A program made the translations under genes and the position numbers. Positions 1 to 64,000 of a stretch of 64,000 nucleotides of DNA are shown here, piece by piece. Position 1 is the first letter of the stretch. Every line of letters begins with the position of its first letter. The stretch is from Homoserinibacter sp. YIM 151385 (GTDB lineage Bacteria > Actinomycetota > Actinomycetes > Actinomycetales > Microbacteriaceae), in assembly GCF_027912415.1 (NCBI RefSeq), contig NZ_CP115175.1, positions 2,418,001 to 2,482,000 of the forward strand, written 5' to 3'. Under the pieces are notes generated by a model that saw only the letters and a list, made by a program, of their open reading frames with translations, made no database searches and was not told the DNA's origin.

Positions 1-269
1 TCGGGCGAGCCGAGGCGGACGGCCGCCGGGACGCGCACCGGCAGGTGCTCGGCGATCTCCGGCAGCCAGCGCGCCTCGTGCTCGACGAGCGGTGCCGCGA
101 GCGCCCGACGCGGCAGCCGCACCGCGTGGGCCTCGCCGAGGCGCGCGACGACGTTGTCCCAGCCGCTCGCCGCGATCCGGACCTCGCCGAGGAGGTCGGG
201 GTGCTGCGAGGCGACGAGCCGCTCGATGAGCTCGACGGTCACCGGGACCTCGGCCGTGGGCGTCGGCAT
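1..269 (-). CDS. Aminoglycoside phosphotransferase-family protein, N-terminal part
   Basis: The frame reads leftward off the window edge, so only the first 89 codons are present. The translation contains SGWDNVVARLGEAHAVRLPR and a following Glu-rich helix, which resembles the N-lobe of the APH/choline-kinase family (Gly-rich strand and ATP-anchoring region). These enzymes phosphorylate small hydroxylated substrates, not necessarily antibiotics. The start at 269 is the ATG that opens this frame. A TAGCCT hexamer on the minus strand at 335-340 is a possible promoter, placed back-to-back with that of argA. The catalytic loop lies outside the window, so the substrate cannot be guessed. Confidence 0.6.
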   Translation of the reverse strand, partial: MPTPTAEVPVTVELIERLVASQHPDLLGEVRIAASGWDNVVARLGEAHAVRLPRRALAAPLVEHEARWLPEIAEHLPVRVPAAVRLGSP

Positions 270-386
270 CAGCCGGCCCGCCCGCCCGCTCGCCGCCGCA
301 TCCCCGGCCTCCCGATCGCGTCCCGCACCCGGTCAGGCTAGCGAGCGCCTCGGCGGCTCGCGAGGGCGCGGGGCTAGCCTGGAGCG

Positions 387-890
387 ATGACCGGGTTCAC
401 CGTGCGCCGGGCGCGCACCGCCGACGTGCCGCTGATCGAGAAGCTCATCGAGCCGCTCGTCGCCTCGCGCGTGCTGCTCGGCAAGGATCGCGTCGTGTTC
501 TACGAGGCCGTGCAGGAGTTCCGGATCGCCGAGAGCGCGGAGGGGGAGGTCGTCGGCTGCGGCGCGCTCCACGTCATGTGGGAGGACCTCGGCGAGGTCC
601 GCACGCTCGCCGTCTCCGAGGGGTGGCTCGGCCGCGGCGTCGGGCACGCCCTCCTCGGCACCCTCGAGGCCGACGCCCGCGAGCTCGGACTCACCCGCCT
701 GTTCTGCCTGACCTTCGAGACCGCCTTCTTCGAGCGCAACGGCTTCGAGGTGATCGGCGAGGGCGTCGTCTCGCCGGATGTCTACGCCGAGCTGGTGCGC
801 TCGCCCGACGAGGGCGTCGCGGAGTTCCTCGACCTCGCCCGCGTGAAGCCGAACACCCTCGGCAACTCGCGGATGCTGAAGCGGCTCTGA
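387..890 (+). CDS. argA: Amino-acid N-acetyltransferase (N-acetylglutamate synthase, GNAT fold)
   Basis: This 167-aa single-domain GNAT protein most likely makes N-acetylglutamate from glutamate and acetyl-CoA, the first step of arginine synthesis. The acetyl-CoA loop is visible as GWLGRGVGHALL (about residues 79-90). The C-terminal tail VKPNTLGNSRMLKRL is characteristic of the short actinobacterial ArgA type rather than the long two-domain enzyme. TAGCCT at 375-380 followed by exactly 6 nt and ATG suggests a leaderless mRNA. Its stop overlaps the start of the next gene by one base (TGATG), so the two are probably cotranscribed. Confidence 0.8.
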   Translation: MTGFTVRRARTADVPLIEKLIEPLVASRVLLGKDRVVFYEAVQEFRIAESAEGEVVGCGALHVMWEDLGEVRTLAVSEGWLGRGVGHALLGTLEADARELGLTRLFCLTFETAFFERNGFEVIGEGVVSPDVYAELVRSPDEGVAEFLDLARVKPNTLGNSRMLKRL

Positions 891-1672
891 TGGGCGCGGA
901 TCGCACGGGCGCCGTCTCGCTCGGCGTCGCGGGGGCGCTCGACCACGGGGTCGTCCGCGAGCTGGCGCCGCACGCCGAGTCGGCGGGGCTCCGCGCCATC
1001 TGGGTCAACGACACCCCCGACGGGGACGCGCTCGCCTCGCTCGCGGCGGCCGCCTCCGCGACCGGCTCGCTCGAGCTCGCGACCGGTGTCATCCCGATCG
1101 ACCGCCGGCCGGCTGCCGAGATCGTGCGCGCGGTCGCCCGGCTCGGCCTGCCGCGCGAGCGCCTCGTCGTCGGCATCGGCTCGGGCGGCCTCCGGCAGGG
1201 TGCGCTGCGCGCCGTCGGGGAGGCGGCCGACGAGCTGCGGGATGCCGGACTCCGCGTCGTCATCGGGGCGCTCGGCCCGCGGATGCGCGAGCTCGCCGCC
1301 GAGCGCGCCGAGGGCGTGCTGCTCAACTGGTTCACGCCGGACGCCGCGGCCGCGGCCGCTCGGGCGTCGTCGGCGCGCACCGTGCTCTACGCGCGCACCG
1401 TCGCGGATGCCGCGGCCCGCGGCGCGCTCGAGGCGGAGGCCGGGCGATACGCCGGCTTCCCCGCCTACGCCGCGCACTTCGCGCGGGAGGGGATCGCGCC
1501 GCTCGACACGACGGTCGATCTCGCGGCGGCGGACGGCCGAGCACGGCTCGACGCCTTCGCCGACGCCGTCGACGAGCTCGTGCTGCGGGCGATCACGCCG
1601 GGCTCGCGCGCGGCCGAGCTGCGCGCGCTCGTGGATGCGGCGGCGCCCGGCCGGGACGACTCGCGCGGCTGA
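890..1672 (+). CDS. LLM-class (luciferase-like) F420-dependent oxidoreductase
   Basis: The 260-aa protein has the alternating strand/helix pattern of the bacterial luciferase-like TIM barrel, with LATGVIPIDRRPAAEI and LVVGIGSGGLRQGALR as typical barrel strands near residues 65-105. Relatives use deazaflavin F420 or FMN to reduce or oxidise small molecules. It is somewhat shorter than the usual 280-340 aa, mainly at the C-terminus. The start at 890 is chosen because it overlaps the argA stop by one base; the frame is open further upstream but would run inside argA. Substrate unknown. Confidence 0.7.
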   Translation: MGADRTGAVSLGVAGALDHGVVRELAPHAESAGLRAIWVNDTPDGDALASLAAAASATGSLELATGVIPIDRRPAAEIVRAVARLGLPRERLVVGIGSGGLRQGALRAVGEAADELRDAGLRVVIGALGPRMRELAAERAEGVLLNWFTPDAAAAAARASSARTVLYARTVADAAARGALEAEAGRYAGFPAYAAHFAREGIAPLDTTVDLAAADGRARLDAFADAVDELVLRAITPGSRAAELRALVDAAAPGRDDSRG

Positions 1673-1747
1673 GCGCCCAGCCTGCGAGTCCGCGGCATCC
1701 CCGCGTGCCGGGGCCCCGGCGGCACGCCACCGGCCTACCCTGACCGC

Positions 1748-2380
1748 ATGTCGTCGCTGCGCAATCCGGTCGGGGCCCAGCCGCCCTCCGTGTACTGGCG
1801 CCGACGCCTGCTCGTCGGGCTCGGCGTGCTCGCGGTCGTCGTCGTGATCGTGCTCATCATCGTCCGCCCCGGCTCCGGCGAGCCGGCCGCGGCGCCTACG
1901 CCCGAACCCACCCCGTCCGCCTCCTTCACCGCCCCCTCGGGCGAGGTGGAGGGCGAGGACGAGACGCCCGCCTCCGCGGGCGCCTGCGATCCGGGCGACA
2001 TCGAGCTGGAGGCGATCACCGACTCCGGCAGCTATGCGGCCGACACGGACCCGAAGATCTCGATGTCGATCACGAACACCGGCTCCGACACCTGCACCCT
2101 CGAGGTCGGCACCGCCGCGCAGGAGTACATCGTGACGAGCGGCCAGGACCGCATCTGGAGCTCGAAGGACTGCCAGACGGACGCGACCGAGGACTCGGTC
2201 GACATCGCGGCGGGCAAGACCCTCAGCACGACGCCGTTCGGCTGGGACCGCACCCGCTCGAGCGAGGACACCTGCGAGGGCGAGCGGGATGGCGTGACCG
2301 GCGGCGGCGCGAGCTACCACCTCACGGTGAAGCTCGGCGACCTGGAGTCGGCCGAGACGCGGCAGTTCCTGCTCGACTAG
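1748..2380 (+). CDS. Membrane-anchored DUF4232-like extracytoplasmic protein
   Basis: This is a 210-aa protein with an Arg-rich start, one transmembrane segment at about residues 24-42 (LLVGLGVLAVVVVIVLIIV), a Pro/Thr/Ala/Glu linker to about 75, then a compact domain with four Cys (for example GACDPG, SDTCTLEV, SKDCQTD, EDTCEG) that could form disulfides outside the cell. The domain resembles DUF4232, which is widespread in actinobacteria and of unknown function. TACCCT at 1736-1741 lies 6 nt before the ATG (leaderless). Its end overlaps the convergent esterase gene by 4 nt. Confidence 0.6.
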   Translation: MSSLRNPVGAQPPSVYWRRRLLVGLGVLAVVVVIVLIIVRPGSGEPAAAPTPEPTPSASFTAPSGEVEGEDETPASAGACDPGDIELEAITDSGSYAADTDPKISMSITNTGSDTCTLEVGTAAQEYIVTSGQDRIWSSKDCQTDATEDSVDIAAGKTLSTTPFGWDRTRSSEDTCEGERDGVTGGGASYHLTVKLGDLESAETRQFLLD

Positions 2381-3183
2381 GCGCCGCCCGCCTCGGGCGT
2401 GCCGCCACCCGGTCCGGCGGCGCGCTCGCGCTCATCGAGCACCTGCCGGCAGCGGGTGAGCGCCTCGGCCGCGAAGGCGTCGGCCCAGACGCGGTAGCCG
2501 CGGTCGTTGGGGTGGAAGAGGTCGCCCGCGAACTGCGTGATCATGCCCCAGATGCCCTGGCGGTCGGTGAGCGCGTGGAGGTCGACGACGCGCAGGCCGC
2601 GCCCGGCGGCGAGCCGGCGGATGATGCGGTTGCCCTCGCGGACGGCCTTCTGCCCGGGGAGCATGTAGAAGCTGGGGATGTCGGCGAGGATCGCGTGCGA
2701 CGGCAGCGCCTCGACGAGCTGCGCGTACTCGCGCTCGAAGCGCCCGGCATCCCAGAGGGCCACGTCGTTCGCGCCGATCGACACGGTGAGGAGGTCGGGG
2801 CGCAGCTTCGGGAGCCGGGGCAGCTGGTCGCGGAGCGCGAGGCCGACGGTCGCCCCGGAGACGCCGAGGTTGACGACCCGGACGGTGCGGCCGGTCTCGC
2901 GGCGGAGTCGCGCGGCGAGCTGGCCGACGTAGCTGTGGCCGGGGCGGGAGGCGCCGATCCCCTGTGCGGCGGAGTCGCCGATCGCGACATAGAGGAGCTC
3001 GCCGGGCTTCGCCCGCTCGGCCTTCCACCAGTCGGAGTTGATCGGGATCGAGTCGTTGAGCCGCTCGAACCAGTGGGCGCGGCGCCGCATGAGCCAGCCC
3101 CACCAGGCGCGGACGCCGAGGACCGCGGCGACGATCGCGAGCGCCCCGGCGACGCCAGCAACGAGCGGTCGGGGGAGGTGCAT
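2377..3183 (-). CDS. SGNH/GDSL-type esterase or lipase, membrane-anchored
   Basis: A 268-aa protein with an N-terminal hydrophobic segment (about residues 8-30) and a SGNH hydrolase domain. The catalytic blocks are visible: IGDSAAQG with nucleophile Ser71, the Gly/Asn oxyanion block GAND (137-140), and DLFHPNDRGY with Asp221 and His224. These enzymes hydrolyse esters or acyl groups; the anchor suggests action at the outer face of the membrane. TAGCGT on the minus strand at 3190-3195 sits 6 nt before the ATG, so the mRNA is probably leaderless. Its promoter is back-to-back with that of the TetR gene at 3262. Confidence 0.8.
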   Translation of the reverse strand: MHLPRPLVAGVAGALAIVAAVLGVRAWWGWLMRRRAHWFERLNDSIPINSDWWKAERAKPGELLYVAIGDSAAQGIGASRPGHSYVGQLAARLRRETGRTVRVVNLGVSGATVGLALRDQLPRLPKLRPDLLTVSIGANDVALWDAGRFEREYAQLVEALPSHAILADIPSFYMLPGQKAVREGNRIIRRLAAGRGLRVVDLHALTDRQGIWGMITQFAGDLFHPNDRGYRVWADAFAAEALTRCRQVLDERERAAGPGGGTPEAGGA

Positions 3184-3261
3184 GCGCCCACGCTAGCCGC
3201 AACCGGCGACAGCCTGTGGATAACCGCGGCCGGGCTGCGAGGTCGTGGATAGCATCCCTGG

Positions 3262-3810
3262 ATGAAACGCGACGCGACCCGGCAGCGGATCCTGGAGACG
3301 GCTCGGCGGGTGCTGGTCCGCGACGGCGTGGAGCAGCTGACGCTGCCGACGGTGGCGCTCGAGGCGGGCATGAGCGTGAGCGGGCTGCGCTATCACGTGA
3401 GCTCGAAGCGCGAGCTGCTGGAGGTGCTCGTCGAGGAGCTGCTCGACGGCTTCGACGCCTCGCTCCGTGCGGCGGACCGGAGCGCGGGCGGGCGGTGCCG
3501 CGCCCTCATCTCGGGCGCGTTCGACATGGTGGCGGCCCGCGACGGCTCCGGCGACTCGGCGGCGGTGGGCGTGCTGGCGGCGGTGTCCGTCGATCCGGGT
3601 CTCCTCCGCGGGATGCGGGAGCGCTATGCGAACTGGCAGCGGCTGCTCGATGAGGATGACGTCGATCCCGCCGTCGTGGCGCTGGTGCGCTTCGCGGTGG
3701 ACGGGTGGTGGCGGGCGGCGGTGTTCGGGCTGGCGCCGCCCTCGGCCGAAGATTCGGCGCTGCTGCGGGCGAACCTGGAGGCGCTGGTGGATCAGGCCGA
3801 GGTGCGCTGA
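3262..3810 (+). CDS. TetR-family transcriptional regulator
   Basis: This 182-aa protein has the TetR helix-turn-helix at residues 7-50 (TRQRILETARRVL, then VALEAGMSVSGLRYHV), followed by an all-helical ligand-binding domain. TAGCAT at 3250-3255 lies 6 nt before the ATG. It is divergent from the SGNH esterase gene, with about 78 bp between starts, so control of that esterase is a reasonable inference. No long palindrome is obvious between the two genes. Ligand unknown. Confidence 0.8.
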   Translation: MKRDATRQRILETARRVLVRDGVEQLTLPTVALEAGMSVSGLRYHVSSKRELLEVLVEELLDGFDASLRAADRSAGGRCRALISGAFDMVAARDGSGDSAAVGVLAAVSVDPGLLRGMRERYANWQRLLDEDDVDPAVVALVRFAVDGWWRAAVFGLAPPSAEDSALLRANLEALVDQAEVR

Positions 3811-3828
3811 GCGGGGTCGTGCGCTCGC

Positions 3829-5178
3829 TCAGAAGTCGGGGATGTCGCGCGGCTCGTCGGCCGCTTCGGCGAATCCCCGGCGGATGGCCTCGCGCAGCGG
3901 GCCGTCCTCGGCGTCGAGGATCGTCGAGTAGCCCAGTCGCCGGCCTTCGGCGTGACGCTGCTTGGCGGCGGCGACGGGTCTGATCTCGCCGGCGAGGCTG
4001 ATCTCGCCGACGGCGGCGAGGGTGTGCGGCAGCGACTTGTCGCGCGCGGCGCTCGCGATCGCGAGGGCGATGGCGAGGTCGGCGCCGGGCTCGGTGAGGC
4101 GGATGCCGCCGACAGTGGAGACGTAGACGTCGGAGCCGGAGAGCTGGATGCCGCAGCGCCGCTCGAGCACGGCGAGCAGCATGGCGACCCGCGAGGCCTC
4201 GACGCCGTTGACGACGCGGCGCGGCTGCGGCGCCTGGGTCTGGACGATGAGCGCCTGCACCTCGACCGGCAGCGCCCGCCGCCCCTCGAGGGCGATCGCG
4301 ACGCAGGTGCCGGAGACGGGCGTCGCGCCCCGCGACAGGAAGAGCCCGGAGGGGTCGGCGACCTCGGCGATGCCGTCGCCGGTCATCTCGAAGCAGCCGA
4401 CCTCGTCGGTGGGGCCGTAGCGGTTCTTGAGCGCGCGTACGAAGCGGAGCGCGGTCTGGCGGTCGCCCTCGAAGCTGCACACGACATCCACCAGGTGCTC
4501 GAGGAGCCGGGGGCCGGCGATCGAGCCGTCCTTCGTGACGTGCCCGACGAGGAGGAGCGGGAGGTCGCGCTCCTTCGCGATGCGGATGAGGGCGCCCGAG
4601 ACCTCGCGCACCTGCGCGGGCTGGCCGGGGGAGCCGTCGCTGAGCGCCGAGGCGACGGTCTGCACCGAGTCGACGATGAGCAGCTGCGGGGCGACCTCGT
4701 CGATGTGGCCGAGGATCGTCGCGAGGTCGGTCTCGGAGGCGAGGTAGAGCGTCTCCTGCAGCGCGCCCGTGCGCTCGGCGCGGAGTCGCACCTGGCTCGT
4801 CGACTCCTCGGCGGAGACGTAGAGGACGCGCGCGCCCTTCTGCGCGATGCGGGAGGCGACCTCGAGGAGCAGCGTCGACTTGCCGACGCCGGGCTCGCCG
4901 CTGAGCAGGATCGCGGCGCCCGGGACGATGCCGCCGCCGAGCACGCGGTCGAACTCGACGATGCCGGTCGGGCGGTGCACCGTGCGCGACTCGCCCCCGA
5001 GCTGCGTGATCGGCCGCGCCGCCCGGGACTCCGGGACGCGCGCCGCCGCGACCTTCCCGGTCGGCGCCCCGCGCTCGGCGATCGTGCCCCAGGCCTGGCA
5101 CTCGGGGCACTGGCCGTACCACTTGGCGCCGTTCCACCCGCACTCGGTGCAGGTGTACGCGGTGGTGGTTCGGGCCAT
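3829..5178 (-). CDS. radA: DNA repair protein RadA
   Basis: A 449-aa full-length RadA, a DnaB-like branch-migration ATPase acting in recombination intermediates. The N-terminal C4 zinc finger is formed by Cys10, Cys13, Cys24 and Cys27. Walker A is GEPGVGKST (94-102), the RadA-specific KNRYG motif is at 251-255, and a Lon-protease-like C-terminal domain follows. TAGGCT at 5185-5190 (minus strand) lies 6 nt before the ATG, suggesting leaderless transcription. No LexA box is visible here, unlike at 43.47 kb. Confidence 0.95.
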   Translation of the reverse strand: MARTTTAYTCTECGWNGAKWYGQCPECQAWGTIAERGAPTGKVAAARVPESRAARPITQLGGESRTVHRPTGIVEFDRVLGGGIVPGAAILLSGEPGVGKSTLLLEVASRIAQKGARVLYVSAEESTSQVRLRAERTGALQETLYLASETDLATILGHIDEVAPQLLIVDSVQTVASALSDGSPGQPAQVREVSGALIRIAKERDLPLLLVGHVTKDGSIAGPRLLEHLVDVVCSFEGDRQTALRFVRALKNRYGPTDEVGCFEMTGDGIAEVADPSGLFLSRGATPVSGTCVAIALEGRRALPVEVQALIVQTQAPQPRRVVNGVEASRVAMLLAVLERRCGIQLSGSDVYVSTVGGIRLTEPGADLAIALAIASAARDKSLPHTLAAVGEISLAGEIRPVAAAKQRHAEGRRLGYSTILDAEDGPLREAIRRGFAEAADEPRDIPDF

Positions 5179-5293
5179 GCGGCCAGCCTAGGCGGGGGCG
5201 CCGACACGGGATGCCGGGCACGGCCCGATGTGGAGGGGGAGACCGTGCCCGGGGCTGTGCAGGAGCGGCGCGCCGCGTCGCGGTGGCGCGAGA

Positions 5294-5695
5294 TCAGGAT
5301 CCGCTGCCGGAATCCGTCCCGCTCTCGCTGCTGGATTCGCCGGAGCCGCCGCCCGATCCTGAATCCGTGTCCGTCTCACCCTGCGAGCCGGGCCCGCCCT
5401 GGCGTCCGCCCTGGCCCGGTCCGAAGCCGGGCCCGCCGTCCTCGCCCTGGCCGGGCCCGGATCCACCGCCCGGACCCTGCTGCATCGACGGCGGGCCGGA
5501 GCTCGCCTGCCCGATCGCGAAGCCCGCGACCCCGCCGCCGGCGAGGCCGACGACGAGCGCGATCGCGCCGGCCGTGACGGGAAGGATCCAGGTGCGCTTC
5601 GCGCGCGGGGCGGGTGCGGGAGCCGGAGCCGCGGCTCGCGCCTCGGTGGTGGTGTCGTCCGGGGCCTCGGCCGCCGGGGATGTCGTGGTGGTCAT
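5294..5695 (-). CDS. Membrane-anchored Gly/Ser/Pro-rich low-complexity protein
   Basis: 133 aa starting MTTTTSPAAEAP. An Ala/Pro-rich cytoplasmic segment is followed by one transmembrane helix at about residues 38-62 (ILPVTAGAIALVVGLAGGG), then a Gly/Gln/Pro/Ser/Asp-rich extracytoplasmic tail with no predicted fold. The start at 5695 is chosen because the frame upstream is low-complexity and a CATCCT hexamer lies 6 nt before this ATG. No family recognised. It may be a short wall-spanning or assembly protein, but nothing in the sequence fixes a role. Confidence 0.5.
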   Translation of the reverse strand: MTTTTSPAAEAPDDTTTEARAAAPAPAPAPRAKRTWILPVTAGAIALVVGLAGGGVAGFAIGQASSGPPSMQQGPGGGSGPGQGEDGGPGFGPGQGGRQGGPGSQGETDTDSGSGGGSGESSSESGTDSGSGS

Positions 5696-5821
5696 GAGAG
5701 CAGGATGCGGACGCCGGCCATGCGGGCGCCCAGGCCAGGCCGGGAGTCCGCCGACACCGCCCATGCGTCGCCTCTGCGGCCCGGTTCGCGGGACCCCGGG
5801 ACCTGGGCTAGACTCCTCGGC

Positions 5822-5912
5822 GGTGACGTGTCCGAGCGGCCGAAGGTGCAACTCTCGAAAAGTTGTGTGGAGTAACCCTCCACCGTGGGTTCAAATCCCA
5901 CCGTCACCGCCA
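5822..5912 (+). tRNA. tRNA-Ser (anticodon CGA)
   Basis: The 7-bp acceptor stem GGTGACG (5822-5828) pairs with CGTCACC (5902-5908), followed by discriminator G and an encoded CCA (5910-5912). The anticodon stem CAACT/AGTTG encloses the loop CTCGAAA, giving anticodon CGA, which reads UCG serine codons. A long variable arm (about TGGAGTAACCCTCCA) is typical of type II tRNAs such as tRNA-Ser. The T-loop TTCAAAT is canonical. UCG is expected to be a frequent serine codon in this GC-rich genome. Confidence 0.95.
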
Positions 5913-5915
5913 GCG

Positions 5916-5957
5916 AAGAGCCCCGAGATCCTGAGGATCCCGGGGCTCTTCTCTTTC
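5916..5957 (+). terminator. Rho-independent terminator of tRNA-Ser
   Basis: A 16-bp stem begins 3 nt after the tRNA CCA: AAGAGCCCCGAGATCC (5916-5931) pairs with GGATCCCGGGGCTCTT (5935-5950) with one mismatch and a 3-nt loop, followed by the short pyrimidine run CTCTTTC. Its position and form fit an intrinsic terminator. Confidence 0.85.
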
Positions 5958-6016
5958 GGCGAGGCCGTCGTGCTGCGGCCGGTCCGGTCCGGACCGGGAC
6001 GGCGTCGACCTCGCGC

Positions 6017-6802
6017 TCAGACGGCGTCGGGTCGGCGGATGCTCTCGGCGCCGCCGTCGATGAAGATCACCTGCCCGGTGACGTGCGTGTTCTCCTCGCT
6101 CGCGAGCCAGGCGAGCAGCTTGGCCGGCGCACTCGGCGGCGCCGCCGGGCCGTTGAGCGGGGATGGCGCCCCGGCATCGAGCGCGGCTCGCCCTTCCGGT
6201 GTCTCGAGCGCGGCCTTCGTCATGGGCGTCTCGATGACGCCGGGCGCGACCGCGTTGAGCGCGATGCCTGCGCCGGCCCAGTCGTCGCCGGGCGCGTGGG
6301 TGCGCACCCACCGGGCGATCGCGAGCTTCGTGGTCGTGTAGATGGGGCTGCTCCCGGCGGCGTTCGCGGCCTCGCCGATGCGCTCGGCCTCGCGCAGCGC
6401 GCCCGGCTCGTCGTCCGCGAGCAGGCGCTCGAGGAGCGCATCGTCGACAGGCTCGAGGGCGGCCAGCGACGCGACGACGACGGCGCGCGGCGCCGCCGAG
6501 CCTGCGAGCAGGGGCCGCAGGCCCTCGAGCGTCGCGGCCGCGCCGAAGTAGTTCACGCCCACGGTGACGGGCTTGGGGGAGACGAGCCCCGCAACGGCCA
6601 CGACCGCATCCACCGTGCCGCCGCTGCGCTCGCGGACACGCTCGACGAGGGCGCTGCGACCTTCGGCGGTCGAGAGGTCGGCCGCGACGTCGGTGCCCTG
6701 GAGGTCGACGCCGATGACGGTGTCGCCGCGCTCGCGCAAGAGCTCCGCGAGCGCTCGGCCGATTCCGGAGGCGGCCCCGGTGACGACGACGGTGCGGCTC
6801 AT
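6017..6802 (-). CDS. Short-chain dehydrogenase/reductase
   Basis: 261 aa with the classical SDR cofactor motif TGAASGIG near residues 8-15 and the catalytic YTTTK near residue 158. The internal NYFG segment and overall layout resemble 3-alpha-hydroxysteroid dehydrogenase/carbonyl reductase-type SDRs, which reduce or oxidise steroid or other carbonyls with NAD(P)H. Its start overlaps the stop of the upstream SDR by 4 nt (ATGA), so they are translationally coupled. The pair is divergent from a TetR gene that likely controls it. Confidence 0.8.
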   Translation of the reverse strand: MSRTVVVTGAASGIGRALAELLRERGDTVIGVDLQGTDVAADLSTAEGRSALVERVRERSGGTVDAVVAVAGLVSPKPVTVGVNYFGAAATLEGLRPLLAGSAAPRAVVVASLAALEPVDDALLERLLADDEPGALREAERIGEAANAAGSSPIYTTTKLAIARWVRTHAPGDDWAGAGIALNAVAPGVIETPMTKAALETPEGRAALDAGAPSPLNGPAAPPSAPAKLLAWLASEENTHVTGQVIFIDGGAESIRRPDAV

Positions 6803-7710
6803 CGGCCGGCCTCCTTCTCGAGCTCGGCAGCCCAGCCGGTGTTCTCCATGGTCATCCAGTTCGCGAGCTGGACGGTCGTCTCGAGCACGGTGTACCCGTC
6901 GGTCGCCGTCACCTCGTCAGCGTGGTCGACGAGGTCCTCGATCGACAGGTCCTTCGACCAGTAGCCCTTCGTCGAGCCGACGAAGTTGTGCGCCGCCCGA
7001 CCCGCGGCGGCTTCGAAGATCTCGCCGTTGTGCGTGTTCTCGCGGCGGAGGAGCCATGCGACGACGGGGGCGACGAGCCTTGCGGGCATCATCGTCTCGG
7101 ACTGCTTGCGGGCCGTCTCGTCGGTCATCTCCCCCGACATCTGCGTGAAGGCGCCGGGGGCGAGGACGTTGACCGTGATGCCGTGCTCGGCGCCTTCGGC
7201 GGCGAGCGACTTCGCCATGCCGAGCACGGCGCCCTTGCTCGCGGCGTAGTGCGCGATGAGCGGCTGCGACACCCAGGCGCTCGAGGAGCTCACGAGCACG
7301 AGCCGCCCGAAGCCCTGCTCGACGAGCACCGGCCAGGCGCGGCGGGCGACATTGAAGGCGCCGAAGGCGTTCACCCGCATGACCTTCTCGAAGTCCTCGG
7401 GGCCCATCTCGCCGAAGGGGACGTTGCGGATGATCGCGGCGTTGCTCACGACGAGGTGGAGGCCGCCGAGCTCCCGCACGGCGAGCTCGACGAGCTCGCC
7501 GGCCTGCTCCCAGTCGCTCACGTCGTGACGGCTGAGCACGGCCCGCCCGCCGGCGGCGCTGATCTCGTCGACGACGGCCTGCGCGCTCTCGGCCAGGTCG
7601 TTCACGACGACGGCGGCGCCCTGGGAGGCCAGGAGCAGCGCGTGCTCCCGGCCCATGCCGGCTCCGGCTCCGGTGACGATGGCGACCTGACCTGCGAAGT
7701 GCTGGGACAT
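6799..7710 (-). CDS. Short-chain dehydrogenase/reductase (MFE-2/HSD17B4-like)
   Basis: 303 aa. The NAD-binding motif TGAGAGMG is at about 13-20, the NNAG equivalent is SNAA near 89-92, and the active-site YAASK occurs at about 153-157. The long C-terminal extension (about 240-303) is typical of SDRs related to peroxisomal multifunctional enzyme 2, so a beta-hydroxyacyl or steroid substrate is plausible but not shown. A strong ribosome-binding site (AAAGGAAGGG) precedes ATG 7710. First gene of a two-gene operon; the 20-bp palindrome at 7755-7774 lies just upstream. Confidence 0.8.
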   Translation of the reverse strand: MSQHFAGQVAIVTGAGAGMGREHALLLASQGAAVVVNDLAESAQAVVDEISAAGGRAVLSRHDVSDWEQAGELVELAVRELGGLHLVVSNAAIIRNVPFGEMGPEDFEKVMRVNAFGAFNVARRAWPVLVEQGFGRLVLVSSSSAWVSQPLIAHYAASKGAVLGMAKSLAAEGAEHGITVNVLAPGAFTQMSGEMTDETARKQSETMMPARLVAPVVAWLLRRENTHNGEIFEAAAGRAAHNFVGSTKGYWSKDLSIEDLVDHADEVTATDGYTVLETTVQLANWMTMENTGWAAELEKEAGR

Positions 7711-7754
7711 CTGCGGCCCTTCCTTTCGGGATACGATGCGACCAGGATACGCCG

Positions 7755-7774
7755 AAATAGACAGCTGTCCATTT
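7755..7774. promoter_or_regulatory. 20-bp palindromic operator between SDR operon and TetR gene
   Basis: AAATAGACAGCTGTCCATTT is a near-perfect palindrome: the core GACAGCTGTC is exact, the outer AAAT/ATTT arms match, and only one symmetric pair is mismatched. It is an A/T-rich island in very GC-rich DNA, centred between the divergent SDR operon and the TetR gene. Size and symmetry fit a TetR-dimer site; the neighbouring TetR protein is the inferred binder. Confidence 0.75.
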
Positions 7775-7784
7775 GGAGGATGCC

Positions 7785-8396
7785 GTGGCCGCGAGCCCCC
7801 AGCACGATCGGCGCGCCTCGCTCTCCGGCGCGGACGACGCCAAGGTGCGTGCGACGCGCCGCAAGCTCTCGGACGCGCTCCATGACGCGGTGCTGGATCG
7901 CGGCGCGAAAGGCGTCTCGGTCGCCGACCTCGTGTCCCGCTCCGGCGTGAGCCGCAGCACCTTCTACACGCACTTCGCGAACGTCGACGAGCTCGCCCTC
8001 GCCGCGACCGCCGATCTCTTCGCCGATCTCGCGCCCATCGACGTCGACCGCCGGGCGGAGCATCGGCTCAGCCGCGCGGAGATCACCCGGCGAGGTCTCG
8101 GCGAGCTGCTCGACGCGCTGCTCGCCAACCGCCACCTGCTCGCGCTCGCCGCCGAGGGGCCGAGCGCGGCCGGCGTCCGCGAGCGCTTCGTCGATCAGAT
8201 GGCGGCGAGCCTCGGCGAGACCATCCGCATCGAGCGACCGGATGCCGCTGAGGCCGAGATCGAGGCGGCCAGCCAGTACATCGCCGCCGGCACGCTCCGG
8301 CTCCTGCTCCGCTCGGTGGAACGCGGCGGCGAGGATCGCGGCGAGCTGCTCGATGTCGTGTTCGGGCTCCTCCCCGAGTACCTCACCGGGGGCTGA
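7785..8396 (+). CDS. TetR-family regulator of the adjacent SDR operon (inferred)
   Basis: 203 aa from GTG 7785. The TetR N-terminal HTH is clear (VADLVSRSGVSRSTFYTHF), followed by a helical effector domain. GTG 7785 is preferred over TTG 7773 because GGAGGA (7775-7780) is well placed for it and because the operator 7755-7774 would overlap a TTG start. The gene faces away from the SDR pair across the operator, the usual arrangement for an autoregulated repressor. Effector unknown, perhaps an SDR substrate. Confidence 0.8.
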   Translation: MAASPQHDRRASLSGADDAKVRATRRKLSDALHDAVLDRGAKGVSVADLVSRSGVSRSTFYTHFANVDELALAATADLFADLAPIDVDRRAEHRLSRAEITRRGLGELLDALLANRHLLALAAEGPSAAGVRERFVDQMAASLGETIRIERPDAAEAEIEAASQYIAAGTLRLLLRSVERGGEDRGELLDVVFGLLPEYLTGG

Positions 8397-8532
8397 GCGG
8401 CCGGCGCCCGGGCATCCCGCCATCATCTGGTCCCCTGCCCGGGAGCCCGCTCCGAACGCCGCCGCATCCCCGACGCCCAGGGCCCCGGCGACGTAGCATC
8501 GCCCCATCGAGCACGGGAGGGAGGCACCGCCG

Positions 8533-8928
8533 ATGGGACGCCGGCGCGACCTGCCCGAGCCGCCCGCCGAGAAGACCTGCGCCTCCTGCGGGCGCCGGAT
8601 CGAGTGGCGCCGCGCCTGGGCCGACGACTGGGACGAGGTGCGCTACTGCTCGGCGGCCTGCCGATCGCGGAAGGTGCGCGAGGTCGACCGCCGGCTCGAG
8701 CACGAGATCCTCGACCTTCTCGGGCAGCGCGCGGCGACGGCGACGATCTGCCCCTCGGAGGCGGCCCGCGCGGTCGGCGGCGACGACTGGCGCGAGCTCA
8801 TGGAGCCCGCGCGCCGCGCCGCACGCCGACTCGTCGCGGCGGGGGAGGTCGTCATCACCCAGCGGGGCGCCGAGGTCGACCCGAGCACCGTGCGCGGTCC
8901 GATCCGCATCCGCCGCGTCCGCCCATGA
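8533..8928 (+). CDS. DUF2256/DUF3253 protein (zinc ribbon plus winged helix)
   Basis: 131 aa. Residues 15-50 carry the DUF2256-type zinc ribbon CASCGRRIEWRR with YCSAACR, four Cys able to bind Zn. Residues 55-130 match DUF3253, a small winged-helix-like domain (ILDLLGQR, RRLVAAGEVVITQRG). Function is unknown; nucleic-acid binding is plausible. A strong GGGAGGGAGG site precedes the ATG, and TAGCAT at 8494-8499 may be its -10. Its stop overlaps the start of the ZIP transporter (ATGA), so the two are coupled. Confidence 0.7.
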   Translation: MGRRRDLPEPPAEKTCASCGRRIEWRRAWADDWDEVRYCSAACRSRKVREVDRRLEHEILDLLGQRAATATICPSEAARAVGGDDWRELMEPARRAARRLVAAGEVVITQRGAEVDPSTVRGPIRIRRVRP

Positions 8929-9653
8929 TCATCGCCGCCGTCGCCGGTCTCATCTCGGGGCTCGCGCTCGTCGCGGGCGCCGCGATCGGCTGGTTCGCGC
9001 GCGTCCCGCGGGTGGTGATCGCGGCGGTGATGGCCTTCGGCGCCGGGGTGCTCATCTCGGCGCTCGCCTTCGACCTCATGGAGGAGGCGACGGAGACCGG
9101 CGGGCTGCTGCCGAGCATCGCCGGGCTGGTGCTGGGGGCGGTCCTGTACTTCGCGGGCGACCTGGCGCTGGAGCGCGCGAGCGCCCGACGTCACCGCGCG
9201 CGGTCCGGCGCGGCGAGCTCCGGCTCGGGGCTCGGCATCGCGCTGGGAGCCCTTCTCGACGGCATCCCCGAGACCGCCGTGCAGGGCGTCCAGTCGGCGG
9301 GCGGCGCCCTGCCCCTGGCGGTGCTGATCGCGGTCGTGATCTCGAACGTCCCGGAGGGCCTGTCGAGCACCGCCGACATGCGAGCCTCCGGCCGCTCGGC
9401 CCGATACGTGTTCGGCTTGTGGGCGGGGATCGCGGGCGCGTGCACCATCGCGGCGCTGCTCGGGGCCGTGCTCCTCGGGGATGCGGGCGGCGAGGTGCGC
9501 TCGGTCGTCACCTCCGTCGCGGCGGGCGCGATCCTCACGATGCTCTGCAACACGATGATCCCGGAGGCGTTCCGCGAGATGCGGGCGTGGACGGGCGTCG
9601 CCGCGGTCGCCGGGTTCCTGGTCAGCTACGTCGTCCACGCGGCGTCGGCCTGA
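8925..9653 (+). CDS. ZIP-family metal transporter
   Basis: 242 aa, about eight hydrophobic segments. Characteristic ZIP helix IV/V motifs are visible: LDGIPETAVQG (about 107-117) and ISNVPEGLSS (about 137-146), where the His of the usual HNxPEG is replaced by Ser-Asn. Predicted to move a divalent cation (Zn, Fe or Mn) into the cytoplasm. The missing His at the metal-binding helix is typical of a ZIP subgroup and leaves the substrate open. Coupled by a 4-nt overlap to the zinc-ribbon protein upstream. Confidence 0.75.
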   Translation: MIIAAVAGLISGLALVAGAAIGWFARVPRVVIAAVMAFGAGVLISALAFDLMEEATETGGLLPSIAGLVLGAVLYFAGDLALERASARRHRARSGAASSGSGLGIALGALLDGIPETAVQGVQSAGGALPLAVLIAVVISNVPEGLSSTADMRASGRSARYVFGLWAGIAGACTIAALLGAVLLGDAGGEVRSVVTSVAAGAILTMLCNTMIPEAFREMRAWTGVAAVAGFLVSYVVHAASA

Positions 9654-9689
9654 GCGGGGCCCGCGCCGCCCCGCTCGCGAGCCGCCGCC

Positions 9690-10805
9690 TCAGAACGCGT
9701 AGCGCACCCGGCACCACGGCGCGCGCTCGCGGATGAGCGCGCGGAACTCCGCGAGGTAGCGCTCCTTCTCCTGCCAGCGGTAGCGGACGTTGCGCTGGCC
9801 GTTCTGCGAGATCTTCGGCTCCTGCAGCTCCGGGCGCCACAGCAGCTCCTCGGCGCGCGGATGCCAGCGCAGGTTGACCTCGTGCAGTCCTTCGTTGTGG
9901 GTGAGGAAGATGACCTCGGCGGCGAGCCGCTCGCGGACCGGGGCCGACACGGCATCCCCGAGGTGATCGAGGAGCTCGCCCCAGCGCTCCAGCCAGCCGT
10001 CCTCCACGATGACGGGGCTGAAGTTGAGGTGCACCTCGTAGCCGGCCTCCGCGAGGTCGTCGATGGCGGCGATCCGCTCGGCCATCGGGCTCGTGCGGAT
10101 GTCGGTGACGCGGGCCGTGTCGGCGGGCATCACCGAGGTGCGGATGCGGGTGCGGCCGCGCGGATCCCAGTCGAGCAGCTCGCGGTTGACGTACTTCGTC
10201 GCGAAGGACGCCTTCGCGTCGGGGAGCTCGCGGAACAGCTCCACCATGTCGCGCACGTTGTCGGAGACGAGGGCGTCGACCGAGCAGTCGCTGTTCTCGC
10301 CGATGTCGTACACCCAGGACGCCGGGTCGCACTGGTCGGGCTCGGACTTGGGGCCCTGCCGCTCGACGTGCCGGCGCGTGGCGGCGAGGATGCGCTCGAT
10401 GTTCGTGAAGGTCGTGATCGGGTTGCTGTAGCCCTTGCGGCGCGGCACGTAGCAGTAGGCGCAGGCCATGGCGCAGCCGTTCGCGAGGGAGGGGGCGATG
10501 AAGTTCGCCGAGCGGCCGTTGGGCCGGACCGCGACCGACTTCTTCTCGCCGAGGACGAGCGCCTCCGTCTTGATCCGGACCCACCGCCGGGCGTTCGCCT
10601 CGTCGCCGTGCAGCTCCGGGATCCGCCAGTGGCTGTCGACCCCGACGAGCTCCGCCTCCGGCCAGCGGTCGATGATCTCGCGCCCTCGGGGCGAGTTCGC
10701 GGCCGCCTCCTCCGCGTAGATGCGCCGGATGTCGAGGAGCGGCCGGGCCGGACGGGCGGCGGGCGCGTCGTGGACGCGGTCGGCGGCAGGTCTGGGATCG
10801 GTCAC
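9690..10805 (-). CDS. Spore photoproduct lyase-family radical SAM protein
   Basis: 371 aa. The radical SAM cluster motif CAMACAYC (Cys111, Cys115, Cys118; CxxxCxxC) is followed by the SPL-family layout, including NCD-type acidic segments and the conserved C-terminal stretch WHPRAEELLWRPELQE. Classical SplB repairs UV spore photoproduct in DNA of endospores; actinobacterial members are widespread in non-sporulating species with unproven substrate. The GTG at 10805 is chosen because the longer frame would run through the ArsR operator and promoter. It is divergent from cmtR-like ArsR. Family assignment is firm, function is inferred. Confidence 0.75.
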   Translation of the reverse strand: MTDPRPAADRVHDAPAARPARPLLDIRRIYAEEAAANSPRGREIIDRWPEAELVGVDSHWRIPELHGDEANARRWVRIKTEALVLGEKKSVAVRPNGRSANFIAPSLANGCAMACAYCYVPRRKGYSNPITTFTNIERILAATRRHVERQGPKSEPDQCDPASWVYDIGENSDCSVDALVSDNVRDMVELFRELPDAKASFATKYVNRELLDWDPRGRTRIRTSVMPADTARVTDIRTSPMAERIAAIDDLAEAGYEVHLNFSPVIVEDGWLERWGELLDHLGDAVSAPVRERLAAEVIFLTHNEGLHEVNLRWHPRAEELLWRPELQEPKISQNGQRNVRYRWQEKERYLAEFRALIRERAPWCRVRYAF

Positions 10806-10880
10806 GATGCTCGATGGTCTCCCGAGCCGCCGACATCCGGCTCGGGGCCACCGCGCGACCGCGTCGCGGACGACCATCGA

Positions 10881-10896
10881 TACATCAAACGATGTA
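10881..10896. promoter_or_regulatory. ArsR-type operator upstream of the CmtR-like gene
   Basis: TACATCAAACGATGTA is a perfect 6-bp inverted repeat with a 4-bp spacer, located 12 bp before the ATG of the ArsR gene. ArsR/SmtB operators are commonly short A/T-rich inverted repeats overlapping the promoter, so autoregulation by the adjacent protein is the straightforward reading. Confidence 0.65.
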
Positions 10897-10907
10897 CAGT
10901 CGCGGTC

Positions 10908-11249
10908 ATGACGCTCGCAGAGCCCGTCGCCGTCTCGCACCGCCAGGCCCTCGCCCGCCTCGGCCACGCGCTCTCCGACGACACCCGCACCCGCATCCTC
11001 CTCGCCCTCCGCGAGGCGCCGGCCGTGCCGTCCGAGCTCGCCGAGCGGCTCGGCGTCAGCCGCCAGGTCGTCTCGAACCAGCTCGCCTGTCTCCGGGGAT
11101 GCGGCCTCGTCGCCGGCGCGCAGCAGGGCCGGTACACGCGCTACCGCCTCGCGAGCCCGGCCCTCGCGCCCGCGCTCGACGGCCTCCTCGAGCTCGTCCT
11201 CGTCGTCGACCCGTCGTGCTGCGACGGCGCCGGCTGCACCTGCGCATGA
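10908..11249 (+). CDS. CmtR-like ArsR/SmtB metal sensor
   Basis: 113 aa winged-helix repressor. The recognition region holds CLRGC (Cys61 and Cys65, spacing C-x3-C), and the C-terminal tail holds PSCCDGAGCTC (Cys104, 105, 110, 112). Mycobacterial CmtR binds Cd(II)/Pb(II) through two helix-4 Cys with C-x3-C spacing and one C-terminal Cys, a pattern reproduced here with extra tail cysteines. It is expected to release the operator at 10881-10896 when metal binds, inducing the CDF exporter whose start overlaps its stop (ATGA). Confidence 0.8.
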   Translation: MTLAEPVAVSHRQALARLGHALSDDTRTRILLALREAPAVPSELAERLGVSRQVVSNQLACLRGCGLVAGAQQGRYTRYRLASPALAPALDGLLELVLVVDPSCCDGAGCTCA

Positions 11250-11953
11250 CCGCGCTCCGACTCGGGGCGCCGCTCGACCCCGCCCGCCGTCTCGTCCTCC
11301 AGCGCCGCATCCGGATCGTCGTCGCGTTCACGATCACGTGGAACGTCGTCGAGGCGGTCGTCGCCCTGTCGGCCGGGGCCGCCGCATCGTCGGCCGCGCT
11401 CATCGGCTTCGGCCTCGACTCGATCGTCGAGGTGCTCTCGGCGGCCGCCGTCGCGTGGCAGTTCGCGGCCCCCGACCCGGAGCGACGCGAGCGGACCGCG
11501 CTCCGCGTCATCGCGATCTCCTTCTTCGGCCTCGCCGCCTACGTGAGCGTGGATGCCGTCCTCGGCCTGCTGGGCCTCCGCGAGCCGGCGTCGAGCCCCG
11601 TCGGCATCGGCCTCGCCGCGCTGAGCCTGCTCATCATGCCGCTCGTCAGCTGGTTCGAGCGGCGCACGGGCCGAGAGCTCGGCTCCGCCTCCGCCATCGC
11701 CGACTCGAAGCAGACCCTGATCTGCACGTACCTCTCGGCCGCCGTGCTCGTCGGGCTCCTCGCGAACGCGCTGCTCGGCTGGGGCTGGGCGGACGCGGTC
11801 GCCGCGCTCGCCATCGCGGCCTTCGCGGTGCGCGAGGGCGTCGAGGCGTGGCGCGGGGAGGCGTGCACGACCCCGGTCGCCGAGCTCACGGGCCAGCGGG
11901 ACGGGCACGATCACGGGCGCGGGGCCGGGCGCGACGACGCCGCGACGGGCTGA
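11246..11953 (+). CDS. Cation diffusion facilitator-like metal exporter
   Basis: 235 aa with five to six hydrophobic helices. The helix II metal-site region GFGLDSIVEV (about 55-63) and the helix V region ASAIADSKQT correspond to CDF-family helices, with Asp and Ser/Asp in place of some His ligands. It lacks the large cytoplasmic C-terminal domain of full CDF proteins and ends in a His-rich tail (GHDHG). Operon partner of the CmtR-like sensor, so heavy-metal (Cd/Pb/Zn) efflux is inferred from context plus family. Confidence 0.7.
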   Translation: MTALRLGAPLDPARRLVLQRRIRIVVAFTITWNVVEAVVALSAGAAASSAALIGFGLDSIVEVLSAAAVAWQFAAPDPERRERTALRVIAISFFGLAAYVSVDAVLGLLGLREPASSPVGIGLAALSLLIMPLVSWFERRTGRELGSASAIADSKQTLICTYLSAAVLVGLLANALLGWGWADAVAALAIAAFAVREGVEAWRGEACTTPVAELTGQRDGHDHGRGAGRDDAATG

Positions 11954-11958
11954 CGACC

Positions 11959-12306
11959 CTACGCGACCGCGCTGTCGCCCGCAGCCGCGTCGGTGCGCTC
12001 CTGCAGGTAGGCGCAGAGGCGAGACACGCTCTCGAGGTCCGCCGCGAGCTGCGCGGTCTGCGCGGGCGTGAGATCGATGTCGTGCTCGCGAGCCTCGAAG
12101 GTGACCACCCACTCGGGGCGGTCGCGGACGACCGGGTGGATGTAGGTCACGGTCGTGACGGTGCGGAGGCCCACGATGATGAGCCCCGTCTCGGGGCCGG
12201 CGCTGGCATCCTGCTCGAGCACGTCGATGGCGGCGGCGCCGATGTGGCCGAGGGCGCGGTAGTCGTCGATCCAGGCGGAGACGACCGCGTGATCGCGATA
12301 CGGCAT
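11959..12306 (-). CDS. Conserved hypothetical protein
   Basis: 115 aa soluble protein of mixed composition, with no signal peptide or recognisable motif. The segment TYIHPVVRDRPEWVVTFEAR looks like a beta-hairpin region of a folded domain. Its ATG overlaps by one base the stop of a short upstream frame on the same strand (TGATG). Convergent with the CDF exporter. No function can be assigned. Confidence 0.5.
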   Translation of the reverse strand: MPYRDHAVVSAWIDDYRALGHIGAAAIDVLEQDASAGPETGLIIVGLRTVTTVTYIHPVVRDRPEWVVTFEAREHDIDLTPAQTAQLAADLESVSRLCAYLQERTDAAAGDSAVA

Positions 12307-12524
12307 CAGACGAGGGGGGAGGTCGGGCGGACGCGCTCCGCGCGCCCCGCGTGCAGGGGGACGACTGCGGTCATGATGACCTCGGCTTCCTGCCGGAACG
12401 CCTCTGCGGCGCCTCGGCTGCTGATCGTCCAGGAACCGGACCGCTGCTCGCGTCGACGGTTGCGTCGAGTCGTCTTCGCAGCGGCCGGGGTGCTTCGGCT
12501 TCTGGGATCCCGACTGTACGCCAC
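12306..12524 (-). CDS. Possible small basic protein
   Basis: From GTG 12524 the frame encodes 72 aa: an Arg/Lys-rich N-terminal half and a C-terminal part containing GAAEAFRQEAEVIMTAVV. Support is the one-base TGATG overlap with the next gene, typical of coupled genes in this window. No ribosome-binding site or -10 is evident, and an internal ATG at the VIM segment would give only about 26 aa. The gene may be real, a remnant, or chance. Confidence 0.3.
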   Translation of the reverse strand: MAYSRDPRSRSTPAAAKTTRRNRRREQRSGSWTISSRGAAEAFRQEAEVIMTAVVPLHAGRAERVRPTSPLV

Positions 12525-12574
12525 CGGGGAACGGAACCCCAGCGGTTGACGCCGGGCGCCCGGAGCGAGTATGG

Positions 12575-13423
12575 CTACTGGCGCGCGAAGCGCGCGCGGT
12601 ACTCGCTCGGAGTCGCGCCGAAGTGCCCGAGGAACACCCGCCGGAACGCGTTCACGTTCGTGTACCCGACCCGGTGGGCGACCGCATCCAGCCGCGTGTC
12701 GGAGCGCAGGAGGAGCGCGGCCGCCTCCATGCGGTTCCGGATCCGCCACTGTCGCAGCGTCATCCCCGTCTCCGCGCGGAACGCGCGCTCGATGGTGCGC
12801 GGCGAGGCGTGCACGGACGACGCGAGCTCCTCGATCGAGCGGATGTCGCCCGGGTTGAAGCGCAGGGTCTCGGCGATGCCGAGCGCGGACTCCGTGCTGG
12901 GCATGGGCAGGGAGGTCGCGAGCACGGGCCGCTCCTCGAGGAGGGCGAGGATCTGGCGCGCGAGGTTGACGCCGGGCTTCACGATCGTGTTGAGCGCGAC
13001 CGCGTAGGCGAGGAGGAGGGTGCGGAGGTCGCGGTCCACCGTGACGACGGTCGGGCCGCCGAGCGTCGTCGCGGTGGCGGCGGCGTCGAAGAAGAGGGGC
13101 ATCGTGACGGAGTCGGCGTGGACGGTGAACTCGTGGGTCGTGTCGACGGGGATCCAGACGGCGTGGCCGGTCGCGAGCTCGCGCTCCTCGCCGTCGACGA
13201 GGAGGGAGGCGGTGCCGCGCACCTGCCAGAGCAGGACGTGGACGTCGTGCTCGCGCTGCTCGGGCACGGCGACGGGCGGGATCCAGAGCCGCCACGGCGT
13301 GCCCGGATCGTGCTCCTCCGTCGCATCGCCCACACGGCCCGCCCCAGCGGATGCCGCTTCGGCGCGCCCGGCCTGCGGTGCAGGGTGTCGGGAACTGCGG
13401 GGCTCTCGTCGCAAACGGTGCAC
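12575..13423 (-). CDS. AraC-family transcriptional regulator
   Basis: 282 aa from GTG. An N-terminal cupin-like sensing domain (about 45-130, with VHVLLWQVRG and WIPVDTTHEFTVHAD) precedes a C-terminal double HTH (about 185-282, IEELASSVHASPRTIERAF and RVGYTNVNAFRRVF). The gene is divergent from the siderophore operon, with the DtxR-like box between them, so it may be iron-controlled and may activate siderophore uptake, as known for several siderophore-sensing AraC proteins. The start has no good ribosome-binding site and could be internal. Confidence 0.75.
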   Translation of the reverse strand: MHRLRREPRSSRHPAPQAGRAEAASAGAGRVGDATEEHDPGTPWRLWIPPVAVPEQREHDVHVLLWQVRGTASLLVDGEERELATGHAVWIPVDTTHEFTVHADSVTMPLFFDAAATATTLGGPTVVTVDRDLRTLLLAYAVALNTIVKPGVNLARQILALLEERPVLATSLPMPSTESALGIAETLRFNPGDIRSIEELASSVHASPRTIERAFRAETGMTLRQWRIRNRMEAAALLLRSDTRLDAVAHRVGYTNVNAFRRVFLGHFGATPSEYRARFARQ

Positions 13424-13433
13424 CCGAGCAAGG

Positions 13434-13452
13434 TTAGCTTTGCCTAACCTCG
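13434..13452. promoter_or_regulatory. DtxR/IdeR-type iron box
   Basis: TTAGCTTTGCCTAACCTCG matches 15 of 19 positions of the actinobacterial DtxR/IdeR consensus TTAGGTTAGSCTAACCTAA. It overlaps a second, wider inverted repeat, AGGTTAG/CTAACCT (13431-13450). It lies between the AraC gene and the siderophore lipoprotein gene, 30 bp before the latter's ATG, so iron repression of the uptake operon, and possibly of araC, is expected. Confidence 0.8.
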
Positions 13453-13482
13453 AGGGTATCCCCCTGACCGAGAGGAATCTCC

Positions 13483-14556
13483 ATGCCCAGCGCCCCGCCC
13501 CGCCGCAGACGGATCGCCCTGCCCGCTCTCGCCGCGCTCGCCGCGCTCGTCCTGGCCGGCTGCGCCGCGCCCGCCGACGCGGAGGGCGAGACTGCCGCGA
13601 CGAGCCTCCTCCCCGCGGCCGAGGGCACGACGAGCTACCCGCTCGAGATCGACACCTGGGCCGGCTCCACGACGCTCGAGGAGCGGCCCGAGCGCATCGC
13701 GGTCATCGGCTTCTCGACCAATCTCGACGTCGTCGAGGTCCTCGACGTGACACCCGTCTACACGATGACGGAGGAGTCGGAGTGGGCCTGGCGCGACCCC
13801 GAGTGGTTCGCCTCGATCGAGACGATCGACACCGCCACCCGCCGCGACCCCACCAACTTCGAGGGGATCGCGGCCACCCGCCCCGACCTCATCATCGCGC
13901 TCAACTACGTCTGGGAGCAGGCGGACTTCGACAAGCTCAGCGCCATCGCGCCCGTGCTCGAGTACGAGGAGCAGGCCGGCGACCAGGCCGACTGGCGGGC
14001 CGGCCAGCAGCTCGTCGGCGACGTGCTCGACCTCGGCGCCGCCGCGACCACCGCGATCGAGGAGGCGGATGCCGCGATCGAGGAGGTCGCCGCCGCGCAC
14101 CCCGGGTTCGCGGGGAAGACGACGACGATCGCGACCGACTACGGCGCCCAGTACGACTTCGAGTACTACACGCCGACCGGCGGCACCGCGGAGAGCGTCA
14201 TGCTCGACCTCGGCTTCGCGCCGAACCCGCTCGCTGAGCGCTTCGTCGCCGACCCCGTCATCTCGGACGAGAACCTCGCCCTCCTCGACGGCGACGCCCT
14301 CATCGTCATCTACAGCGACGAGGAGACCCGGCAGGCGCGGGAGTCGCAGCCGCTCTTCCAGGCGATCCCCGCGGTGGCCGAGGGGCGCTACGCCTCGCTC
14401 GCGGCCTCGCCCGACAACGAGCTGCTCCTCGACCCGGAGGGCCAGGAGTTCGAGAACGCCACCTGGGTGCTCCGCCGCGGTGCGAGCGCCGCGAGCCTGC
14501 CGTGGGCCGTCGAGGTGATCGCCGATCAGTGGCTCGCGGGCGTCGAGCTCGAGTAG
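13483..14556 (+). CDS. Ferric-siderophore ABC transporter substrate-binding lipoprotein
   Basis: 357 aa FecB/FepB-type periplasmic-binding protein. An Arg-rich signal peptide ends in the lipobox LVLAGC, with lipidated Cys27. The class III binding-protein fold follows: RPERIAVIGFSTNLDVVEVL near 66-87 and a second lobe from about 205. It should capture a ferric siderophore outside the membrane and pass it to the FecCD permeases encoded next. First gene of a five-gene operon behind a DtxR-like box. Confidence 0.9.
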   Translation: MPSAPPRRRRIALPALAALAALVLAGCAAPADAEGETAATSLLPAAEGTTSYPLEIDTWAGSTTLEERPERIAVIGFSTNLDVVEVLDVTPVYTMTEESEWAWRDPEWFASIETIDTATRRDPTNFEGIAATRPDLIIALNYVWEQADFDKLSAIAPVLEYEEQAGDQADWRAGQQLVGDVLDLGAAATTAIEEADAAIEEVAAAHPGFAGKTTTIATDYGAQYDFEYYTPTGGTAESVMLDLGFAPNPLAERFVADPVISDENLALLDGDALIVIYSDEETRQARESQPLFQAIPAVAEGRYASLAASPDNELLLDPEGQEFENATWVLRRGASAASLPWAVEVIADQWLAGVELE

Positions 14557-14560
14557 CGAG

Positions 14561-15610
14561 GTGACCGGACTCGATGCGCGGTCCGCGCTGCACCGCCCGC
14601 CCGCCCCGCCGTCGCTCGCGCGCCGGCGGGGCGCGGGCGTGCTCGCGACCCTCATCGGCCTCGCGCTGGCCTCGCTCGCGAGCCTCGCCTTCGGCGCCAA
14701 CCCGCTCCCGGCCGACGCGGTCCTGCGCGGCCTCCTCGCTCCCGACGACAGCGAGGCCTCGCTCGTCATCTGGAGCCTCCGCGTCCCGCGGACCGTCCTC
14801 GGCATCCTCGCGGGGGCGGCATTCGGGGTCGCGGGCGCGCTCATCCAGGCGCTCACCCGCAACCCGCTCGCCGACCCGGGCATCCTCGGCGTCAACGCGG
14901 GCGCCGGCTTCGCCGTGACGGCGGGCGTCGGGCTCTTCGGGCTCGGCGGGATCACCGGCTACATCTGGTTCGCGTTCCTCGGCGCGGCCGCCGCGACCGT
15001 CCTCGTCTTCGTCATCGGCTCGGCTGGACGCGGCGCGGCCTCGCCCGTGACCCTCGTCCTCGCGGGTGTCGCGCTGAGCGCCGTGCTCGGCGGCTTCTCG
15101 ACGCTGCTCACCCTCCTCGACGAGGAGACCTTCCGCGCGCTCCGCGTCTGGGGCGTCGGCTCGATCGCCGCCGCGAAGCTCGGCGAGACGGCCTCCGTCG
15201 CACCGTTCCTGCTCGCGGGGCTCGCGATCGCCCTGCTCATCTCCGGCTCGCTCAACTCGATCGCGCTCGGCGACGACCTCGCGGCATCCCTCGGCGCCCG
15301 GACCGTCCGCACCCGCGTGCTCGGGCTGATCGCGGTGACGCTGCTCGCCGGCGGCGCGACGGCCCTCACGGGCGGCATCGCCTTCGTCGGGCTCATGATC
15401 CCCCACATCGTGCGGTGGCTCACCGGCCCCGATCAGCGCTGGATCATGGTGCTCTCGGCGCTCGCCGCCCCCGTGCTCGTGCTCACGGCGGATGTCGTGG
15501 GCCGCATCGCGGGGAGCCCCGGCGAGATCCAGGTCGGCATCGTCACGGCCGTGATCGGCGCCCCCGTCCTCATCGCGCTCGTGCGCCGGCGGACGGCGAG
15601 CGGGCTGTGA
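14561..15610 (+). CDS. FecCD-family siderophore ABC transporter permease 1
   Basis: 349 aa with about nine to ten transmembrane helices. FecCD hallmarks are RVPRTVLGILAGAAFGVAGA (about 88-107), LTRNPLADPGILGVNAGA (about 111-128) and a FVGLMIPHIVRWLTGPD segment near 272 that contacts the ATPase. GTG 14561 lies 4 nt after the lipoprotein stop. It pairs with the next permease to form the membrane channel. Confidence 0.9.
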   Translation: MTGLDARSALHRPPAPPSLARRRGAGVLATLIGLALASLASLAFGANPLPADAVLRGLLAPDDSEASLVIWSLRVPRTVLGILAGAAFGVAGALIQALTRNPLADPGILGVNAGAGFAVTAGVGLFGLGGITGYIWFAFLGAAAATVLVFVIGSAGRGAASPVTLVLAGVALSAVLGGFSTLLTLLDEETFRALRVWGVGSIAAAKLGETASVAPFLLAGLAIALLISGSLNSIALGDDLAASLGARTVRTRVLGLIAVTLLAGGATALTGGIAFVGLMIPHIVRWLTGPDQRWIMVLSALAAPVLVLTADVVGRIAGSPGEIQVGIVTAVIGAPVLIALVRRRTASGL

Positions 15611-16677
15611 CCGGGGCGATCGACTTCGGATACCGTGCGGCGACGATCCGCACCCCGATCGCCTCGGCGCTCGTGCCGCTGCGCGTGCTCGCCGTCTCGG
15701 CCGCGCTGCTCGTGGTCGCGGCCGCGGCCGGCATCGCGGCGCTCATGATCGGCGACGTGCCGCTGCGGCTCGACGAGGTCGTCGCGGCGCTGCTCGGCGG
15801 GGGCACGGAGCTCCAGCAGATGGTCGTGCTCGAGTGGCGGCTGCCGGTCGCGCTCGCGGCGCTCATCTTCGGCGCGATGCTGGGCCTCGGCGGCGCGATC
15901 TTCCAGTCCCTCACCCGCAACCCGCTCGGCTCGCCCGACGTCATCGGCTTCGACGCCGGCTCGTACACCGCCGTCGTGGTCGTGATGCTCGTGCTCGGCA
16001 GCCAGAGCTCGTGGGGCATCGCGGCGGCCGCGATCGCGGGCGGGCTCCTCACCGCCTCCGCCGTCTACGTCCTCGCGTACCGCCGCGGCATCCAGGGCTT
16101 CCGGCTCATCGTCGTGGGCATCGGCGTCTCGGCGCTGCTCGGATCGCTCAACTCGTACCTCATCACGCGCGCCGACATCGAGGATGCGATGGCGGTCGGA
16201 TTCTGGGGCGCGGGCTCGGTCGGGCGGGTGACCTGGGCGAGCCTCGGACCCTCGCTCGGCATCGCCGTCGCGATCGTCGTGGTCGCGCTGCTGCTCGCGC
16301 GGGATCTCCGCGCGCTGGAGCTCGGCGACGACGCGGCCGTCACGCAGGGGCGCCGCCCGGGGCCGGCGCGCCTCGCGCTCATCGTGATCGGCGTCGCGAC
16401 GGTCGCGCTCGTGACCGCGGCGGCGGGGCCGATCGGGTTCGTCGCACTCGTCGCACCGCAGCTCGCGCGTCGCCTCACGGGCTCCGCCGGCGTCAGCCTG
16501 CTCGGCGCCGCGTGCATGGGGGCGCTCCTGCTCTCGAGCGCGCACCTCCTCACCCTCGGCATCGCCCAGGTGTTCCGCCCCGTCCCCGTGGGCCTCATCA
16601 CGGTCTGCCTCGGCGGCCTCTACCTCATCCGGCTCCTCGTGCTCGAGGCGCGCCGACAGCACGGAGCAGCACGATGA
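15607..16677 (+). CDS. FecCD-family siderophore ABC transporter permease 2
   Basis: 356 aa from GTG 15607, which overlaps the stop of permease 1 (GTGA). FecCD signatures are visible: WRLPVALAALIFGAMLGLGG, LTRNPLGSPDVIGFDAGS and GPIGFVALVAPQLARRLTG. The two permeases are related but clearly diverged, as in FepD/FepG. It forms the heterodimeric channel for ferric siderophore import. Confidence 0.9.
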   Translation: MTGAIDFGYRAATIRTPIASALVPLRVLAVSAALLVVAAAAGIAALMIGDVPLRLDEVVAALLGGGTELQQMVVLEWRLPVALAALIFGAMLGLGGAIFQSLTRNPLGSPDVIGFDAGSYTAVVVVMLVLGSQSSWGIAAAAIAGGLLTASAVYVLAYRRGIQGFRLIVVGIGVSALLGSLNSYLITRADIEDAMAVGFWGAGSVGRVTWASLGPSLGIAVAIVVVALLLARDLRALELGDDAAVTQGRRPGPARLALIVIGVATVALVTAAAGPIGFVALVAPQLARRLTGSAGVSLLGAACMGALLLSSAHLLTLGIAQVFRPVPVGLITVCLGGLYLIRLLVLEARRQHGAAR

Positions 16678-17540
16678 CCCGCACCCCGCCGTCCGCCCCG
16701 GCCCCCTCCGACCCGGCCGCTCGCGTCGTCGTCGAGGACGCGACGATCGGCTACGACCGCCGCATCATCTCCGAGCGCCTCTCGCTCGACATCCCGGACG
16801 GCTCGTTCACGGCGATCATCGGGCCGAACGGCTGCGGCAAGTCGACGCTGCTGCGCGCGGTCGCCCGCGTGCTCTCGCCCTCGCACGGGCGGGTCCTCCT
16901 CGACGGCCGGGCGATCGGCTCGTACCGTCCGAAGGAGGTGGCGCGGGAGCTCGGGCTCCTCCCGCAGTCCTCGCTCGCGCCCGACGGCATCCGCGTCGCC
17001 GACCTCGTCGCGCGGGGCCGGGCGCCGCATCAGGGGCTCCTGCAGCAGTGGCGCGAGTCGGATGAGCGCGCGGTGCGGGCGGCGCTCGCCGCGACCCGGA
17101 TGACGGAGCTCTCGGACCGCCTCGTCGACGAGCTCTCGGGAGGCCAGCGGCAGCGCGCCTGGGTGGCGATGCTGCTCGCGCAGGAGACGCCGATCATGCT
17201 GCTCGACGAGCCGACGACCTTCCTCGACATCGCCCACCAGTACGAGCTCATGGAGCTCTTCCGCACCTTCCACGACGCCGGCACCACGATCGTCGCCGTG
17301 CTCCACGACCTCGCGCAGGCCGCGCGCTACGCCGACCACCTCGTCGTGATGCGCGACGGCGACATCGTCCGCACGGGCGTCCCGGCCGAGGTCATCACGC
17401 CCGAGCTCGTCGAGGAGGTCTTCGGACTCCGCGCCCTCGTCGTACCCGATCCGGTGACGGGGACCCCCGTCGTCGTCCCGCTCGACCCGCGCGCCGCGGC
17501 GCCGCATCCGGTCGAGCCCGCACTGGAGGAACGCCGATGA
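16674..17540 (+). CDS. Siderophore ABC transporter ATP-binding protein (FepC-like)
   Basis: 288 aa. Walker A GPNGCGKST (50-58), Q-loop LPQSS near 97-101, signature LSGGQ (154-158) and Walker B MLLDEP (175-180) are all present, followed by the H-loop region VLHDLAQAARYAD. It energises the FecCD permeases. ATG 16674 overlaps the permease 2 stop by 4 nt, and its own stop overlaps the next start by 4 nt, so the operon is tightly coupled. Confidence 0.92.
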   Translation: MTRTPPSAPAPSDPAARVVVEDATIGYDRRIISERLSLDIPDGSFTAIIGPNGCGKSTLLRAVARVLSPSHGRVLLDGRAIGSYRPKEVARELGLLPQSSLAPDGIRVADLVARGRAPHQGLLQQWRESDERAVRAALAATRMTELSDRLVDELSGGQRQRAWVAMLLAQETPIMLLDEPTTFLDIAHQYELMELFRTFHDAGTTIVAVLHDLAQAARYADHLVVMRDGDIVRTGVPAEVITPELVEEVFGLRALVVPDPVTGTPVVVPLDPRAAAPHPVEPALEERR

Positions 17541-18418
17541 CCACGAGAGAGCTCCCGACCTTCACCGGTCCGAACCGGACGGGCGAGCTGCAGCTGCATT
17601 TCGTCGAGCCGCTCGAGCGCCGCGATCTTCGCGTGATCCGCGTCGAGGACGTGACGCCGCGCTATCGCCGCGTCGTGCTCGGCGGCGAGGACCTCGAGCG
17701 CGGCTACCCGCTCCCCGCCTTCGCGCCGGGGGACCATGTGAAGGCCTACTTCCCGGATCCGGCGACCGGGCGGATCACCGCCTACCGCCGGACCGGGGAG
17801 GAGGACGACTGGGAGATCGACGGCGAGGGCGAGCCGATCCGTCGCGACTACACGCCGCGCGCCTGGGACCCGGAGGCCCGCGAGCTCACCCTCGACTTCG
17901 TGCTCCACGACCACGGCATCGCGGGCCGCTGGGCGCGCGATGCGCGGCCGGGCGACCCGCTCGTCGTGATCGGGCCGCGTGCGAACTGGCTGCTGCCCGA
18001 GGACTACGCCTCGTATCTCGCGCTCGGCGACGAGACCGCGCTGCCGGCGATCTCCCGCATCCTCGAGGAGGCGCCGGAGGGCTCGCGCGTCACGGCGCTC
18101 ATCGAGGTCGAGGACGCGGCGGAGGAGCAGGATCTCGGTGCGCGCCCCGGGGACGTCGTGCACTGGGTGCATCGCGCGGGCGGCCGAGTCGCGGCGGGCG
18201 ACCAGAGCCGGCTCGAGACGGCGCTGCGCGCGCTCGAGCTGCCGGACCGAGCGCAGCTGTTCGTCTTCGCCGCGGGGGAGGCGGGGGCCATGGCGCCGAT
18301 CCGCCGTCACCTCCGGCGGGAGCTCGGGATCCCGAAGCGGCAGATCTCCGTCGACGGCTACTGGAAGCGCGGCATCGCCGACTTCGACCACCACGAGGAC
18401 GAGTCCGGGGACGACTGA
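17537..18418 (+). CDS. Siderophore-interacting protein (ferric-siderophore reductase, SIP family)
   Basis: 293 aa flavoprotein of the SIP/ViuB type. The FAD-binding domain spans about 30-145 and carries RRDYTPRAWD (the RxYTxR flavin motif), and the C-terminal NAD(P)H domain includes LALGDETALPAISRILE and the terminal GYWKRG motif characteristic of SIPs. It should release iron in the cytoplasm by reducing the imported ferric siderophore, the last step for this operon. Start overlaps the ATPase stop by 4 nt. Confidence 0.9.
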   Translation: MTTRELPTFTGPNRTGELQLHFVEPLERRDLRVIRVEDVTPRYRRVVLGGEDLERGYPLPAFAPGDHVKAYFPDPATGRITAYRRTGEEDDWEIDGEGEPIRRDYTPRAWDPEARELTLDFVLHDHGIAGRWARDARPGDPLVVIGPRANWLLPEDYASYLALGDETALPAISRILEEAPEGSRVTALIEVEDAAEEQDLGARPGDVVHWVHRAGGRVAAGDQSRLETALRALELPDRAQLFVFAAGEAGAMAPIRRHLRRELGIPKRQISVDGYWKRGIADFDHHEDESGDD

Positions 18419-18469
18419 GCTGCGGGGCGCCCGCCCCGACGCGGTGCGCGGCTCGCGTAGCGTCGGACC

Positions 18470-18784
18470 ATGGCCGAGACGGCGGATCGCGACGAGGACG
18501 AGCGCTGGATCGTCGTGGACGGCCGCCGGTGGCGGCGCACCGACCCCAGCCTCCCGGCCGAGCTCGCGACCTCGCTGCGCTCGCATCTCGGCCGCGCTCG
18601 GAACGCCGTCAAGGCGGGGCGGCGGTCGGGTGACGAGGATGCCGTCGCGGCGGCGCGGGAGCGCGTCGGGATCGCGAAGCACGGCCTCGGCGAGCGCGGG
18701 CCGCGCTGGTGGGAGCGACCCGAGGCCGAGCGCCTGGCGGACGCGAGCGCGGCGCTGACGAGGCTGGACGAGCTCGCGCCCTGA
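18470..18784 (+). CDS. Conserved hypothetical actinobacterial protein
   Basis: 104 aa, charged, probably helical and cytoplasmic. The N-terminal DERWIVVDGRRWRRTDPSLP is a conserved-looking beta segment seen in small proteins sometimes loosely labelled biopolymer-transport related; nothing in the sequence supports transport. The middle RSHLGRARNAVKAGRR is basic. TAGCGT at 18458-18463 lies 6 nt before the ATG (leaderless). Function unknown. Confidence 0.6.
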   Translation: MAETADRDEDERWIVVDGRRWRRTDPSLPAELATSLRSHLGRARNAVKAGRRSGDEDAVAAARERVGIAKHGLGERGPRWWERPEAERLADASAALTRLDELAP

Positions 18785-18862
18785 CCCGCGCGACGTGCGC
18801 CCGCAGGTCAACACGAGCTGGGAGCTCGGCCGCAGCCGGGCGATGAGGCGCACCATGGCCGC

Positions 18863-19060
18863 ATGGCCGACATCTATCTGCGCATCGCGAACGATGTCTT
18901 CACGTCCGATGCCCCCTCGGTCGAGGAGCTGAAGCGGAAGGTGGACGCCGCGCTCGACGGCGACGACCCCTGGCTGGATCTCACGGATGCGCACGGGCAG
19001 CGGGCCTCGGTGCGCATGTGCAGCGGGGTGCCGCTCTGGATCGAGTCGCGCGAGGTCTGA
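18863..19060 (+). CDS. Small conserved hypothetical protein
   Basis: 65 aa, acidic. MADIYLRIANDVF, then a helix (SVEELKRKVDAALDG), then a beta-rich end (WLDLTDAHGQRASVRM, GVPLWIESRE). This looks like a compact alpha/beta fold, but no family is recognised. Stand-alone gene upstream of the large secreted protein; the operator at 19100 begins 40 bp after its stop. Confidence 0.5.
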   Translation: MADIYLRIANDVFTSDAPSVEELKRKVDAALDGDDPWLDLTDAHGQRASVRMCSGVPLWIESREV

Positions 19061-19099
19061 GGGTCGCAGATCCCCGCGAGGGGCGGTCCGGCACGAAGG

Positions 19100-19129
19100 A
19101 TTGACAGCGCTGTCAATCTGCGCCATGCT
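19100..19129 (+). promoter_or_regulatory. LacI-type operator overlapping a promoter
   Basis: ATTGACAGCGCTGTCAAT (19100-19117) is a perfect 18-bp palindrome with the central CG typical of LacI/GalR-family sites. It contains the -35 hexamer TTGACA (19101-19106); CATGCT at 19124-19129, 17 bp downstream, is a candidate -10. Binding would block the promoter of the large secreted protein. No LacI gene is present in the window, so the regulator is encoded elsewhere. Confidence 0.8.
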
Positions 19130-19228
19130 CGACTCCAATCACCCGACGGCCGGTCTCGCGACCGGCCGGGCGCGGCCCCGCCGCGTCGCCACAGCCCGCC
19201 CGATTCCAGTGACGTGATCGAGGAACCC

Positions 19229-22200
19229 GTGACCCTGCCCCGCACCCTGAAGCCCGCCGTCCGCGCCGCCCGACGGGCATCCATCGCCCTGCTCGCCCTC
19301 GCCCTCGCGGCGCCCGCCGCGGCCGTCGTGCTCCCGGCGCCGAGCGCGGCCGCCGCGCCCGCCGCGCAGGCCGAGTACGGCGCGCCCGACGCCATCGCCG
19401 CCGACTACTACGGCGCGCTCCTGCGGCACACGCGCTGGGCGGAGACCGTGTGGGACGCGAGCGCCGGCGTCTACCGCTTCACCGACTTCAACTTCGCCGT
19501 CGTGCTCGGGAACGCCGTCCTCGTGACCCACGGCGAGTACGACGAGCAGCTCGCCGGGGTGTCGAAGGAGGTGCTGAAGCAGAAGACCGTCGCCACCATC
19601 ACGCACTACGCGGCGCTCAACCGCTTCGTGAACCCGAACGGCACCTGGGGCAAGCGGCTGTTCTGGGACTCGACCTTCCAGTCCTACTTCCTCGTCGCGG
19701 GCAGGCTCCTCTGGGACGACCTCGACGCCACGACGCGCGCGAACCTCACGACCATCGCCGCGGAGCAGTCGCGGTACACCGCCGACCTGGAGTACGGGAA
19801 GGACCCGCTCTCCGGCTCCTGGACCGCCGACTGGCCCGACGGCAAGTACGAGGGCGACACCGCGCAGGAGGAGGTCGGCGTCTACACGCAGGCGCTCGCC
19901 CCCGGTCTCGCCTGGGCGCCCCAGGACGCGGATGCCGGCCGCTGGGCCGAGCAGCTCGCCGACTGGGGTCGCAACGCGGCCGGCCAGCCGACCGCCGACC
20001 GCAACAACCCGGCCCTCGTCGCGGGCAAGCCGATCTCGAGCAACACGATGCAGAACATCCGCGACACCTACCTCGTGGAGAACCACGGCTCCTTCGGGCC
20101 CCACTACCAGTCCGACATCTGGCGCTCCGGCGGGCGCAACGCGATCCAGTTCATCGTGAACGACCAGCCGCTGCCCGAGATCCTCACCCGCCAGCCCAAC
20201 GCGGCCGAGCTGTGGGAGTCGATCAAGCTCGTCATGTCCGACCAGGGCGAGCCGTTCATGCCGATGGTCGCCGACCGCGAGTACCTCTACGGCCGCGACG
20301 TGCTGCCGATCGCGTTCCTCGGCCAGGTGCTGCGGGATCCCGACGCCGTCCGCGCCGAGGCGAACCTCGCCGCCGCGCTCGAGGACTACCAGGCGTACGC
20401 GCCGGCCGACCGGCTGACGAAGTTCTCCGGCGAGCCGAAGTACGAGCCCGAGGCGCGCGCCGAGATCGCGATCTCCTACCTCCTCCACGTCGAGGCGGCC
20501 GAGTCCGAGGCGGGCGTCGTCGAGGCGACCCCGCAGGACGACTTCTTCGCGCGTCTCAGCGGCACGCGGGACTTCGGCGCGGATGCCGGCCTCACGGTCC
20601 AGCAGAGCGAGCGCGCCTGGGCGGCGGCCTCGAGCCGCACCGGCTTCGTGAAGTTCCCGTGGGTGCCCGCGCACAACTCGTGGATGTTCGACGTCTCCGG
20701 CAACACGCCCTACCTCTACCCGCGGACGGGCGCGACGGTCGACGCCCGCAGCACCGAGCGCTACACGGCGCCGGGTGACGGCTTCGACGGCACGGCATCC
20801 CTCTTCCGGATCGGCGGCGGCCGCGTCGGGCACGTCACGCTGCCGACCGGCTCGGCGATCTACGCCTCGAGCGGCGCCGGGCGCGACGACGCCGCCCTCA
20901 CCGTCCGCAACCTCCAGATGGGCGGCTACGCCGGACTCGACGGATCGCGCACCTACACGAGCGCCGACGGCGAGACGACCGAGACGCGGCCCGCGACCCG
21001 CCCGGCCGACGCCCGCGACGCGAATGCCGCACGGATCGACGACCTCGCCTTCGCGCCGAGCTCCGCGCGCTACGTGCGCATGCAGGGCGTCCGCGGCAAC
21101 GCGAGCTTCGGGTACTCGATGTACAAGTTCCACGTCTACGGCGCCGACGCCGCCTCGACCGCCGACCTCGCGGCCGGCCGCACCGCGACCGCGTCCAGCC
21201 AGGACACCGCCGGCGGCCGCACCGCCGCGCGCGTCACCGAGGCGAGCCCGACGGCGCGCTGGGCGGTCGCGACCGGCGAGCGCACCCGCGCCGACTCCTG
21301 GATCCAGGTGGATCTCGGCTCATCGCAGACCGTCGGCGCCGTCCGCCTCGCGTGGGAGTCGAGCGCCGGCTCCCGCTACCTCATCCAGACCTCCGAGAAC
21401 GGCACGGACTGGACGACGCAGACCGCCTACGGCGCCGAGAACGCGGCCGACGCGAACGTCGCGCGCCTCGACACGGTCGAGCTGACCCCGGCCGGGCAGA
21501 CGGAGCCCGCGCCGGTCACGACGCGCTACGTGCGCATGCAGGGCGTGCAGGGCAACCCGAGCTACGGCTACTCGCTCTACCACCTGCGGGCCTTCACCCC
21601 CGGGGGCGAGGACGCCGCCCGCGGCAAGCCGGCGACGGCGTCGAGCGTCGAGTCCGCGGCCCGCGCCGCGGGCGCCGTCACCGACGGCAGCGCGACCACC
21701 CGCTGGTCGGTCGCGAACGCCGAGCGCACCCGGCCCGACTCGTGGATCCAGGTCGACCTGGGCGCGCCGACGGCGATCGCGAAGGTCCAGCTGGGCTGGG
21801 AGTCGGCCGCCGGGCGCGACTACCGCATCCAGACCTCGCTCGACGGCGAGACCTGGACGGACGCGGCGAGCTACCGCTTCACGGGCGACCAGATCCTCAG
21901 CACCGAGGGCGGCTGGCTCAACGTGGAGGGCGCGGCGGGCTTCGTGGTCCGCGGCACCGAGGCGCCGATCACCGTCTCGCGCGAGTCGCTCGACGCCCAC
22001 GCCGTGCGCCTCGCCGACGCGCCGACCGGCTCGGTCGAGCCGCTCATCGTCGAGATGGTGCCGGGGGATGCCGAGGCGACCGCGGCGCAGGCCGCGACCC
22101 CGCAGCCGCGCACCGACACCGACGGCGTCGTCGCGTCGACGCTCGACGGCTACCTCTCGGTCTTCAACCTCACGGGCGAGGACGCCCGGGTCGAGGTGCG

Positions 22201-24226
22201 GGTGCCGCACGACGGCGAGACCGCCCCGCTCTACGAGGGCACGCAGCGGCTCGACGCCGCGCGCTCGGTCGTGACGGTCGACATCCCGGCCGACACCGCG
22301 CGGGTCCTCGCGCCGCGCTTCGAGGTGCCGGTCGCGGCCCTCGCGACGACGACGGCCGGCGCGGTCGTCGCCGACGGGCGCTCGGTCGAGCTGACCTCGC
22401 CCGACGCCGGCTCCCTCGAGGTGCGGAACGTCGAGACCGGCGAGCGCCGCACCGTCGAGCTGACGGCGGGCGAGCCCGCGGCGGTGCGCATCGCGGAGGC
22501 GGGCGCCTTCCCGCTGCGCGACCGCGCGCTCCTCGCGAACACCTTCCCGGCCTCCGTGCTCCCCGAGGGCATGACCTCGCCGGCCGCCGCGGTCGACGGT
22601 GACGCGCGGACCGCGTGGACGCCCGGACCGGACGGCCGCATGGTCGTCGACCTCGGCACGGCGCGCCCCATCGGCTCCATCGCCCTCCTCTGGGCGGACG
22701 GCGAGGTGCCGGCCGCCGCCGTCTCGGTCAGCGATGACGGGCTCGCGTTCCGCGAGGTCGGCGACGCGCCGCGACGCGGCACGGGCGTCGTCGAGCCGGG
22801 CGGGACCGCGCGCTATGTCGCCGTCTCGACCTCCTGGTCGGCCGGGGATGCCGCGCTCACCTCGCTCCGCGTCCTCCAGCCCGGCGTCGTCCAGGACGTC
22901 CCCACGGGCGAGATCGAGGGCGAGCTCCCGGCCTGGCAGGTCGGCCGCCCCGCGACCGGCTCGCTCTCCGCGTCCGGCACGCCCGCGCCCGAGTTCACCG
23001 TGACGGACGGCGCGCTGCCGGCCGGGGTCGTGCTCGACGCGAGCGGCGCCATCAGCGGCACCCCCACCGAGGCGGGCCCCGCCGCCTTCACCGTCGCCGC
23101 CGACAACGGCGTCGGCGAGTCGTCGACGCGGGACTTCCAGGTCGAGGTCGCGCCGCTCGACCTCCAGGTCGTCGCGGACCCGGCCGAGCCCGACGGCGAG
23201 GCCGGCTGGTACACCCGCGACGTCGCGCTCGAGCCGCAGGCGGAGGGCGTCGAGCTCGACGACCTCGTCGAGGCGGATGTCGACGGCGCCGGCTGGGCCG
23301 CGGTGGACGGCACGGTGACGGTCGCCGGCGACGGCGAGCACGAGGTGCGGTTCCGCGCTCTCGACGAGTCGGGCGGGACGCTCGCCGAGGCGAGCTGGTC
23401 CGGTCGGATCGACTCGGCGACCCCCGTCACCGCGGGTTCCGTCGACGAGGACGCGCGGCGCGTGACGCTCCGCAGCGCCGACGCGACGAGCGGCGTCGAG
23501 CGGGTCGAGATCCGCATCGGCGACGGGGACTGGGAGCGCTACGAGGGCCCCGTGACCGTGGGCGAGGCGAAGACGGTCGTGCGGTTCCGCGGCATCGACC
23601 GCGCGGGCAACGTCGAGACGGCGGGCGAGGTCGTGGTGCCGAAGGCGGGCGTCGCGCTCATCGACACGCTGACCGCGGCGATCCCCTCGGCCGAGGCGAT
23701 CCGCTACCACGACGGCGCGTCCGTCACCGTGCGGGTCTCCGGAGCCGGCGGCACGCCGACGGGGACCGTCACGGTCGTCGCGGGCGACGTCGAGCTCGGC
23801 TCGGCCGCCCTCGTCGGCGGGCGGGCGAAGGTCGCGCTCGACCGCGCGCTCCTCCTGCCGGGCGACCAGGTGCTCGAGGTCCGGTACTCGGGGGACGCCC
23901 GCTTCGCGGCCTCGGCCGACGAGGCGCGGATCGCGGTCGCGAAGGCCGCCGTGACGCTCAAGGCGTCCTTCTCGAAGACGACCATCACCCGGTCGCAGAG
24001 CCCGAAGGTCAAGGTCGTGGCCACCTCGAGGGCGCCGATCACCGGCACGGTGTCGGTCACCGCGGGGAGCCGGACCTACAAGGCGGATGTGCGGCTGGTC
24101 GACGGGCGTGCGACGTTCACGATGCCGAAGCTCAAGGCGGGCAGCCACAAGTTCGTCGTCCGCTACTCCGGCACGGCCACGACGGCCGCCGCGAAGTCCA
24201 ACGTCATCAAGGTGCGGGTGAAGTAG
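19229..24226 (+). CDS. Large secreted multidomain carbohydrate-active protein (toroid-like domain, discoidin and Ig-like modules)
   Basis: 1,665 aa from GTG 19229, preceded by GAGGAA. A signal peptide spans about 1-45. Residues about 50-560 are a helix-rich region with Trp/Tyr-rich motifs (ENHGSFGPHYQ, AQEEVGVYTQ, DREYLYGRD), suggesting an (alpha/alpha) toroid glycosidase or lyase, not assigned to a family. Two tandem discoidin-like modules follow (about 610-880), each with a RYVRMQG...GYS...Y segment and SWIQVDLG; a third discoidin-like module lies near 1105-1215, a putative Ig domain near 1235-1300, an OmpL47-like region near 1310-1470, and two Ig-like C-terminal repeats (1488-1665). No sortase signal or anchor is seen, so it is probably released. 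Likely sugar-responsive via the LacI-type operator. Confidence 0.75.
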   Translation: MTLPRTLKPAVRAARRASIALLALALAAPAAAVVLPAPSAAAAPAAQAEYGAPDAIAADYYGALLRHTRWAETVWDASAGVYRFTDFNFAVVLGNAVLVTHGEYDEQLAGVSKEVLKQKTVATITHYAALNRFVNPNGTWGKRLFWDSTFQSYFLVAGRLLWDDLDATTRANLTTIAAEQSRYTADLEYGKDPLSGSWTADWPDGKYEGDTAQEEVGVYTQALAPGLAWAPQDADAGRWAEQLADWGRNAAGQPTADRNNPALVAGKPISSNTMQNIRDTYLVENHGSFGPHYQSDIWRSGGRNAIQFIVNDQPLPEILTRQPNAAELWESIKLVMSDQGEPFMPMVADREYLYGRDVLPIAFLGQVLRDPDAVRAEANLAAALEDYQAYAPADRLTKFSGEPKYEPEARAEIAISYLLHVEAAESEAGVVEATPQDDFFARLSGTRDFGADAGLTVQQSERAWAAASSRTGFVKFPWVPAHNSWMFDVSGNTPYLYPRTGATVDARSTERYTAPGDGFDGTASLFRIGGGRVGHVTLPTGSAIYASSGAGRDDAALTVRNLQMGGYAGLDGSRTYTSADGETTETRPATRPADARDANAARIDDLAFAPSSARYVRMQGVRGNASFGYSMYKFHVYGADAASTADLAAGRTATASSQDTAGGRTAARVTEASPTARWAVATGERTRADSWIQVDLGSSQTVGAVRLAWESSAGSRYLIQTSENGTDWTTQTAYGAENAADANVARLDTVELTPAGQTEPAPVTTRYVRMQGVQGNPSYGYSLYHLRAFTPGGEDAARGKPATASSVESAARAAGAVTDGSATTRWSVANAERTRPDSWIQVDLGAPTAIAKVQLGWESAAGRDYRIQTSLDGETWTDAASYRFTGDQILSTEGGWLNVEGAAGFVVRGTEAPITVSRESLDAHAVRLADAPTGSVEPLIVEMVPGDAEATAAQAATPQPRTDTDGVVASTLDGYLSVFNLTGEDARVEVRVPHDGETAPLYEGTQRLDAARSVVTVDIPADTARVLAPRFEVPVAALATTTAGAVVADGRSVELTSPDAGSLEVRNVETGERRTVELTAGEPAAVRIAEAGAFPLRDRALLANTFPASVLPEGMTSPAAAVDGDARTAWTPGPDGRMVVDLGTARPIGSIALLWADGEVPAAAVSVSDDGLAFREVGDAPRRGTGVVEPGGTARYVAVSTSWSAGDAALTSLRVLQPGVVQDVPTGEIEGELPAWQVGRPATGSLSASGTPAPEFTVTDGALPAGVVLDASGAISGTPTEAGPAAFTVAADNGVGESSTRDFQVEVAPLDLQVVADPAEPDGEAGWYTRDVALEPQAEGVELDDLVEADVDGAGWAAVDGTVTVAGDGEHEVRFRALDESGGTLAEASWSGRIDSATPVTAGSVDEDARRVTLRSADATSGVERVEIRIGDGDWERYEGPVTVGEAKTVVRFRGIDRAGNVETAGEVVVPKAGVALIDTLTAAIPSAEAIRYHDGASVTVRVSGAGGTPTGTVTVVAGDVELGSAALVGGRAKVALDRALLLPGDQVLEVRYSGDARFAASADEARIAVAKAAVTLKASFSKTTITRSQSPKVKVVATSRAPITGTVSVTAGSRTYKADVRLVDGRATFTMPKLKAGSHKFVVRYSGTATTAAAKSNVIKVRVK

Positions 24227-24240
24227 CCCGAGCGGGAGTC

Positions 24241-24274
24241 GGTCGGGGCGGGCGCGCAGGCGTCCGCCCCGACC
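24241..24274 (+). terminator. Hairpin after the large secreted protein gene
   Basis: GGTCGGGGCGGGCG (24241-24254) pairs with CGTCCGCCCCGACC (24261-24274), 13 Watson-Crick pairs plus one G-T, loop CGCAGG. It begins 14 nt after the stop codon. There is no U-run, which is common for terminators in high-GC actinobacteria. Confidence 0.55.
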
Positions 24275-24312
24275 GCGCGAGAGGAAGAGGAATCGAGATC
24301 GACGAGATCCGT

Positions 24313-25236
24313 GTGGCCATGGATGCGGGGCAGACCGCGGTGAAGGCGCGCGTCGCGAGCGGCGACGGCACCCGCGCCGACCTGCTCCTGCCGCCCGTCC
24401 GCACGAACCGCCCGCTCCTGGGGCAGCTCGCGGAGGCCGCGCGCGAGGCGTCCCGCCGCACCGGCGGGCGCATCGACGTGCTCGCGCTCGGCGTCAGCGG
24501 GCTCACCGAGGAGGAGGCCGACGCCGAGCGCCTGCTCGAGCTCGTCGCCGAGCTCGGCGTGCGCCGCATCCTGCTCGCGCACGACGCCACGACCTCCTAC
24601 CTCGGTGCCCTCGGCGACCGGGTCGGGGTCGTCGTCGCGGCCGGCACGGGAGCGGTGACGCTCGGCGTCGGCCGCACGCGCTCGGTGCGGGTCGACGGCT
24701 GGGGGCACCTCATCGGGGATGCCGGGAGCGGCTACTGGATCGGCCGCCGCGCGCTCGACGCGGCCATGCGGGCGCACGACGGGCGCGCCGAGCCGACCGC
24801 GCTGCTCGGGCTCCTCCGCGCGCGCTGGCCCGACCCGGAGGCCGCCTACATCGACCTCCAGTCCGATCCCGACCGCGTCCGGCGGATCGCGGCGCTCGCC
24901 GAGGAGGTCGCGGGGCTCGCCGGCTCGGATGCCGCCGCCGAGCGGGTGTGCATCGAGGCGGCGCGGGAGCTCTCCTCCTCCGCGCTCGCGGCGGCGCGGC
25001 AGATCGACCACGGCGACGGCGGGATCGCGGTCGCCGCGATCGGCAGCATCTTCCGCTCCGACGTCATCGCCGCCCACTTCGCGGCGACGCTCAGCCACGC
25101 GCGCCGGGACGTCGAGCTCGTCGACGCTCTCGGCGACGGTCTCGACGGCGCCGGGCTGCTCATCGGCCTCCCCGAGGGCCACGCGCTCCGCGGCGAGGTG
25201 CGCGAGGCGCGGCGGTCGATGGCTCGGAGCGCCTGA
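24313..25236 (+). CDS. BadF/BadG/BcrA-type ATPase, N-acetylglucosamine kinase-like
   Basis: 307 aa of the sugar kinase/ASKHA superfamily. The phosphate-1-like segment MDAGQTAVKA opens the protein, the central GVVVAAGTGAVTLG (about 110-123) matches the ATP-binding phosphate-2 loop, and GDAGSGYWIGRRALD is the hallmark of GlcNAc-kinase-like BadF members. It probably phosphorylates an amino sugar. Located directly after the secreted carbohydrate-active protein, it may act on a released sugar. GTG 24313 is one choice; ATG 24319 is also possible, and an AGAGGAAGAGGAA site lies upstream. Confidence 0.75.
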   Translation: MAMDAGQTAVKARVASGDGTRADLLLPPVRTNRPLLGQLAEAAREASRRTGGRIDVLALGVSGLTEEEADAERLLELVAELGVRRILLAHDATTSYLGALGDRVGVVVAAGTGAVTLGVGRTRSVRVDGWGHLIGDAGSGYWIGRRALDAAMRAHDGRAEPTALLGLLRARWPDPEAAYIDLQSDPDRVRRIAALAEEVAGLAGSDAAAERVCIEAARELSSSALAAARQIDHGDGGIAVAAIGSIFRSDVIAAHFAATLSHARRDVELVDALGDGLDGAGLLIGLPEGHALRGEVREARRSMARSA

Positions 25237-25239
25237 GCC

Positions 25240-25759
25240 GTGCAGAGCCTCGAGCTTCTGCTCGACGACGCGAGCGAGCGGGCGGTCCGCGAGGAGTGGG
25301 CCGCGCTCGCCGAGGCGGGGCTCTCGAGCCGGGGCGCACATCCCGGCTCCAGCAACCGGCCGCACGTGACGCTCCTGGTGGGCGCGCGGCTCCGGCTCGA
25401 GCCGGCCGTGCTCGCGGCGGAACGGCTCCCCATCTCGCTGCGGCTGGGCCCGCCCGGGCTGCTCGGCGACGGTGGAGCGGCGCCCGCTCGTGCGCCTCGT
25501 GCTGCCGTCGCCGGAGCTGACCGCGCTGCGCGAGCGGCTGGCCGCCGAGGCGGTCGCGGAGCATGCCCCGCCCGGGGTGCCCGCCGGCGGTGCGAGCTGG
25601 ACTCCGCACGTCACCCTCGCGGGGCGCCTGCGGCCCGCGCAGCTCGAGGCGGCGCGCCGGCTGTTCGCCGAGCCCGGGGAGCGGCCCGCGACGGCGACCC
25701 GGCTGCGCCACTGGGATGCAGTCGCGAAGCGCGCGACGACGCTCAGCCCAGCCGGATGA
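25240..25759 (+). pseudogene. 2'-5' RNA ligase-like 2H phosphoesterase, frameshifted
   Basis: Two adjoining frames encode the halves of one 2H-superfamily protein. The first (from GTG 25240) has the HVTL motif at residue 42 and reads to about LGPPGLLGDG. The second, one base out of phase, continues as RRPLVRLVLPSPELTALR and carries the second motif TPHVTLAGRL, ending at 25759. Removing one base near 25467-25472 would join them into about 172 aa, the usual length. The lesion separates the two His-x-Thr motifs needed for activity. It may be a real mutation or an assembly error. The 3' end overlaps the convergent transglutaminase by 17 nt. Confidence 0.65.
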
Positions 25760-26576
25760 GGGCGGTGCCGTCGTCGGAGGGCAGGGGCTCGTCGGCGGCG
25801 GCTCGGACCTCGAGCTCGCGCAGCTGCGCGACGCCGGAGGTGACCGTCATGAACGCCGTCTCCGCCGCATCCAGACCCGTCGCGATCCGGGCCATGCCCG
25901 CGCGGGGCGCGAGGCCGGTCGCGTCGACCACATGCCAGGCGCCCTCGATGTACGCCTCGACGACGGCGTGGAAGTCCATCGGCTCGAGCTGCGGCGCATA
26001 GACGGCGACGAGTCGCGCCGGGATGTCGAGGGCGCGGATGAGGGCGATCGTCAGGTGCGCGTAGTCGCGGCAGACGCCGCGGCGCGAGAGCAGCACCGAG
26101 ACGGCGGTGTCGAGGGAGGTCGTCGAGCCCGCGACGTAGTCGAGCCGGTCGGCGACCCAGTCGCGGACGGCCTCGACCGCGGCGCGACCCTCGAGCCCGG
26201 CGAACTCGGCCTGCGCCGTCGGGATGAGCGCGTCCGACTCGCAGTACCGGCTCGCGCGGCCGTAGCGGATGAGGTCGGCGGACTCGACGACGGCGGCGAT
26301 CGACTCGTCGCGGCCCTCGATGCGGGCCTCGTAGGCGAGCTCGTGCGTGCCGCGCGGCAGCTCGACGAGCTCGGTGACGGTGCCGTGCTGCAGGTCGACG
26401 CGGGTGCGGCGGGCCCGGTCCGGCATCGTGGGTGAGGCCTCGGACTGCGCGGCCGCGATCGCGAGCTCGAGGGTCGCCGGCTCGTCCACCTCGACGAGGA
26501 GGCGGGCCGAGACGGTGCGGTCCGGGGTGGTGCGGTCCGGGGTGGTGCGTGCGGGGGTGGTGCCGTCCGCGGTCAC
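25743..26576 (-). CDS. Transglutaminase-like cysteine protease family protein
   Basis: 277 aa from GTG 26576. The transglutaminase-core catalytic triad is visible: Cys169 in RRGVCRDYAHL, His203 in MDFHAVVEAYI and Asp218 in WHVVDATG. An N-terminal beta-rich domain precedes it, as in bacterial transglutaminase-like proteins usually acting as proteases or amidases. No signal peptide is seen, so it is probably cytoplasmic. Residues about 5-20 are a Thr-Thr-Pro-Asp-Arg repeat made by a 15-bp tandem repeat. Start overlaps the upstream stop by 4 nt (GTGA). Confidence 0.8.
   Translation of the reverse strand: MTADGTTPARTTPDRTTPDRTVSARLLVEVDEPATLELAIAAAQSEASPTMPDRARRTRVDLQHGTVTELVELPRGTHELAYEARIEGRDESIAAVVESADLIRYGRASRYCESDALIPTAQAEFAGLEGRAAVEAVRDWVADRLDYVAGSTTSLDTAVSVLLSRRGVCRDYAHLTIALIRALDIPARLVAVYAPQLEPMDFHAVVEAYIEGAWHVVDATGLAPRAGMARIATGLDAAETAFMTVTSGVAQLRELEVRAAADEPLPSDDGTALIRLG
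26513..26570. repeat. 15-bp tandem repeat in the transglutaminase N-terminus
   Basis: About four copies of a 15-bp unit, GGTGGTGCGGTCCGG on the plus strand (26526-26540 is the clearest), with drift in the outer copies. On the coding strand it encodes repeated Thr-Thr-Pro-(Asp/Ala)-Arg. A unit divisible by three lets copy number change without a frameshift, so the N-terminal linker could vary in length between strains. Confidence 0.7.
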
Positions 26577-27016
26577 GCGCCGGAGGCGGCGTCGTCGCCG
26601 TCGCGCTTCGGGAGGCGGGAGCGGACCTGCGCGGCGGCGTCGCCCGCCGCCTCGCGCGCCGACTCGGCACCGGACCGGACGGCGTCCGCGCCGGAGCGGA
26701 CCGCATCCGCACCGCGCTCGACGGCCTCAGAGGTCGCGGCGGCGGCATCCTGTGCGAGCTGCCCGACCTTCTCGCGCCCATCCCGCACGCCGTCGCGCAC
26801 GGCGACCCGCGCATCCCCGGCGAGGTCCTTCGCGAGCTCGGCGCCGTCCTCGCCGGCGTCGCGCAGGGTCGCCTTGGCGCGTGCGGTGCGCGGATCCCTC
26901 GCGACCTCGCCGACCCCGCGGCGCACCGCGTCGACGACGCGACGGCCGCTCTCGGTCTGCGTCAGGAACCAGGCGGCGCCGCCGATGACGAGCAGGGGGG
27001 TGATGCGGATTCGCAT
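26573..27016 (-). CDS. Ala-rich small membrane-anchored helical protein
   Basis: 147 aa. A short hydrophobic segment at residues 3-19 (IRITPLLVIGGAAWFL) is followed by a long, highly charged, Ala-rich amphipathic helix region with 11-residue-like periodicity (GADAVRSGADAVRSGAESAR). It resembles apolipoprotein-like or LEA-like stress proteins, but no family is certain. ATG 27016 follows a GGAGA site. Coupled to the transglutaminase by a 4-nt overlap. Confidence 0.55.
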   Translation of the reverse strand: MRIRITPLLVIGGAAWFLTQTESGRRVVDAVRRGVGEVARDPRTARAKATLRDAGEDGAELAKDLAGDARVAVRDGVRDGREKVGQLAQDAAAATSEAVERGADAVRSGADAVRSGAESAREAAGDAAAQVRSRLPKRDGDDAASGA

Positions 27017-27091
27017 GGGCCGTCTCCGTTCGGTTCGCGCGCCCGGTCGGCGCGCCACCGCTCCAGTCTGGGCCGGATCCCCGGCGGCCCA

Positions 27092-27250
27092 CGCCGATTC
27101 GCGCCTCCCTCTCAGCCTCGTGCCCCCCCCCCGCGCCCCGCCCCCCAGACCCCCTTCCGAAATGCAGGACCGGATGAGCTCGCCCCCCGAGATCCCGGGG
27201 TCCGGGGTTGGCGCAGGGCGCGCTGGTCCTGCATTTCGGAAGGGGCCGGC
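27092..27250. repeat. Structured intergenic repeat, copy 1
   Basis: This 324-bp gene-free stretch (27017-27340) is dominated by a ~158-bp element nearly identical to 28761-28917 and in the same orientation. It starts GCCGATTCGCGCCTCCCTCT, passes a C-rich tract, and folds into a hairpin whose perfect 21-bp arms are 27151-27171 (CCCCTTCCGAAATGCAGGACC) and 27225-27245. The ~53-nt apical part contains CCGAGATCCCGGGG. C-rich and G-rich flanks could extend the stem. No coding potential is apparent. Confidence 0.8.
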
Positions 27251-27340
27251 CGGGGGCGGGGGCGGGGGGCGGAGGATGCGGCGGCCGAGTCGATCCGCAT
27301 CGGCTCGGCGGCAGGTGGTGCCGAGCCCGCGCGGCCGGCC

Positions 27341-27685
27341 TCAGGCGGAGCGGGGCCGGGCGGCGCCGCTCGCGTCGCCGCGTCGCGTCTTCCGCACCTC
27401 GCGCAGCACGATCTGCTCGGGGCAGACGGTCGAGAGGAAGTCGCCGACCGAGAGCGCGAGCCGGTCGCTCACAAGCGAGTAGAGGATGCGGTTCGCGTCC
27501 CGGCGCTCGGTCACGAGCCCAGCCTGGCGCAACACGCCGAGGTGGCGGCTGATGGTGGGACCGGAGGCGTCGAAGCGGCCCGCGATGTCACCCGCGGAGA
27601 GCTCGCCGTCCTTGAGGTCCTGCAGGATCTGTCGGCGAGTGGGGTGCGCGAGCGCCGCGAAGATGTCGCTCGCGCTGTCGGCCAT
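27341..27685 (-). CDS. ArsR-family transcriptional regulator
   Basis: 114 aa winged-helix protein: FAALAHPTRRQILQDL, then recognition region SGPTISRHLGVLRQAG, and a wing RDANRILYSL. No metal-binding Cys pair is present in the DNA-recognition helix, so it is probably not a metal sensor. TATATT at 27692-27697 (minus strand) lies 6 nt before the ATG, giving an apparently leaderless, near-consensus promoter. Divergent from the NAD-binding oxidoreductase across the operator 27706-27722. Confidence 0.82.
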   Translation of the reverse strand: MADSASDIFAALAHPTRRQILQDLKDGELSAGDIAGRFDASGPTISRHLGVLRQAGLVTERRDANRILYSLVSDRLALSVGDFLSTVCPEQIVLREVRKTRRGDASGAARPRSA

Positions 27686-27705
27686 GCTTGCAATATAGCA
27701 CTCCA

Positions 27706-27722
27706 GCTAAATAGTATTTAGC
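27706..27722. promoter_or_regulatory. 17-bp palindromic operator (ArsR site, inferred)
   Basis: GCTAAATAGTATTTAGC has perfect 8-bp arms around a single central G. It is a sharp A/T-rich island in GC-rich DNA between two divergent genes and overlaps their promoter region. The neighbouring ArsR-family protein is the obvious binder. Confidence 0.75.
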
Positions 27723-27751
27723 CGATTAGCTCAGGAGCAAAGGAGAGCATC

Positions 27752-28663
27752 ATGAAGGTCGCGATCACCGGCGGCACCGGCTTCGTCGGGCGGAGCCTGG
27801 CCGCGCGTCTCGGCTCCGAGCGCGCCGTCGTCGTCTCGCGCCGCACCGGCGTCGACGTGCAGGACGTCGACGCGCTCGCCGCCGCCTTCGCGGGCTGCGA
27901 GGCCGTCGCCCACTGCGCCGGCATCAACCGCGAGATCGGGGAGCAGACCTATCAGCGCGTCCATGTCGACGGCACCGCCGCCGTCATCGAGGCGGCGCGC
28001 CGCGCCGGCGTCCGCCGCATCGTCATGCTCAGCTTCCTCCGCGCCCGGCCAGGCACGGGCTCCGGCTACCACGAGTCGAAGTGGGAGGCCGAGGAGCTCG
28101 TCCGCGCCTCGGGCCTCGAGCACACCATCCTCAAGTCGGGCATGATCTACGGCCCTGGCGACCACATGGTCGATCACGTCGCGCGCGCTGTGCGGACCTG
28201 GCCGTTCTTCGCGACGGTGGGATTCCGGGAGCGGGATGTGCGTCCCGTCCCCGTCGAGGACGCGGTCGACGTCATCGTCGGCGCGCTCGAGGGGCGCATC
28301 CCCGATCCGACGGTGGCCGTGATGGGCGCCGAGCAGCTGCCGCTCGGGCAGGCGGTCCGCCGGATCGCGCACGTCGCCGGGCGGCGACCGGTCTACATCC
28401 CGGTGCCGATCTGGGCGATCCGGGTCATCGCCGTGCTGGCCGAGTCGGTCATGACGGTGCCGCTCGTCGCGCGGGCGCAGGCGCTCATGCTCGCCGAGGG
28501 CGTCAGCGAGGCCGCGCCGGCCGCGCCCGAGGTGCCCGCCGCGCTGCGCCCGCGCGGCCGCTTCACCGAGGAGCGCATCCGCGCGGCGCTCCCTGATCGA
28601 GGCGCCTTCGGGGCGGACGACCTCCGTGTCGTGCGGTGGTGGAGGGCGCGCCGGGCGGGTTGA
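27752..28663 (+). CDS. NAD(P)-binding atypical SDR (NDUFA9-like)
   Basis: 303 aa Rossmann protein beginning KVAITGGTGFVGRSLAARL, the GGxGxxG motif of atypical SDRs. YHESKWEAEELVRASGLEHT places the family's Tyr-x3-Lys pair at about 110-114. A weakly hydrophobic helix near 215-240 suggests membrane association, as in NDUFA9/quinone-oxidoreductase-like members. AAAGGAGAG precedes the ATG. Together with the divergent ArsR gene it forms a small regulated cassette bounded by the two long repeats. Confidence 0.78.
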   Translation: MKVAITGGTGFVGRSLAARLGSERAVVVSRRTGVDVQDVDALAAAFAGCEAVAHCAGINREIGEQTYQRVHVDGTAAVIEAARRAGVRRIVMLSFLRARPGTGSGYHESKWEAEELVRASGLEHTILKSGMIYGPGDHMVDHVARAVRTWPFFATVGFRERDVRPVPVEDAVDVIVGALEGRIPDPTVAVMGAEQLPLGQAVRRIAHVAGRRPVYIPVPIWAIRVIAVLAESVMTVPLVARAQALMLAEGVSEAAPAAPEVPAALRPRGRFTEERIRAALPDRGAFGADDLRVVRWWRARRAG

Positions 28664-28760
28664 TCGAGGTGGCTCGAGAGGATGCGATCGGCGAGTACCG
28701 GACCGGGAGGCCGCGGCTCCGCATCCCGCGGATCACACGGCGGCGACCCGGACGGCGCGC

Positions 28761-28917
28761 GCCGATTCGCGCCTCCCTCTCAGCCTCGTGCCGGCCCCCC
28801 CCGCCCCCGCCCCCAGACCCCCTTCCGAAATGCAGGACCGGATGCGCTCGCCCCCCGAGATCCCGGGGTCCGGGATGCGCGCAGGGCGCGCTGGTCCTGC
28901 ATTTCGGAAGGGGCCGG
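28761..28917. repeat. Structured intergenic repeat, copy 2
   Basis: Direct copy of the element at 27092-27250, lying in the 382-bp gene-free interval 28664-29045 between convergent genes. The same 5' block and the same perfect 21-bp arms are present (28819-28839 and 28893-28913). Differences from copy 1 sit mainly in the C-rich tract and the apical region, while the 21-bp arms are invariant. A C-rich left flank and G-rich right flank may lengthen the hairpin. Confidence 0.8.
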
Positions 28918-28949
28918 AGGGCCGGGGCGGGGGCTCCTCGCGGAGCTCG

Positions 28950-29049
28950 CGACGCGGTCGACGGGCTGTTCCTCGGCCGCGTCGCGCACGACCCGGCGGC
29001 CCTCGAGGCCATCCTCGCGGAGGCGGACGCGCGACTCGCGGCGGTCTAG
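28950..29049 (+). other. Short coding-like remnant after repeat copy 2
   Basis: Immediately 3' of repeat copy 2 an open frame ends at 29049 with LFLGRVAHDPAALEAILAEADARLAAV-like content (split here: GLFLGRVAHDPAALEA then ILAEADARLAAV), which reads like the C-terminus of a soluble helical protein. It has no start of its own, since upstream sequence is the repeat. It overlaps the TetR stop region by 4 nt. It may be a gene tail cut by the element, or a chance frame in GC-rich DNA. Confidence 0.2.
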
Positions 29050-29675
29050 CCCGCGCGCCCCGCGCGCCCCTCGAGCTCGGCCCAGCCCGGTGCGAGGAGC
29101 GCGAAGGCGGTGTCGAGGGCGGCGGCGGGATCCTCGGACTCCAAGGCGAGCAGCTGGATCTGGAGCACGAAGCGGGCGAGCACGCGGATCGCGTCGTCGG
29201 GCCTCTCGCGGCCGAGGTCCTGGGCGACGGCCGCCGCCACGGCCTGCTCGTGCCGCAGCCACATGCGCGCCGCGTAGTCGTTGAGCGCCGGGGTCGAGTC
29301 GACGAGCTCGAGGAAGGCGCGGCGCTGCCGGCCGTAGGCCGCCTGCTCGGCGACGCCGCGGTGGAAGGCGGCCTGGAAGGCCTCGAGGATGCCGGTGCCG
29401 GCCGGGCGGTCGCGCACGATCGCGACGAGCTCGTCGCGCTGCTCCTCGTCCTCGTCGAAGACGAGCGCCTCCTTCTGCGGGAAGTGCGCGAAGACGGTCG
29501 TCGGGGAGACGTCGGCGACGTCGGCGATCTCGCGGATGCTGACCTCGTCGAAGCCGCGCTCGAGGAATAGCCGCGTGGCCGCATCCGAGATCGCCTTCCG
29601 GGTCGCGGCCTTCTTGCGCTCGCGGCGGCCGGCGGCCGGAGCGCCGGTCCCGGCGCGCGCGGGGTCCTCGGTCAT
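29046..29675 (-). CDS. TetR-family regulator (divergent to MFS exporter)
   Basis: 209 aa. After a disordered Ala/Gly/Arg-rich start, the HTH is clear at about 20-65 (KAISDAATRLFLERGF, IADVADVSPTTVFAHF). The helical C-terminal domain should bind an inducer. TAGAGT at 29682-29687 (minus strand) lies 6 nt before the ATG (leaderless). The divergent neighbour is an MFS efflux pump whose promoter spacer contains an inverted repeat, so this is the likely efflux repressor. Confidence 0.82.
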   Translation of the reverse strand: MTEDPARAGTGAPAAGRRERKKAATRKAISDAATRLFLERGFDEVSIREIADVADVSPTTVFAHFPQKEALVFDEDEEQRDELVAIVRDRPAGTGILEAFQAAFHRGVAEQAAYGRQRRAFLELVDSTPALNDYAARMWLRHEQAVAAAVAQDLGRERPDDAIRVLARFVLQIQLLALESEDPAAALDTAFALLAPGWAELEGRAGRAG

Positions 29676-29709
29676 GTCGGCACTCTAGCGGATCGATCCC
29701 GAAATCGTA

Positions 29710-29738
29710 TTGACAACAAAACTGGTACGAGTACAGTT
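29710..29738 (+). promoter_or_regulatory. Promoter and operator of the MFS exporter
   Basis: The -35 TTGACA (29710-29715) is exact, and the -10 TACAGT (29732-29737) follows after 16 bp. The spacer holds AACTG...CAGTT arms (29720-29724, 29734-29738) around GTACGAGTAC, a dyad suited to a TetR dimer. The expected transcription start is at or next to GTG 29746, so the mRNA would be leaderless. Confidence 0.7.
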
Positions 29739-29745
29739 ACGGATC

Positions 29746-31047
29746 GTGACCACCGAAACCGCCTCGCCCACCGCACCGCACCGCCCGATCGGCGCGCGCC
29801 GCGCGTGGGCCATGCTCGTCGCCCTGACGCTCCTCACCGTCATCGGGATGACCGTCGTGCTGCCCGTGCTCCCGTTCGTCGTCCTCCGCTATGTGCCCGA
29901 CCAGGGCCACCTCGCGATCTGGGTCGGCATCCTCGAGGGCGTCAACGCCCTCTGCGCCTTCCTCGTCGCGCCCATCCTCGGCGGGCTCTCCGACCGCATC
30001 GGCCGCCGTCCCGTCATCATCGCCTCGGCCTTCGGCGCGGCCCTCGGCTACCTCCTCTTCGGGCTCGGCGGCTCCATCTGGATGCTGCTGATCGGCCGGA
30101 TCGTCCAGGGCATCACCGCGGGCGACATGCCGGCGCTCTTCGCCTACCTCGCCGACATCACGCCGCCCGCGCAGCGCGCTCGGCGCTTCGGCCTCCTCGG
30201 CGCGCTCTCCGGCATCGGCATGATGGCCGGCCCCGCGCTCGGCGGCCTCCTCGCCGCGATCAGCACCGACCTGCCCGTCTTCGTGACCGCGGCGATCGCG
30301 CTCGTCATCGCGATCCTCAGCATCTTCGCCCTGCCCGAGAGCCTCGCTCCCGAGCGCCGGACCCCGCGCCTCGACCTCCGCGCCCTCCACCCGCTGCGGG
30401 TGTTCCGCGACGCCTTCGCCCGCCGCGAGCTCCGCGGACTCCTCTTCGGGTTCGTGCTCGTGACGGTGCCGTTCGTGTTCTTCGTCAACAACTTCAGCGT
30501 GCTCGCGCTCGACGAGCTCAGCTGGACGGCGACGCAGGTCGGACTGCTCACCGCCGTCGTCGGCATCCTCGACATCGCGATCCAGGGCGGGCTCCTCGCG
30601 ATCCTGCTGCCCCGGATCGGCGAGCGCGGCATCATCATCAGCGGCATCGTCACCCAGGCGGTCGGCCTCGTGGCGCTCGGCGTCATCGGATCCCTGCTCG
30701 CCCAGCCCTGGCTGTTCGTGGTCGGCACGCTCGTCCTCGCGGCGGGTCAGGGCGCGACGACGGCGACGATCGACGGGGTCCTCTCGAACTCGGTCGGCGA
30801 CGACGAGCAGGGCTGGATCGCGGGGGCGGCCCAGTCGCTCAACTCGGCGATCGGGATGCTCGCCCCGGTCGTCGCGGGCCTGCTCTACACGGTCGTCGCG
30901 CACTCGGCCCCGTACTGGATCGGCGCCGTGCTCATGCTCGCGGCGGTCGTGGTGTTCGTGCGCGCGCGGATCGCGAGCGCGGCGGCCGGGGAGGGGCCGG
31001 GCGCGCGGGGCGAGACCGCCCCGGAGCCGGCGGCGGCGAGCTCCTGA
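29746..31047 (+). CDS. MFS efflux transporter (DHA1/TetA-like)
   Basis: 433 aa from GTG 29746 with about twelve transmembrane helices. MFS motif A appears as GGLSDRIGRRPV after helix 2, and a second-half equivalent is weak. The layout (helix 1 GMTVVLPVLPF, acidic residues in the loop) is typical of drug/H+ antiporters related to tetracycline exporters; substrate not known. TTG 29710 is in frame but is part of the -35 box, so it is not a start. Divergent from its probable TetR repressor. Confidence 0.8.
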   Translation: MTTETASPTAPHRPIGARRAWAMLVALTLLTVIGMTVVLPVLPFVVLRYVPDQGHLAIWVGILEGVNALCAFLVAPILGGLSDRIGRRPVIIASAFGAALGYLLFGLGGSIWMLLIGRIVQGITAGDMPALFAYLADITPPAQRARRFGLLGALSGIGMMAGPALGGLLAAISTDLPVFVTAAIALVIAILSIFALPESLAPERRTPRLDLRALHPLRVFRDAFARRELRGLLFGFVLVTVPFVFFVNNFSVLALDELSWTATQVGLLTAVVGILDIAIQGGLLAILLPRIGERGIIISGIVTQAVGLVALGVIGSLLAQPWLFVVGTLVLAAGQGATTATIDGVLSNSVGDDEQGWIAGAAQSLNSAIGMLAPVVAGLLYTVVAHSAPYWIGAVLMLAAVVVFVRARIASAAAGEGPGARGETAPEPAAASS

Positions 31048-31134
31048 TCGCCCAGGTCCGCGCCCGCTGAGCGTCCCCGCCGCGCCGGCTGGGAGCCGCC
31101 GCATCCCACCCCGACCGCTCCGTAGCGTCGGGAT

Positions 31135-32028
31135 ATGACCAAGGCACCCTCGCTCATCGATCCCACGAAGATCTACGCCGACATCGACACCCCCGAGCAG
31201 TACCTCGAGGGTGCCGGACTCGACTCCGAGATGGAGGACCCGGCCGACCTCGGCGCCGAGAGCTATGTCGGCTCCGGCAAGCTGACCGGCCGGCGCGCGC
31301 TCATCACGGGCGGCGACTCCGGCATCGGCGGCGCGACCGCGATCGCCTACGCCCGCGAGGGCGCGGATGTCGCGATCAGCTACCTGCCGGAGGAGCAGTC
31401 GGACGCCGACCGCATCGTGCGGCTCATCGAGGAGGCCGGCCGGAAGGCCGTCGCGATCCCCGGCGACATCTCGGATGCGGCCTTCTGCCGCGAGCTCGTC
31501 GAGCGTGCCGTCGAGGGCCTCGGCGGGCTCGACATCCTCGTCAACAACGCGGGGAAGCAGCAGCACGTCGAGGATCTCGTCGACCTCGACGACGAGGAGT
31601 TCGACGCGACGATGAAGACGAACATCTACGCGACGTTCTGGATCACGAAGGCGGCGCTGCCGCACCTGCCGGCCGGCTCCTCCATCATCAACACGACCAG
31701 CATCCAGGCGTACGCGCCCTCCGGTCACCTCGTGCACTACGCGATGACGAAGGGCGCCATCAACAACTTCTCGAAGGGCCTCGCGGAGCAGCTCGCGCCG
31801 AAGGGCATCCGCGTCAACGCGGTCGCCCCCGGGCCGATCTGGACGCCGCTGCAGCCCGCGGGCGGCCAGCCGCCGGAGGCGCTGCCCGACGCCGGCTCGC
31901 AGACGGGCGTCGGCCGCTGGGGCCAGCCCGCCGAGCTCGCCCCCGCGTTCGTCTACCTCGCCTCGGCGGAGTCGACCTACGTGGTCGGCGAGACGCTCAA
32001 CGTCAACGGCGGGATGCCGACGCCGTAA
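31135..32028 (+). CDS. SDR oxidoreductase, general-stress type (YhdF/YdaD-like)
   Basis: 297 aa. It has the N-terminal extension typical of the general-stress SDR subgroup (SYVGSGKLTGRRALITGG), then GGDSGIGG as cofactor loop (about 58-65), VNNAG and the active site HYAMTKG. Bacillus relatives are sigma-B controlled. Followed at 32 bp by a DUF3072 gene, another family linked with stress loci. TAGCGT at 31123-31128 is 6 nt before the ATG (leaderless). Confidence 0.82.
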   Translation: MTKAPSLIDPTKIYADIDTPEQYLEGAGLDSEMEDPADLGAESYVGSGKLTGRRALITGGDSGIGGATAIAYAREGADVAISYLPEEQSDADRIVRLIEEAGRKAVAIPGDISDAAFCRELVERAVEGLGGLDILVNNAGKQQHVEDLVDLDDEEFDATMKTNIYATFWITKAALPHLPAGSSIINTTSIQAYAPSGHLVHYAMTKGAINNFSKGLAEQLAPKGIRVNAVAPGPIWTPLQPAGGQPPEALPDAGSQTGVGRWGQPAELAPAFVYLASAESTYVVGETLNVNGGMPTP

Positions 32029-32060
32029 GGCGCCGGACCCGCGGAAGGAAAGTGGATGAC

Positions 32061-32351
32061 ATGACCGATCCGAGAGACGAGGCGCCCCCGGTGCCCGAGG
32101 AGATCGATGCGGGCGACGCGGGCGTCGTCGAGCACGAGACGCTCGGCGGCCGGGCGGACCCCGAGGAGGCCGCGAGCAAGGACCCCGCCGACTGGGTGAC
32201 GGGCGACGAGCCCATGACGGCGGCGCAGCGCAGCTACCTCGACACCCTCGCGCGCGAGGCGGGCGAGGAGCTGCCGGCGGAGCTCACGAAGGCGGAGGCG
32301 AGCGAGCACATCGAGCGCCTCCAGCAGGCGACGGGTCGCGGCGCGAGCTGA
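32061..32351 (+). CDS. DUF3072 protein
   Basis: 96 aa acidic protein. The C-terminal half matches DUF3072: DWVTGDEPMTAAQRSYLDTL followed by EELPAELTKAEASEHIERL, a two-helix unit. ATG 32061 is preferred over GTG 32052 because the GGAAGGAAAG site is correctly spaced only for the ATG. Probably cotranscribed with the stress-type SDR. Function unknown. Confidence 0.75.
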   Translation: MTDPRDEAPPVPEEIDAGDAGVVEHETLGGRADPEEAASKDPADWVTGDEPMTAAQRSYLDTLAREAGEELPAELTKAEASEHIERLQQATGRGAS

Positions 32352-32393
32352 CCCCGGTGCGCCGTGCCGTCGCACGGCGCGCGGCCCACGACG

Positions 32394-32429
32394 CGACGAG
32401 GCCCCCGCCGAGCGGCGGGGGCCTCGTCG
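32394..32429. terminator. Bidirectional hairpin terminator
   Basis: CGACGAGGCCCCCGCC (32394-32409) and GGCGGGGGCCTCGTCG (32414-32429) are perfect 16-bp arms around GAGC. It lies between the convergent DUF3072 and FAD-oxidoreductase genes, where a two-way terminator is expected. No U-run is seen on either strand. Confidence 0.75.
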
Positions 32430-32446
32430 TGCGCCGCGGCGCGTGC

Positions 32447-33628
32447 TCAGCGGATCGCGCCGACGAGCTCCTCGCGGGTCGCGGGCGGATCGCGCAGCAC
32501 GGCGCGCGCCGCATCCCGTCGCTCCTCGACCTTCCAGAGCAGGACGCCGATCGCGCGCTCGCCGTCGAGGTAGTAGACGACGACGCGATCGTCGTCGAGC
32601 CGCTCCTCCAGCGTCGGCAGCGAGGCGTCGAGCGTGCCGACCGCCTCCCACCGCACGTCGAAGACCTGCGTGTAGAAGTACGGCGTGTGCTCGTAGGGTG
32701 CGGTGTCGCCCGCCATCGAGCGGCCCGCGGCGCGGCCGGAGGCCTCCGCGTGGTCGACGTGCTCGATCCGCACGGGGCCCAGGATCGCATCCGGGTAGCG
32801 CGCGATGTCGCCCGCCGCCCAGATGGCCGGGTCCTCGGTGCGGAGGTGCGCATCGACCACGACGCCGTCGTCGACGGGGAGGCCGGCCTGCTCCGCGAGC
32901 TCCGTCACGGGCGTCGCGCCGAGGCCCACCACCACGACGTCCGCGCCGACGGAGCGGCCGTCGCCGAGGTGGACGACGACCGCATCCACGGCCGGCTCGG
33001 CGCGCTCGGCGCGCACGCCGCCGAGCACCTCGACCCCCGCATCCCGGAACCGGGACTCCAAGCCCTCCGCGAGCGATGCGGGGAGCTGCGAGCCCCCGAG
33101 CACCGCGTCCGGGTGCACGAGCGTCACGCGGCTGCCCTCCTGCGAGAGGGCGGCCGCGAGCTCGGCGCCGATGTACCCGCCGCCGACCACCGCGACGTGG
33201 ACGCCGGGGCCGGCGAGGCGTCGCAGCGCGCGATAGTCCTCCGCGCTCCGGAAGTGGATGATGCGGTCGTCGTCGGGCGCCGCCAGCCGCGCCGGCGTCG
33301 AGCCGGTCGCGAGCAGCAGCGCGCCGTAGCCGATGGTCTCGCCGGCGGCCGTCGTGACCTCCCGCGCGTCCCGGTCGATCCGGGTGACGAGGGTCTCGAG
33401 CCGGAGCTCGGCCCCCGTCGCCTCGGTCGTGCCGAGCGGCACCTGGTCCCAGTCGAACTCCGGATCGGTCCAGAGCTTCTTCGAGAGCGCGGGCCGCGTG
33501 TACGGCGGCTCGACGTCGGCGCTGAGGATGCCGATCGTGCCGCGCGCATCGCGCTCGCGGATGCCGCGGGCGGCGGCATCCGCGACCATCCCGCCGCCCA
33601 CCACGAGGTAGTCGTATCGCGTCGTCAC
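32447..33628 (-). CDS. FAD/NAD(P)-dependent oxidoreductase (ferredoxin-reductase-like)
   Basis: 393 aa from GTG 33628. Two Rossmann dinucleotide motifs are visible: DYLVVGGGMVADAAARGI near the start (FAD) and VAVVGGGYIGAELAAALS near 140-157 (NAD(P)H), plus a C-terminal domain containing FYTQVFDVRWEAVG. It resembles rubredoxin/ferredoxin reductases or nitrite-reductase-like NAD(P)H flavoproteins. It is 4 nt downstream of dps on the same strand, probably in the same operon, suggesting a redox-stress role. Confidence 0.78.
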   Translation of the reverse strand: MTTRYDYLVVGGGMVADAAARGIRERDARGTIGILSADVEPPYTRPALSKKLWTDPEFDWDQVPLGTTEATGAELRLETLVTRIDRDAREVTTAAGETIGYGALLLATGSTPARLAAPDDDRIIHFRSAEDYRALRRLAGPGVHVAVVGGGYIGAELAAALSQEGSRVTLVHPDAVLGGSQLPASLAEGLESRFRDAGVEVLGGVRAERAEPAVDAVVVHLGDGRSVGADVVVVGLGATPVTELAEQAGLPVDDGVVVDAHLRTEDPAIWAAGDIARYPDAILGPVRIEHVDHAEASGRAAGRSMAGDTAPYEHTPYFYTQVFDVRWEAVGTLDASLPTLEERLDDDRVVVYYLDGERAIGVLLWKVEERRDAARAVLRDPPATREELVGAIR

Positions 33629-33632
33629 CGGG

Positions 33633-34175
33633 TCACCGCTTCGCGACGCTGCGGTTCTCGGCACTCACCATCCAGGCGAGCTGCTCGAGCCGCTCGATGA
33701 TGCCGTGCAGGATGTCGGCGCTGGTCGGATCCTCCTCGTCGACCGTGTCGTGGACCTCGCGCATCGTGCCGACGACGGCCTCGAGCCGCTCGGTCACGAG
33801 GTCGACGGTCTGCGTCGTCGAGACCTCCCCGTGCGGGAAGGCCGGCAGCGAGGTGGTCGCGGCGACGGTGTCGCTGCGGCCGTCGGGGACGGCGTGGAGC
33901 GCACGGAGGCGCTCCGCGACGGTGTCGCTGAACTCGCGCGCCTCGGCGACGATCTCGTCGAGCTGGAGGTGCAGGTCGCGGAAGTTCGGCCCGACGACGT
34001 TCCAGTGCGCCTGCTTGCCCTGCATGTGCAGCTCGATGAGGTCGACGTGGACGCGCTGCAGCGCCTCGGCGAGCGCCTTCGAGGCGCGGAACCCGTGCTC
34101 GGCGTTCTGCCGGCGACTGGTCTTGACGCCCGCGTCGGCGGGCGCCTCGGTGTTGCGGTCGAGTGTCGTGGTCAT
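33633..34175 (-). CDS. dps: Dps-family ferritin-like DNA-protection protein
   Basis: 180 aa four-helix ferritin-like protein. The Dps ferroxidase ligands are present with exact spacing: His57 (AHWN), His69, Asp73, Asp84 and Glu88. The N-terminal tail has several basic residues that could contact DNA. It stores iron as ferric oxide and consumes peroxide, protecting the chromosome. A strong GGAGGAGGG site precedes the ATG, with a small dyad GACGCCG/CGGCGTC (34193-34208) just upstream. No DtxR box is seen near it. Confidence 0.9.
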   Translation of the reverse strand: MTTTLDRNTEAPADAGVKTSRRQNAEHGFRASKALAEALQRVHVDLIELHMQGKQAHWNVVGPNFRDLHLQLDEIVAEAREFSDTVAERLRALHAVPDGRSDTVAATTSLPAFPHGEVSTTQTVDLVTERLEAVVGTMREVHDTVDEEDPTSADILHGIIERLEQLAWMVSAENRSVAKR

Positions 34176-34206
34176 GATCTCTTCCCTCCTCCGACGCCGG
34201 TCGGCG

Positions 34207-35007
34207 TCAGATGGTCGCGACCGAGCCGGAGTCGACCCGGTAGTTGCTGCCGTTGACGAAGGACGCGGCGTCCGAGCAGAGGAAGGCGATCACCTTCGCG
34301 ACCTCCTCGGGCTCGCCGCGGCGCTTCAGCTCCATGTAGGGCCGCTCCTCGTCGAGGAACGACTCGATCGCCTCGTCGAACGAGACGCCGAGCTCCTCGG
34401 AGCGCTTCTCCATCATCGCGTCGGTCATGGGCGTGTGGATGAAGGCCGGCGAGACGCTGTTCACGAGCAGCCCCTCGGTCGCGTAGGAGCGCGAGAGGCC
34501 CTTCGCGAGGGAGAGCACGCCGGCCTTCGCGGCGCAGTAGGGGAGCTCGTCGTCGTAGGGCTGGACGGCGTCCTCGCTCACGAGGTAGACGATGCGGCCC
34601 CAGCCGCCCGAGCGGAGGTCGGGCAGGAACTCGCGCGTCAGCCGCACCGGGCCCATGAGGTCGATGTCGATCGTCGAGGCCCAGCCCTCCTCGTCGATCT
34701 CGTGGAACAGCCCCTGGGCGCCCGTGACGCCCGCCGACTGCACGAGGATGTCGATCTCGCCGACCGCGGCGCGGGTGCGCTCGTGGAGCTCGGCCAGCTC
34801 GGCCGTGCTCGTCACATCCGCCGCGAAGGCGTGGAGCCGGCCGGCCGGGGCGTCCAGCTTCGCCGCCGCCGCATCCAGCGACTCCTGGTCCTGATCGGAG
34901 AGGACGACGGTCGCGCCCTCCTCGAGGAGCAGCCGCGCCGTCTCCCAGCCGATGCCCGAGTCGCCGCCCGTCACGAGGGCGGTGCGCCCTGCGAGTCCGA
35001 GATCCAT
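34207..35007 (-). CDS. SDR, 3-hydroxybutyrate dehydrogenase-like
   Basis: 266 aa. LAGRTALVTGGDSGIGWETA carries the cofactor loop TGGDSGIG (about 12-19), then VQSAGV and the catalytic YCAAKAG (about 154-160). The long loop EKRSEELGVSFDEAIESFL before the C-terminus resembles 3-hydroxybutyrate dehydrogenases and related sugar dehydrogenases. It lies between the SMP-30 and dps genes, probably in the same transcript; it could act with the SMP-30 lactonase in sugar oxidation. Confidence 0.78.
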   Translation of the reverse strand: MDLGLAGRTALVTGGDSGIGWETARLLLEEGATVVLSDQDQESLDAAAAKLDAPAGRLHAFAADVTSTAELAELHERTRAAVGEIDILVQSAGVTGAQGLFHEIDEEGWASTIDIDLMGPVRLTREFLPDLRSGGWGRIVYLVSEDAVQPYDDELPYCAAKAGVLSLAKGLSRSYATEGLLVNSVSPAFIHTPMTDAMMEKRSEELGVSFDEAIESFLDEERPYMELKRRGEPEEVAKVIAFLCSDAASFVNGSNYRVDSGSVATI

Positions 35008-35018
35008 GGTGTCTCCTC

Positions 35019-35921
35019 TCAGGCCCGGCCGGATGCCGGGCGCTCGTCGAATGCGTGCGGCGGGAAGCCCGCCGTGTCGAGCTCGATCGCGAAGACGCCG
35101 CCGCTGAGGGGCGCCGCCTCGAGCTCCTCCTCGCGGAGGTTCTCGCGCGCCGTGCCGATGAACAGGGTCGAGCGCTCCGGCCCGCCGAACGCGACCGAGG
35201 TCACGTTGGGGGCGGGCACGCGGATCTCGGCGTCGACGCCGCCGCCGGGCGTCCAGCGCACGACGCGGCCCTCGCCGTAGACGCCGTTCCAGTACCCGCC
35301 GTCGCGGTCGCGCGCGAGGCCGTCGGACGCGAGCCCCTCGAAGACCGTCTCCGGCTCGCCGAGCGGGCCGCGGCCCTCCTCGTAGGGCACGCGGACGACG
35401 GCGGCGCGGGAGGTGTCGGTGTAGAGCATCCGCCCCTCGTCGTCCCACTCGAAGCCGTTCGCGATGCCGATGCCGCGGGCGAGCACCTCGACGCGGCCGT
35501 CGCCCGAGACGCGGTAGATCGCGCCCGCCTCGCCGCCCGCGAGATCCATGGACCCGACGACGAACGCGCCGAAGGGGTCGCACTTGCCCTCGTTGAAGCG
35601 CAGCAGCTCGTGGGCGTGCTCGATCCGCGCGATCTCCCTCGGGATGCCGCCCGCCTCGTCGACGAGGACGACCCGGTCGCCGAGCGCCGCCACGACCCCG
35701 CCCGCGCCGCCCGCCGGGAGCGGCTGGAAGGAGGCGAGCGGCGGCGGCAGGCGGAGCACCTCCTCGTCGGCGCCGTCGCGGCCGCCGTCCGCGGGCGAGC
35801 TGTGGAGGGTGCCCGCCGTGATGTCGCACCACCGCATGGCGGCGCGGTCGGCATCCCACCACAGGCTCTCGACGAGGATCGCGCGAGCGTCCCGCCAGAG
35901 CACCGCCTCGAGCGCACTCAT
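35019..35921 (-). CDS. SMP-30/gluconolactonase-type lactonase
   Basis: 300 aa six-bladed beta-propeller of the SMP-30/LRE family. Metal-binding motifs are recognisable: the early Glu in ILVESLWWDAD, GIGIANGFEWDDEGRMLY (Asn ligand region near 150-167) and LASDGLARDRDGGYWNGVY (Asp near 200). Such enzymes hydrolyse sugar lactones with a divalent metal. Its ATG overlaps the stop of the GH15-like gene (ATGA), and an SDR follows 11 nt later, an arrangement consistent with sugar oxidation to lactone and acid. Confidence 0.8.
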   Translation of the reverse strand: MSALEAVLWRDARAILVESLWWDADRAAMRWCDITAGTLHSSPADGGRDGADEEVLRLPPPLASFQPLPAGGAGGVVAALGDRVVLVDEAGGIPREIARIEHAHELLRFNEGKCDPFGAFVVGSMDLAGGEAGAIYRVSGDGRVEVLARGIGIANGFEWDDEGRMLYTDTSRAAVVRVPYEEGRGPLGEPETVFEGLASDGLARDRDGGYWNGVYGEGRVVRWTPGGGVDAEIRVPAPNVTSVAFGGPERSTLFIGTARENLREEELEAAPLSGGVFAIELDTAGFPPHAFDERPASGRA

Positions 35922-37726
35922 CGGCCGGCCCCCTCGCCGCGCATCTCGCGGATCACGATCGCCGCGTCGATGAGCGCCAGGTGGCTCAGCGCCTGGGGGA
36001 TGTTGCCCCAGAACGCGCCCTCGGCGGTCGTCATCTCGGCCATCAGCCCCACGTCGTTCGTCATGCGCACGAGCGCGTCCATGCGGGTCTCCGCCTCGTC
36101 GACGCGGCCGACGCAGGCGAGCGCGGCGGCCTCCCAGAAGGCGCAGGCGGTGAAGGGATGCTCCTCCGCCTCCATGCCGGAGACGCGGAACAGCTGCTCG
36201 CCCGAGCCGAGCTCGCGGCGGATCGCGTCGATCGTGCGCGACATGCGCTCGCCGCGGTCGAAGCCGCTCGGCGCGTGGAGCAGCACGGAGGCGTCGAGCT
36301 CGTCCGTGTCGGGGTGCATCGTGTACGCCCCGAGCTCCTCCGACCAGCAGTGCTCGCCCACCCAGGCGGCGATCCGCTCGCACTCGGCCCGCCAGCGTTC
36401 GGCGCGGTCGACGATCTGCCCCTGCTCGGCGAGGCGGATCGCAGCGGTCAGCGCCTGCCAGCAGCCCATCTTCGAGGAGGTGTGGTGCTGCGCCTGCTCG
36501 AGCTCCCACATCCCCGCGTCCGGCTTGCGCCAGTCGTCGCAGACGCGGTCGGCGAGGTCGGCGAGGAAGCGGCCGGTGGAGACGTCGAGCACGTTGCCCT
36601 CCTCGACGTAGGAGAGGACCAGCCCGAGCAGGTCGCCGTAGACGCCCAGCTGCAGCTGATCGCGCGCCGGGTTGCCGGCGACGACGGGGCCGAGCCCGCG
36701 CCAGCCCGGGACCTCGTAGCTCACGACCTCGCCCGGCGTCGCGCCGTCGAGCTCGTAGAAGATCTCGACCTCCGGGCCGTGGGCCTTGATGGTCCGCAGC
36801 ATCCACGAGATCGCCGCGTGGGTCTCCTCGCGGAGGCCGAAGGCGACGAGCGACTCGGTCGCGTAGGCGAGGTCGCGCACCCAGGCGAAGCGGTAGTCCC
36901 AGTTCTTGCCGCCCGTCGGGCTCTCCGGGAGGGAGGTCGTCGCGGCCGCCGCGATCGCCCCCGTCGGCGAGTGGATCAGCAGCTTCAGCGCGAGGGCGCT
37001 GCGCTGCACCTGCTCGCGCCACGGCCCCTCGTAGGCGAACTCGCGCGACCAGGTGCGCCAGGCCTCCGCCGTCCGCTCGATGCCCCGGCGCACGTTGCCG
37101 GGGTGGGGGAGGTGGAGCGGCTCGCCGTCGGTCGCCGCCAGCGCGAGCGTGTGGACGGAGCCCGCCGAGGTGCGGAAGCGCCCGCCGATCGAGGTGCCCT
37201 CGGCGCCGTCCTCGTGGTCCTGCCGGCCGAGGGACTCCGTCGTGATGCCGATGGAGAGGTCGCCGATGCGGAGGACGGCGGAGCCGTCCGACTCCGGCTC
37301 GATCCACGGCGATCGGGTGCGGAGCGCCGTGCCGGGCGTCACCCGCCACGCCATCGCGACGGCGCCCTCGACCCCCTCGACCTGCCGGGCCAGCTCGGCC
37401 CACGGGAGCCGCCCCGCGATCCCGGTGACCATCGCGTCGGTGACGCGCGCCACGCCGCCCTCGGTCGTCCAGGTCGTCTCGAGCACGTTCGTGCCGGGCA
37501 GGTAGCGCCGCGTGGCGGTCGCCCCCTGCGCGACCGGCCGCAGCTCGATCGAGCCGCCCCGCTCCTCGTCGAGCAGCGCCGCGAAGACCGGGATGCGGTC
37601 GAGCGTCGGCAGGGGCAGCCAGCCGATGCGCCCGTCGAGGTCGACGAGCGCGACCGTGCGGCCGTCCCCGATCGCGGCGTGATCCTCGATCGCGGGGCCG
37701 GCGGGCGTGCCCGAGCGCTCTGCCAT
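35918..37726 (-). CDS. GH15-family glycoside hydrolase (glucoamylase/trehalase-like)
   Basis: 602 aa. The N-terminal beta-rich domain begins at IEDHAAIGDGRTVALVDLDG, the usual entry of this family, and the catalytic (alpha/alpha)6 domain holds GKNWDYRFAWVRDLAYAT (about 315-332). Actinobacterial members include cytoplasmic trehalases; no signal peptide is present here. ATG 37726 is chosen because homology starts about there and sequence upstream is low quality. First gene of the GH15-SMP30-SDR-dps-oxidoreductase series. Confidence 0.82.
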   Translation of the reverse strand: MAERSGTPAGPAIEDHAAIGDGRTVALVDLDGRIGWLPLPTLDRIPVFAALLDEERGGSIELRPVAQGATATRRYLPGTNVLETTWTTEGGVARVTDAMVTGIAGRLPWAELARQVEGVEGAVAMAWRVTPGTALRTRSPWIEPESDGSAVLRIGDLSIGITTESLGRQDHEDGAEGTSIGGRFRTSAGSVHTLALAATDGEPLHLPHPGNVRRGIERTAEAWRTWSREFAYEGPWREQVQRSALALKLLIHSPTGAIAAAATTSLPESPTGGKNWDYRFAWVRDLAYATESLVAFGLREETHAAISWMLRTIKAHGPEVEIFYELDGATPGEVVSYEVPGWRGLGPVVAGNPARDQLQLGVYGDLLGLVLSYVEEGNVLDVSTGRFLADLADRVCDDWRKPDAGMWELEQAQHHTSSKMGCWQALTAAIRLAEQGQIVDRAERWRAECERIAAWVGEHCWSEELGAYTMHPDTDELDASVLLHAPSGFDRGERMSRTIDAIRRELGSGEQLFRVSGMEAEEHPFTACAFWEAAALACVGRVDEAETRMDALVRMTNDVGLMAEMTTAEGAFWGNIPQALSHLALIDAAIVIREMRGEGAGR

Positions 37727-37943
37727 GCCCTCGACGGTAGAGCGGCGGCGGCCCGAGTCGCCGGGTGCGGGCGGGACTGCCAAGCGGCGCCCAGGAACCA
37801 GTCGGGCGGCGTGGAGCCGGAGGGGCTTGCCCCGCGGGCACCGCGCATGCGAGGTGTCCGCGGTGCGCCGGTCCGGGTGCCGCGACCTCGGCATCCCCTG
37901 ACCGTCCGGCACCGCCCGCGCCGATCGCGTCTAGCCTCGCGGC

Positions 37944-38195
37944 ATGGATGTCGACATGGATCGCAACGCCGCCGCCGGCTGGGACTCCGAGGAGGACGCC
38001 GCCGACCGCACCGCCGAGGAGGCGGAGCGCGAGGAGCTCGTCGAGCCCGGTGTGGAGGTCTCGTCGGGGACGAGCGTGACGGAGGGCGAGCCGCGGGTCG
38101 AGCGGCCCGCCGTGCGGCGCTCGCCGGCGAACCCCGACGCGCTCGTCGAGGGCCAGCGCACGGGCGACGGGCACGAGCTGGAGGAGGAGCGATGA
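37944..38195 (+). CDS. Small acidic hypothetical protein
   Basis: 83 aa, strongly acidic and probably disordered (DSEEDAADRTAEEAEREELV, ending GHELEEER). TAGCCT at 37932-37937 lies 6 nt before the ATG (leaderless); a second Met is 4 codons in. It is coupled by a 4-nt overlap to another acidic mini-gene. Proteins like this are frequent next to stress genes in actinobacteria, but the family is unknown. Confidence 0.55.
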   Translation: MDVDMDRNAAAGWDSEEDAADRTAEEAEREELVEPGVEVSSGTSVTEGEPRVERPAVRRSPANPDALVEGQRTGDGHELEEER

Positions 38196-38347
38196 CCGGC
38201 CGCGGACAGGACCCGTCACTCGACGACGGCAGTGTGCCGGCGGACGCCGACCTGCAGCCGCCGGAGGGCGGCGAGGACGCCGACGACGACGACGAGGAGG
38301 ACGCCGCGAGCCCGGCTCGCGGCGTCGAGACTCCCGAGCGCGACTAG
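38192..38347 (+). CDS. 51-aa acidic hypothetical protein
   Basis: Begins MTGRGQDPSLDDGS, followed by an Asp/Glu stretch (EDADDDDEEDAA). Its ATG overlaps the stop of the previous gene (ATGA), preceded by the Shine-Dalgarno-like GGAGGAGGAGC, and its end overlaps the convergent DoxX-like gene by 4 nt. Length and coupling support translation, but the low complexity means no function can be given. Confidence 0.5.
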   Translation: MTGRGQDPSLDDGSVPADADLQPPEGGEDADDDDEEDAASPARGVETPERD

Positions 38348-38739
38348 CGCTCGCGTCGCAGGGCGCCCGTCGACCACAGCGCCCAAGCGATGAGCAGCGG
38401 CTGCCCGAGCAGCCGGACAGCCCGCTTCCGGTCGGTGTCGAGGCCGAAGGCATCCCGCCGTTCGGCCCACTGCGCGATGTTGCCGGGGAAGACCGCGGCG
38501 AAGAACAGGGCCGCGATCCAGCCGAGGCGTCGGCGCTCCCGCGGGAGCGCGACGAGCGCGCCGCCGAGCGCGATCTCCGCCGCGCCCGAGAGCAGCACGA
38601 CGTCATCCTCGTCCGCGGGCACCCATGGCGGCACCTGCGCCTGGAAGTCCTTCCGCGCCACCGTGAGATGCGCGATGCCGGCGAAGGCCAGCATCCCGCC
38701 GAGCAGCACACGGGCGGCGCCGCGAGATCGCGAGGTCAT
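38344..38739 (-). CDS. DoxX-like integral membrane protein
   Basis: 131 aa with four hydrophobic segments (RVLLGGMLAFAGIAHLTVA, LLSGAAEIALGGALVAL, LGWIAALFFAAVFPGNIAQW, LLGQPLLIAWALW), matching the small DoxX-like family. Mycobacterial DoxX members take part in redox protection with superoxide dismutase; here no such partner is present. Function remains open. Confidence 0.7.
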   Translation of the reverse strand: MTSRSRGAARVLLGGMLAFAGIAHLTVARKDFQAQVPPWVPADEDDVVLLSGAAEIALGGALVALPRERRRLGWIAALFFAAVFPGNIAQWAERRDAFGLDTDRKRAVRLLGQPLLIAWALWSTGALRRER

Positions 38740-38771
38740 GGCATCCCTCTTCCTTCTCTCTGGAGACCAGG

Positions 38772-38805
38772 ACGCGAGCTGCCCGCCGAGGCGGGCAGCT
38801 CGCGT
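38772..38805 (-). terminator. Hairpin terminator of the small membrane-protein gene
   Basis: ACGCGAGCTGCCCGC (38772-38786) and GCGGGCAGCTCGCGT (38791-38805) are perfect 15-bp arms with loop CGAG. It lies 17 nt past the end of the minus-strand gene at 38822-38992 and before the DoxX-like gene. Confidence 0.75.
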
Positions 38806-38821
38806 GTCGGCGAGCAGGACG

Positions 38822-38992
38822 CTAGCGCGTCTTCCGGCCGGTGAGGTACCGGACCAGCCAGACGATCAGCGCGATGACCGCGAGCACCAGGCCGATGTAG
38901 AGCAGCACGCGGAGCGCCTCGACGAGGCCTCCCGTGATGAGCAGGGCGAGCACGATGACCGCGATGATGATGATGAGGAGGTTGCGGCTCAT
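38822..38992 (-). CDS. 56-aa two-helix membrane protein
   Basis: Two transmembrane stretches make up almost the whole protein: LLIIIIAVIVLALLITGG and LLYIGLVLAVIALIVWLV, with a basic C-terminus (RYLTGRKTR). GGAAGGGAG precedes the ATG, and a good terminator follows. The short hairpin topology resembles stress-induced small membrane proteins, but no named family is certain. Confidence 0.65.
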   Translation of the reverse strand: MSRNLLIIIIAVIVLALLITGGLVEALRVLLYIGLVLAVIALIVWLVRYLTGRKTR

Positions 38993-39150
38993 GGCCGGAA
39001 CTCCCTTCCGCGCCTCCCAGTGGCGCATCGGTTGCAGGGGTGCTTCCACCCTGGCCGCGCCGATCCCCGATTCCGGCGCGCACTCAGCCGGCGTCCAGGC
39101 GGTGCGCCGCCCGCCCGAAGGTGTCGCGCGCGGCGATGCGATGTCGGAGA

Positions 39151-40065
39151 TCACGCCGTTCCGGCACCGGTTCCACCTGCAGCAGCCGATCGCTCCGACG
39201 TCGCGGCGAGCGCCTGCAGGCGCCTTCGCAGCCGCGGGTGCCGTCCGCCGGCCGACGGCACCCGCCGGTGCACCTCGAGCGCGGCGAGCACCGTGGCAGC
39301 GCAGTCGTCGAGCTGGAAGACGACCTGCGAGTACCGGAAGTGGAGCACCGTCCGCCCGTGTCGCGTGAACTCGGCATCCCGCTGGCGATCTCGGCTCGTC
39401 ACCTTCGCGTCATGCCAGCGGTCGCCGTCGGTCTCCACCACCACGGCGTCCTCCACCACGAGGTCGGCGCGGCCCGCCGCCCCGATCCAGACCTGGCTCC
39501 GGACTCGGAGGCCGAGCTCGAGGAGCCGGACCCGCATGATCGACTCGATCCCCGACTCCGCGGACGGATCCGAGAGGTCGAGCAGCGCGCGTCCATCGGC
39601 GGTCAGCGCGTGCCGCAGATCGCCGAGCCGGTGCTCGCGGAGGAGCCCGAGATGCCGGGCGCTGTCGACCGCCGCGACGAACGCCCTCGGCTCGAAGCAG
39701 CGCGCCGCCTGGATCAGCGCATCCAGCACGCCGACCGACTCGCGATCCGCCGAGTCGGCATCGCTGAGCGCGGCCCAGTGCCGCCGGAGGTCGACGCGCG
39801 ACGGGAAGGTCCGGGCGTGCGGTTCGAGCTGGACGTGGACGGCGGCATCCGGGGCGAGCGTCCAGACGCCGTGGTGCGCCAGGGCGGAGCCGCAGCCCAG
39901 CCTCCCTCCGGCCGCGACGGCGGCCACCGAGTCGGCCGGCAGATCGGCTCGCGCATACACGCCGACGCGCACCCGCTGGACGCTGCCGAGCTCCAGCTCG
40001 CGCCGGAGCGCGTGATGGCCGAGCCCCTCGTCGCGGAGCTCGGCGGTGGTCCAGACGCGGGGCAT
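39151..40065 (-). CDS. AbiEi-like/DUF559 putative endonuclease
   Basis: 304 aa. Residues 1-45 form a winged-helix-like start (WTTAELRDEGLGHHALRREL) as in AbiEi-type antitoxins, followed by a linker domain. Residues about 165-260 are a DUF559/Vsr-like PD-(D/E)XK domain with Glu174, Asp201 and Glu211-x-Asp213 (VVETDGDRW). Such proteins are common in Microbacteriaceae. A DNA nicking or defence role is plausible, but no toxin partner lies next to it. The upstream 248 bp (40066-40313) hold no gene, only the ABC exporter promoter. Confidence 0.7.
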   Translation of the reverse strand: MPRVWTTAELRDEGLGHHALRRELELGSVQRVRVGVYARADLPADSVAAVAAGGRLGCGSALAHHGVWTLAPDAAVHVQLEPHARTFPSRVDLRRHWAALSDADSADRESVGVLDALIQAARCFEPRAFVAAVDSARHLGLLREHRLGDLRHALTADGRALLDLSDPSAESGIESIMRVRLLELGLRVRSQVWIGAAGRADLVVEDAVVVETDGDRWHDAKVTSRDRQRDAEFTRHGRTVLHFRYSQVVFQLDDCAATVLAALEVHRRVPSAGGRHPRLRRRLQALAATSERSAAAGGTGAGTA

Positions 40066-40313
40066 CCGCCGATGGTGGCGTGGTCGGGCCGTCGCCCGCG
40101 CCGCCGGAGTCCGATCTGTGGAGAGATGACGTGCGCCGCGTCGGAGAAAGCGGTCGTGGCGCACCGGGATCGGGCGACGCGGCCCGGGATTCCGACATGG
40201 CGTCGAGGCGCCCGCACCACCGCTCATAGCCCGGTCATAGCCGGCGCCGAAGCCCGACCGAGGGTGCCTTCGTAGCGTCGCACCGTCCAGCATCCCGACC
40301 GGAACGGGGAACC

Positions 40314-41780
40314 GTGTACTTCACCTACCTTCGCCGCGAGCTCCGCGGCCGCATCAGGCAGACGATCGTCGTCGCCTCGGGCATGGCGCTCGCGATCGCG
40401 CTCGTCATCATCGTCTCCGCCGTCTCGGCCGGCGTGAAGGAGGCGCAGGCCGCCTCGCTCGCCGCCGTCTACGGCGTCGGCACCGACGTCACCGTCTCCG
40501 AGGCCCAGGAGCCCGGGGAGGGCGGCGGCCCGCAGCAGTTCGACTTCGGATCCGGCGACGGGGAGGCCGACGACGAGGGCGCCCGCCGCATCGAGCAGAA
40601 CACGCTCCGCACGCGGATGGGCGCCGCCGCCTTCGAGGCCTCGGCGCTCGAGACGGTGCGCGGCCTCGACGGCGTCGGCGCCGCGACCGCGACCCTCGCC
40701 CTCCAGAGCACCTCGTTCTCGGGCGAGCTGCCCGACGCCGAGCAGCTCCAGCAGGGCGGTGGTCAGGGCGGGCCCGGCTCCGGTGGCTCGGCGCCCGCGG
40801 GCGGTGCCGACGGCGCGGGCGGCAGCTCCTTCGGCATCGACTCCTTCGACGTGCTCGGCATCGACCCGGCCGCGACCGAGGTCGGGCCGATGACCTCCGC
40901 CGAGCTCGCCGACGGCCGGCTCCTCGCCGCCGACGACGCGGGCGCCGAGGTCGCCGTGCTCGATCAGACGTACGCGGACTCGGCCGAGCTCGCCGTCGGC
41001 GACACGATCGAGGTCGGGGATGCCGAGCTCGAGATCGTCGGCCTCGTCGCCTCCACCTCCTCCGACGCCGAGACGGCCTCCGACGTCTACCTCCCGCTCG
41101 ACACCGCGCAGACGCTCGCCGAGCTCGACGGGCAGGTGACCGGGATCTCGGTCGCGGCCGCCTCCTCCGATCAGGTGGATGCCGTCCAGGCCGAGATCGA
41201 GGAGGCGCTGCCCGACGCGACCGTGAGCACGCAGGCCGAACTCGCCTCCAGCGTCTCGGGGTCCCTCGCGACGGCGTCCTCGCTCGTCAGCGGCCTCGGC
41301 ACCTGGCTGTCGATCATCGTGCTCGCCGCGGCCTTCCTCATCGCGACCCTCTTCACGATCTCCGGCGTGGGCCGCCGCACCCGCGAGTTCGGCACGCTCA
41401 AGGCGATCGGCTGGCGCAACGGCCGCATCGTGCGGCAGGTCGCGGGCGAGTCGCTCGTGCAGGGCCTCATCGGCGGGCTCGTCGGCGTCGCGCTCGGCGT
41501 GGGGGGTGCCGCCGTCATCGGCATGATCTCGCCGACGCTCACGAGCGCGGCCGCGAGCTCCGGCGGCCCGGGCGGGATGGGCGGGCCCGGCGGCGGGGGC
41601 GGCGGTCCCGCCCAGCAGGCGGCATCGACCGCGGAGGTCGTCCTCACGGCACCCGTGACCGCCGGCGTCGTCCTCCTCGCGGTCGGCCTCGCGATCCTCG
41701 GCGGCCTCCTCGCGGGCGCGATCGGCGGGTGGCGTGCCGCTCGGCTCCGCCCCGCCGAGGCGCTGCGGAGCGTCGCATGA
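40314..41780 (+). CDS. MacB/FtsX-type ABC exporter permease
   Basis: 488 aa from GTG 40314 (GGAACGGGGA site; TAGCGT at 40273-40278 as -10). One N-terminal transmembrane helix (about 15-38), a large extracytoplasmic MacB-like domain with a Gly/Gln-rich insert near 140-170, then three C-terminal helices with the FtsX core (FTISGVGRRTREFGTLKAIG). An unusual Gly-rich loop (GGPGGMGGPGGGGGG) sits between the last two helices. Works with the next ATPase, probably exporting or sensing envelope-active compounds. Confidence 0.85.
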   Translation: MYFTYLRRELRGRIRQTIVVASGMALAIALVIIVSAVSAGVKEAQAASLAAVYGVGTDVTVSEAQEPGEGGGPQQFDFGSGDGEADDEGARRIEQNTLRTRMGAAAFEASALETVRGLDGVGAATATLALQSTSFSGELPDAEQLQQGGGQGGPGSGGSAPAGGADGAGGSSFGIDSFDVLGIDPAATEVGPMTSAELADGRLLAADDAGAEVAVLDQTYADSAELAVGDTIEVGDAELEIVGLVASTSSDAETASDVYLPLDTAQTLAELDGQVTGISVAAASSDQVDAVQAEIEEALPDATVSTQAELASSVSGSLATASSLVSGLGTWLSIIVLAAAFLIATLFTISGVGRRTREFGTLKAIGWRNGRIVRQVAGESLVQGLIGGLVGVALGVGGAAVIGMISPTLTSAAASSGGPGGMGGPGGGGGGPAQQAASTAEVVLTAPVTAGVVLLAVGLAILGGLLAGAIGGWRAARLRPAEALRSVA

Positions 41781-41827
41781 GCGCCCGACCCGGCACCGCA
41801 TCCATCCCCGTCCGAGAGGAGCACGAC

Positions 41828-42562
41828 ATGACCACCAGCACCGCCCGCCGCGAGGAGCGCCCCGGCGCCGCGGAGGCGAGCCGCCCCGGTGCCGACTACC
41901 GCCTCGACTCCGTCACGAGGGTCTACCGGCAGAAGAAGCGGGAGGTGCGCGCGCTCGCGGGCCTCGATCTCGAGATCCCGGCCGGCCAGATGGTCGCGAT
42001 CCAGGGGCCGACGGGCGGCGGCAAGTCGACGCTGCTGCAGATGCTCGGCGCGCTGGACCGTCCCACGAGCGGCACCGTCATGCTCGGGGATCGGGACCTC
42101 TCGCGCGCCTCCGACCGAGAGCTCGCGGCCGTCCGGGGCCGCGAGATCGGCTTCGTGTTCCAGGGCTTCAACCTCATCCCGACGCTCACCGCGCGGGAGA
42201 ACGTGGAGGCCGCGTTCGCGAGCGGGGGGACGCCGGCCGACGAGCGGCGGACCCGCGCGGCGGAGGCGCTCGAGTCGCTCGGGCTCGGTGACCGGCTCGA
42301 GCACCTGCCCGCCGAGCTGTCCGGCGGGCAGCAGCAGCGTGTCGCGATCGCGCGCGCGATCGTGAAGCGGCCGAGCGTGCTCCTCGCCGACGAGCCGACG
42401 GGCGCACTCGACGAGGCGACGCGCGACGAGATCATGGACCTCCTGGAGGCCGCGCAGCGCGAGCGCGGGTTGACGCTCGTGATCGTGACGCACGACTCGG
42501 CGGTCGCGCGGCGTGCGGAGCGGCGACTGCGGATCGCCGGCGGCGCGGTGCGGGAGGTGTAG
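41828..42562 (+). CDS. MacB-type ABC transporter ATP-binding protein
   Basis: 244 aa. Walker A GPTGGGKST (60-68), Q-loop FQGFNLIPTLTARENV (about 111-126, typical of the MacB/LolD group), signature LSGGQ (164-168), Walker B VLLADEP and the H-loop VTHDS are present. ATG 41828 is preferred because AGAGGAG sits 7 nt upstream; ATG 41777, overlapping the permease stop, is possible. Partner of the preceding permease. Confidence 0.9.
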   Translation: MTTSTARREERPGAAEASRPGADYRLDSVTRVYRQKKREVRALAGLDLEIPAGQMVAIQGPTGGGKSTLLQMLGALDRPTSGTVMLGDRDLSRASDRELAAVRGREIGFVFQGFNLIPTLTARENVEAAFASGGTPADERRTRAAEALESLGLGDRLEHLPAELSGGQQQRVAIARAIVKRPSVLLADEPTGALDEATRDEIMDLLEAAQRERGLTLVIVTHDSAVARRAERRLRIAGGAVREV

Positions 42563-42608
42563 CCCGGGACCCGCGCCCCGCGCCCCGCGGTCGAGGAGCG
42601 TCCGGGCG

Positions 42609-43175
42609 CTACGCCCGCAGCGCGAGCGCCGAGGCGCGCAGCCGTGCGTGGTGCGCCCAGGGGTCCGGCTCGAGCGTCGTCAGCTCGGCGAGGTGCGCGC
42701 GCAGTGCCGGCCCGAGCCGGAACCACTCGGTGCGGTCGTAGCGGAGCTCCGCGAAGCGCTCGTGCCGCCGCCGCTCGCGCGCGACGCCGCCCGGCTCGAT
42801 CGCGAGCAGCTCATCGTGCCGCAGCTGCCGCATCCGCTGCTCGAGGGCGCCGGTCGTGCCGATCTTCACGCGGTCGGCGACCCGCAGGTAGTACACGACC
42901 TCGACGCGCGCCGGCCCGAGCTCGAGATCCGGCACGTCGCCGACGCGCCACTCGCACACCCCGCAGAGCGTGCCGGAGGGGAAGCGCGTGCCGACGCGCG
43001 AGCCGCAGGCCGCGCAGGGGCGCTCGAGCGCATCCGGCACCCCCAGCTCGCCCGCGACCCAGTCGGCCGCGAGCACCAGATGGGCCGGGCAGAGCGGCAC
43101 GGGCGAGCCCGGCGGCACGGCGCCCCGGCAGGGCGCGCCGCGGCGGCCGCCCGCGCCGCAGCGCGCGGGGGTCAC
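42609..43175 (-). CDS. Zinc-ribbon GIY-YIG nuclease-family protein, SOS operon
   Basis: 188 aa. An N-terminal Cys cluster (Cys6, Cys16, Cys29, His32) and a clear zinc ribbon (Cys54, Cys57, Cys71, Cys74) precede a GIY-YIG domain of the T5orf172/MUG113 type: VVYYLRVADRVKIGTT (93-108) and RRHERFAELRYDRTEWF (136-152), where Glu139 is the likely metal ligand. Such domains cut DNA. GTG 43175 overlaps the DUF6504 stop (GTGA). The two-gene operon sits behind a perfect LexA box, so a DNA-damage role is inferred. Confidence 0.72.
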   Translation of the reverse strand: MTPARCGAGGRRGAPCRGAVPPGSPVPLCPAHLVLAADWVAGELGVPDALERPCAACGSRVGTRFPSGTLCGVCEWRVGDVPDLELGPARVEVVYYLRVADRVKIGTTGALEQRMRQLRHDELLAIEPGGVARERRRHERFAELRYDRTEWFRLGPALRAHLAELTTLEPDPWAHHARLRASALALRA

Positions 43176-43432
43176 GCGTAGACCCCGACGAGCTCCCAGC
43201 CGCCCTCGGGGCGGAGACGCGCATCGAAGACCCGGGCCTCGCCGTCGGTCGCCGTGCCCTGGAAGCGCCAGCCGACGAGCGGCTCGAGGGGATGCGTCAC
43301 GCCGAGGTCGAATCGCTCGCGGATCGGGGTGGGGTCGTCGGTGACCCGCCAGAGCCGGCCGCTCCAGTCGATCGCGGTCGGCCGCCCGCGGTGGGTGTGC
43401 ACGATGACGGGCTCGCTGAGCAGGCGGATCAT
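43172..43432 (-). CDS. DUF6504 protein, SOS operon
   Basis: 86 aa, beta-rich. The start MIRLLSEPVIVHTHRGRPTA and the WSGRLWRVTD core fit DUF6504, a small domain often found beside or fused to the ImuB mutasome protein in actinobacteria; no ImuA/ImuB lies here. GAGAGGAG precedes the ATG. The LexA box is 34 bp upstream, and the GIY-YIG gene overlaps by 4 nt. Family match is moderate. Confidence 0.68.
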   Translation of the reverse strand: MIRLLSEPVIVHTHRGRPTAIDWSGRLWRVTDDPTPIRERFDLGVTHPLEPLVGWRFQGTATDGEARVFDARLRPEGGWELVGVYA

Positions 43433-43465
43433 GTCGCTCCTCTCGGGACATCGCCGCCGGCCCGG

Positions 43466-43481
43466 TCGAACGGATGTTCGA
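43466..43481 (-). promoter_or_regulatory. LexA (SOS) box
   Basis: TCGAACGGATGTTCGA is an exact match to the actinobacterial LexA consensus TCGAAC-N4-GTTCGA. It overlaps a 14-bp palindrome GATGTTCGAACATC (43473-43486), so LexA-type half-sites occur in three overlapping phases. It is positioned for the minus-strand DUF6504/GIY-YIG operon (34 bp before the ATG) and is about 80 bp from the -10 of the divergent trans-sulfuration gene. Confidence 0.85.
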
Positions 43482-43572
43482 ACATCGTGCGCGCACCGCG
43501 GCTCGATCCGCAAGTCCGGGCGGCGTGTCGGGCGCGTCGTCCCCCCGTCCGCCGAGCCGATAGCGTTGCCGC

Positions 43573-44658
43573 GTGCCCGATGCGAACGACGCCCACCACC
43601 TCGACGGCCTCCGTCCCGAGACGCTCGCGGTCGTCGCGGGCCGGCCGGCGGCCCTGCCGGACGAGCCGCTCAATGTGCCGGTGACCTTCGCCTCGACGTA
43701 CATCGCGGGCGGCGAGCGCGAGTACGGCCGCTACGCGAACCCCGGCTGGTCGGCCTTCGAGGAGGCGCTCGGCGCGCTCGAGGGCGGCCGCGTGCTCGCC
43801 TTCGCCTCCGGGATGGCCGCCTCCTCGGCGCTCCTCGACCTCGTGCCGCAGGGCGGCGTCGTGGTGGTGCCTCGCCACTCCTACCTCGGCACGCTCTCGC
43901 AGCTGCGGCACCTCGAGGAGCGCGGCCGCGTCGTCGTGCGCCAGGTGGATGCCGTCGACACCGCGGCGGTCATCGAGGCCGCCGCGGGCGCGGCCCTCGT
44001 CTGGATGGAGTCGCCGTCGAACCCCGCGCTCGAGGTCGTCGATCTCGCGTCCGTCATCGCGGCGGCGAAGGCGGCGGGTGCGCTCGTCGTCGTCGACAAC
44101 ACCTTCGCGACGCCGCTCCGCCAGCGTCCGCTCGAGCTCGGCGCCGACCTCGTGCTCCACTCGGCGACGAAGTTCATCGCGGGCCACAGCGACGTGCTCA
44201 TGGGCGCGGTCGCGGTCCGCGACGAGGCGCTGCACGCCGAGGTCCTCGGCCGCCGGTCGATGCACGGCGCCGCACCCGGCCCCATGGAGACCTTCCTCGC
44301 GCTGCGCGGCCTGCGCACCCTCCCGCTCCGCCTCGAGCGCGCCGAGCAAAACGCGGCCGAGCTCGCCGCCCGCCTCGACCTCCACCCGGCAATCGCGGAG
44401 GTCCGCTACCCGGGCTTCGGGGCGATCGTCTCGGTCGTGCTCGCGGATGCGGCGGCCGCGGACGCGCTCGTCGCCGGCGTGCGCCTGTGGCGCCAGGCGA
44501 CGAGCCTCGGCGCCGTCGAGTCGACGCTGGAGCGCCGTCGACGCTGGGCGGGCGAGGCCCCGACGATCCCCGAGGGGCTCGTGCGCCTCTCGACGGGCGT
44601 CGAGCACATCGAGGACCTGCACGCCGATCTCGTGCGGTCCCTCGACACCCTCGGCTGA
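43573..44658 (+). CDS. Cys/Met metabolism PLP enzyme (cystathionine gamma-synthase/lyase family)
   Basis: 361 aa from GTG. The PLP-binding lysine is Lys200 in HSATKFIAGHSD, Asp175 in VVVDNTFATP contacts the PLP ring nitrogen, and ASGMAASSALLDL near 79-90 binds the phosphate. The family includes MetB, MetC and gamma-lyases, which the sequence alone does not separate. TAGCGT at 43561-43566 precedes the GTG by 6 nt (leaderless). Stand-alone gene, divergent from the SOS operon. Confidence 0.85.
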   Translation: MPDANDAHHLDGLRPETLAVVAGRPAALPDEPLNVPVTFASTYIAGGEREYGRYANPGWSAFEEALGALEGGRVLAFASGMAASSALLDLVPQGGVVVVPRHSYLGTLSQLRHLEERGRVVVRQVDAVDTAAVIEAAAGAALVWMESPSNPALEVVDLASVIAAAKAAGALVVVDNTFATPLRQRPLELGADLVLHSATKFIAGHSDVLMGAVAVRDEALHAEVLGRRSMHGAAPGPMETFLALRGLRTLPLRLERAEQNAAELAARLDLHPAIAEVRYPGFGAIVSVVLADAAAADALVAGVRLWRQATSLGAVESTLERRRRWAGEAPTIPEGLVRLSTGVEHIEDLHADLVRSLDTLG

Positions 44659-44810
44659 GCTGCCGCCCGCTTCTCCGGGAGGGGAGACGGGCCGCCGCCC
44701 GGCGCGTCGCCCCTCCGACGCGGCGTGTCGCCGGAATCCCCTCCCGACGGGGGCGTGCGGGGCACGCGCGCCTCCGGGGCGGAACGGCGGGTGCGGGATA
44801 GCCTCGCGGC

Positions 44811-45161
44811 ATGCAGCAGGGGGAGTCGCAGAAAGCACGCGAATCGCCGGGATGTCGGCGCGACACGCCGATGACCCTCGAACTGGGGGACGTCGTGCAG
44901 GTTCCGATCAGGTTCTACTGTCGGGATGGGGGAAACGACGGGAACCGTGCTGTCACGGCGGATGGTGATCGGCGGCCTGGCCGCGATCGCGTCGAGCGCG
45001 GGCTTCCTGGCCGCGTCCTCGTCGGCGCGGGCCGACGATCTCGACCTGGTGCTCGACGACCCCCTCGCGACGGATCCCGTCGTCGAGCCGATGGTGAAGG
45101 CATCCTCGGACTGGCAGGACTGGGCCTGCGGCGCCTGAGCGTCCCGGAGCACAGCCGATGA
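44811..45161 (+). CDS. Possible leaderless ORF overlapping the small secreted protein
   Basis: TAGCCT at 44799-44804 lies exactly 6 nt before ATG 44811, the leaderless signature seen at many genes here. The frame would encode 116 aa, but its second half overlaps the secreted-protein gene in another frame and becomes Arg-rich, as antisense or off-frame translations do. It could be a short upstream peptide plus run-on, or the promoter may serve the downstream gene with a 5' leader. Weak. Confidence 0.25.
   Translation: MQQGESQKARESPGCRRDTPMTLELGDVVQVPIRFYCRDGGNDGNRAVTADGDRRPGRDRVERGLPGRVLVGAGRRSRPGARRPPRDGSRRRADGEGILGLAGLGLRRLSVPEHSR
44926..45138 (+). CDS. Small exported protein with Tat-like signal
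   Basis: 70 aa. An N-terminal SRRMVIGGLAAIAS segment resembles a twin-arginine signal, followed by AGFLAASSSARA as cleavage region, leaving a ~35-aa acidic mature peptide (DDLDLVLDDPLATDPVVEP) that ends in WQDWACGA. Twenty nt later begins the M23-like gene, so the two are probably one transcript. No family recognised; it may be a partner or remnant of a signal-bearing domain for that lysin. Confidence 0.5.
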   Translation: MGETTGTVLSRRMVIGGLAAIASSAGFLAASSSARADDLDLVLDDPLATDPVVEPMVKASSDWQDWACGA

Positions 45162-45871
45162 GCCTCATCAACTACTTCCTCGCCGAGCCCTCGACCGTGA
45201 TCGCGCTCGACGACCGCGATCCCCGGGTGTCGTGGCAGCACCATCTCGACCGCACGCGGCGCGATCCGGGCGGCCCGCGGGGCGGCATCGACATCGTCGC
45301 GCCGATCGGCACGCCCGTCTACGCGCGCACCGACGGCACCATGCGCCACAAGCCCAAGAACGGCTCCGCGGGCAACAGCTGCGAGTTCGAGCACACCGCG
45401 AACCCCGGGTGGCGCGACGTGTTCTCGCACCTCAGCGCCTACGTCGGCAAGAGCGGGCGGAAGTTCGCGGCCGGCGAGATCGTCGGCTACACCGGCAACA
45501 CCGGCGGGGTCGCCCCGCACCTGCACTGGCATCTGCTCGACCCGAAGGGCGTCCGCCGCAACCCGTGGGACTACTTCAGCCCCGCGTCGAACATGTACGA
45601 AGGAGAAGAGATGCCCATCGCCGTCACGCTCGCGAGCGGAGCGCACAAGGGGAGCTACACGATCTCGCTGGGCCGGCTCCGGCGCTGGAACAACTCGTCG
45701 TACCTCTCGACCTCCCGCAAGGTCGAGTTCGAGTTCGTCGCGAAGCAGTTCAATCCGGACCGCAAGGTGCTCAAGGTCAGCCAGGCCCAGTTCTGGGCGC
45801 TCCTCGACGCCTACGACATCCCGCGCACGGTCACGCCGATGGACCTCGAGACGGAGTGGCGGCGCAAATAG
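45158..45871 (+). CDS. M23-like peptidase/phage-type lysin with altered zinc motif
   Basis: 237 aa with no signal peptide. Residues about 38-140 are an M23/LytM-like domain: RGGIDIVAPIGTPVYA (41-56) and the downstream HLHWH (121-125). In canonical M23 enzymes the first motif is HxGxD; here the His position is Arg41 while Asp45 and the HLHWH histidines remain, so one zinc ligand looks lost. The C-terminal ~95 aa (YTISLGRLRRWNNSSYLSTS) looks like a separate binding domain. The make-up recalls actinophage endolysins. Activity is uncertain. Confidence 0.65.
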   Translation: MSLINYFLAEPSTVIALDDRDPRVSWQHHLDRTRRDPGGPRGGIDIVAPIGTPVYARTDGTMRHKPKNGSAGNSCEFEHTANPGWRDVFSHLSAYVGKSGRKFAAGEIVGYTGNTGGVAPHLHWHLLDPKGVRRNPWDYFSPASNMYEGEEMPIAVTLASGAHKGSYTISLGRLRRWNNSSYLSTSRKVEFEFVAKQFNPDRKVLKVSQAQFWALLDAYDIPRTVTPMDLETEWRRK

Positions 45872-45877
45872 CGACGA

Positions 45878-45915
45878 CCGCCTGACCCGGCCGACCCGGT
45901 CGCCGGATCAGGCGG
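45878..45915. terminator. Bidirectional terminator overlapping a stop codon
   Basis: CCGCCTGACCCGG (45878-45890) pairs with CCGGATCAGGCGG (45903-45915) with one mismatch and a 12-nt loop. It starts 6 nt after the M23-like stop, and its right arm contains the stop codon of the minus-strand membrane protein. Suits termination from both sides. Confidence 0.65.
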
Positions 45916-46531
45916 ACTCGCGCGCCTGCCGGAAGGTGCCGCGCAGGATCCCGAAGCAGCCGAGCAGGCCGAACAGCAGCGCCATGCCGAGCTGCACACC
46001 CACCGAGCCGATGGTGCTGGGGCTCGTGACGGCGCGGACGAGGATCGTCCAGAAGGTCGAGTCCGTGAGCGCCTGGACCGCGGTGATCCCGTTCTGCGAG
46101 GTGTAGAGCGGCAGCAGGTCGGAGGCCAGCCCGGCGATGAAGGCGAGCAGCAGCGTGACGACGGTGATGACGGTCACGCGCACGGCGCCGCCGACCGACA
46201 CGCGGCCGCCGGACCCGCGGCGGTAGAGCCACACCGCGACCGCCGCGACGCCGAACGCGACGATCGACGCGATGAAGCCGAAGCTCCAGATGATCGTCCA
46301 GACGATGATGCCGGCGGGGATCGCGAGCAGCGCGAGCAGGGTGCCGCGCGGCACGTTCTCGGCGGGGAGCTCGGGGCCGGCGAAGGCGGAGGTCGGCGGC
46401 TCCGAGATCGCGGGGCCGGCATACGGTGCGACGGCGCCCGGCTCCGAGATCGCCGGGGCCGGCGGCACCGCGGAGGGCGTCTCGGTCGGGGTGCTGTCCT
46501 GGGGGCCCTCGGGGCGCGTCGCATCGGTCAC
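45908..46531 (-). CDS. Four-helix membrane protein with proline-rich N-terminus
   Basis: 207 aa from GTG 46531. A Pro/Ser/Thr/Glu-rich segment (about 1-70) with two APAISEP/GPAISEPP repeats precedes four transmembrane helices (LLALLAIPAGIIVWTIIWSF; IASIVAFGVAAVAVWLY; VRVTVITVVTLLLAFIAGLA; LGMALLFGLLGCFGIL). TACGCT at 46538-46543 (minus strand) lies 6 nt before the GTG (leaderless), which decides the start. No family recognised. Confidence 0.6.
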   Translation of the reverse strand: MTDATRPEGPQDSTPTETPSAVPPAPAISEPGAVAPYAGPAISEPPTSAFAGPELPAENVPRGTLLALLAIPAGIIVWTIIWSFGFIASIVAFGVAAVAVWLYRRGSGGRVSVGGAVRVTVITVVTLLLAFIAGLASDLLPLYTSQNGITAVQALTDSTFWTILVRAVTSPSTIGSVGVQLGMALLFGLLGCFGILRGTFRQARESA

Positions 46532-46563
46532 GGCGTCAGCGTAGCGGGAGATCCGAGCGATCA

Positions 46564-47343
46564 TCAGCCCTGACACGAGGGACACCAGGTGATGATCCGC
46601 TCGCTCAGCTCGTCGGCCCCGAGCTCGCCCCGGCGGATCCGCGTGCCGCAGCGTCGGCACGGCCTCCCGCCGCGGCCGTAGACCCAGGTGCGAGCCCCCG
46701 GCCGGCTGTCGCCGGTCGTGATCCGCATCGAGCGGTCGCGGTTCGCGAGGATGAGGCGGCTCGCGAGGTCGACGAGCGCGGGCACGTCGGCGACCTCCCG
46801 CACGGGCCGGTGCGGGTCGATGCCGCGCAGGAAGAGCAGCTCGTTCGCGTAGACGTTGCCGAGTCCGGCGAGGTTGCGCTGGTCGAGCACCGCGACGAAA
46901 GCCGGCCGCTCGGCGTCGGCCTCGAGGTTCGCGACCGCGCGTGCCGCATCCCAGTCCGGCCCGAGGATGTCGGGGCCGAGATGGCCGACCACCCGATCCT
47001 CCTCGGCGGTCGGCACGAGCTCGACGATCCCGAGCGAGAAGCCGACGGCCTGCGTCGTCGTCGTCTCGAGCACGACGCGCGCCTCGTGGGCGGGCCGCGG
47101 CCAGCGATCGCCGCGCGGCATCGCCGTCCAGCGTCCCTCCATCTTCAGGTGGGTGTGGAGGGTGAGATCGCCGATCCGGTGGAGGAGGTGCTTGCCGCGC
47201 GCGACGACCTCGTGCACCGTCTCGCCCGAGAGGTCCGCGGTCGCGAAGCGCGGGACCCGCAGGTCGCTGCGCTCGAGCACCTGCCCCGCGAGCGCGGCGT
47301 GCTGTGCGCGCGCGGCTCGCCAGACGGTGTCGCCCTCGGGCAC
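46564..47343 (-). CDS. nei2: Fpg/Nei-family DNA glycosylase-AP lyase (Nei2-type)
   Basis: 259 aa from GTG 47343. The N-terminus VPEGDTVWRAARAQ gives catalytic Pro2 and Glu3 after Met removal, the actinobacterial Nei2 signature. The helix-two-turn-helix is in NLAGLGNVYANELLFLRGI, and the C-terminal zinc finger is CRRCGTRIRRG...CPSC. It removes oxidised bases and nicks DNA. It lies 2 nt after lhr; the same lhr-nei pairing is known in Mycobacterium. Confidence 0.85.
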   Translation of the reverse strand: MPEGDTVWRAARAQHAALAGQVLERSDLRVPRFATADLSGETVHEVVARGKHLLHRIGDLTLHTHLKMEGRWTAMPRGDRWPRPAHEARVVLETTTTQAVGFSLGIVELVPTAEEDRVVGHLGPDILGPDWDAARAVANLEADAERPAFVAVLDQRNLAGLGNVYANELLFLRGIDPHRPVREVADVPALVDLASRLILANRDRSMRITTGDSRPGARTWVYGRGGRPCRRCGTRIRRGELGADELSERIITWCPSCQG

Positions 47344-47345
47344 GC

Positions 47346-50300
47346 TCAGCTCCGCCCGGCGGCGGGGCGGATGCGCAGGCCCTGCGGGGTCGCGGCGAAG
47401 CCGGCGCGCTGGAGGGCGTCGCCGAGCTCCGTGCCGACCGCGTACTCGCCGTCGATGCGCTCGATGCGGATGCGGCCGCCGCTCCCGCGGATGGTCGCGG
47501 CGAGTGAGGCGGCGGCGAGCTCGCGGAGTCTCGCCTCGTGCGCCTCGGCCCCCTCCGTCCAGGTCTCGGGGGGCGGCGGCGGCGGGAAGGTGAGCACCGT
47601 CTTGCCCCCGCGCTCGATGTAGAGCGCGAGGTGCCCGTCGACGAGGGTCACGAGCGCGCCCGCCTTGCGGCCCGGGCGATGCCCCTCGACGCCCGGCCAC
47701 GGCAGGGCGGCGCCGTAGGCGCTCGCGGGGTCGGTCGCGGCGAGGGTGACGGCGACGGGCTCGACGGCCCCGCGCGACTGGTCGGTGAAGGCGCGGAGGC
47801 GGTCGACCGTGGCGGGGGTCGCGAACTGCGCGGCGCCGAGCGCCTCGACGAAGTAGCCGCGGCGCGTGCGGCCCGTCTCCTCGAGCCCCGAGAGCACCTT
47901 GTACACGGTCGAGAAGCCGCCGCGCACGCCCTCCGCCTGCACGGCCCCCCGCGTGACGACGCCGTGCCGCTCGAGCAGCGACTCCGCGAGCGCGGTCGCC
48001 CGGATCGTCGTGCTCTCCTCGGGCGGCGGGAGGAGGCTCCAGCGGCCGGCGACCCGCGCATCCGAGCCGGTGGGGGAGGCGGCGGCGCGCGCGGTGCGGC
48101 GGGCGGCGGCCATCGCGGCGCGACCCCGGCGGCCCGTCGTGCGCGGACTCGCGGCGGCGGTGCGCGGGCGGGGCGGGGCGGCCCCGAGGCGTGCGCGGAG
48201 CGGCGCGAGCGTGTCGTTCGTGACGAGCCCCGACCAGGCGAGCTCCCAGAGGGCGCGGCTCAGCTCCTCGTCCGTCACGGCATCTCCCGTCGCGGCGAGG
48301 CTCATGCCGAGCTGGCGGAAGAAGAAGGCGCCCCCGGAGGCCAGCGCGTCGATGATGCGGCCGTGCAGCTCCTCGCGCGACTCGAGCGCGGGCTCCGGCA
48401 GCGTCAGGTGCGCCGTGTCGGCGAGGTGGAGGCCGAGCCAGCCGTCGCCGCCCGCGAGCTCGCCCGCGCCCGCCCACAGCACCTCGCCCGAGGAGGTGAG
48501 CTCGTCGAGCCAGGCGGGAGTGTAGTCGCGGACCCGCGAGGGGAGCACGAGCGACTCCCACGAGGAGGCCGGGAGGGCGAGGCCGCCGAGCTGGTCGATC
48601 GCGGTCACGAGGCCGTCGATGCCGCGCAGGCCGCCTGGCCGCAGCCCTGCCGCGCGCCCGCCGCCCTCCGCGGCCGCCGCACCCGAGCCGGGCGTGCCGA
48701 CGTGCTGCCAGTCGGCGAGGAACCGGGCGAGCGCCGGCTGCGGCACGGGCTCGACCTCGGAGCGGAGCGCCGCGAGCGAGCGGGCGCGGAGCCGGCGGAG
48801 CACCTCCGCCTCGACCCACTCGCCGCCCGAGGCGCCGGGACGGAACTCGCCCTCGACGACGCGGCGGTCGCCCGCGAGCCGCCGGAGCGCGTCGGCGACG
48901 ATCGCGACGCCGAGGCCGAGCCGGCGGGCCGCGTCCTCGACCGTGAAGGGCCCGTGCGTGCGGCTGTAGCGGCTCACGAGGTCGCCGACCGGGTCGGGCA
49001 TCGGGTCGAGGAACGCGCTCGGCACGCCGATCGGGAGCGGGACGCCGAGGGCGTCGCGCAGGCGGCTCGCGTCCTCGATGACGGCCCAGCGCGGCTCGCC
49101 GCCGACGCCGGCGCGGAGGATGCGGTTGGCGCGCGCCAGCTCCTCGAGCACGCCGCCCTCGGTGTCCTCGGCCTCGAGCACGCCCTCGCGCGAGCGGGCG
49201 CGCAGCTCCTCGCGCGTGAGCGGCCCGAGGATGCGGAGCAGGTCGACGAGCCCCTCGGCGTCCTTCGCGTGCCGCTCCTCGACGAGCCGCTGCAGCTCCA
49301 GCTCGGTCTGGTCGATGACGGCCGGGTCGAGCAGCTCGCGCAGCTCGGCGCGGCCGAGGAGCTCCGCGAGGAGCGTCGGGTCGAGGCTCAGCGCCGCGGC
49401 CCGCCGCTCGGCGAGCGGGGAGTCCCCCTCGTACATGAACGCCGCGACATATCCGAAGAGGAGGGTGCGCGCGAACGGCGAGGGCACCGCGGACTCGACC
49501 TCGACCATCCGCACGCGCCGCTGCGCGAGGTCGTCGGCGAGCTCGCCGAGCGAGGGGAGGTCGTAGACGTCCTGGAGGACCTCGCGCACCGTCTCGAGGA
49601 TGATCGGGAAGCTGGGGTGCTTGCGCGCCACCTCGAGCAGCTGCGCCGAGCGCTGCCGCTGCTGCCAGAGCGGCGAGCGGCGGCCGGGATCGCGGCGCGG
49701 CAGGAGCAGGGCCCTGGCCGCGCACTCGCGGAAGCGGCTCGCGAAGAGCGCGGAGCCGCCGACCTCGGTCGTCACGAGCTCGTCGAGCTCGGCCCGCTCG
49801 AAGCGGAACAGCTCGGCGCCGGGCGGCTCGGCATCCGTCTCCGGCAGCCGCACGACGATGCCGTCGTCGCCCGCCATCGCGGAGCCGTCGACGCCGTAGC
49901 GCTCCCGGATGCGCGCCGAGACCGCGAGCGCCCAGGGCGCGTGCACGGGCATGCCGTACGGGGAATGCATGACGATGCGCCAGTCGCCGAGCTCGTCGCG
50001 GAAGCGCTCGACGAGGAGCACGCGGTCGGTCGGGACGGTGCCCGTCGACTCCCGCTGCTCGGCGACGAAGGCGAGCAGGTTGTCGACCGCCCACTCGTCG
50101 AGCCCGCTCTCGCGGAGCCGCGCGCGCATCCCCTCGCCCTCGCTCGCGAGCTCGTGCGCGAAGCCGCCGATCGCGCGGCCGAGCTCGGCGGGGCGGCCGA
50201 GGCCGTCGCCCTTCCAGAACGGCACGCGGCCCGGCTGGCCGAAGGCGGGCGAGACGAGGACGCGGTCGCTCGTGATCTCCTCGATGCGCCAGCTCGTCGC

Positions 50301-52118
50301 GCCGAGCGCGAAGACGTCGCCGACGCGCGACTCGTAGACCATCTCCTCATCCAGCTCGCCCACTCGCCGCCCACCCGGCGAGTCGGCGTCCGAGCCGACG
50401 ATGAAGACGCCGAACATGCCCCGGTCGGGGATCGTGCCGCCGCTCGTCACGGCGAGGCGCTGCGCGCCGGGACGCCCCGCGATCGTGCCGGCCACGCGAT
50501 CCCAGACGATCCGGGGCCGGAGCTCCGCGAACTCGTCGCTCGGGTACCGCCCGCTGAGCAGGTCGAGCACCGACTCGTAGGCGCTCCGCGGCAGCGAGGC
50601 GAAGGGCGCGCTCGCCCGCACCCGCTCGAACCACTCCTCGACGTCGAGCTCGTCGAGCGCGACCGCGGCGACGGTCTGCTGGGCGAGGATGTCGAGGGGA
50701 TGCCGCGGCACGTGGAGCGCCTCGATCCCGCCCGTGCGCATCCGCTCGCTCACGACCGTCGTCGAGAGGAGGTCGGAGCGGTGCTTCGGGTAGAGCAGCC
50801 CCTTCGACACCTCGCCGACCTGATGCCCCGCGCGACCCACGCGCTGGAGCCCGCTCGCGACGCTCGGCGGCGACTCGACCTGGATCACGAGGTCGACGGC
50901 GCCCATGTCGATGCCGAGCTCGAGCGAGCTCGTCGCGACGACGCAGCGCAGCCGGCCCGACTTCAGGTCGTCCTCGATCTGGGCGCGCTGCTCCTTGCTC
51001 ACCGAGCCGTGGTGCGCGCGGGCGAGCAGCGGGATGTCGTGCTCGGCCTCGGCGGTCGCGGTGCCGCCCGGCGCGGGCGACGGCGCCCCGGCCGCCGCCG
51101 CGCCCGGCTGCCGCGTCACCCCCGAGCCGCCCACCGCCTCCGCCGGGAAGCGCGCCGGCGCGACGCCCGTCAGCCGCTCCTCGTGCACCTCGTTGAGCCG
51201 CGCCGTCAGCCGCTCGGCGAGGCGGCGCGAGTTCGCGAAGACGATCGTGGAGCGGTGGGCCAGGATGGCGTCGACGACGCTCTCGTCGACGTGCGGCCAG
51301 ATCGAGCCCGCCGACTGCAGGCCGCCCTCGCCGTCTGACCCCGCATCCTCCGAGCGCTGCCGTGTGCCGAGCTCGGTCATGTCCTCCACGGGCACGACCA
51401 CGCGGAGGTCGAAGCGCTTCTCGGAGGGCGGCGACACGATCGCGACCGGCGCCCGGCCGCCCAGGAAGCGGGCCACCTCCTCGACCGGCCGCACGGTCGC
51501 CGACAGCCCGATGCGCTGGGCGGGGCGGGCGAGCAGGGCGTCGAGCCGCTCGAGGGAGACGGCGAGATGCGCCCCGCGCTTCGTCGCCGCGATGGCGTGG
51601 ATCTCGTCGATCACGACCGTCTCGACCCCCGCGAGGGTCTCGCGCGCCGCGCTCGTGAGCATGAGGAAGAGCGACTCGGGCGTCGTGATGAGGATGTCGG
51701 GCGGGTCCTTCTGCAGCGCCCGCCGCTCGGCCGGCGGGGTGTCGCCCGAGCGGACGCCGACGCGGATCTCGGGCGGCTGCTCGCCGAGCCGCTTCGCCGT
51801 CTGGGTGATGCCGACCAGCGGCGCCCGGAGGTTGCGCTCGACGTCGACGCCGAGCGCCTTGAGCGGCGAGATGTAGAGCACCCGGGTCCGCTGCCTCGGG
51901 GACTCCGGCGGCGCCTCGCTCGCGAGCCGGTCGAGCGACCATAAGAAGGCCGAGAGAGTCTTGCCGGAGCCGGTGGGTGCGACGACGAGCGCGTGCCCGC
52001 CGCCCGAGATCGCCGACCACGCACCCGCCTGCGCCGCCGTGGGCGCGGGGAAGGCCCCGCGGAACCACTCTCGTGTCGCGGGGGAGAAGCGGTCGAGCAC
52101 CTCGTCCATCGCCTTCAT
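47346..52118 (-). CDS. lhr: Lhr-family ATP-dependent DNA helicase
   Basis: About 1,590 aa, the long actinobacterial Lhr. Walker A APTGSGKT (47-54), DEIH box in VVIDEIHAI, and motif VI-like QRVGRAGHQVG mark the SF2 core (about 1-550). The Lhr-core WH and extended C-terminal domains follow to the end. A Gly/Ala/Pro-rich insert splits the two RecA domains. Lhr unwinds DNA-RNA and DNA-DNA hybrids in repair. The start could be 52109, 52118 or 52139. Upstream lies the 60-bp palindrome at 52183-52242. Confidence 0.9.
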   Translation of the reverse strand: MKAMDEVLDRFSPATREWFRGAFPAPTAAQAGAWSAISGGGHALVVAPTGSGKTLSAFLWSLDRLASEAPPESPRQRTRVLYISPLKALGVDVERNLRAPLVGITQTAKRLGEQPPEIRVGVRSGDTPPAERRALQKDPPDILITTPESLFLMLTSAARETLAGVETVVIDEIHAIAATKRGAHLAVSLERLDALLARPAQRIGLSATVRPVEEVARFLGGRAPVAIVSPPSEKRFDLRVVVPVEDMTELGTRQRSEDAGSDGEGGLQSAGSIWPHVDESVVDAILAHRSTIVFANSRRLAERLTARLNEVHEERLTGVAPARFPAEAVGGSGVTRQPGAAAAGAPSPAPGGTATAEAEHDIPLLARAHHGSVSKEQRAQIEDDLKSGRLRCVVATSSLELGIDMGAVDLVIQVESPPSVASGLQRVGRAGHQVGEVSKGLLYPKHRSDLLSTTVVSERMRTGGIEALHVPRHPLDILAQQTVAAVALDELDVEEWFERVRASAPFASLPRSAYESVLDLLSGRYPSDEFAELRPRIVWDRVAGTIAGRPGAQRLAVTSGGTIPDRGMFGVFIVGSDADSPGGRRVGELDEEMVYESRVGDVFALGATSWRIEEITSDRVLVSPAFGQPGRVPFWKGDGLGRPAELGRAIGGFAHELASEGEGMRARLRESGLDEWAVDNLLAFVAEQRESTGTVPTDRVLLVERFRDELGDWRIVMHSPYGMPVHAPWALAVSARIRERYGVDGSAMAGDDGIVVRLPETDAEPPGAELFRFERAELDELVTTEVGGSALFASRFRECAARALLLPRRDPGRRSPLWQQRQRSAQLLEVARKHPSFPIILETVREVLQDVYDLPSLGELADDLAQRRVRMVEVESAVPSPFARTLLFGYVAAFMYEGDSPLAERRAAALSLDPTLLAELLGRAELRELLDPAVIDQTELELQRLVEERHAKDAEGLVDLLRILGPLTREELRARSREGVLEAEDTEGGVLEELARANRILRAGVGGEPRWAVIEDASRLRDALGVPLPIGVPSAFLDPMPDPVGDLVSRYSRTHGPFTVEDAARRLGLGVAIVADALRRLAGDRRVVEGEFRPGASGGEWVEAEVLRRLRARSLAALRSEVEPVPQPALARFLADWQHVGTPGSGAAAAEGGGRAAGLRPGGLRGIDGLVTAIDQLGGLALPASSWESLVLPSRVRDYTPAWLDELTSSGEVLWAGAGELAGGDGWLGLHLADTAHLTLPEPALESREELHGRIIDALASGGAFFFRQLGMSLAATGDAVTDEELSRALWELAWSGLVTNDTLAPLRARLGAAPPRPRTAAASPRTTGRRGRAAMAAARRTARAAASPTGSDARVAGRWSLLPPPEESTTIRATALAESLLERHGVVTRGAVQAEGVRGGFSTVYKVLSGLEETGRTRRGYFVEALGAAQFATPATVDRLRAFTDQSRGAVEPVAVTLAATDPASAYGAALPWPGVEGHRPGRKAGALVTLVDGHLALYIERGGKTVLTFPPPPPPETWTEGAEAHEARLRELAAASLAATIRGSGGRIRIERIDGEYAVGTELGDALQRAGFAATPQGLRIRPAAGRS

Positions 52119-52182
52119 CCTGCCCGGGCCCGCCGACATCCCGCTCCCCGCTCTGCCGACGCACACCTGCCCCCCACCTGCC

Positions 52183-52242
52183 AGGTGGGTTTCTCCGCAC
52201 TCGCCGCGAGGATCCGCGCGGCGAGTGCGGAGAAACCCACCT
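52183..52242. repeat. Long intergenic palindrome between lhr and the NHEJ polymerase gene
   Basis: Perfect 26-bp arms: left 52183-52208 (AGGTGGGTTTCTCCGCACTC...) and right 52217-52242, with 8-nt loop AGGATCCG. A small competing dyad CCACCTG/CAGGTGG (52174-52188) shares the left arm's end. It lies between divergent genes, so it is not a terminator for either. It matches the 59.6-kb palindrome in length, layout and most bases, with paired substitutions in the arms. Confidence 0.85.
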
Positions 52243-52272
52243 CTCCGGGGAGGGAGGGCGTAGCGTTGCGGC

Positions 52273-53292
52273 ATGGCCAGCGAGGCGGCGAAGCTCGAGG
52301 TCCCGGGACCGCACGGCGTGCGCGAGATGCGCGTGTCGAGTCCCGGTCGCGTCATCTGGCCCGAGTCCGGCACCACGAAGCTGCAGCTCGCCGAGTACCT
52401 CGTCGCGGTCGCCGAGCCCTTCCTCCGGCACGACGGCGGCCGGCCCATCTCCCTGCAGCGCTACCCGGGCGACATCTCGAGCGACTGGTTCTTCTCGAAG
52501 AACCCGCCCAAGGGCGCACCCGACTGGATCCGCACCGCGACCGTCGCCTACCCGAGCGGGCGCCGGCATCCCCAGCTCGTCGTCGACGAGATCGCCGCCG
52601 CCGTCTGGATGGCGCAGATGAACACGCTCGTCTTCCACCCCTGGCCGGCGACCGCGGAGGACAGCGACCACCCCGACCAGCTCCGCCTCGACCTCGACCC
52701 GCAGCCCGGGCGCGGCTACGCCGACGCCGTCGAGGTCGCGCTCGTGCTCCGCGGGCTGCTGCAGGAGGTCGGGCTCGAGCCGGTCGTCAAGACGAGCGGC
52801 AACCGCGGCCTCCACGTCGTCGCCGCGATCCGGCCCGAGCACGACTACATCGAGGTGCGGCACGCCGTCATCGCGGTCGCGCGCGAGCTCGAGCGCCGCC
52901 TGCCCGACGACGTCACGACCTCCTGGTGGAAGGAGGAGCGCGGCGAGCGCATCTTCATCGACTACAACCAGGCCGCCCGCGACCGCACGACCGCCGGCGC
53001 CTACAGCCCTCGCGCGACACCCGGCGCGACCGTCTCGACGCCGCTCGCGTGGGACGAGCTGCCCGGCTCCGACCCCGCCGAGCACACGATCGCGACCGTG
53101 CCCGCGCGACTCGCCTCGCTCGGCGACCCGTGGGAGGGATGGGATGCGGCGCCCGGCAGCATCCGCCCGCTCCTGGAGTGGTGGGAGCGGGACGCGGCGG
53201 CCGGCCTCGGCGAGCTCGTCTACCCGCCCGACTACCCCAAGATGCCGGGCGAGCCGCCGCGCGTCGCGCCGAGCCGGGCCAAGAAGGACTGA
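52273..53292 (+). CDS. LigD-type NHEJ polymerase/primase domain protein
   Basis: 339 aa stand-alone PolDom of the archaeo-eukaryotic primase superfamily. Catalytic carboxylates are in LRLDLDPQPG (Asp140, Asp142), with SGNRGLHVVAAI (about 178-189) and a later Asp in RIFIDYNQAAR. In many bacteria this domain is fused to a ligase as LigD; here a separate ligase gene is convergent 6 nt away. It fills gaps with nucleotides, often ribonucleotides, during end joining. TAGCGT at 52261-52266 is 6 nt before the ATG (leaderless). Confidence 0.88.
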   Translation: MASEAAKLEVPGPHGVREMRVSSPGRVIWPESGTTKLQLAEYLVAVAEPFLRHDGGRPISLQRYPGDISSDWFFSKNPPKGAPDWIRTATVAYPSGRRHPQLVVDEIAAAVWMAQMNTLVFHPWPATAEDSDHPDQLRLDLDPQPGRGYADAVEVALVLRGLLQEVGLEPVVKTSGNRGLHVVAAIRPEHDYIEVRHAVIAVARELERRLPDDVTTSWWKEERGERIFIDYNQAARDRTTAGAYSPRATPGATVSTPLAWDELPGSDPAEHTIATVPARLASLGDPWEGWDAAPGSIRPLLEWWERDAAAGLGELVYPPDYPKMPGEPPRVAPSRAKKD

Positions 53293-53298
53293 GCCCGC

Positions 53299-54357
53299 TC
53301 AGGCTCGGCCGAGGACTTCGGCGAGGTCGTACGACGCCGGCACCTCGAGCTGCGCGAAGGTGCACGAGGCGGCGTCCCGGTCCGGCCGCCAGCGTCGGAA
53401 CTGCGCCGAGTGCCGGAATCTCGCGCCCTCCATCTGGTCGTAGCGCACCTCGACGACGCGCTCGGGCCGCAGCCGCACGAAGCTCGTGTCGCGACCCGAG
53501 CTGAAGCGGTTCCGCTCGCCCTCGCCGCGCACCGCCTCCCCGTCCGCGTCGCGCTCCACGAGCGGCTCGAGCTCCTCGACGAGCTCCGCGCGCCGCGCCG
53601 TGGTGAACGCCGAGACGCCCCCGACGCTGCGCAGCTCGCCGTCGTCGTAGAGGCCGAGCAGCAGCGAGCCGATCCCCGTGCCGGATCTGTGGATGCGGTA
53701 GCCGATCACGACCGCATCCGCCGTGCGCTCGTGCTTGATCTTGAGCATGGTGCGCTTGCCGGGCTGATACGGCTGCTCGAGCGGCTTCGCGACCACGCCG
53801 TCGAGGCCGGCGCCCTCGAAGTCCTCGAGCCAGCGGCCGGCGAGCTCCGCGTCGGCGGTCGTGCGCGTCAGATGCAGCGGCGGCTGCGCGTCGGCGAGCA
53901 GCGCCTCGAGTCGCTCGCGGCGCTCCCGGAACGGCAGGTCGAGCCGCGGCTCGCCGTCCTCCTGGAGCAGGTCGAAGGCGACGAGCGAGGCCGGCGTCTC
54001 GGCCGCGAGCCGCTCGATGCGCGAGGCCGCGGGGTGGATGCGCTGCGACAGCGCCTCCCAGTCGAGCCGCTCGGCGCCGAGCTCGCCGCGGCGCACCACG
54101 ATCTCGCCGTCGAGCACCGTGCCGGATGCCAGCTGCGCCTCGAGCGCCGACACCAGCTCCGGGAAGTAGCGCGTGAGCAGCTTGCCGCCGCGGCTGCCCA
54201 GCTCGACGCGGCCCTCGGCGTCGACGGCGACGATCGCGCGGAAGCCGTCCCATTTCGGCTCGAAGCGCAACCCGCCCGCGACGGCGTCGGCCGCGGGCAC
54301 CGCGGCGACCGCCTTCGCGAGCATCGGCTCGAGGGATGCGTCGACCGGCTCCGTCAT
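53299..54357 (-). CDS. ATP-dependent DNA ligase (LigC/LigD-ligase type)
   Basis: 352 aa. The adenylation lysine is Lys35 in EPKWDGFRA; further nucleotidyltransferase motifs are LDGEIV (motif III region), DGVVAKPLE (motif IV) and MLKIKHERTADAVVIG (motif V). An OB-fold C-terminus ends the protein. This is the size and form of actinobacterial NHEJ ligases. TAGCCT at 54364-54369 is 6 nt before the ATG. Ku is not seen in the window. Confidence 0.88.
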   Translation of the reverse strand: MTEPVDASLEPMLAKAVAAVPAADAVAGGLRFEPKWDGFRAIVAVDAEGRVELGSRGGKLLTRYFPELVSALEAQLASGTVLDGEIVVRRGELGAERLDWEALSQRIHPAASRIERLAAETPASLVAFDLLQEDGEPRLDLPFRERRERLEALLADAQPPLHLTRTTADAELAGRWLEDFEGAGLDGVVAKPLEQPYQPGKRTMLKIKHERTADAVVIGYRIHRSGTGIGSLLLGLYDDGELRSVGGVSAFTTARRAELVEELEPLVERDADGEAVRGEGERNRFSSGRDTSFVRLRPERVVEVRYDQMEGARFRHSAQFRRWRPDRDAASCTFAQLEVPASYDLAEVLGRA

Positions 54358-54366
54358 GCCCGCAGG

Positions 54367-55011
54367 CTAGTCGCGCCGAGCGTCCGCGAGCCGGTCCCGC
54401 AGGAAGCTCACGACATCCGCGAGCTCCTGCGGCGAGACGCCGTGGCCGAGCTGCTCGTAGGCGCCGAGCACGAGCGCGCTGTGGCCGGGCAGGAAGTCGA
54501 GCGTGCGGTCGATGGCCGCGGCCGGGATGACGGGGTCGGCGAGACCGCGCCCGTAGAAGACCGGCGGTCGCCGCTCGGCCAGCACGGCATCCCCCGGCTG
54601 CTCGGCGGTCGCGGCGAAGCCGGCGAGGTTCACGACGTAGTCGATCGCGTCGGGATCCCGGCGGAGCGCCTCGAGGGCGATCGCGCCGCCCTGCGAGAAG
54701 CCGAGGAGCCCGACGCTCGAGGCCTCGCCGCGGTTCGCCGCCACCCACGCCAGCACGGCATCCGCGGCGGGGTCGACCCGCTCCGGCACGGGCGCGCCCG
54801 GCACAGCGCCGTCGAGCGAGAACCAGGCGTAGCCGGGACCCTCGCGCCGCGGCGCGCGGAGGGAGGCGATCGTGAGCTCGAGCGGGAGCTGCGGCGAGAG
54901 CCCGAAGAGGTCGCCCTCGTGGCTGCCGTAGCCGTGCAGCAGCACGAGGAGCGGCCGACCGGGGCGCTCGGCCTCCGGGGTCGACCAGATGACGGCGTCG
55001 GAATCGATCAC
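54367..55011 (-). CDS. Alpha/beta hydrolase (phospholipase/carboxylesterase family)
   Basis: 214 aa from GTG 55011. LLVLLHGYGSHEGDLFGL (oxyanion strand), nucleophile motif GFSQGG (about 116-121), and the catalytic Asp/His in GRGLADPVIP and EQLGHGVSP are all present. Small esterases of this type hydrolyse short-chain esters. The start is set by TACCGT (minus strand, 55019-55024) 7 nt before this GTG; longer starts overlap the NUDIX promoter. Divergent from the NUDIX-like gene. Confidence 0.8.
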   Translation of the reverse strand: MIDSDAVIWSTPEAERPGRPLLVLLHGYGSHEGDLFGLSPQLPLELTIASLRAPRREGPGYAWFSLDGAVPGAPVPERVDPAADAVLAWVAANRGEASSVGLLGFSQGGAIALEALRRDPDAIDYVVNLAGFAATAEQPGDAVLAERRPPVFYGRGLADPVIPAAAIDRTLDFLPGHSALVLGAYEQLGHGVSPQELADVVSFLRDRLADARRD

Positions 55012-55045
55012 GCGCACGACGGTAGCCGACCGGTAAGAATGGAGC

Positions 55046-55621
55046 ATGGCCTCCGTCGGCACCCCTGACCCTGATCCGATCCCCGAGCCGCCGCGTCCCG
55101 ACGCGAGCTCCTCGTGGCTGAGCGACGCCGAGCTCGAGGACGTGCGCCGCCGCCTCCCGCTGCTCTACGTCGAGGCGGTGCCGGTGCGGGTCGACGGGAT
55201 GGGCGTCGTGACGAGCGTCGGCATCCTGCTCCGCGCGAACGCGCAGGGCTCCATCACGCGCACGCTCGTGAGCGGCCGCGTCATGTTCGGCGAGACGCTG
55301 CGCGATGCGCTCTTCCGCCACCTGGAGAAGGATCTCGGGCCCATGGCGTTCCCGCAGCTGCCGCCGTCGCCGGTGCCGTTCTCGGTCGCCGAGTACTTCC
55401 CGATCCCGGGGCTCAGCGCCTATATCGACGAGCGGCAGCACGCCGTCTCGCTCGCCTACGTCGTGCCGGTCACGGGCACCTGCGAGCCGCGCCAGGATGC
55501 CCTCGAGCTCACCTGGATGACGCCCGCCGAGGCCTCGAGCGCCGCCGTCCACGCCGAGATGGAGGGCGGGCGCGGCACCCTGCTCCGCGCGGCCCTCGCC
55601 TCGGTCGGCGTGCTCGGCTAG
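55046..55621 (+). CDS. NUDIX-like family protein (DUF4916)
   Basis: 191 aa. The degenerate NUDIX helix appears in GRVMFGETLRDALFRHLEKD; canonical REVxEE glutamates are not all kept, which is usual for this actinobacterial subgroup annotated as DUF4916. Flanking beta strands (LLYVEAVPVRVDG, AVSLAYVVPVTGTCEPR) fit the fold. It may bind or hydrolyse nucleotides, but catalysis is unsure. A TAAGAAT element lies just before the ATG. Confidence 0.7.
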   Translation: MASVGTPDPDPIPEPPRPDASSSWLSDAELEDVRRRLPLLYVEAVPVRVDGMGVVTSVGILLRANAQGSITRTLVSGRVMFGETLRDALFRHLEKDLGPMAFPQLPPSPVPFSVAEYFPIPGLSAYIDERQHAVSLAYVVPVTGTCEPRQDALELTWMTPAEASSAAVHAEMEGGRGTLLRAALASVGVLG

Positions 55622-55704
55622 CGCTCGGCTCCGGCGCGCCGATCCGACGCGCCGGAGGCCGCCCCGGCGTCGCGCGGGAGCGGCCTCCTGTGCATGGCTC
55701 GCGT

Positions 55705-57273
55705 TCAGCGCCCGCCCTGGCGGCGCCCGCCGCCGTTCTGCCGCACGACCGAGCCCACCATGAGCTTGCCCGAGCCGCCGCCCTGCGCGGCGCCGGCACG
55801 GCGGCCGGTGCGACGGCCGTTCGACTTCGGGGTCTCGCCCGTCTTGACGCCCTCGGGGCGGCCCGAGCGGTCGCGTCGGGGCTGGCCGACGCGCGCCTCG
55901 CCCTGCGCCGTGTCGCGCGCGCCGCGGCCGTCGCCCTGCGCGCCGCCGCGACCGGAGCCCTGCCCGCGCCCGCCGCGCCCGCCCGCGCCGCCGCGCGTGC
56001 CGGCATCCCGCTGGTCCTGCTTGCGGCGGGCGTTCGCGCCCGTCGAGCGCCCGCCGCCGCCCTGCTGCACCCGCTGGACGGGCTTCGGCGCGACGTACGG
56101 CGCGACGTCGCCGACGAGCTCCGACACCGCCGGGGACTCGGCGGAGACGCGCTGCGGCTCGACCGCGATCGCCGCCTTGCGGAGCAGCTTCGCGAGGTCG
56201 CCGCGCTGCTCGGGGAGCGAGATCGTCACGACCGCGCCCTCGGCGCCCGCGCGGGCGGTGCGGCCCGATCGGTGCAGGTACGCCTTGTGCTCCATGGGCG
56301 GGTCGACGTGGACGACGAGCTCGACGTCGTCGACGTGCACGCCCCGCGCCGCGACATCCGTCGCCACCATGACGCGGACCGAGCCCTCGCCGAAGGCGGC
56401 GAGGTTGCGGTCGCGCTGCGGCTGGCTGAGGTTGCCGTGCAGGTCGACCGCGGGGATGCCGGAGGCGGTGAGCTGCTGCGCGAGACGCTTCGCGTGGTGC
56501 TTCGTGCGCATGAAGAGGATGCGGCGGCCGGTGCCCGAGGCGAGGGTGCGCACGAGTTCCTTCTTCGCGTCGACCGACTCCACCTCGAAGACCGTGTGGC
56601 TCATGGCCTCGACGGGCGAGGTCGCCTCGTCGACGGAGTGGAGCACCTCGTCGCGCAGGAACCGGCGCACGAGCTTGTCGACGCCGTTGTCGAGCGTCGC
56701 GCTGAAGAGCAGGCGCTGGCCGTCGGCGGGGGTGGCGTCGAGGATGCGGGTCACCCCGGGCAGGAAGCCCAGGTCGGCCATGTGGTCGGCCTCGTCGAGC
56801 ACCGTGATCTCGATCGCGTCGAGGCGCACGTGCTTCTGCTGCATGAGGTCCTCGAGGCGGCCCGGGCAGGCGACGATGATGTCGACGCCGGCCTGGAGGG
56901 CCTGCACCTGGCGGTTCTGGCTCACGCCGCCGTAGATGGTGGTCGTCTTCAGGCCGTAGGCCTCGGCGAGCGGTGCGAGGGTCGCGGCGATCTGGGTCGC
57001 GAGCTCGCGGGTCGGCGCGAGCACGAGGCCGAGCGGGCGGCCGGCGCGGCGCGAGCCGCCCCCGAGGGCGCCGCCGAGGCGGGCGACCATGGGGATCGAG
57101 AAGGCGAGGGTCTTGCCGGAGCCGGTGCGGCCGCGGCCGAGCACGTCGCGTCCGGCGAGCGTGTCGGGGAGGGTGTCGGCCTGGATGGGGAAGGGCGCCG
57201 TCTTGCCGTCCGCGGCGAGGGCGGCGACGATCGGGGCGGGCACGCCGAGCGTTCTGAAGGTCGTGTCGGACAC
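55705..57273 (-). CDS. DEAD-box RNA helicase with RGG-rich tail
   Basis: 522 aa from GTG 57273. Q-motif and Walker A (GRTGSGKT, 48-55), DEAD in VLDEADHMADLGF, SAT, and motif VI HRSGRTARAG are present. The C-terminal ~120 aa are a disordered Arg/Gly/Gln-rich tail (RGGAGGRGGRGQGSGRGG) suited to RNA binding. Such helicases remodel RNA, often in cold stress. The ~209-bp gap upstream (57274-57482) has no gene and could encode a long 5' UTR. Confidence 0.88.
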   Translation of the reverse strand: MSDTTFRTLGVPAPIVAALAADGKTAPFPIQADTLPDTLAGRDVLGRGRTGSGKTLAFSIPMVARLGGALGGGSRRAGRPLGLVLAPTRELATQIAATLAPLAEAYGLKTTTIYGGVSQNRQVQALQAGVDIIVACPGRLEDLMQQKHVRLDAIEITVLDEADHMADLGFLPGVTRILDATPADGQRLLFSATLDNGVDKLVRRFLRDEVLHSVDEATSPVEAMSHTVFEVESVDAKKELVRTLASGTGRRILFMRTKHHAKRLAQQLTASGIPAVDLHGNLSQPQRDRNLAAFGEGSVRVMVATDVAARGVHVDDVELVVHVDPPMEHKAYLHRSGRTARAGAEGAVVTISLPEQRGDLAKLLRKAAIAVEPQRVSAESPAVSELVGDVAPYVAPKPVQRVQQGGGGRSTGANARRKQDQRDAGTRGGAGGRGGRGQGSGRGGAQGDGRGARDTAQGEARVGQPRRDRSGRPEGVKTGETPKSNGRRTGRRAGAAQGGGSGKLMVGSVVRQNGGGRRQGGR

Positions 57274-57482
57274 GTGGTGCTTTCTGTCGGGTGCCGGCGG
57301 CGCGCAGGCGCGCGCGACCGGATCTGGCGACGATGCCGTCGGCATCGAAGTTCGCCGGAGAAGATGTCAGCCGGGCGGATCGGGCCGCGATCCGGAGCGG
57401 GTCCGAGGTCGGGGCGATCGTGGCGGCGAGGGAGCGTTCTACGACGCGAGAGCGCGATCATCGCGCTGCAGGTGAACCGAGT

Positions 57483-58118
57483 CTAGCCGGAGACCGCCCG
57501 CATCCGCTCCCCGACAGGCACCTCGACCTCCAGCCGGTTGCCCGGCTGCGCGAGCGGGCACGCCCAGGCGGGGTCGTAGGCGCACGAGGGGTTGTAGGCG
57601 AAGTTGAGGTCGACGACGAGCGTCTCGGGCGGCCGGCCGGGGCCGAGATCGGCGCCCTTCACGGTGTCGAGGAGGTAGCGCCCGGCGCCGTAGGTGCCGC
57701 CCGGGCGCCCCGCGAGCGCGTCCTTGACGGGCAGGAACAGCCCGCCGCCGTAGGAGGCGAGCCGCCAGAGGTCGAGCGATCCGGCCCCCGGGATCTCCAC
57801 GCGGCCCAGCAGCTCGAACGGGACCCGGCCGTCGGTGCCCGTCTCGACCTCGATCCTCCGCGGCTCCTCCGCCGCGATCACGGGCAGCTCGAAGCGCCAG
57901 GCGGGGTCGTAGCCCGGCACGGGCACGCCGGCGAAGTCGGCGCGCTCGGCGTCGGGGATGGGGGTCGCGGGATGCGAGCGCAGCAGCTCGTCGCGCTCGG
58001 CGACCCAGCGGGCGTGGGCCGCGGCGGGGTCGGCCTCGGCGCGCACCCGCTCGTACATCGAGAACACGCGACGGCGCCAGTCGGCGACGTCGACCGCGGT
58101 GCGGATCGCGGGGCTCAT
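57483..58118 (-). CDS. DUF1684 protein
   Basis: 211 aa. DUF1684 hallmarks are DWRRRVFSMYERVRAEA near the start, LWRLASYGGGLFLPVKDALAG in the middle and LVVDLNFAYNPSCAYDPAW near the end, where the Asn-Pro-x-Cys-x-Tyr segment is strongly conserved in the family. Function unknown; a metal or hydrolase role has been suggested by its conserved polar set only. ATG overlaps the upstream stop (ATGA). Confidence 0.78.
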   Translation of the reverse strand: MSPAIRTAVDVADWRRRVFSMYERVRAEADPAAAHARWVAERDELLRSHPATPIPDAERADFAGVPVPGYDPAWRFELPVIAAEEPRRIEVETGTDGRVPFELLGRVEIPGAGSLDLWRLASYGGGLFLPVKDALAGRPGGTYGAGRYLLDTVKGADLGPGRPPETLVVDLNFAYNPSCAYDPAWACPLAQPGNRLEVEVPVGERMRAVSG

Positions 58119-58594
58119 GCCGCCGCCTTCCGGCCGCGACGGGCCGCGAGGCGCTGGATCCGCATCCCCCGCCACTGCCACATCGCCCAGTACATCGGCC
58201 ACATCGCGATCGCGATCGGACCGCGCGTGTCGAGGCGGTCGCGGTAGAGGGTGCGGCCCGAGGGCGCCGGGGTGACCGCCATGCGGTGGCGCCAGTCGCC
58301 GACCGTGCCGAGGAGCCCCGCGACCGGGCCGCCGTCGTCGGTGAGGATGCGCGTCTCGCCGCGCGTCTCGCTGCCGAGCTCGACGCGCGCCTCCCCGACC
58401 GGGAGGAGCCCGAGGAGGCGGAGCTCGATCGGGTAGCCGGGGCCCTCCTCCCAGCGCGCCGGCATCCGCGAGCCGTCGAGCATCCGCGCCCGCAGCCAGG
58501 GGCCGAGGCAGTACCGCATCCCGGCGCTCTCGTGGAGGAGCTCCCAGGCCTCGTCGGCGGTGCAGTCGAGCTCGAGTCGCAGGGTCACGCGCAT
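58115..58594 (-). CDS. SRPBCC/START-like small protein
   Basis: 159 aa. The start MRVTLRLELDCTADEAWELL and following beta strands are the usual entry of the SRPBCC ligand-binding fold; a C-terminal helix with MWPMYWAMWQWRGMRIQRL is typical of the group containing a hydrophobic cavity. It could bind a lipid or other hydrophobic ligand. Coupled by 4 nt to the DUF1684 gene. Family match is moderate. Confidence 0.6.
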   Translation of the reverse strand: MRVTLRLELDCTADEAWELLHESAGMRYCLGPWLRARMLDGSRMPARWEEGPGYPIELRLLGLLPVGEARVELGSETRGETRILTDDGGPVAGLLGTVGDWRHRMAVTPAPSGRTLYRDRLDTRGPIAIAMWPMYWAMWQWRGMRIQRLAARRGRKAAA

Positions 58595-58676
58595 GCCCCC
58601 AGTCTGCGCCAGCCGCCGTGACGCCGCATGACCTCGCGGCCCGCACCCAGTCCGGGGCGCCGCTAGCCTCGTCAGC

Positions 58677-59186
58677 GTGAGCGAGGCGCAGGGCGACTAC
58701 CAGGTCCGGTTCGAGTGGGGCGCGGCGGGGGCGGCGCAGGTGGCGCAGGATGCCGACGTCCTCGTCTGGGTCGACCAGCTCGGCGAGCAGCCCGCCCCCG
58801 AGGCGCCCGCGGGCGTCGCCGTCGTGCACGGCACGATCCAGTCGAGCGCCGCGATCGGCGCCTGGTCGCTCGCGCGGCAGGAGGCCCTCGGCGGCCGCTT
58901 CCGCATCGCGGTCGTCGCGGCGGGGGAGCCGCGCGCCGACGGCAGTCTCCGATTCGCGGTCGAGGACCTCCTCGCGGCGGGCGCGGTCATCGAGGAGATC
59001 GCCGCCCTCGGCATCGACCACCAGTCGCCCGAGGCCGCGGCGGCCGCCTCGGCGCACACGGGGCTCCGCCGGGCGACCCGCCATCTGCTCTCGGCGTCCG
59101 TCACCGCGCGGGCGGCGGGCGGCATCCGGCTCGACCTCGATCCTGTGGATGCGGTCACCGTCCTGCGGGAGTCCGCCCCGGCGTGA
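58677..59186 (+). CDS. 2-phosphosulfolactate phosphatase-family (ComB-like) protein
   Basis: 169 aa from GTG 58677. YQVRFEWGAAGA at the start, then a central FRIAVVAAGEPRADGSLRFA with DLLAAGAVIEEIAALGI, and HLLSASVTARAAGG near the end match the ComB family. True ComB acts in coenzyme M synthesis; actinobacterial homologues lack that pathway, so the substrate is likely different. The protein is shorter than ComB (~230 aa). TAGCCT lies 7 nt before the GTG. Confidence 0.7.
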   Translation: MSEAQGDYQVRFEWGAAGAAQVAQDADVLVWVDQLGEQPAPEAPAGVAVVHGTIQSSAAIGAWSLARQEALGGRFRIAVVAAGEPRADGSLRFAVEDLLAAGAVIEEIAALGIDHQSPEAAAAASAHTGLRRATRHLLSASVTARAAGGIRLDLDPVDAVTVLRESAPA

Positions 59187-59243
59187 TCGGATGAGAATCC
59201 GGCGAGCGCACCGGCGCCGCCCTCACCGAGCACGGAGGTCGTC

Positions 59244-59549
59244 ATGCCCAAGGCCGTCATCAACGGAGTCGTCATCGCGGAGGCGCCCGAGTCGGAGGTC
59301 TTCCACATCGAGGGGAACGTCTACTTCCCGCCGTCGAGCGTGAAGACCGAGCTCCTCAAGGAGAGCCCGACCCCCTACACCTGCCCCTGGAAGGGCGCCT
59401 GCCAGTACTACTCGGTGGACGACGGCGGCACCTGGCTGCAGGACCGCGCCTTCGCCTACCCGGATCTCTACGACGGCGCGGTCGAGCGCGTCGGCGGCGA
59501 CTTCGCCGGCTACATCGTGTTCTGGAAGGAGGTGCAGGTCACCGACTGA
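59244..59549 (+). CDS. DUF427 protein
   Basis: 101 aa. DUF427 signature elements are visible: VYFPPSSVKTELLKES, then TPYTCPWKGACQYYSV and AFAYPDLYDGA. The fold is a compact beta-rich domain of unknown function with a conserved Cys pair (TCPWKGAC). A GGAGG site precedes the ATG. Upstream of the 64-bp palindrome, convergent with the CGNR gene. Confidence 0.82.
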   Translation: MPKAVINGVVIAEAPESEVFHIEGNVYFPPSSVKTELLKESPTPYTCPWKGACQYYSVDDGGTWLQDRAFAYPDLYDGAVERVGGDFAGYIVFWKEVQVTD

Positions 59550-59585
59550 CCTGCCCTCCTCTCACCCGTCCCGCCACGCTCGCCC

Positions 59586-59649
59586 AGATGTGAGTTTTTC
59601 CGCATTCGCACCGAGGATCCTCGGTGCGAATGCGGAAAAACTCACATCT
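59586..59649. repeat. 64-bp perfect palindrome between DUF427 and CGNR genes
   Basis: Every base of 59586-59617 is the complement of its mirror in 59618-59649, centred on GGATCC, with no unpaired loop in DNA form. It lies between convergent genes, and its right end covers the CGNR stop codon (59642-59644). The T-run in GTGAGTTTTTCC could aid termination, but the length far exceeds need. It shares the consensus GTGRGTTTYTCCGCAYTCGC with the 52.2-kb palindrome. Confidence 0.9.
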
Positions 59650-60274
59650 CGGGACGGGATATGACGCGGGCGGCGCGCGCCGCAGCGGCGCGCTCGCGGT
59701 GTGCCCGCACCTTCGCGCGGTTGCCGCAGCGCTGCATCGAGCACCAGCGGCGGTTGCGCGTGCGCGACTCGTCGCGGAACACCAGACGGCAGTCGTCCGC
59801 CTCGCAGCGCCGCAGCCGCCCCTCGTCCTCGCCGAGCACCGCGATCGCATCCCGCGCGAGGCTCGAGAGCGCCTGTGCGACGCGAAGGCGGCCGGCGCCC
59901 GCCTGACGTGCGCCGCCCGGGAGCGCGGGCGGGATGTCGGGCATCGCGGCGTAGAGGTTGAGCGTGTCGACGTCGTCGGGCGCCGGCTCCTCGCCGTCCA
60001 CGACGGCGGTCGCGAGGCGGGAGATCGCGCCGCGCAGCGCGAGCGCGTCGAGGAGCTCGCGCGGGCCCGCATCCTCGGCCGCGAGGCGCGGCTCGCGCTC
60101 GGCGAGCCAGGCGCCGAGGTCGCGCGGCTCGCGGAGGCGCTCCCAGGCGTCGACGCCCAGACCCCGGTCGCCTGTATAGGCGAAGTCGAGGCTCGGCGCG
60201 CCCGCGTCGAAGCGCCAGCGCCGGCCGTCGCCCGAGATGATCCACTGGCCGGGGCCGTCGGAGGGATGTCGCAT
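59642..60274 (-). CDS. CGNR zinc-finger transcriptional regulator
   Basis: 210 aa. The N-terminal ABATE (stress-induced, ligand-binding) domain opens with WRFDAGAPSLDFAYTGD, and the C-terminal zinc finger is CEADDCRLVFRDESRTRNRR followed by WCSMQRCGNRAKVRAHR, the defining CGNR. Such proteins bind DNA and are probably autoregulated. TACATT at 60281-60286 (minus strand) sits 6 nt before the ATG (leaderless), inside a 25-bp inverted repeat that covers the start codon. Confidence 0.82.
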   Translation of the reverse strand: MRHPSDGPGQWIISGDGRRWRFDAGAPSLDFAYTGDRGLGVDAWERLREPRDLGAWLAEREPRLAAEDAGPRELLDALALRGAISRLATAVVDGEEPAPDDVDTLNLYAAMPDIPPALPGGARQAGAGRLRVAQALSSLARDAIAVLGEDEGRLRRCEADDCRLVFRDESRTRNRRWCSMQRCGNRAKVRAHRERAAAARAARVISRPEM

Positions 60275-60297
60275 GTAACCAATGTAGTCAGTTACAT
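60273..60297. promoter_or_regulatory. Inverted-repeat operator overlapping the CGNR start
   Basis: ATGTAAC (60273-60279) and GTTACAT (60291-60297) are perfect 7-bp arms separated by 11 bp. The -10 TACATT and the start codon lie inside, so a bound repressor would block both transcription and entry of a leaderless ribosome. A/T-rich island in GC-rich DNA. The CGNR protein itself is the likeliest binder. Confidence 0.65.
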
Positions 60298-60400
60298 CGC
60301 GACGTCAGGAGTCGCCCAGGACCCCAGCCGGGAGTCGCCGCGCGGCGCACGGTCTGCGTCCACATCGTGCCGACGGGCCCCGATCCGGGCTCGGTCGTCG

Positions 60401-60892
60401 TCATGCGATCAGCGTCGAGCCGCCCTCCGACGAGCGGGAGGCGTCGCGTCGACGCCACTCGATCGCGAGCGCCGGATCGAAGCGCCGCGAGCACTTCGCG
60501 CAGCTGAGCACGCGCGTCGGCTTCCGGTAGCGGTAGTGCTCGTGGCCGTTCGGGCACTCGCCGATCCAGGTCGCGAGCTCGCTCGCGATCGCCCCGTCGT
60601 GGAGGCGGGAGCCGACGTAGCCGAGCTCCGCCGCCGTCTGCTTCCAGCGGGTGCCGTGCCCGGCGCGCGGCCCCGCGATCGCGTGCGCGACCTCGTGCAG
60701 CAGCACCTGGTGGATCTCGTCGTCGTCGAAGCGCCCCGCGAGGTGCCGCGAGACCGTGATCCGCTTGCGCCCGTAGTCGCACTGGCCGGCGCGCGTCTTC
60801 GCGGCGTCGAAGGCGAAGGTCCAGACAGCGGGGTCGAGGTGCAGCCTGATGAGCGCCTCCGCCCAGTGCCGCACGCGGTCCAGCTCTGCCAT
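60401..60892 (-). CDS. SprT-like zinc metalloprotein
   Basis: 163 aa. The metalloprotease motif HEVAH is in IHQVLLHEVAHAIAG (about 71-85), and a zinc-ribbon follows with ECPNGH and VLSCAKCSRRF. SprT/Spartan relatives degrade DNA-protein crosslinks; bacterial SprT function is unclear. Its ATG shares one base with the upstream stop (TGATG), so it is coupled to the sugar dehydrogenase gene. Confidence 0.78.
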   Translation of the reverse strand: MAELDRVRHWAEALIRLHLDPAVWTFAFDAAKTRAGQCDYGRKRITVSRHLAGRFDDDEIHQVLLHEVAHAIAGPRAGHGTRWKQTAAELGYVGSRLHDGAIASELATWIGECPNGHEHYRYRKPTRVLSCAKCSRRFDPALAIEWRRRDASRSSEGGSTLIA

Positions 60893-62022
60893 CAGCCCTC
60901 CCTCGGCGCGTCGAGCCGCACCTCGAGGAGGCGGTCGGCGCCGGGCTCGCCGCCGCGGTCTCCGTTGCTCGTGATGAAGCGGAGCGTCTCGCCGTCCGGC
61001 CCCGGCTGCACGTGCCGGATGCGCCCGAACTCGCCCTCGAACCAGGCGACGGCGGAGACGCTCGACGCATCCTCGCTCGGGGACAGCGCCCAGACGCGCT
61101 CGCCGCGGAGCGCCGCGAGGAAGAGGGTGCCGCGCACCGCCGTCAGCCCGCTCGGGCTCGCCTCCGCGGTCGACCACTGGTGCACGGGGTCGATGAAGCG
61201 CTCGTCGCCGGCCTCGCCCTCGACGACGGGCCAGCCGTAGTCGCCGCCCGGCTCGATCAGGTTGAGCTCATCCCAGGTGTCCTGCCCGAACTCGGCCGCC
61301 CACATCCGGCCCCGGTCGTCCCAGGCGAGGCCCTGCGGGTTCCGGTGCCCCATCGTGTAGACGGGCGAGCCTGGGTCGGGGTTGTCCTCGGGCACGCCGC
61401 CCTGCGGCGTCAGGCGGAGGATCTTGCCGTTGAGGGATGCCGGATCCTGCGAGAGCGCGGTGTCGGAGGCGTCGCCCGTCGTCGCGTACAGCATGCCGTC
61501 GGGCCCGAAGGCGATGCGGCCGCCGTTGTGGTTGCCGGCCTTGCGGATGCCGTCGAGGACCACCTCGGCGGCGGCCGTGTCGAGCTCCGGGGCGCTCGCC
61601 GCGTCGCCGTCGCCGAGCTCGAGCGGCATCCGGATGATCCGGTTGTCCTCGGCGCTCGTGGTGAAGGCGTAGAGCCAGGTGGTCTGCTCGGCCTCGTCCG
61701 TCCAGCGGGCGATGCCGAGCAGGCCGCCCTCGCCGCCGGGCTCGACGCCCGGCACCTCGCCGAGGACGGTCTCCCGGCCCTCCGCGTCGAGGTGCTTCAC
61801 GAGCGCGGTGTCGCGCTCGGAGAGGATCGTCGTGCCGTCGTCGAGCAGCTCGAAGGACCACGGCGTCGTGAGGCCGTCGGTGAGCTCGACGACCTCGCCG
61901 ACCGGGACGCGGCTGTCGGAGTCCGGCGGGAGCTCGGCCGTGCTCGGACTGCAGCCGGCGAGCGCGCCGAGCGCGAGCGCCGCGGCGCCCGCGATCGCGA
62001 TCCGTGCCGTCGTGCGCCTCAT
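60892..62022 (-). CDS. PQQ-dependent sugar dehydrogenase-type lipoprotein
   Basis: 376 aa. A signal peptide ends in the lipobox LGALAGC (Cys24). The beta-propeller of glucose/sorbosone dehydrogenases is shown by LTTPWSFELLDDG, NHNGGRIAFGPDGMLY (about 165-180) and GHRNPQGLAWD (about 224-234), where His/Arg/Asn residues contact PQQ and calcium. It is expected outside the membrane, oxidising an aldose if PQQ is available. GAGAAT lies 6 nt before the ATG. Confidence 0.82.
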   Translation of the reverse strand: MRRTTARIAIAGAAALALGALAGCSPSTAELPPDSDSRVPVGEVVELTDGLTTPWSFELLDDGTTILSERDTALVKHLDAEGRETVLGEVPGVEPGGEGGLLGIARWTDEAEQTTWLYAFTTSAEDNRIIRMPLELGDGDAASAPELDTAAAEVVLDGIRKAGNHNGGRIAFGPDGMLYATTGDASDTALSQDPASLNGKILRLTPQGGVPEDNPDPGSPVYTMGHRNPQGLAWDDRGRMWAAEFGQDTWDELNLIEPGGDYGWPVVEGEAGDERFIDPVHQWSTAEASPSGLTAVRGTLFLAALRGERVWALSPSEDASSVSAVAWFEGEFGRIRHVQPGPDGETLRFITSNGDRGGEPGADRLLEVRLDAPREG

Positions 62023-62122
62023 GCCGTCATTCTCGCCGACGATCCCGCGCTCCGGCCGGGAGCCGCGTCCGCGCCGCATCCCGGGACCCGGTCCTCGCGT
62101 GGCCCGCGCGCGCCACGCCGCG

Positions 62123-62181
62123 GTGAGGGGTCCCATATGACGGATTCCGCGGGGCTGGAGTGGTCATCTGGGACCCCTCAC
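62123..62181. repeat. Intergenic hairpin between spermidine-synthase-like and sugar dehydrogenase genes
   Basis: GTGAGGGGTCCCATATGAC (62123-62141) pairs with GTCATCTGGGACCCCTCAC (62163-62181), 18 of 19 pairs, around a 21-nt loop containing ATTCCGCGGGG. It lies about 100 bp upstream of the sugar-dehydrogenase start and 27 nt after the spermidine-synthase-like stop (minus strand). It may be a terminator, but the 19-bp arms and the GTGAG entry recall the two longer palindromes. Confidence 0.7.
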
Positions 62182-62207
62182 GGAGCGGACGACCGCGGCC
62201 CGCGCGC

Positions 62208-63086
62208 TCAGCCGCCCGAGCCGGGGCGGGTCTGGAAGATGCTCCGCGCGGGCGGCGGCGAGGGGATCGCGGTCTGGTCGGTCGCGATCGGCGCGCCCGC
62301 GATCCAGTCCTCGAGCTCGCGGCCGTGCACGACCTTCGCGGGGTGCGGTCCGCCCGCGAGCAGGCGCGGCATCCACTCGAGCGGGAGCTCGCCGCGGGAG
62401 GCGGCGAAGACGACGTTGCCGAAGCGCCGCCCCTTGAGCAGCTGGGTGTCGGCGAGCGCCGCGACGTCGCGCAGCACGTGCCCGATCGTGGCCGCCTGGC
62501 CGCGCGCGAAGCGGAGTCCGGTGCCGTCGGCGATGTTGACGAGCAGGATGCCGGCCGGCGAGAGCCAGTCGGCGCACTCCGCGTAGAACTCGGCGCTCGT
62601 GACGTGGGCGGGGATGGTGTCGCCCCCGAAGACGTCGACGACGAGGACGTCGACCTGCCCCCGCATCCCCTCGGGCAGCTTCGCGAGGACCTCGCGCGCG
62701 TCGCCGTAGCGGATGCGGATGGAGCCCGAGCGGGGGAGCGGGAGCGCGGTGCGCACGAGCTCGACGAGCGCGGGCTCGAGCTCGACGACCTGCTGGCGGG
62801 AGCCGGGGCGCGTGGCCTCGATGTAGCGCGGGATGGTGAGGGCGCCGGCGCCGAGGTGGACGGCGGTGACGGGGCCCTCGGGGAGCTGGTCGATGACGTG
62901 CCCCATGCGGCGGATGTACTCGAAGAAGAGGTGCGAGGGGTCGTCGAGGTCGACGTGCGACTGGGGCGTGCCGTCGACGACGAGCTCGTAGGCGCCGTCG
63001 CGGAAGCGGTCGGGGCGGATCTCGGCGAGGTACCCGCTCGAGAGGGTCGCCGTGGGGCGCGCCGCCTCGTCTCGCCGTCCGCTCAC
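62208..63086 (-). CDS. Spermidine synthase-like methyltransferase-fold protein
   Basis: 292 aa from GTG 63086. LFFEYIRRMGHVIDQLPEG, then VHLGAGALTIPRYI (about 76-89, Gly-rich SAM-type loop), and VVDVFGGDTIPAHVTS correspond to spermidine-synthase-family regions. The aminopropyl-transfer Asp pair is partly kept, so a polyamine role is possible but many such actinobacterial proteins are uncharacterised. TAGGGT at 63093-63098 lies 6 nt before the GTG (leaderless). Confidence 0.75.
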   Translation of the reverse strand: MSGRRDEAARPTATLSSGYLAEIRPDRFRDGAYELVVDGTPQSHVDLDDPSHLFFEYIRRMGHVIDQLPEGPVTAVHLGAGALTIPRYIEATRPGSRQQVVELEPALVELVRTALPLPRSGSIRIRYGDAREVLAKLPEGMRGQVDVLVVDVFGGDTIPAHVTSAEFYAECADWLSPAGILLVNIADGTGLRFARGQAATIGHVLRDVAALADTQLLKGRRFGNVVFAASRGELPLEWMPRLLAGGPHPAKVVHGRELEDWIAGAPIATDQTAIPSPPPARSIFQTRPGSGG

Positions 63087-63134
63087 GGCACCACCCTAGT
63101 CAGCCCGCACCGACAGGTGACGCGCATCAAAACC

Positions 63135-63163
63135 TTGCATCCGATAGGGATTCGAGGTTCACT
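63135..63163 (+). promoter_or_regulatory. Promoter of the DUF3131 secreted protein
   Basis: TTGCAT (63135-63140) as -35 and TTCACT (63158-63163) as -10, separated by 17 bp. A ribosome-binding site AAGGGAG (63179-63185) follows, 7 nt before ATG 63193. Moderate matches. Confidence 0.45.
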
Positions 63164-63192
63164 GGTGCCACGACGAACAAGGGAGTTCATCC

Positions 63193-64000
63193 ATGCACCG
63201 GCGCATCCCCCTCCTCCTCGGCGCGGCCGTCGCGAGCCTCGCGCTCGCCGTCCCGCCCGCCGCCGCGAGCGCGGCCACGGCATCCCCCGCGTCCCAGGCC
63301 GGCGGCGACCACGACCGCGGCCGCGGCGGCGATCGCGGCCACGACCCCGGCACGGGCAGGGCCGACACCCGCGACCTGACGCGCTGGGCCGCCGACACCT
63401 GGGCCTCGCTCGACGCCATGACCGATCCCCGCACCGGGCTCGCGGCCGACCACATCGACGCCGGGCTCGAGACCCCGAGCGAGTACACGAGCCCGACGAA
63501 CATCGGCGGCTACCTCTGGTCGACCGTCGCCGCGCGCGACGCCGGCATCATCTCGACGCGGGAGGCGCGCGAGCGCATGCGTGCGACCCTCGACTCCCTC
63601 GAGGTCATGGAGCGCCACGAGCCGAGTGGGCAGTTCTACAACTGGTATTCGCCGACGACGCGCGAGAAGCTCACCGAGTGGCCGGGATCGGGCGACCCGC
63701 TGCATCCCTTCCTCTCGACCGTCGACAACGGCTGGCTCGCGGCATCCCTCCGCATCGTCGCCGCCGCCGACCGGAAGCTCGAGCGCCAGGCGACCGGGCT
63801 CTACCGCTCGATGGACTTCTCCTGGTTCCACGACCTCGAGGGCCGGGAGGGCAAGAACCTCAACCGCGGCGGCTTCTGGGTCGAGCAGCCCGGCGAGACC
63901 TGCGCCGAGCCCGGCAACTACGGCGACGACGGGCCGGACGTCTACTACACCTGCCACTGGTACGACACGACCGTGAGCGAGGCGCGCATCGCGACCTACA
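63193..64000 (+). CDS. Secreted DUF3131 protein, 5' part
   Basis: The first 269 codons; the gene runs off the window. A signal peptide with AVASLALAVPPAAASAA ends near residue 33, followed by a His/Arg/Asp-rich linker (GGDHDRGRGGDRGHD). The DUF3131 domain starts near residue 60: TRWAADTWASLDAMTDP, NIGGYLWSTVAARDAGII, FLSTVDNGWLAASLRI and GGFWVEQPG. The fold is a helical toroid seen in putative glucan-active enzymes. It has both SD and a separate promoter, unlike many leaderless neighbours. Confidence 0.8.
   Translation, partial: MHRRIPLLLGAAVASLALAVPPAAASAATASPASQAGGDHDRGRGGDRGHDPGTGRADTRDLTRWAADTWASLDAMTDPRTGLAADHIDAGLETPSEYTSPTNIGGYLWSTVAARDAGIISTREARERMRATLDSLEVMERHEPSGQFYNWYSPTTREKLTEWPGSGDPLHPFLSTVDNGWLAASLRIVAAADRKLERQATGLYRSMDFSWFHDLEGREGKNLNRGGFWVEQPGETCAEPGNYGDDGPDVYYTCHWYDTTVSEARIATY

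Follow-up and report, generated by a model that had tools for sequence, protein, structure and literature searches.

A lineage-specific family of dispersed palindromes near gene 3' ends in Homoserinibacter sp. YIM 151385

The two palindromes and their neighbouring genes

The window, the whole 64,000-nucleotide stretch of the Homoserinibacter sp. YIM 151385 genome that was analysed, contains two long palindromes, which like their centres are given without strand. Copy 1 (52183..52242; in the model's frame, genome positions 2470180-2470245) carries the conserved core TTTCTCCGC on the plus strand at 52190..52198, a central GGATCC at 52210..52215 and the same core on the minus strand at 52227..52235; 29 of its 30 mirrored positions are paired. 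Copy 2 (59586..59649) is a perfect palindrome of 64 bp. Its left core, TTTTTCCGC (59595..59603, plus strand), has a C to T change that is mirrored in the right arm, where the right core occupies 59632..59640 on the minus strand; its central GGATCC lies at 59615..59620.

Copy 1 is flanked by divergent genes. A large helicase-like ORF on the minus strand (47346..52109), which we take to be of the Lhr type, starts 73 nt to its left, and a plus-strand gene (52273..53292), presumably LigD polymerase-domain-like, starts 30 nt to its right. The genes around copy 2 converge. The upstream plus-strand gene (59244..59549), which we assume to be DUF427-like, ends about 36-38 nt left of the palindrome, and the minus-strand gene on the right (59642..60274), presumably of the CGNR zinc finger type, has its stop codon, at 59642, within the outer right arm. 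All gene calls come from a custom codon-usage script, not from annotation. The presence and positions of both palindromes, their common consensus with mirrored differences, and the two gene contexts agree with the initial annotation of this DNA.

None of 200 shuffled sequences was as stable as either palindrome, with folding z-scores of -11.4 to -13.5, so neither is a product of chance. In 464 kb of this genome, the window included, the two have the highest palindrome scores (32 and 27), the next being 21. An Rfam scan of the window gave no match above the gathering score at either palindrome, its sole listing being a tRNA, and a terminator scan of the window called neither of them.

Copy number, sequence and placement of the family

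The 2.88-Mb genome contains 28 copies of the element, the window pair included, corresponding to 56 matches over both strands (28 forward and 28 reverse, with none in either direction for a backward-pattern control). The dispersed, REP-like hairpin family proposed from the sequence of the window is thus supported; the initial annotation had named a lack of further copies as the finding that would speak against it. The copies are near-perfect palindromes of about 60-66 bp with the consensus TTTCTCCGC...GGATCC...GCGGAGAAA at a fixed spacing: all 24 exact places had the 46-nt spacing, though the search let the gap vary from 8 to 14 on either side of the centre. GGATC is present at the centre of all 28 copies and GGATCC in 27, and the arms abut the centre directly. 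Core and centre are nearly invariant, and the pairs lying between them vary. By the custom gene calls, all copies lie outside genes or reach a few bases into the end of one, save the copy at 1708359, where one gene was called straight across the element.

Placement of the copies is strongly biased towards gene 3' ends. Fifteen copies lie between convergent genes, 12 between tandem genes and one between divergent genes; against 269 background gaps, convergent sites are enriched (15/28 versus 38/269, p=1e-6) and divergent sites depleted (1/28 versus 63/269, p=0.005). A stop codon is found within 101 nt of 26 of the 28 copies and within 26 nt of 22. Among the tandem copies, 11 of 12 are closer to the stop than to the next start, often at 26 nt or less in wide gaps. 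The two copies away from stop codons are the window copy at 52183 and one at 2491402, which precedes a gene start by 51 nt and has its nearest called stop 828 nt away. It had been argued from the two window contexts that a common terminator function would not account for both palindromes. As an argument against a 3' end role this fails, since the window copy between divergent genes is exceptional among the 28. Base skew in the sampled stretches seems to follow the gene strand and revealed no origin or terminus.

Distribution and a look-alike family in Promicromonospora

None of four congeners carries the element, and it was absent from all 20 congener regions fetched for seven sites (20 of 21 possible regions; both flanking genes matched in 9 and one in 11). 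In a search of 299 genomes, three matched: the genome itself and two weak cases (L052 and L053) that do not resemble the element family. This search was insensitive, scoring 17 candidates per genome and recovering 17 of the 56 own matches. A 398-genome search gave a single match in one other genome, and a 396-genome search a single match in each of two others. The exact GGATCC form had no match in a genome-contig database, from which records of the own or very near genomes may be excluded. Spread by phages or plasmids was considered and rejected: phages gave no match, viral contigs no exact match, and plasmids three weak partial matches (E 0.1-0.4). Six viral matches to a looser pattern do not resemble the family. 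Absence from relatives had been put forward as counting against a real family. The four congeners do lack it; Promicromonospora stands on the other side if its palindromes are related, a kinship that is unproven because they were found through a shared 10-mer.

A look-alike palindrome occurs in Promicromonospora genomes, in numbers from about 3 up to at least 75; it differs from the Homoserinibacter family in its centre and in a spacing between cores that is 12 bp shorter. Placement was examined in 40 copies taken from the best-scoring matches listed (for sukumoe 20 out of at least 75, for iranensis UTMC 00792 15 out of about 29, and for MEB111 5 out of about 48), a sampling that favours consensus-like copies. 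Of these, 24 were convergent, 16 tandem and none divergent; 34 lay within 60 nt of a stop and four at 148-342 nt, and only 12 of the 16 tandem copies were closer to the stop. Nine of the 40 also belong to another set of 17; three rows, L132 (edge), L248 (span) and L255 (empty), were excluded. Both arms carry the core TTTCTTCGC in 19 of the 20 sukumoe copies sampled and in 4 of 5 from MEB111, and in none of 15 from iranensis.

The evidence for selection, concerted evolution and occupancy of orthologous sites comes only from Promicromonospora. At eight orthologous sites in two iranensis strains, 456 of 502 columns were identical within the element versus 1210 of 1817 in the intergenic sequence outside it; the element total includes one pair (L124@2339) with a 22-nt insertion inside the element and 56 of 82 columns identical. 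Cross-species orthologous pairs (n=8), drawn from a comparison covering the sukumoe and iranensis copies above, 9 of about 48 MEB111 copies, one more iranensis copy and five second-strain copies, a sampling with the same bias, differ at 10-16 of 60 positions, and paralogues within a species at 5.1-8.8 on average. In 11 orthologous pairs, 46 offsets were altered in both arms with pairing kept, versus 22 altered in one arm. Conservation at fixed sites while copies change in step suggests, as far as sequence comparison goes, that the Promicromonospora palindromes are a real gene-end signal.

Paired changes and the choice between explanations

The covariation of the arms seen in the window pair extends to the family. 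Over 28 copies, 16 of 31 pairs are altered on both sides, giving 64 paired cells versus 30.2 in shuffles and a covariation score of 0.200 versus 0.114 expected; at variable offsets, mirror identity within a copy exceeds identity between copies (19 versus 10.2 at offset 25, for example). The initial annotation took this covariation as a sign that structure itself is selected, a step that is not supported. DNA template switching makes and keeps perfect stems and leaves the same signature of paired changes, as described in PMC8794818, and on the transcript strand G.U pairs do not exceed A.C (17 versus 19 at 12 own and 16 Promicromonospora tandem sites, a comparison of low power). At the own non-tandem copies, with the strand taken from whichever stop is nearer, the counts are 5 and 15, and at Promicromonospora convergent sites, where the strand is arbitrary, 1 and 11.

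These counts bear on the reading of the copies as ordinary RNA hairpin terminators, alike by common descent and covarying under selection for RNA pairing. A stable, G+C-rich hairpin is present behind the stop codon (stability from the two window copies, position from 26 of 28), and the paired changes would fit. However, there is no U-tract: T is not concentrated 3' of the hairpin (mean 1.23 per 12 nt over 56 strand-sides, two of which have four T, versus a background of 1.62), the loop is conserved, and a G.U excess is lacking. We consider this reading quite improbable. Bidirectional intrinsic terminators likewise follow stop codons directly and are enriched between convergent genes, but here the stems are of 30 bp and sequence is conserved family-wide, loop included. 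Moreover, an ordinary-looking terminator can share a site with the palindrome: between rpsT and holA, what looks like a short rpsT terminator is kept beside it, so the palindrome would not be the sole terminator there. Least probable would be functionless quasipalindromes perfected by the template switching of PMC8794818. Copy-specific mirrored extension into the flanks is weakly present (p=0.005 at one offset and 0.02-0.09 at three others in the own copies; p=0.01-0.11 in Promicromonospora). The same weak signal gave little for the idea that the elements inserted into older hairpin loops, which we dropped. A mutational origin leaves the common sequence of dispersed copies and their 3' end placement unexplained, as well as conservation above surrounding DNA, which already weakens it for the look-alike family.

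A purely selfish, nonautonomous mobile hairpin of REPIN or MITE type, with no host function and surviving behind genes, is a more serious rival, though we think it rather unlikely. The copies are dispersed, related in sequence and lineage-specific, with none in the four congeners; gene ends would be the least harmful landing sites, and clustering at 3' ends is known for REP-type repeats (PMC1590033). Against it, the RAYT or IS200-type partner that had been suggested did not appear: PF01797 (RAYT, Y1), the one transposase model searched, matched neither the own genome nor any of five Promicromonospora genomes that carry similar families (E<=0.001), and matched 5 of 14 well-known genomes in a control. 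Since E. coli genomes without RAYT may still hold REPINs, according to PMC8049555, this absence lowers the case for REPIN/RAYT membership without excluding it. No gene bounded by arms was apparent among half-arm matches, and no target duplication was detected across the 28 copies (longest direct repeats 3.29 versus 3.23 in permuted flanks, p=0.40, with ends uncertain for want of an empty site). The better conservation of orthologous Promicromonospora elements than of their surroundings, and the closeness of 11 of 12 tandem copies to the stop, also stand against a selfish element. A further possibility, to our minds unlikely, is a DNA site for a putative sequence-specific protein (a roadblock terminator, nucleoid or segregation protein) that contacts TTTCTCCGC and GGATCC, with copies following a changing specificity. 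The near-invariance of core and centre beside variable intervening pairs, a loop conserved beyond the needs of RNA pairing, the species-specific core TTTCTTCGC and the lack of G.U excess favour such a site. Against it, centre and spacing are not those of the look-alike family, where the spacing is shorter, and 28 sites per 2.88 Mb are few.

The likenesses to known systems are partial. Like REPIN/REP with RAYT, the palindromes are dispersed intergenic inverted-repeat hairpins, often behind genes, that persist as populations within a genome. On the other hand, no Y1/RAYT gene was found in the six genomes tested, and REPINs consist of two REPs around a short, highly diverse spacer whereas this family has a conserved GGATCC centre and near-perfect full-length arms. 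Neisseria DUS and Haemophilus USS form inverted pairs that serve as terminators and number thousands of copies; the repeated sequence paired at gene ends is similar, but here there are tens of copies and a long palindrome. MITEs (Correia/NEMIS, ERIC) are also short, nonautonomous palindromic repeats dispersed in genomes, but in this family there is neither a detected target duplication nor a partner transposase, and the core rather than the tips is best conserved.

The best reading is a RAYT-less, REPIN-like palindrome family whose arms are homogenised at the DNA level. We put at roughly one in two the probability that it is a lineage-specific, dispersed family retained at gene 3' ends and acting as bidirectional gene-end elements, judging from sequence and position. 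Under this reading each copy, by its position, would mark or make the 3' ends of transcripts arriving from both sides, as a bidirectional terminator, processing site or roadblock without the canonical hairpin and U-tract. Arm identity would be maintained mainly by template switching inside the palindrome, and the copies would resemble one another through occasional conversion or re-copying from site to site, or through tracking a sequence-specific binding factor. Dispersal would have proceeded without a recognisable present-day RAYT (Y1) transposase, in a population that works like REPINs but lacks their known enzyme. It is conceivable, though we would not expect it, that some Micrococcales have dedicated bidirectional gene-end palindromes read as double-stranded DNA by a putative sequence-specific factor, which would halt convergent transcription or insulate against it. 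The copies would then co-evolve with that factor, and palindrome copying would serve to spread and repair them in the absence of RAYT.

Covarying base pairs are commonly read as proof that an RNA structure is under selection, and here paired changes are abundant without strand-specific wobble support. Promicromonospora offers a setting in which site conservation, concerted change and the failure to find RAYT are all testable. Should the elements prove to end transcription in the absence of a U-tract, they would be relevant to the way in which high-GC Actinobacteria keep convergent genes apart.

The palindrome family and its anatomy

The two palindromes of the window, at 52183-52242 (between divergent genes) and 59586-59649 (between convergent genes), lie where the initial annotation placed them and are as it described. 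As single strands they fold at -56 to -58 kcal/mol, with z-scores of -11.4 to -13.5 and equally stable shuffles in 0/200. In a palindrome scan of 464 kb of this genome, including the window, they scored 32 and 27, with 21 for the runner-up. The half-arm pattern GAGTTTYTCCGCAYTCGC, taken from these two copies and run with up to 3 mismatches on the 2,881,328-bp genome, matched at 33 sites in forward and 34 in reverse orientation (backward control, 0 and 1), from which 28 palindromic places were extracted. A pattern built from the 28 copies recovered the identical places and none extra (28/28; control 0/0). The proposed whole-genome covariance search likewise revealed further copies: the model built from these copies, R1, gave 56 matches over both strands at E<=0.1, all of them falling on these 28 places. 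The copies form a real family. None of the 28 lies in C1:1-543810, the opening 0.54 Mb of the contig.

For the alignment we took 66 nt of each copy with GGATCC in the middle, and the lack of gaps is therefore in part by construction; copy 1563844 has lost one base in the outer left arm. The blocks TTTCTCCGC, CGC and GGATCC are nearly invariant, with variable columns between them, and on either side conservation declines at a distance of about 30-32 bases from the centre. Spacing is fixed: although 8-14 bases were allowed on each side of the centre, the core-to-core span is 46 nt at every one of the 24 exact places. Across the 28 copies 87.9% of cells are paired. Changes on both sides occur in 16 of 31 pairs, amounting to 64 cells vs 30.2 in shuffles and at most 12 in slid structures; the mirrored, pairing-preserving differences reported for two copies are therefore family-wide. 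Arms match better within a copy than between copies, as at offset 25 (19/28 vs 10.2 expected) and at offset 12 (24 vs 16.3).

Other repeats were seen. At two places the left half-arm is repeated in tandem, the repeats running through to the end of the full palindrome, as three 29-bp units (L040, about 2977-3100) and two 25-bp units (L033, about 3156-3245). The window has a second repeat, present twice (27124-27272 and 28799-28933) at a length of about 160 nt, in which inverted arms CCCCCTTCCGAAATGCAGGACC / GGTCCTGCATTTCGGAAGGGG enclose a 53-nt centre; the mean column identity of the two stretches of about 220 nt is 90%. Near 2.00 Mb in this genome, a hairpin pair with common arms GTGCCCGAACAGCC (L153, 2713-2782 and 16894-16953) is a possible third palindromic repeat family. 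At window positions 62123-62181, 19-nt inverted arms GTGAGGGGTCCCATATGAC / GTCATCTGGGACCCCTCAC, 21 nt apart, lie upstream of a minus-strand gene called at 60892-62079.

Position relative to genes

Our own codon-usage gene finder puts 15 copies in convergent, 12 in tandem and 1 in divergent gaps. The background, counted over 464 kb for gaps measuring 10 nt or more, is 38 convergent, 63 divergent and 168 tandem. Convergent gaps are enriched (p=1e-6; p=0.007 with equal weight per 3' end) and divergent gaps depleted (p=0.005). The distance between a stop codon and the start of the element is at most 101 nt in 26/28 copies and at most 26 nt in 22/28, some overlapping the stop, and 11/12 tandem copies are closer to the stop than to the next start. 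The exceptions are window copy 52183 and copy 2491402, the latter lying 51 nt upstream of a gene start, with the nearest called stop 828 nt away. The argument that a shared terminator role does not explain both window copies thus relied on an exceptional copy and falls. At 1708359, the minus-strand gene as called runs across the palindrome; congeners carry stop codons there. In many bacteria stem-loops and REPs are known to cluster at gene 3' ends and between convergent genes (PMC1590033, PMC6060812), so there is nothing new in the placement as such.

Relatives and a look-alike family

The element is absent from 4/4 congeners searched, and no other sampled Microbacteriaceae genome has a multi-copy family, the others giving single matches; genomes with a match, including this one, numbered 3/299 in a low-sensitivity search and 2/398 in a second. 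For 7 element sites, 20 regions were taken from three congeners (78-80% identity at one test gene), and the palindrome is missing from 20/20. Both flanking genes were matched in 9 regions, presumably the rpsT-holA, metB and ABC-transporter loci, and one flank in the other 11. At rpsT><holA in this genome an apparent short G+C-rich terminator is retained adjoining the palindrome. In 400 kb of one congener no palindrome scored 20 or more.

A scan of genome_contigs for GTTTCTCCGC...GCGGAGAAAC returned 40 stretches. Promicromonospora, which belongs to the order Micrococcales, contributed 18. Of these 18, the 17 that were scored hold palindromes 56-82 bp long, 7 of them convergent, 10 tandem and none divergent, and provided a second model, R2. 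It matched 58 and 64 times in the two strains of iranensis, 6 times in AC04, 96 in MEB111 and at least 150 in sukumoe. Because most places match on both strands, the corresponding numbers of places are about 29, 32, 3 and 48, with no fewer than 75 in sukumoe. Forty copies drawn from the best-scoring hits, nine also among the 17, comprise 24 convergent, 16 tandem and 0 divergent; the distance to a stop is at most 30 nt in 26/40 and at most 60 nt in 34/40, and 12/16 tandem copies are closer to the stop than to the start. Kinship with the present family is unproven because the search selected for the core. Among 396 genomes of the order the best R2 match is our genome (47.8 bits; next genome 38 bits), a ranking that is partly circular because R2 was trained on core-selected copies. 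Weak R2 matches in L218 and L220 (genome G671) and L219 (G648) are short palindromes with GAGGTC/GAGGCC and GTTTC, as in Promicromonospora. In Prevotella sp. RGIG4392, of an unrelated phylum, half-arms GTTTCTCCGCTAAAC are repeated in both orientations (L100, L116, L131), perhaps a chance similarity of a REP-like repeat.

At 8 orthologous sites of the two iranensis strains, element columns are identical at 456/502 positions and the remaining intergenic DNA at 1210/1817 (gaps counted as differences; one pair has an insertion; 7 sites with alignments). Several elements are also found at orthologous places when sukumoe/MEB111 are compared with iranensis. Eight such pairs, with BLAST matches over the element or both flanks in L228-L249, L233-L251 and L260-L243 and over one adjacent flank in the other five, differ at 10-16 (mean 13.6) of 60 positions, against averages of 5.1-8.8 between copies of one species, the latter distances somewhat lowered because best-scoring copies were chosen. 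Across 11 orthologous pairs, 259 of 330 offsets are unchanged, 46 changed in two arms with pairing kept, 22 in one arm and 3 otherwise. Among best-scoring copies, the core TTTCTTCGC is in both arms in 19/20 from sukumoe, 4/5 from MEB111 and 0/15 from iranensis. These signs of conservation at fixed sites and of concerted change between copies come from Promicromonospora.

Maintenance and possible function

Were RNA pairing selected, G.U should exceed A.C on the transcript strand. No such excess appears at our tandem sites (10 vs 13) or when these are pooled with Promicromonospora (17 vs 19, at low power). Among the few unpaired cells at non-tandem sites G.U is rarer than A.C, 5 vs 15 here and 1 vs 11 in Promicromonospora (among L223-L262; strand arbitrary). 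DNA template switching is known to create and maintain perfect stems and to yield multi-base compensatory changes (PMC8794818), and it accounts for the paired changes with no need of selection on RNA. Taken by itself, covariation is therefore no proof of a functional RNA here, and the suggestion that it shows the structure itself to be kept is not supported. Conservation of core and centre argues for sequence recognition. The element is not of the canonical intrinsic-terminator type: it lacks a T-tract (mean 1.23 T in 12 nt over 56 strand-sides vs a background of 1.62), and a terminator scan called neither window copy. From its placement, the element is predicted to affect transcripts arriving from either side.

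The RAYT/IS200-type transposase proposed as a companion did not emerge: PF01797, the RAYT domain, had no match in our genome, nor in the five Promicromonospora genomes searched. No target duplication was apparent in the flanks of the copies. REPINs (PMC8049555) are the nearest analogue, but neither a RAYT match nor a diverse spacer was found here. In the open-licence literature we found no published description of a RAYT-less, concerted long-palindrome family. The initial observation is thus confirmed and its interpretation supported in part. The family is probably kept as putative bidirectional gene-end elements, and is a new variant of dispersed palindromic repeats.
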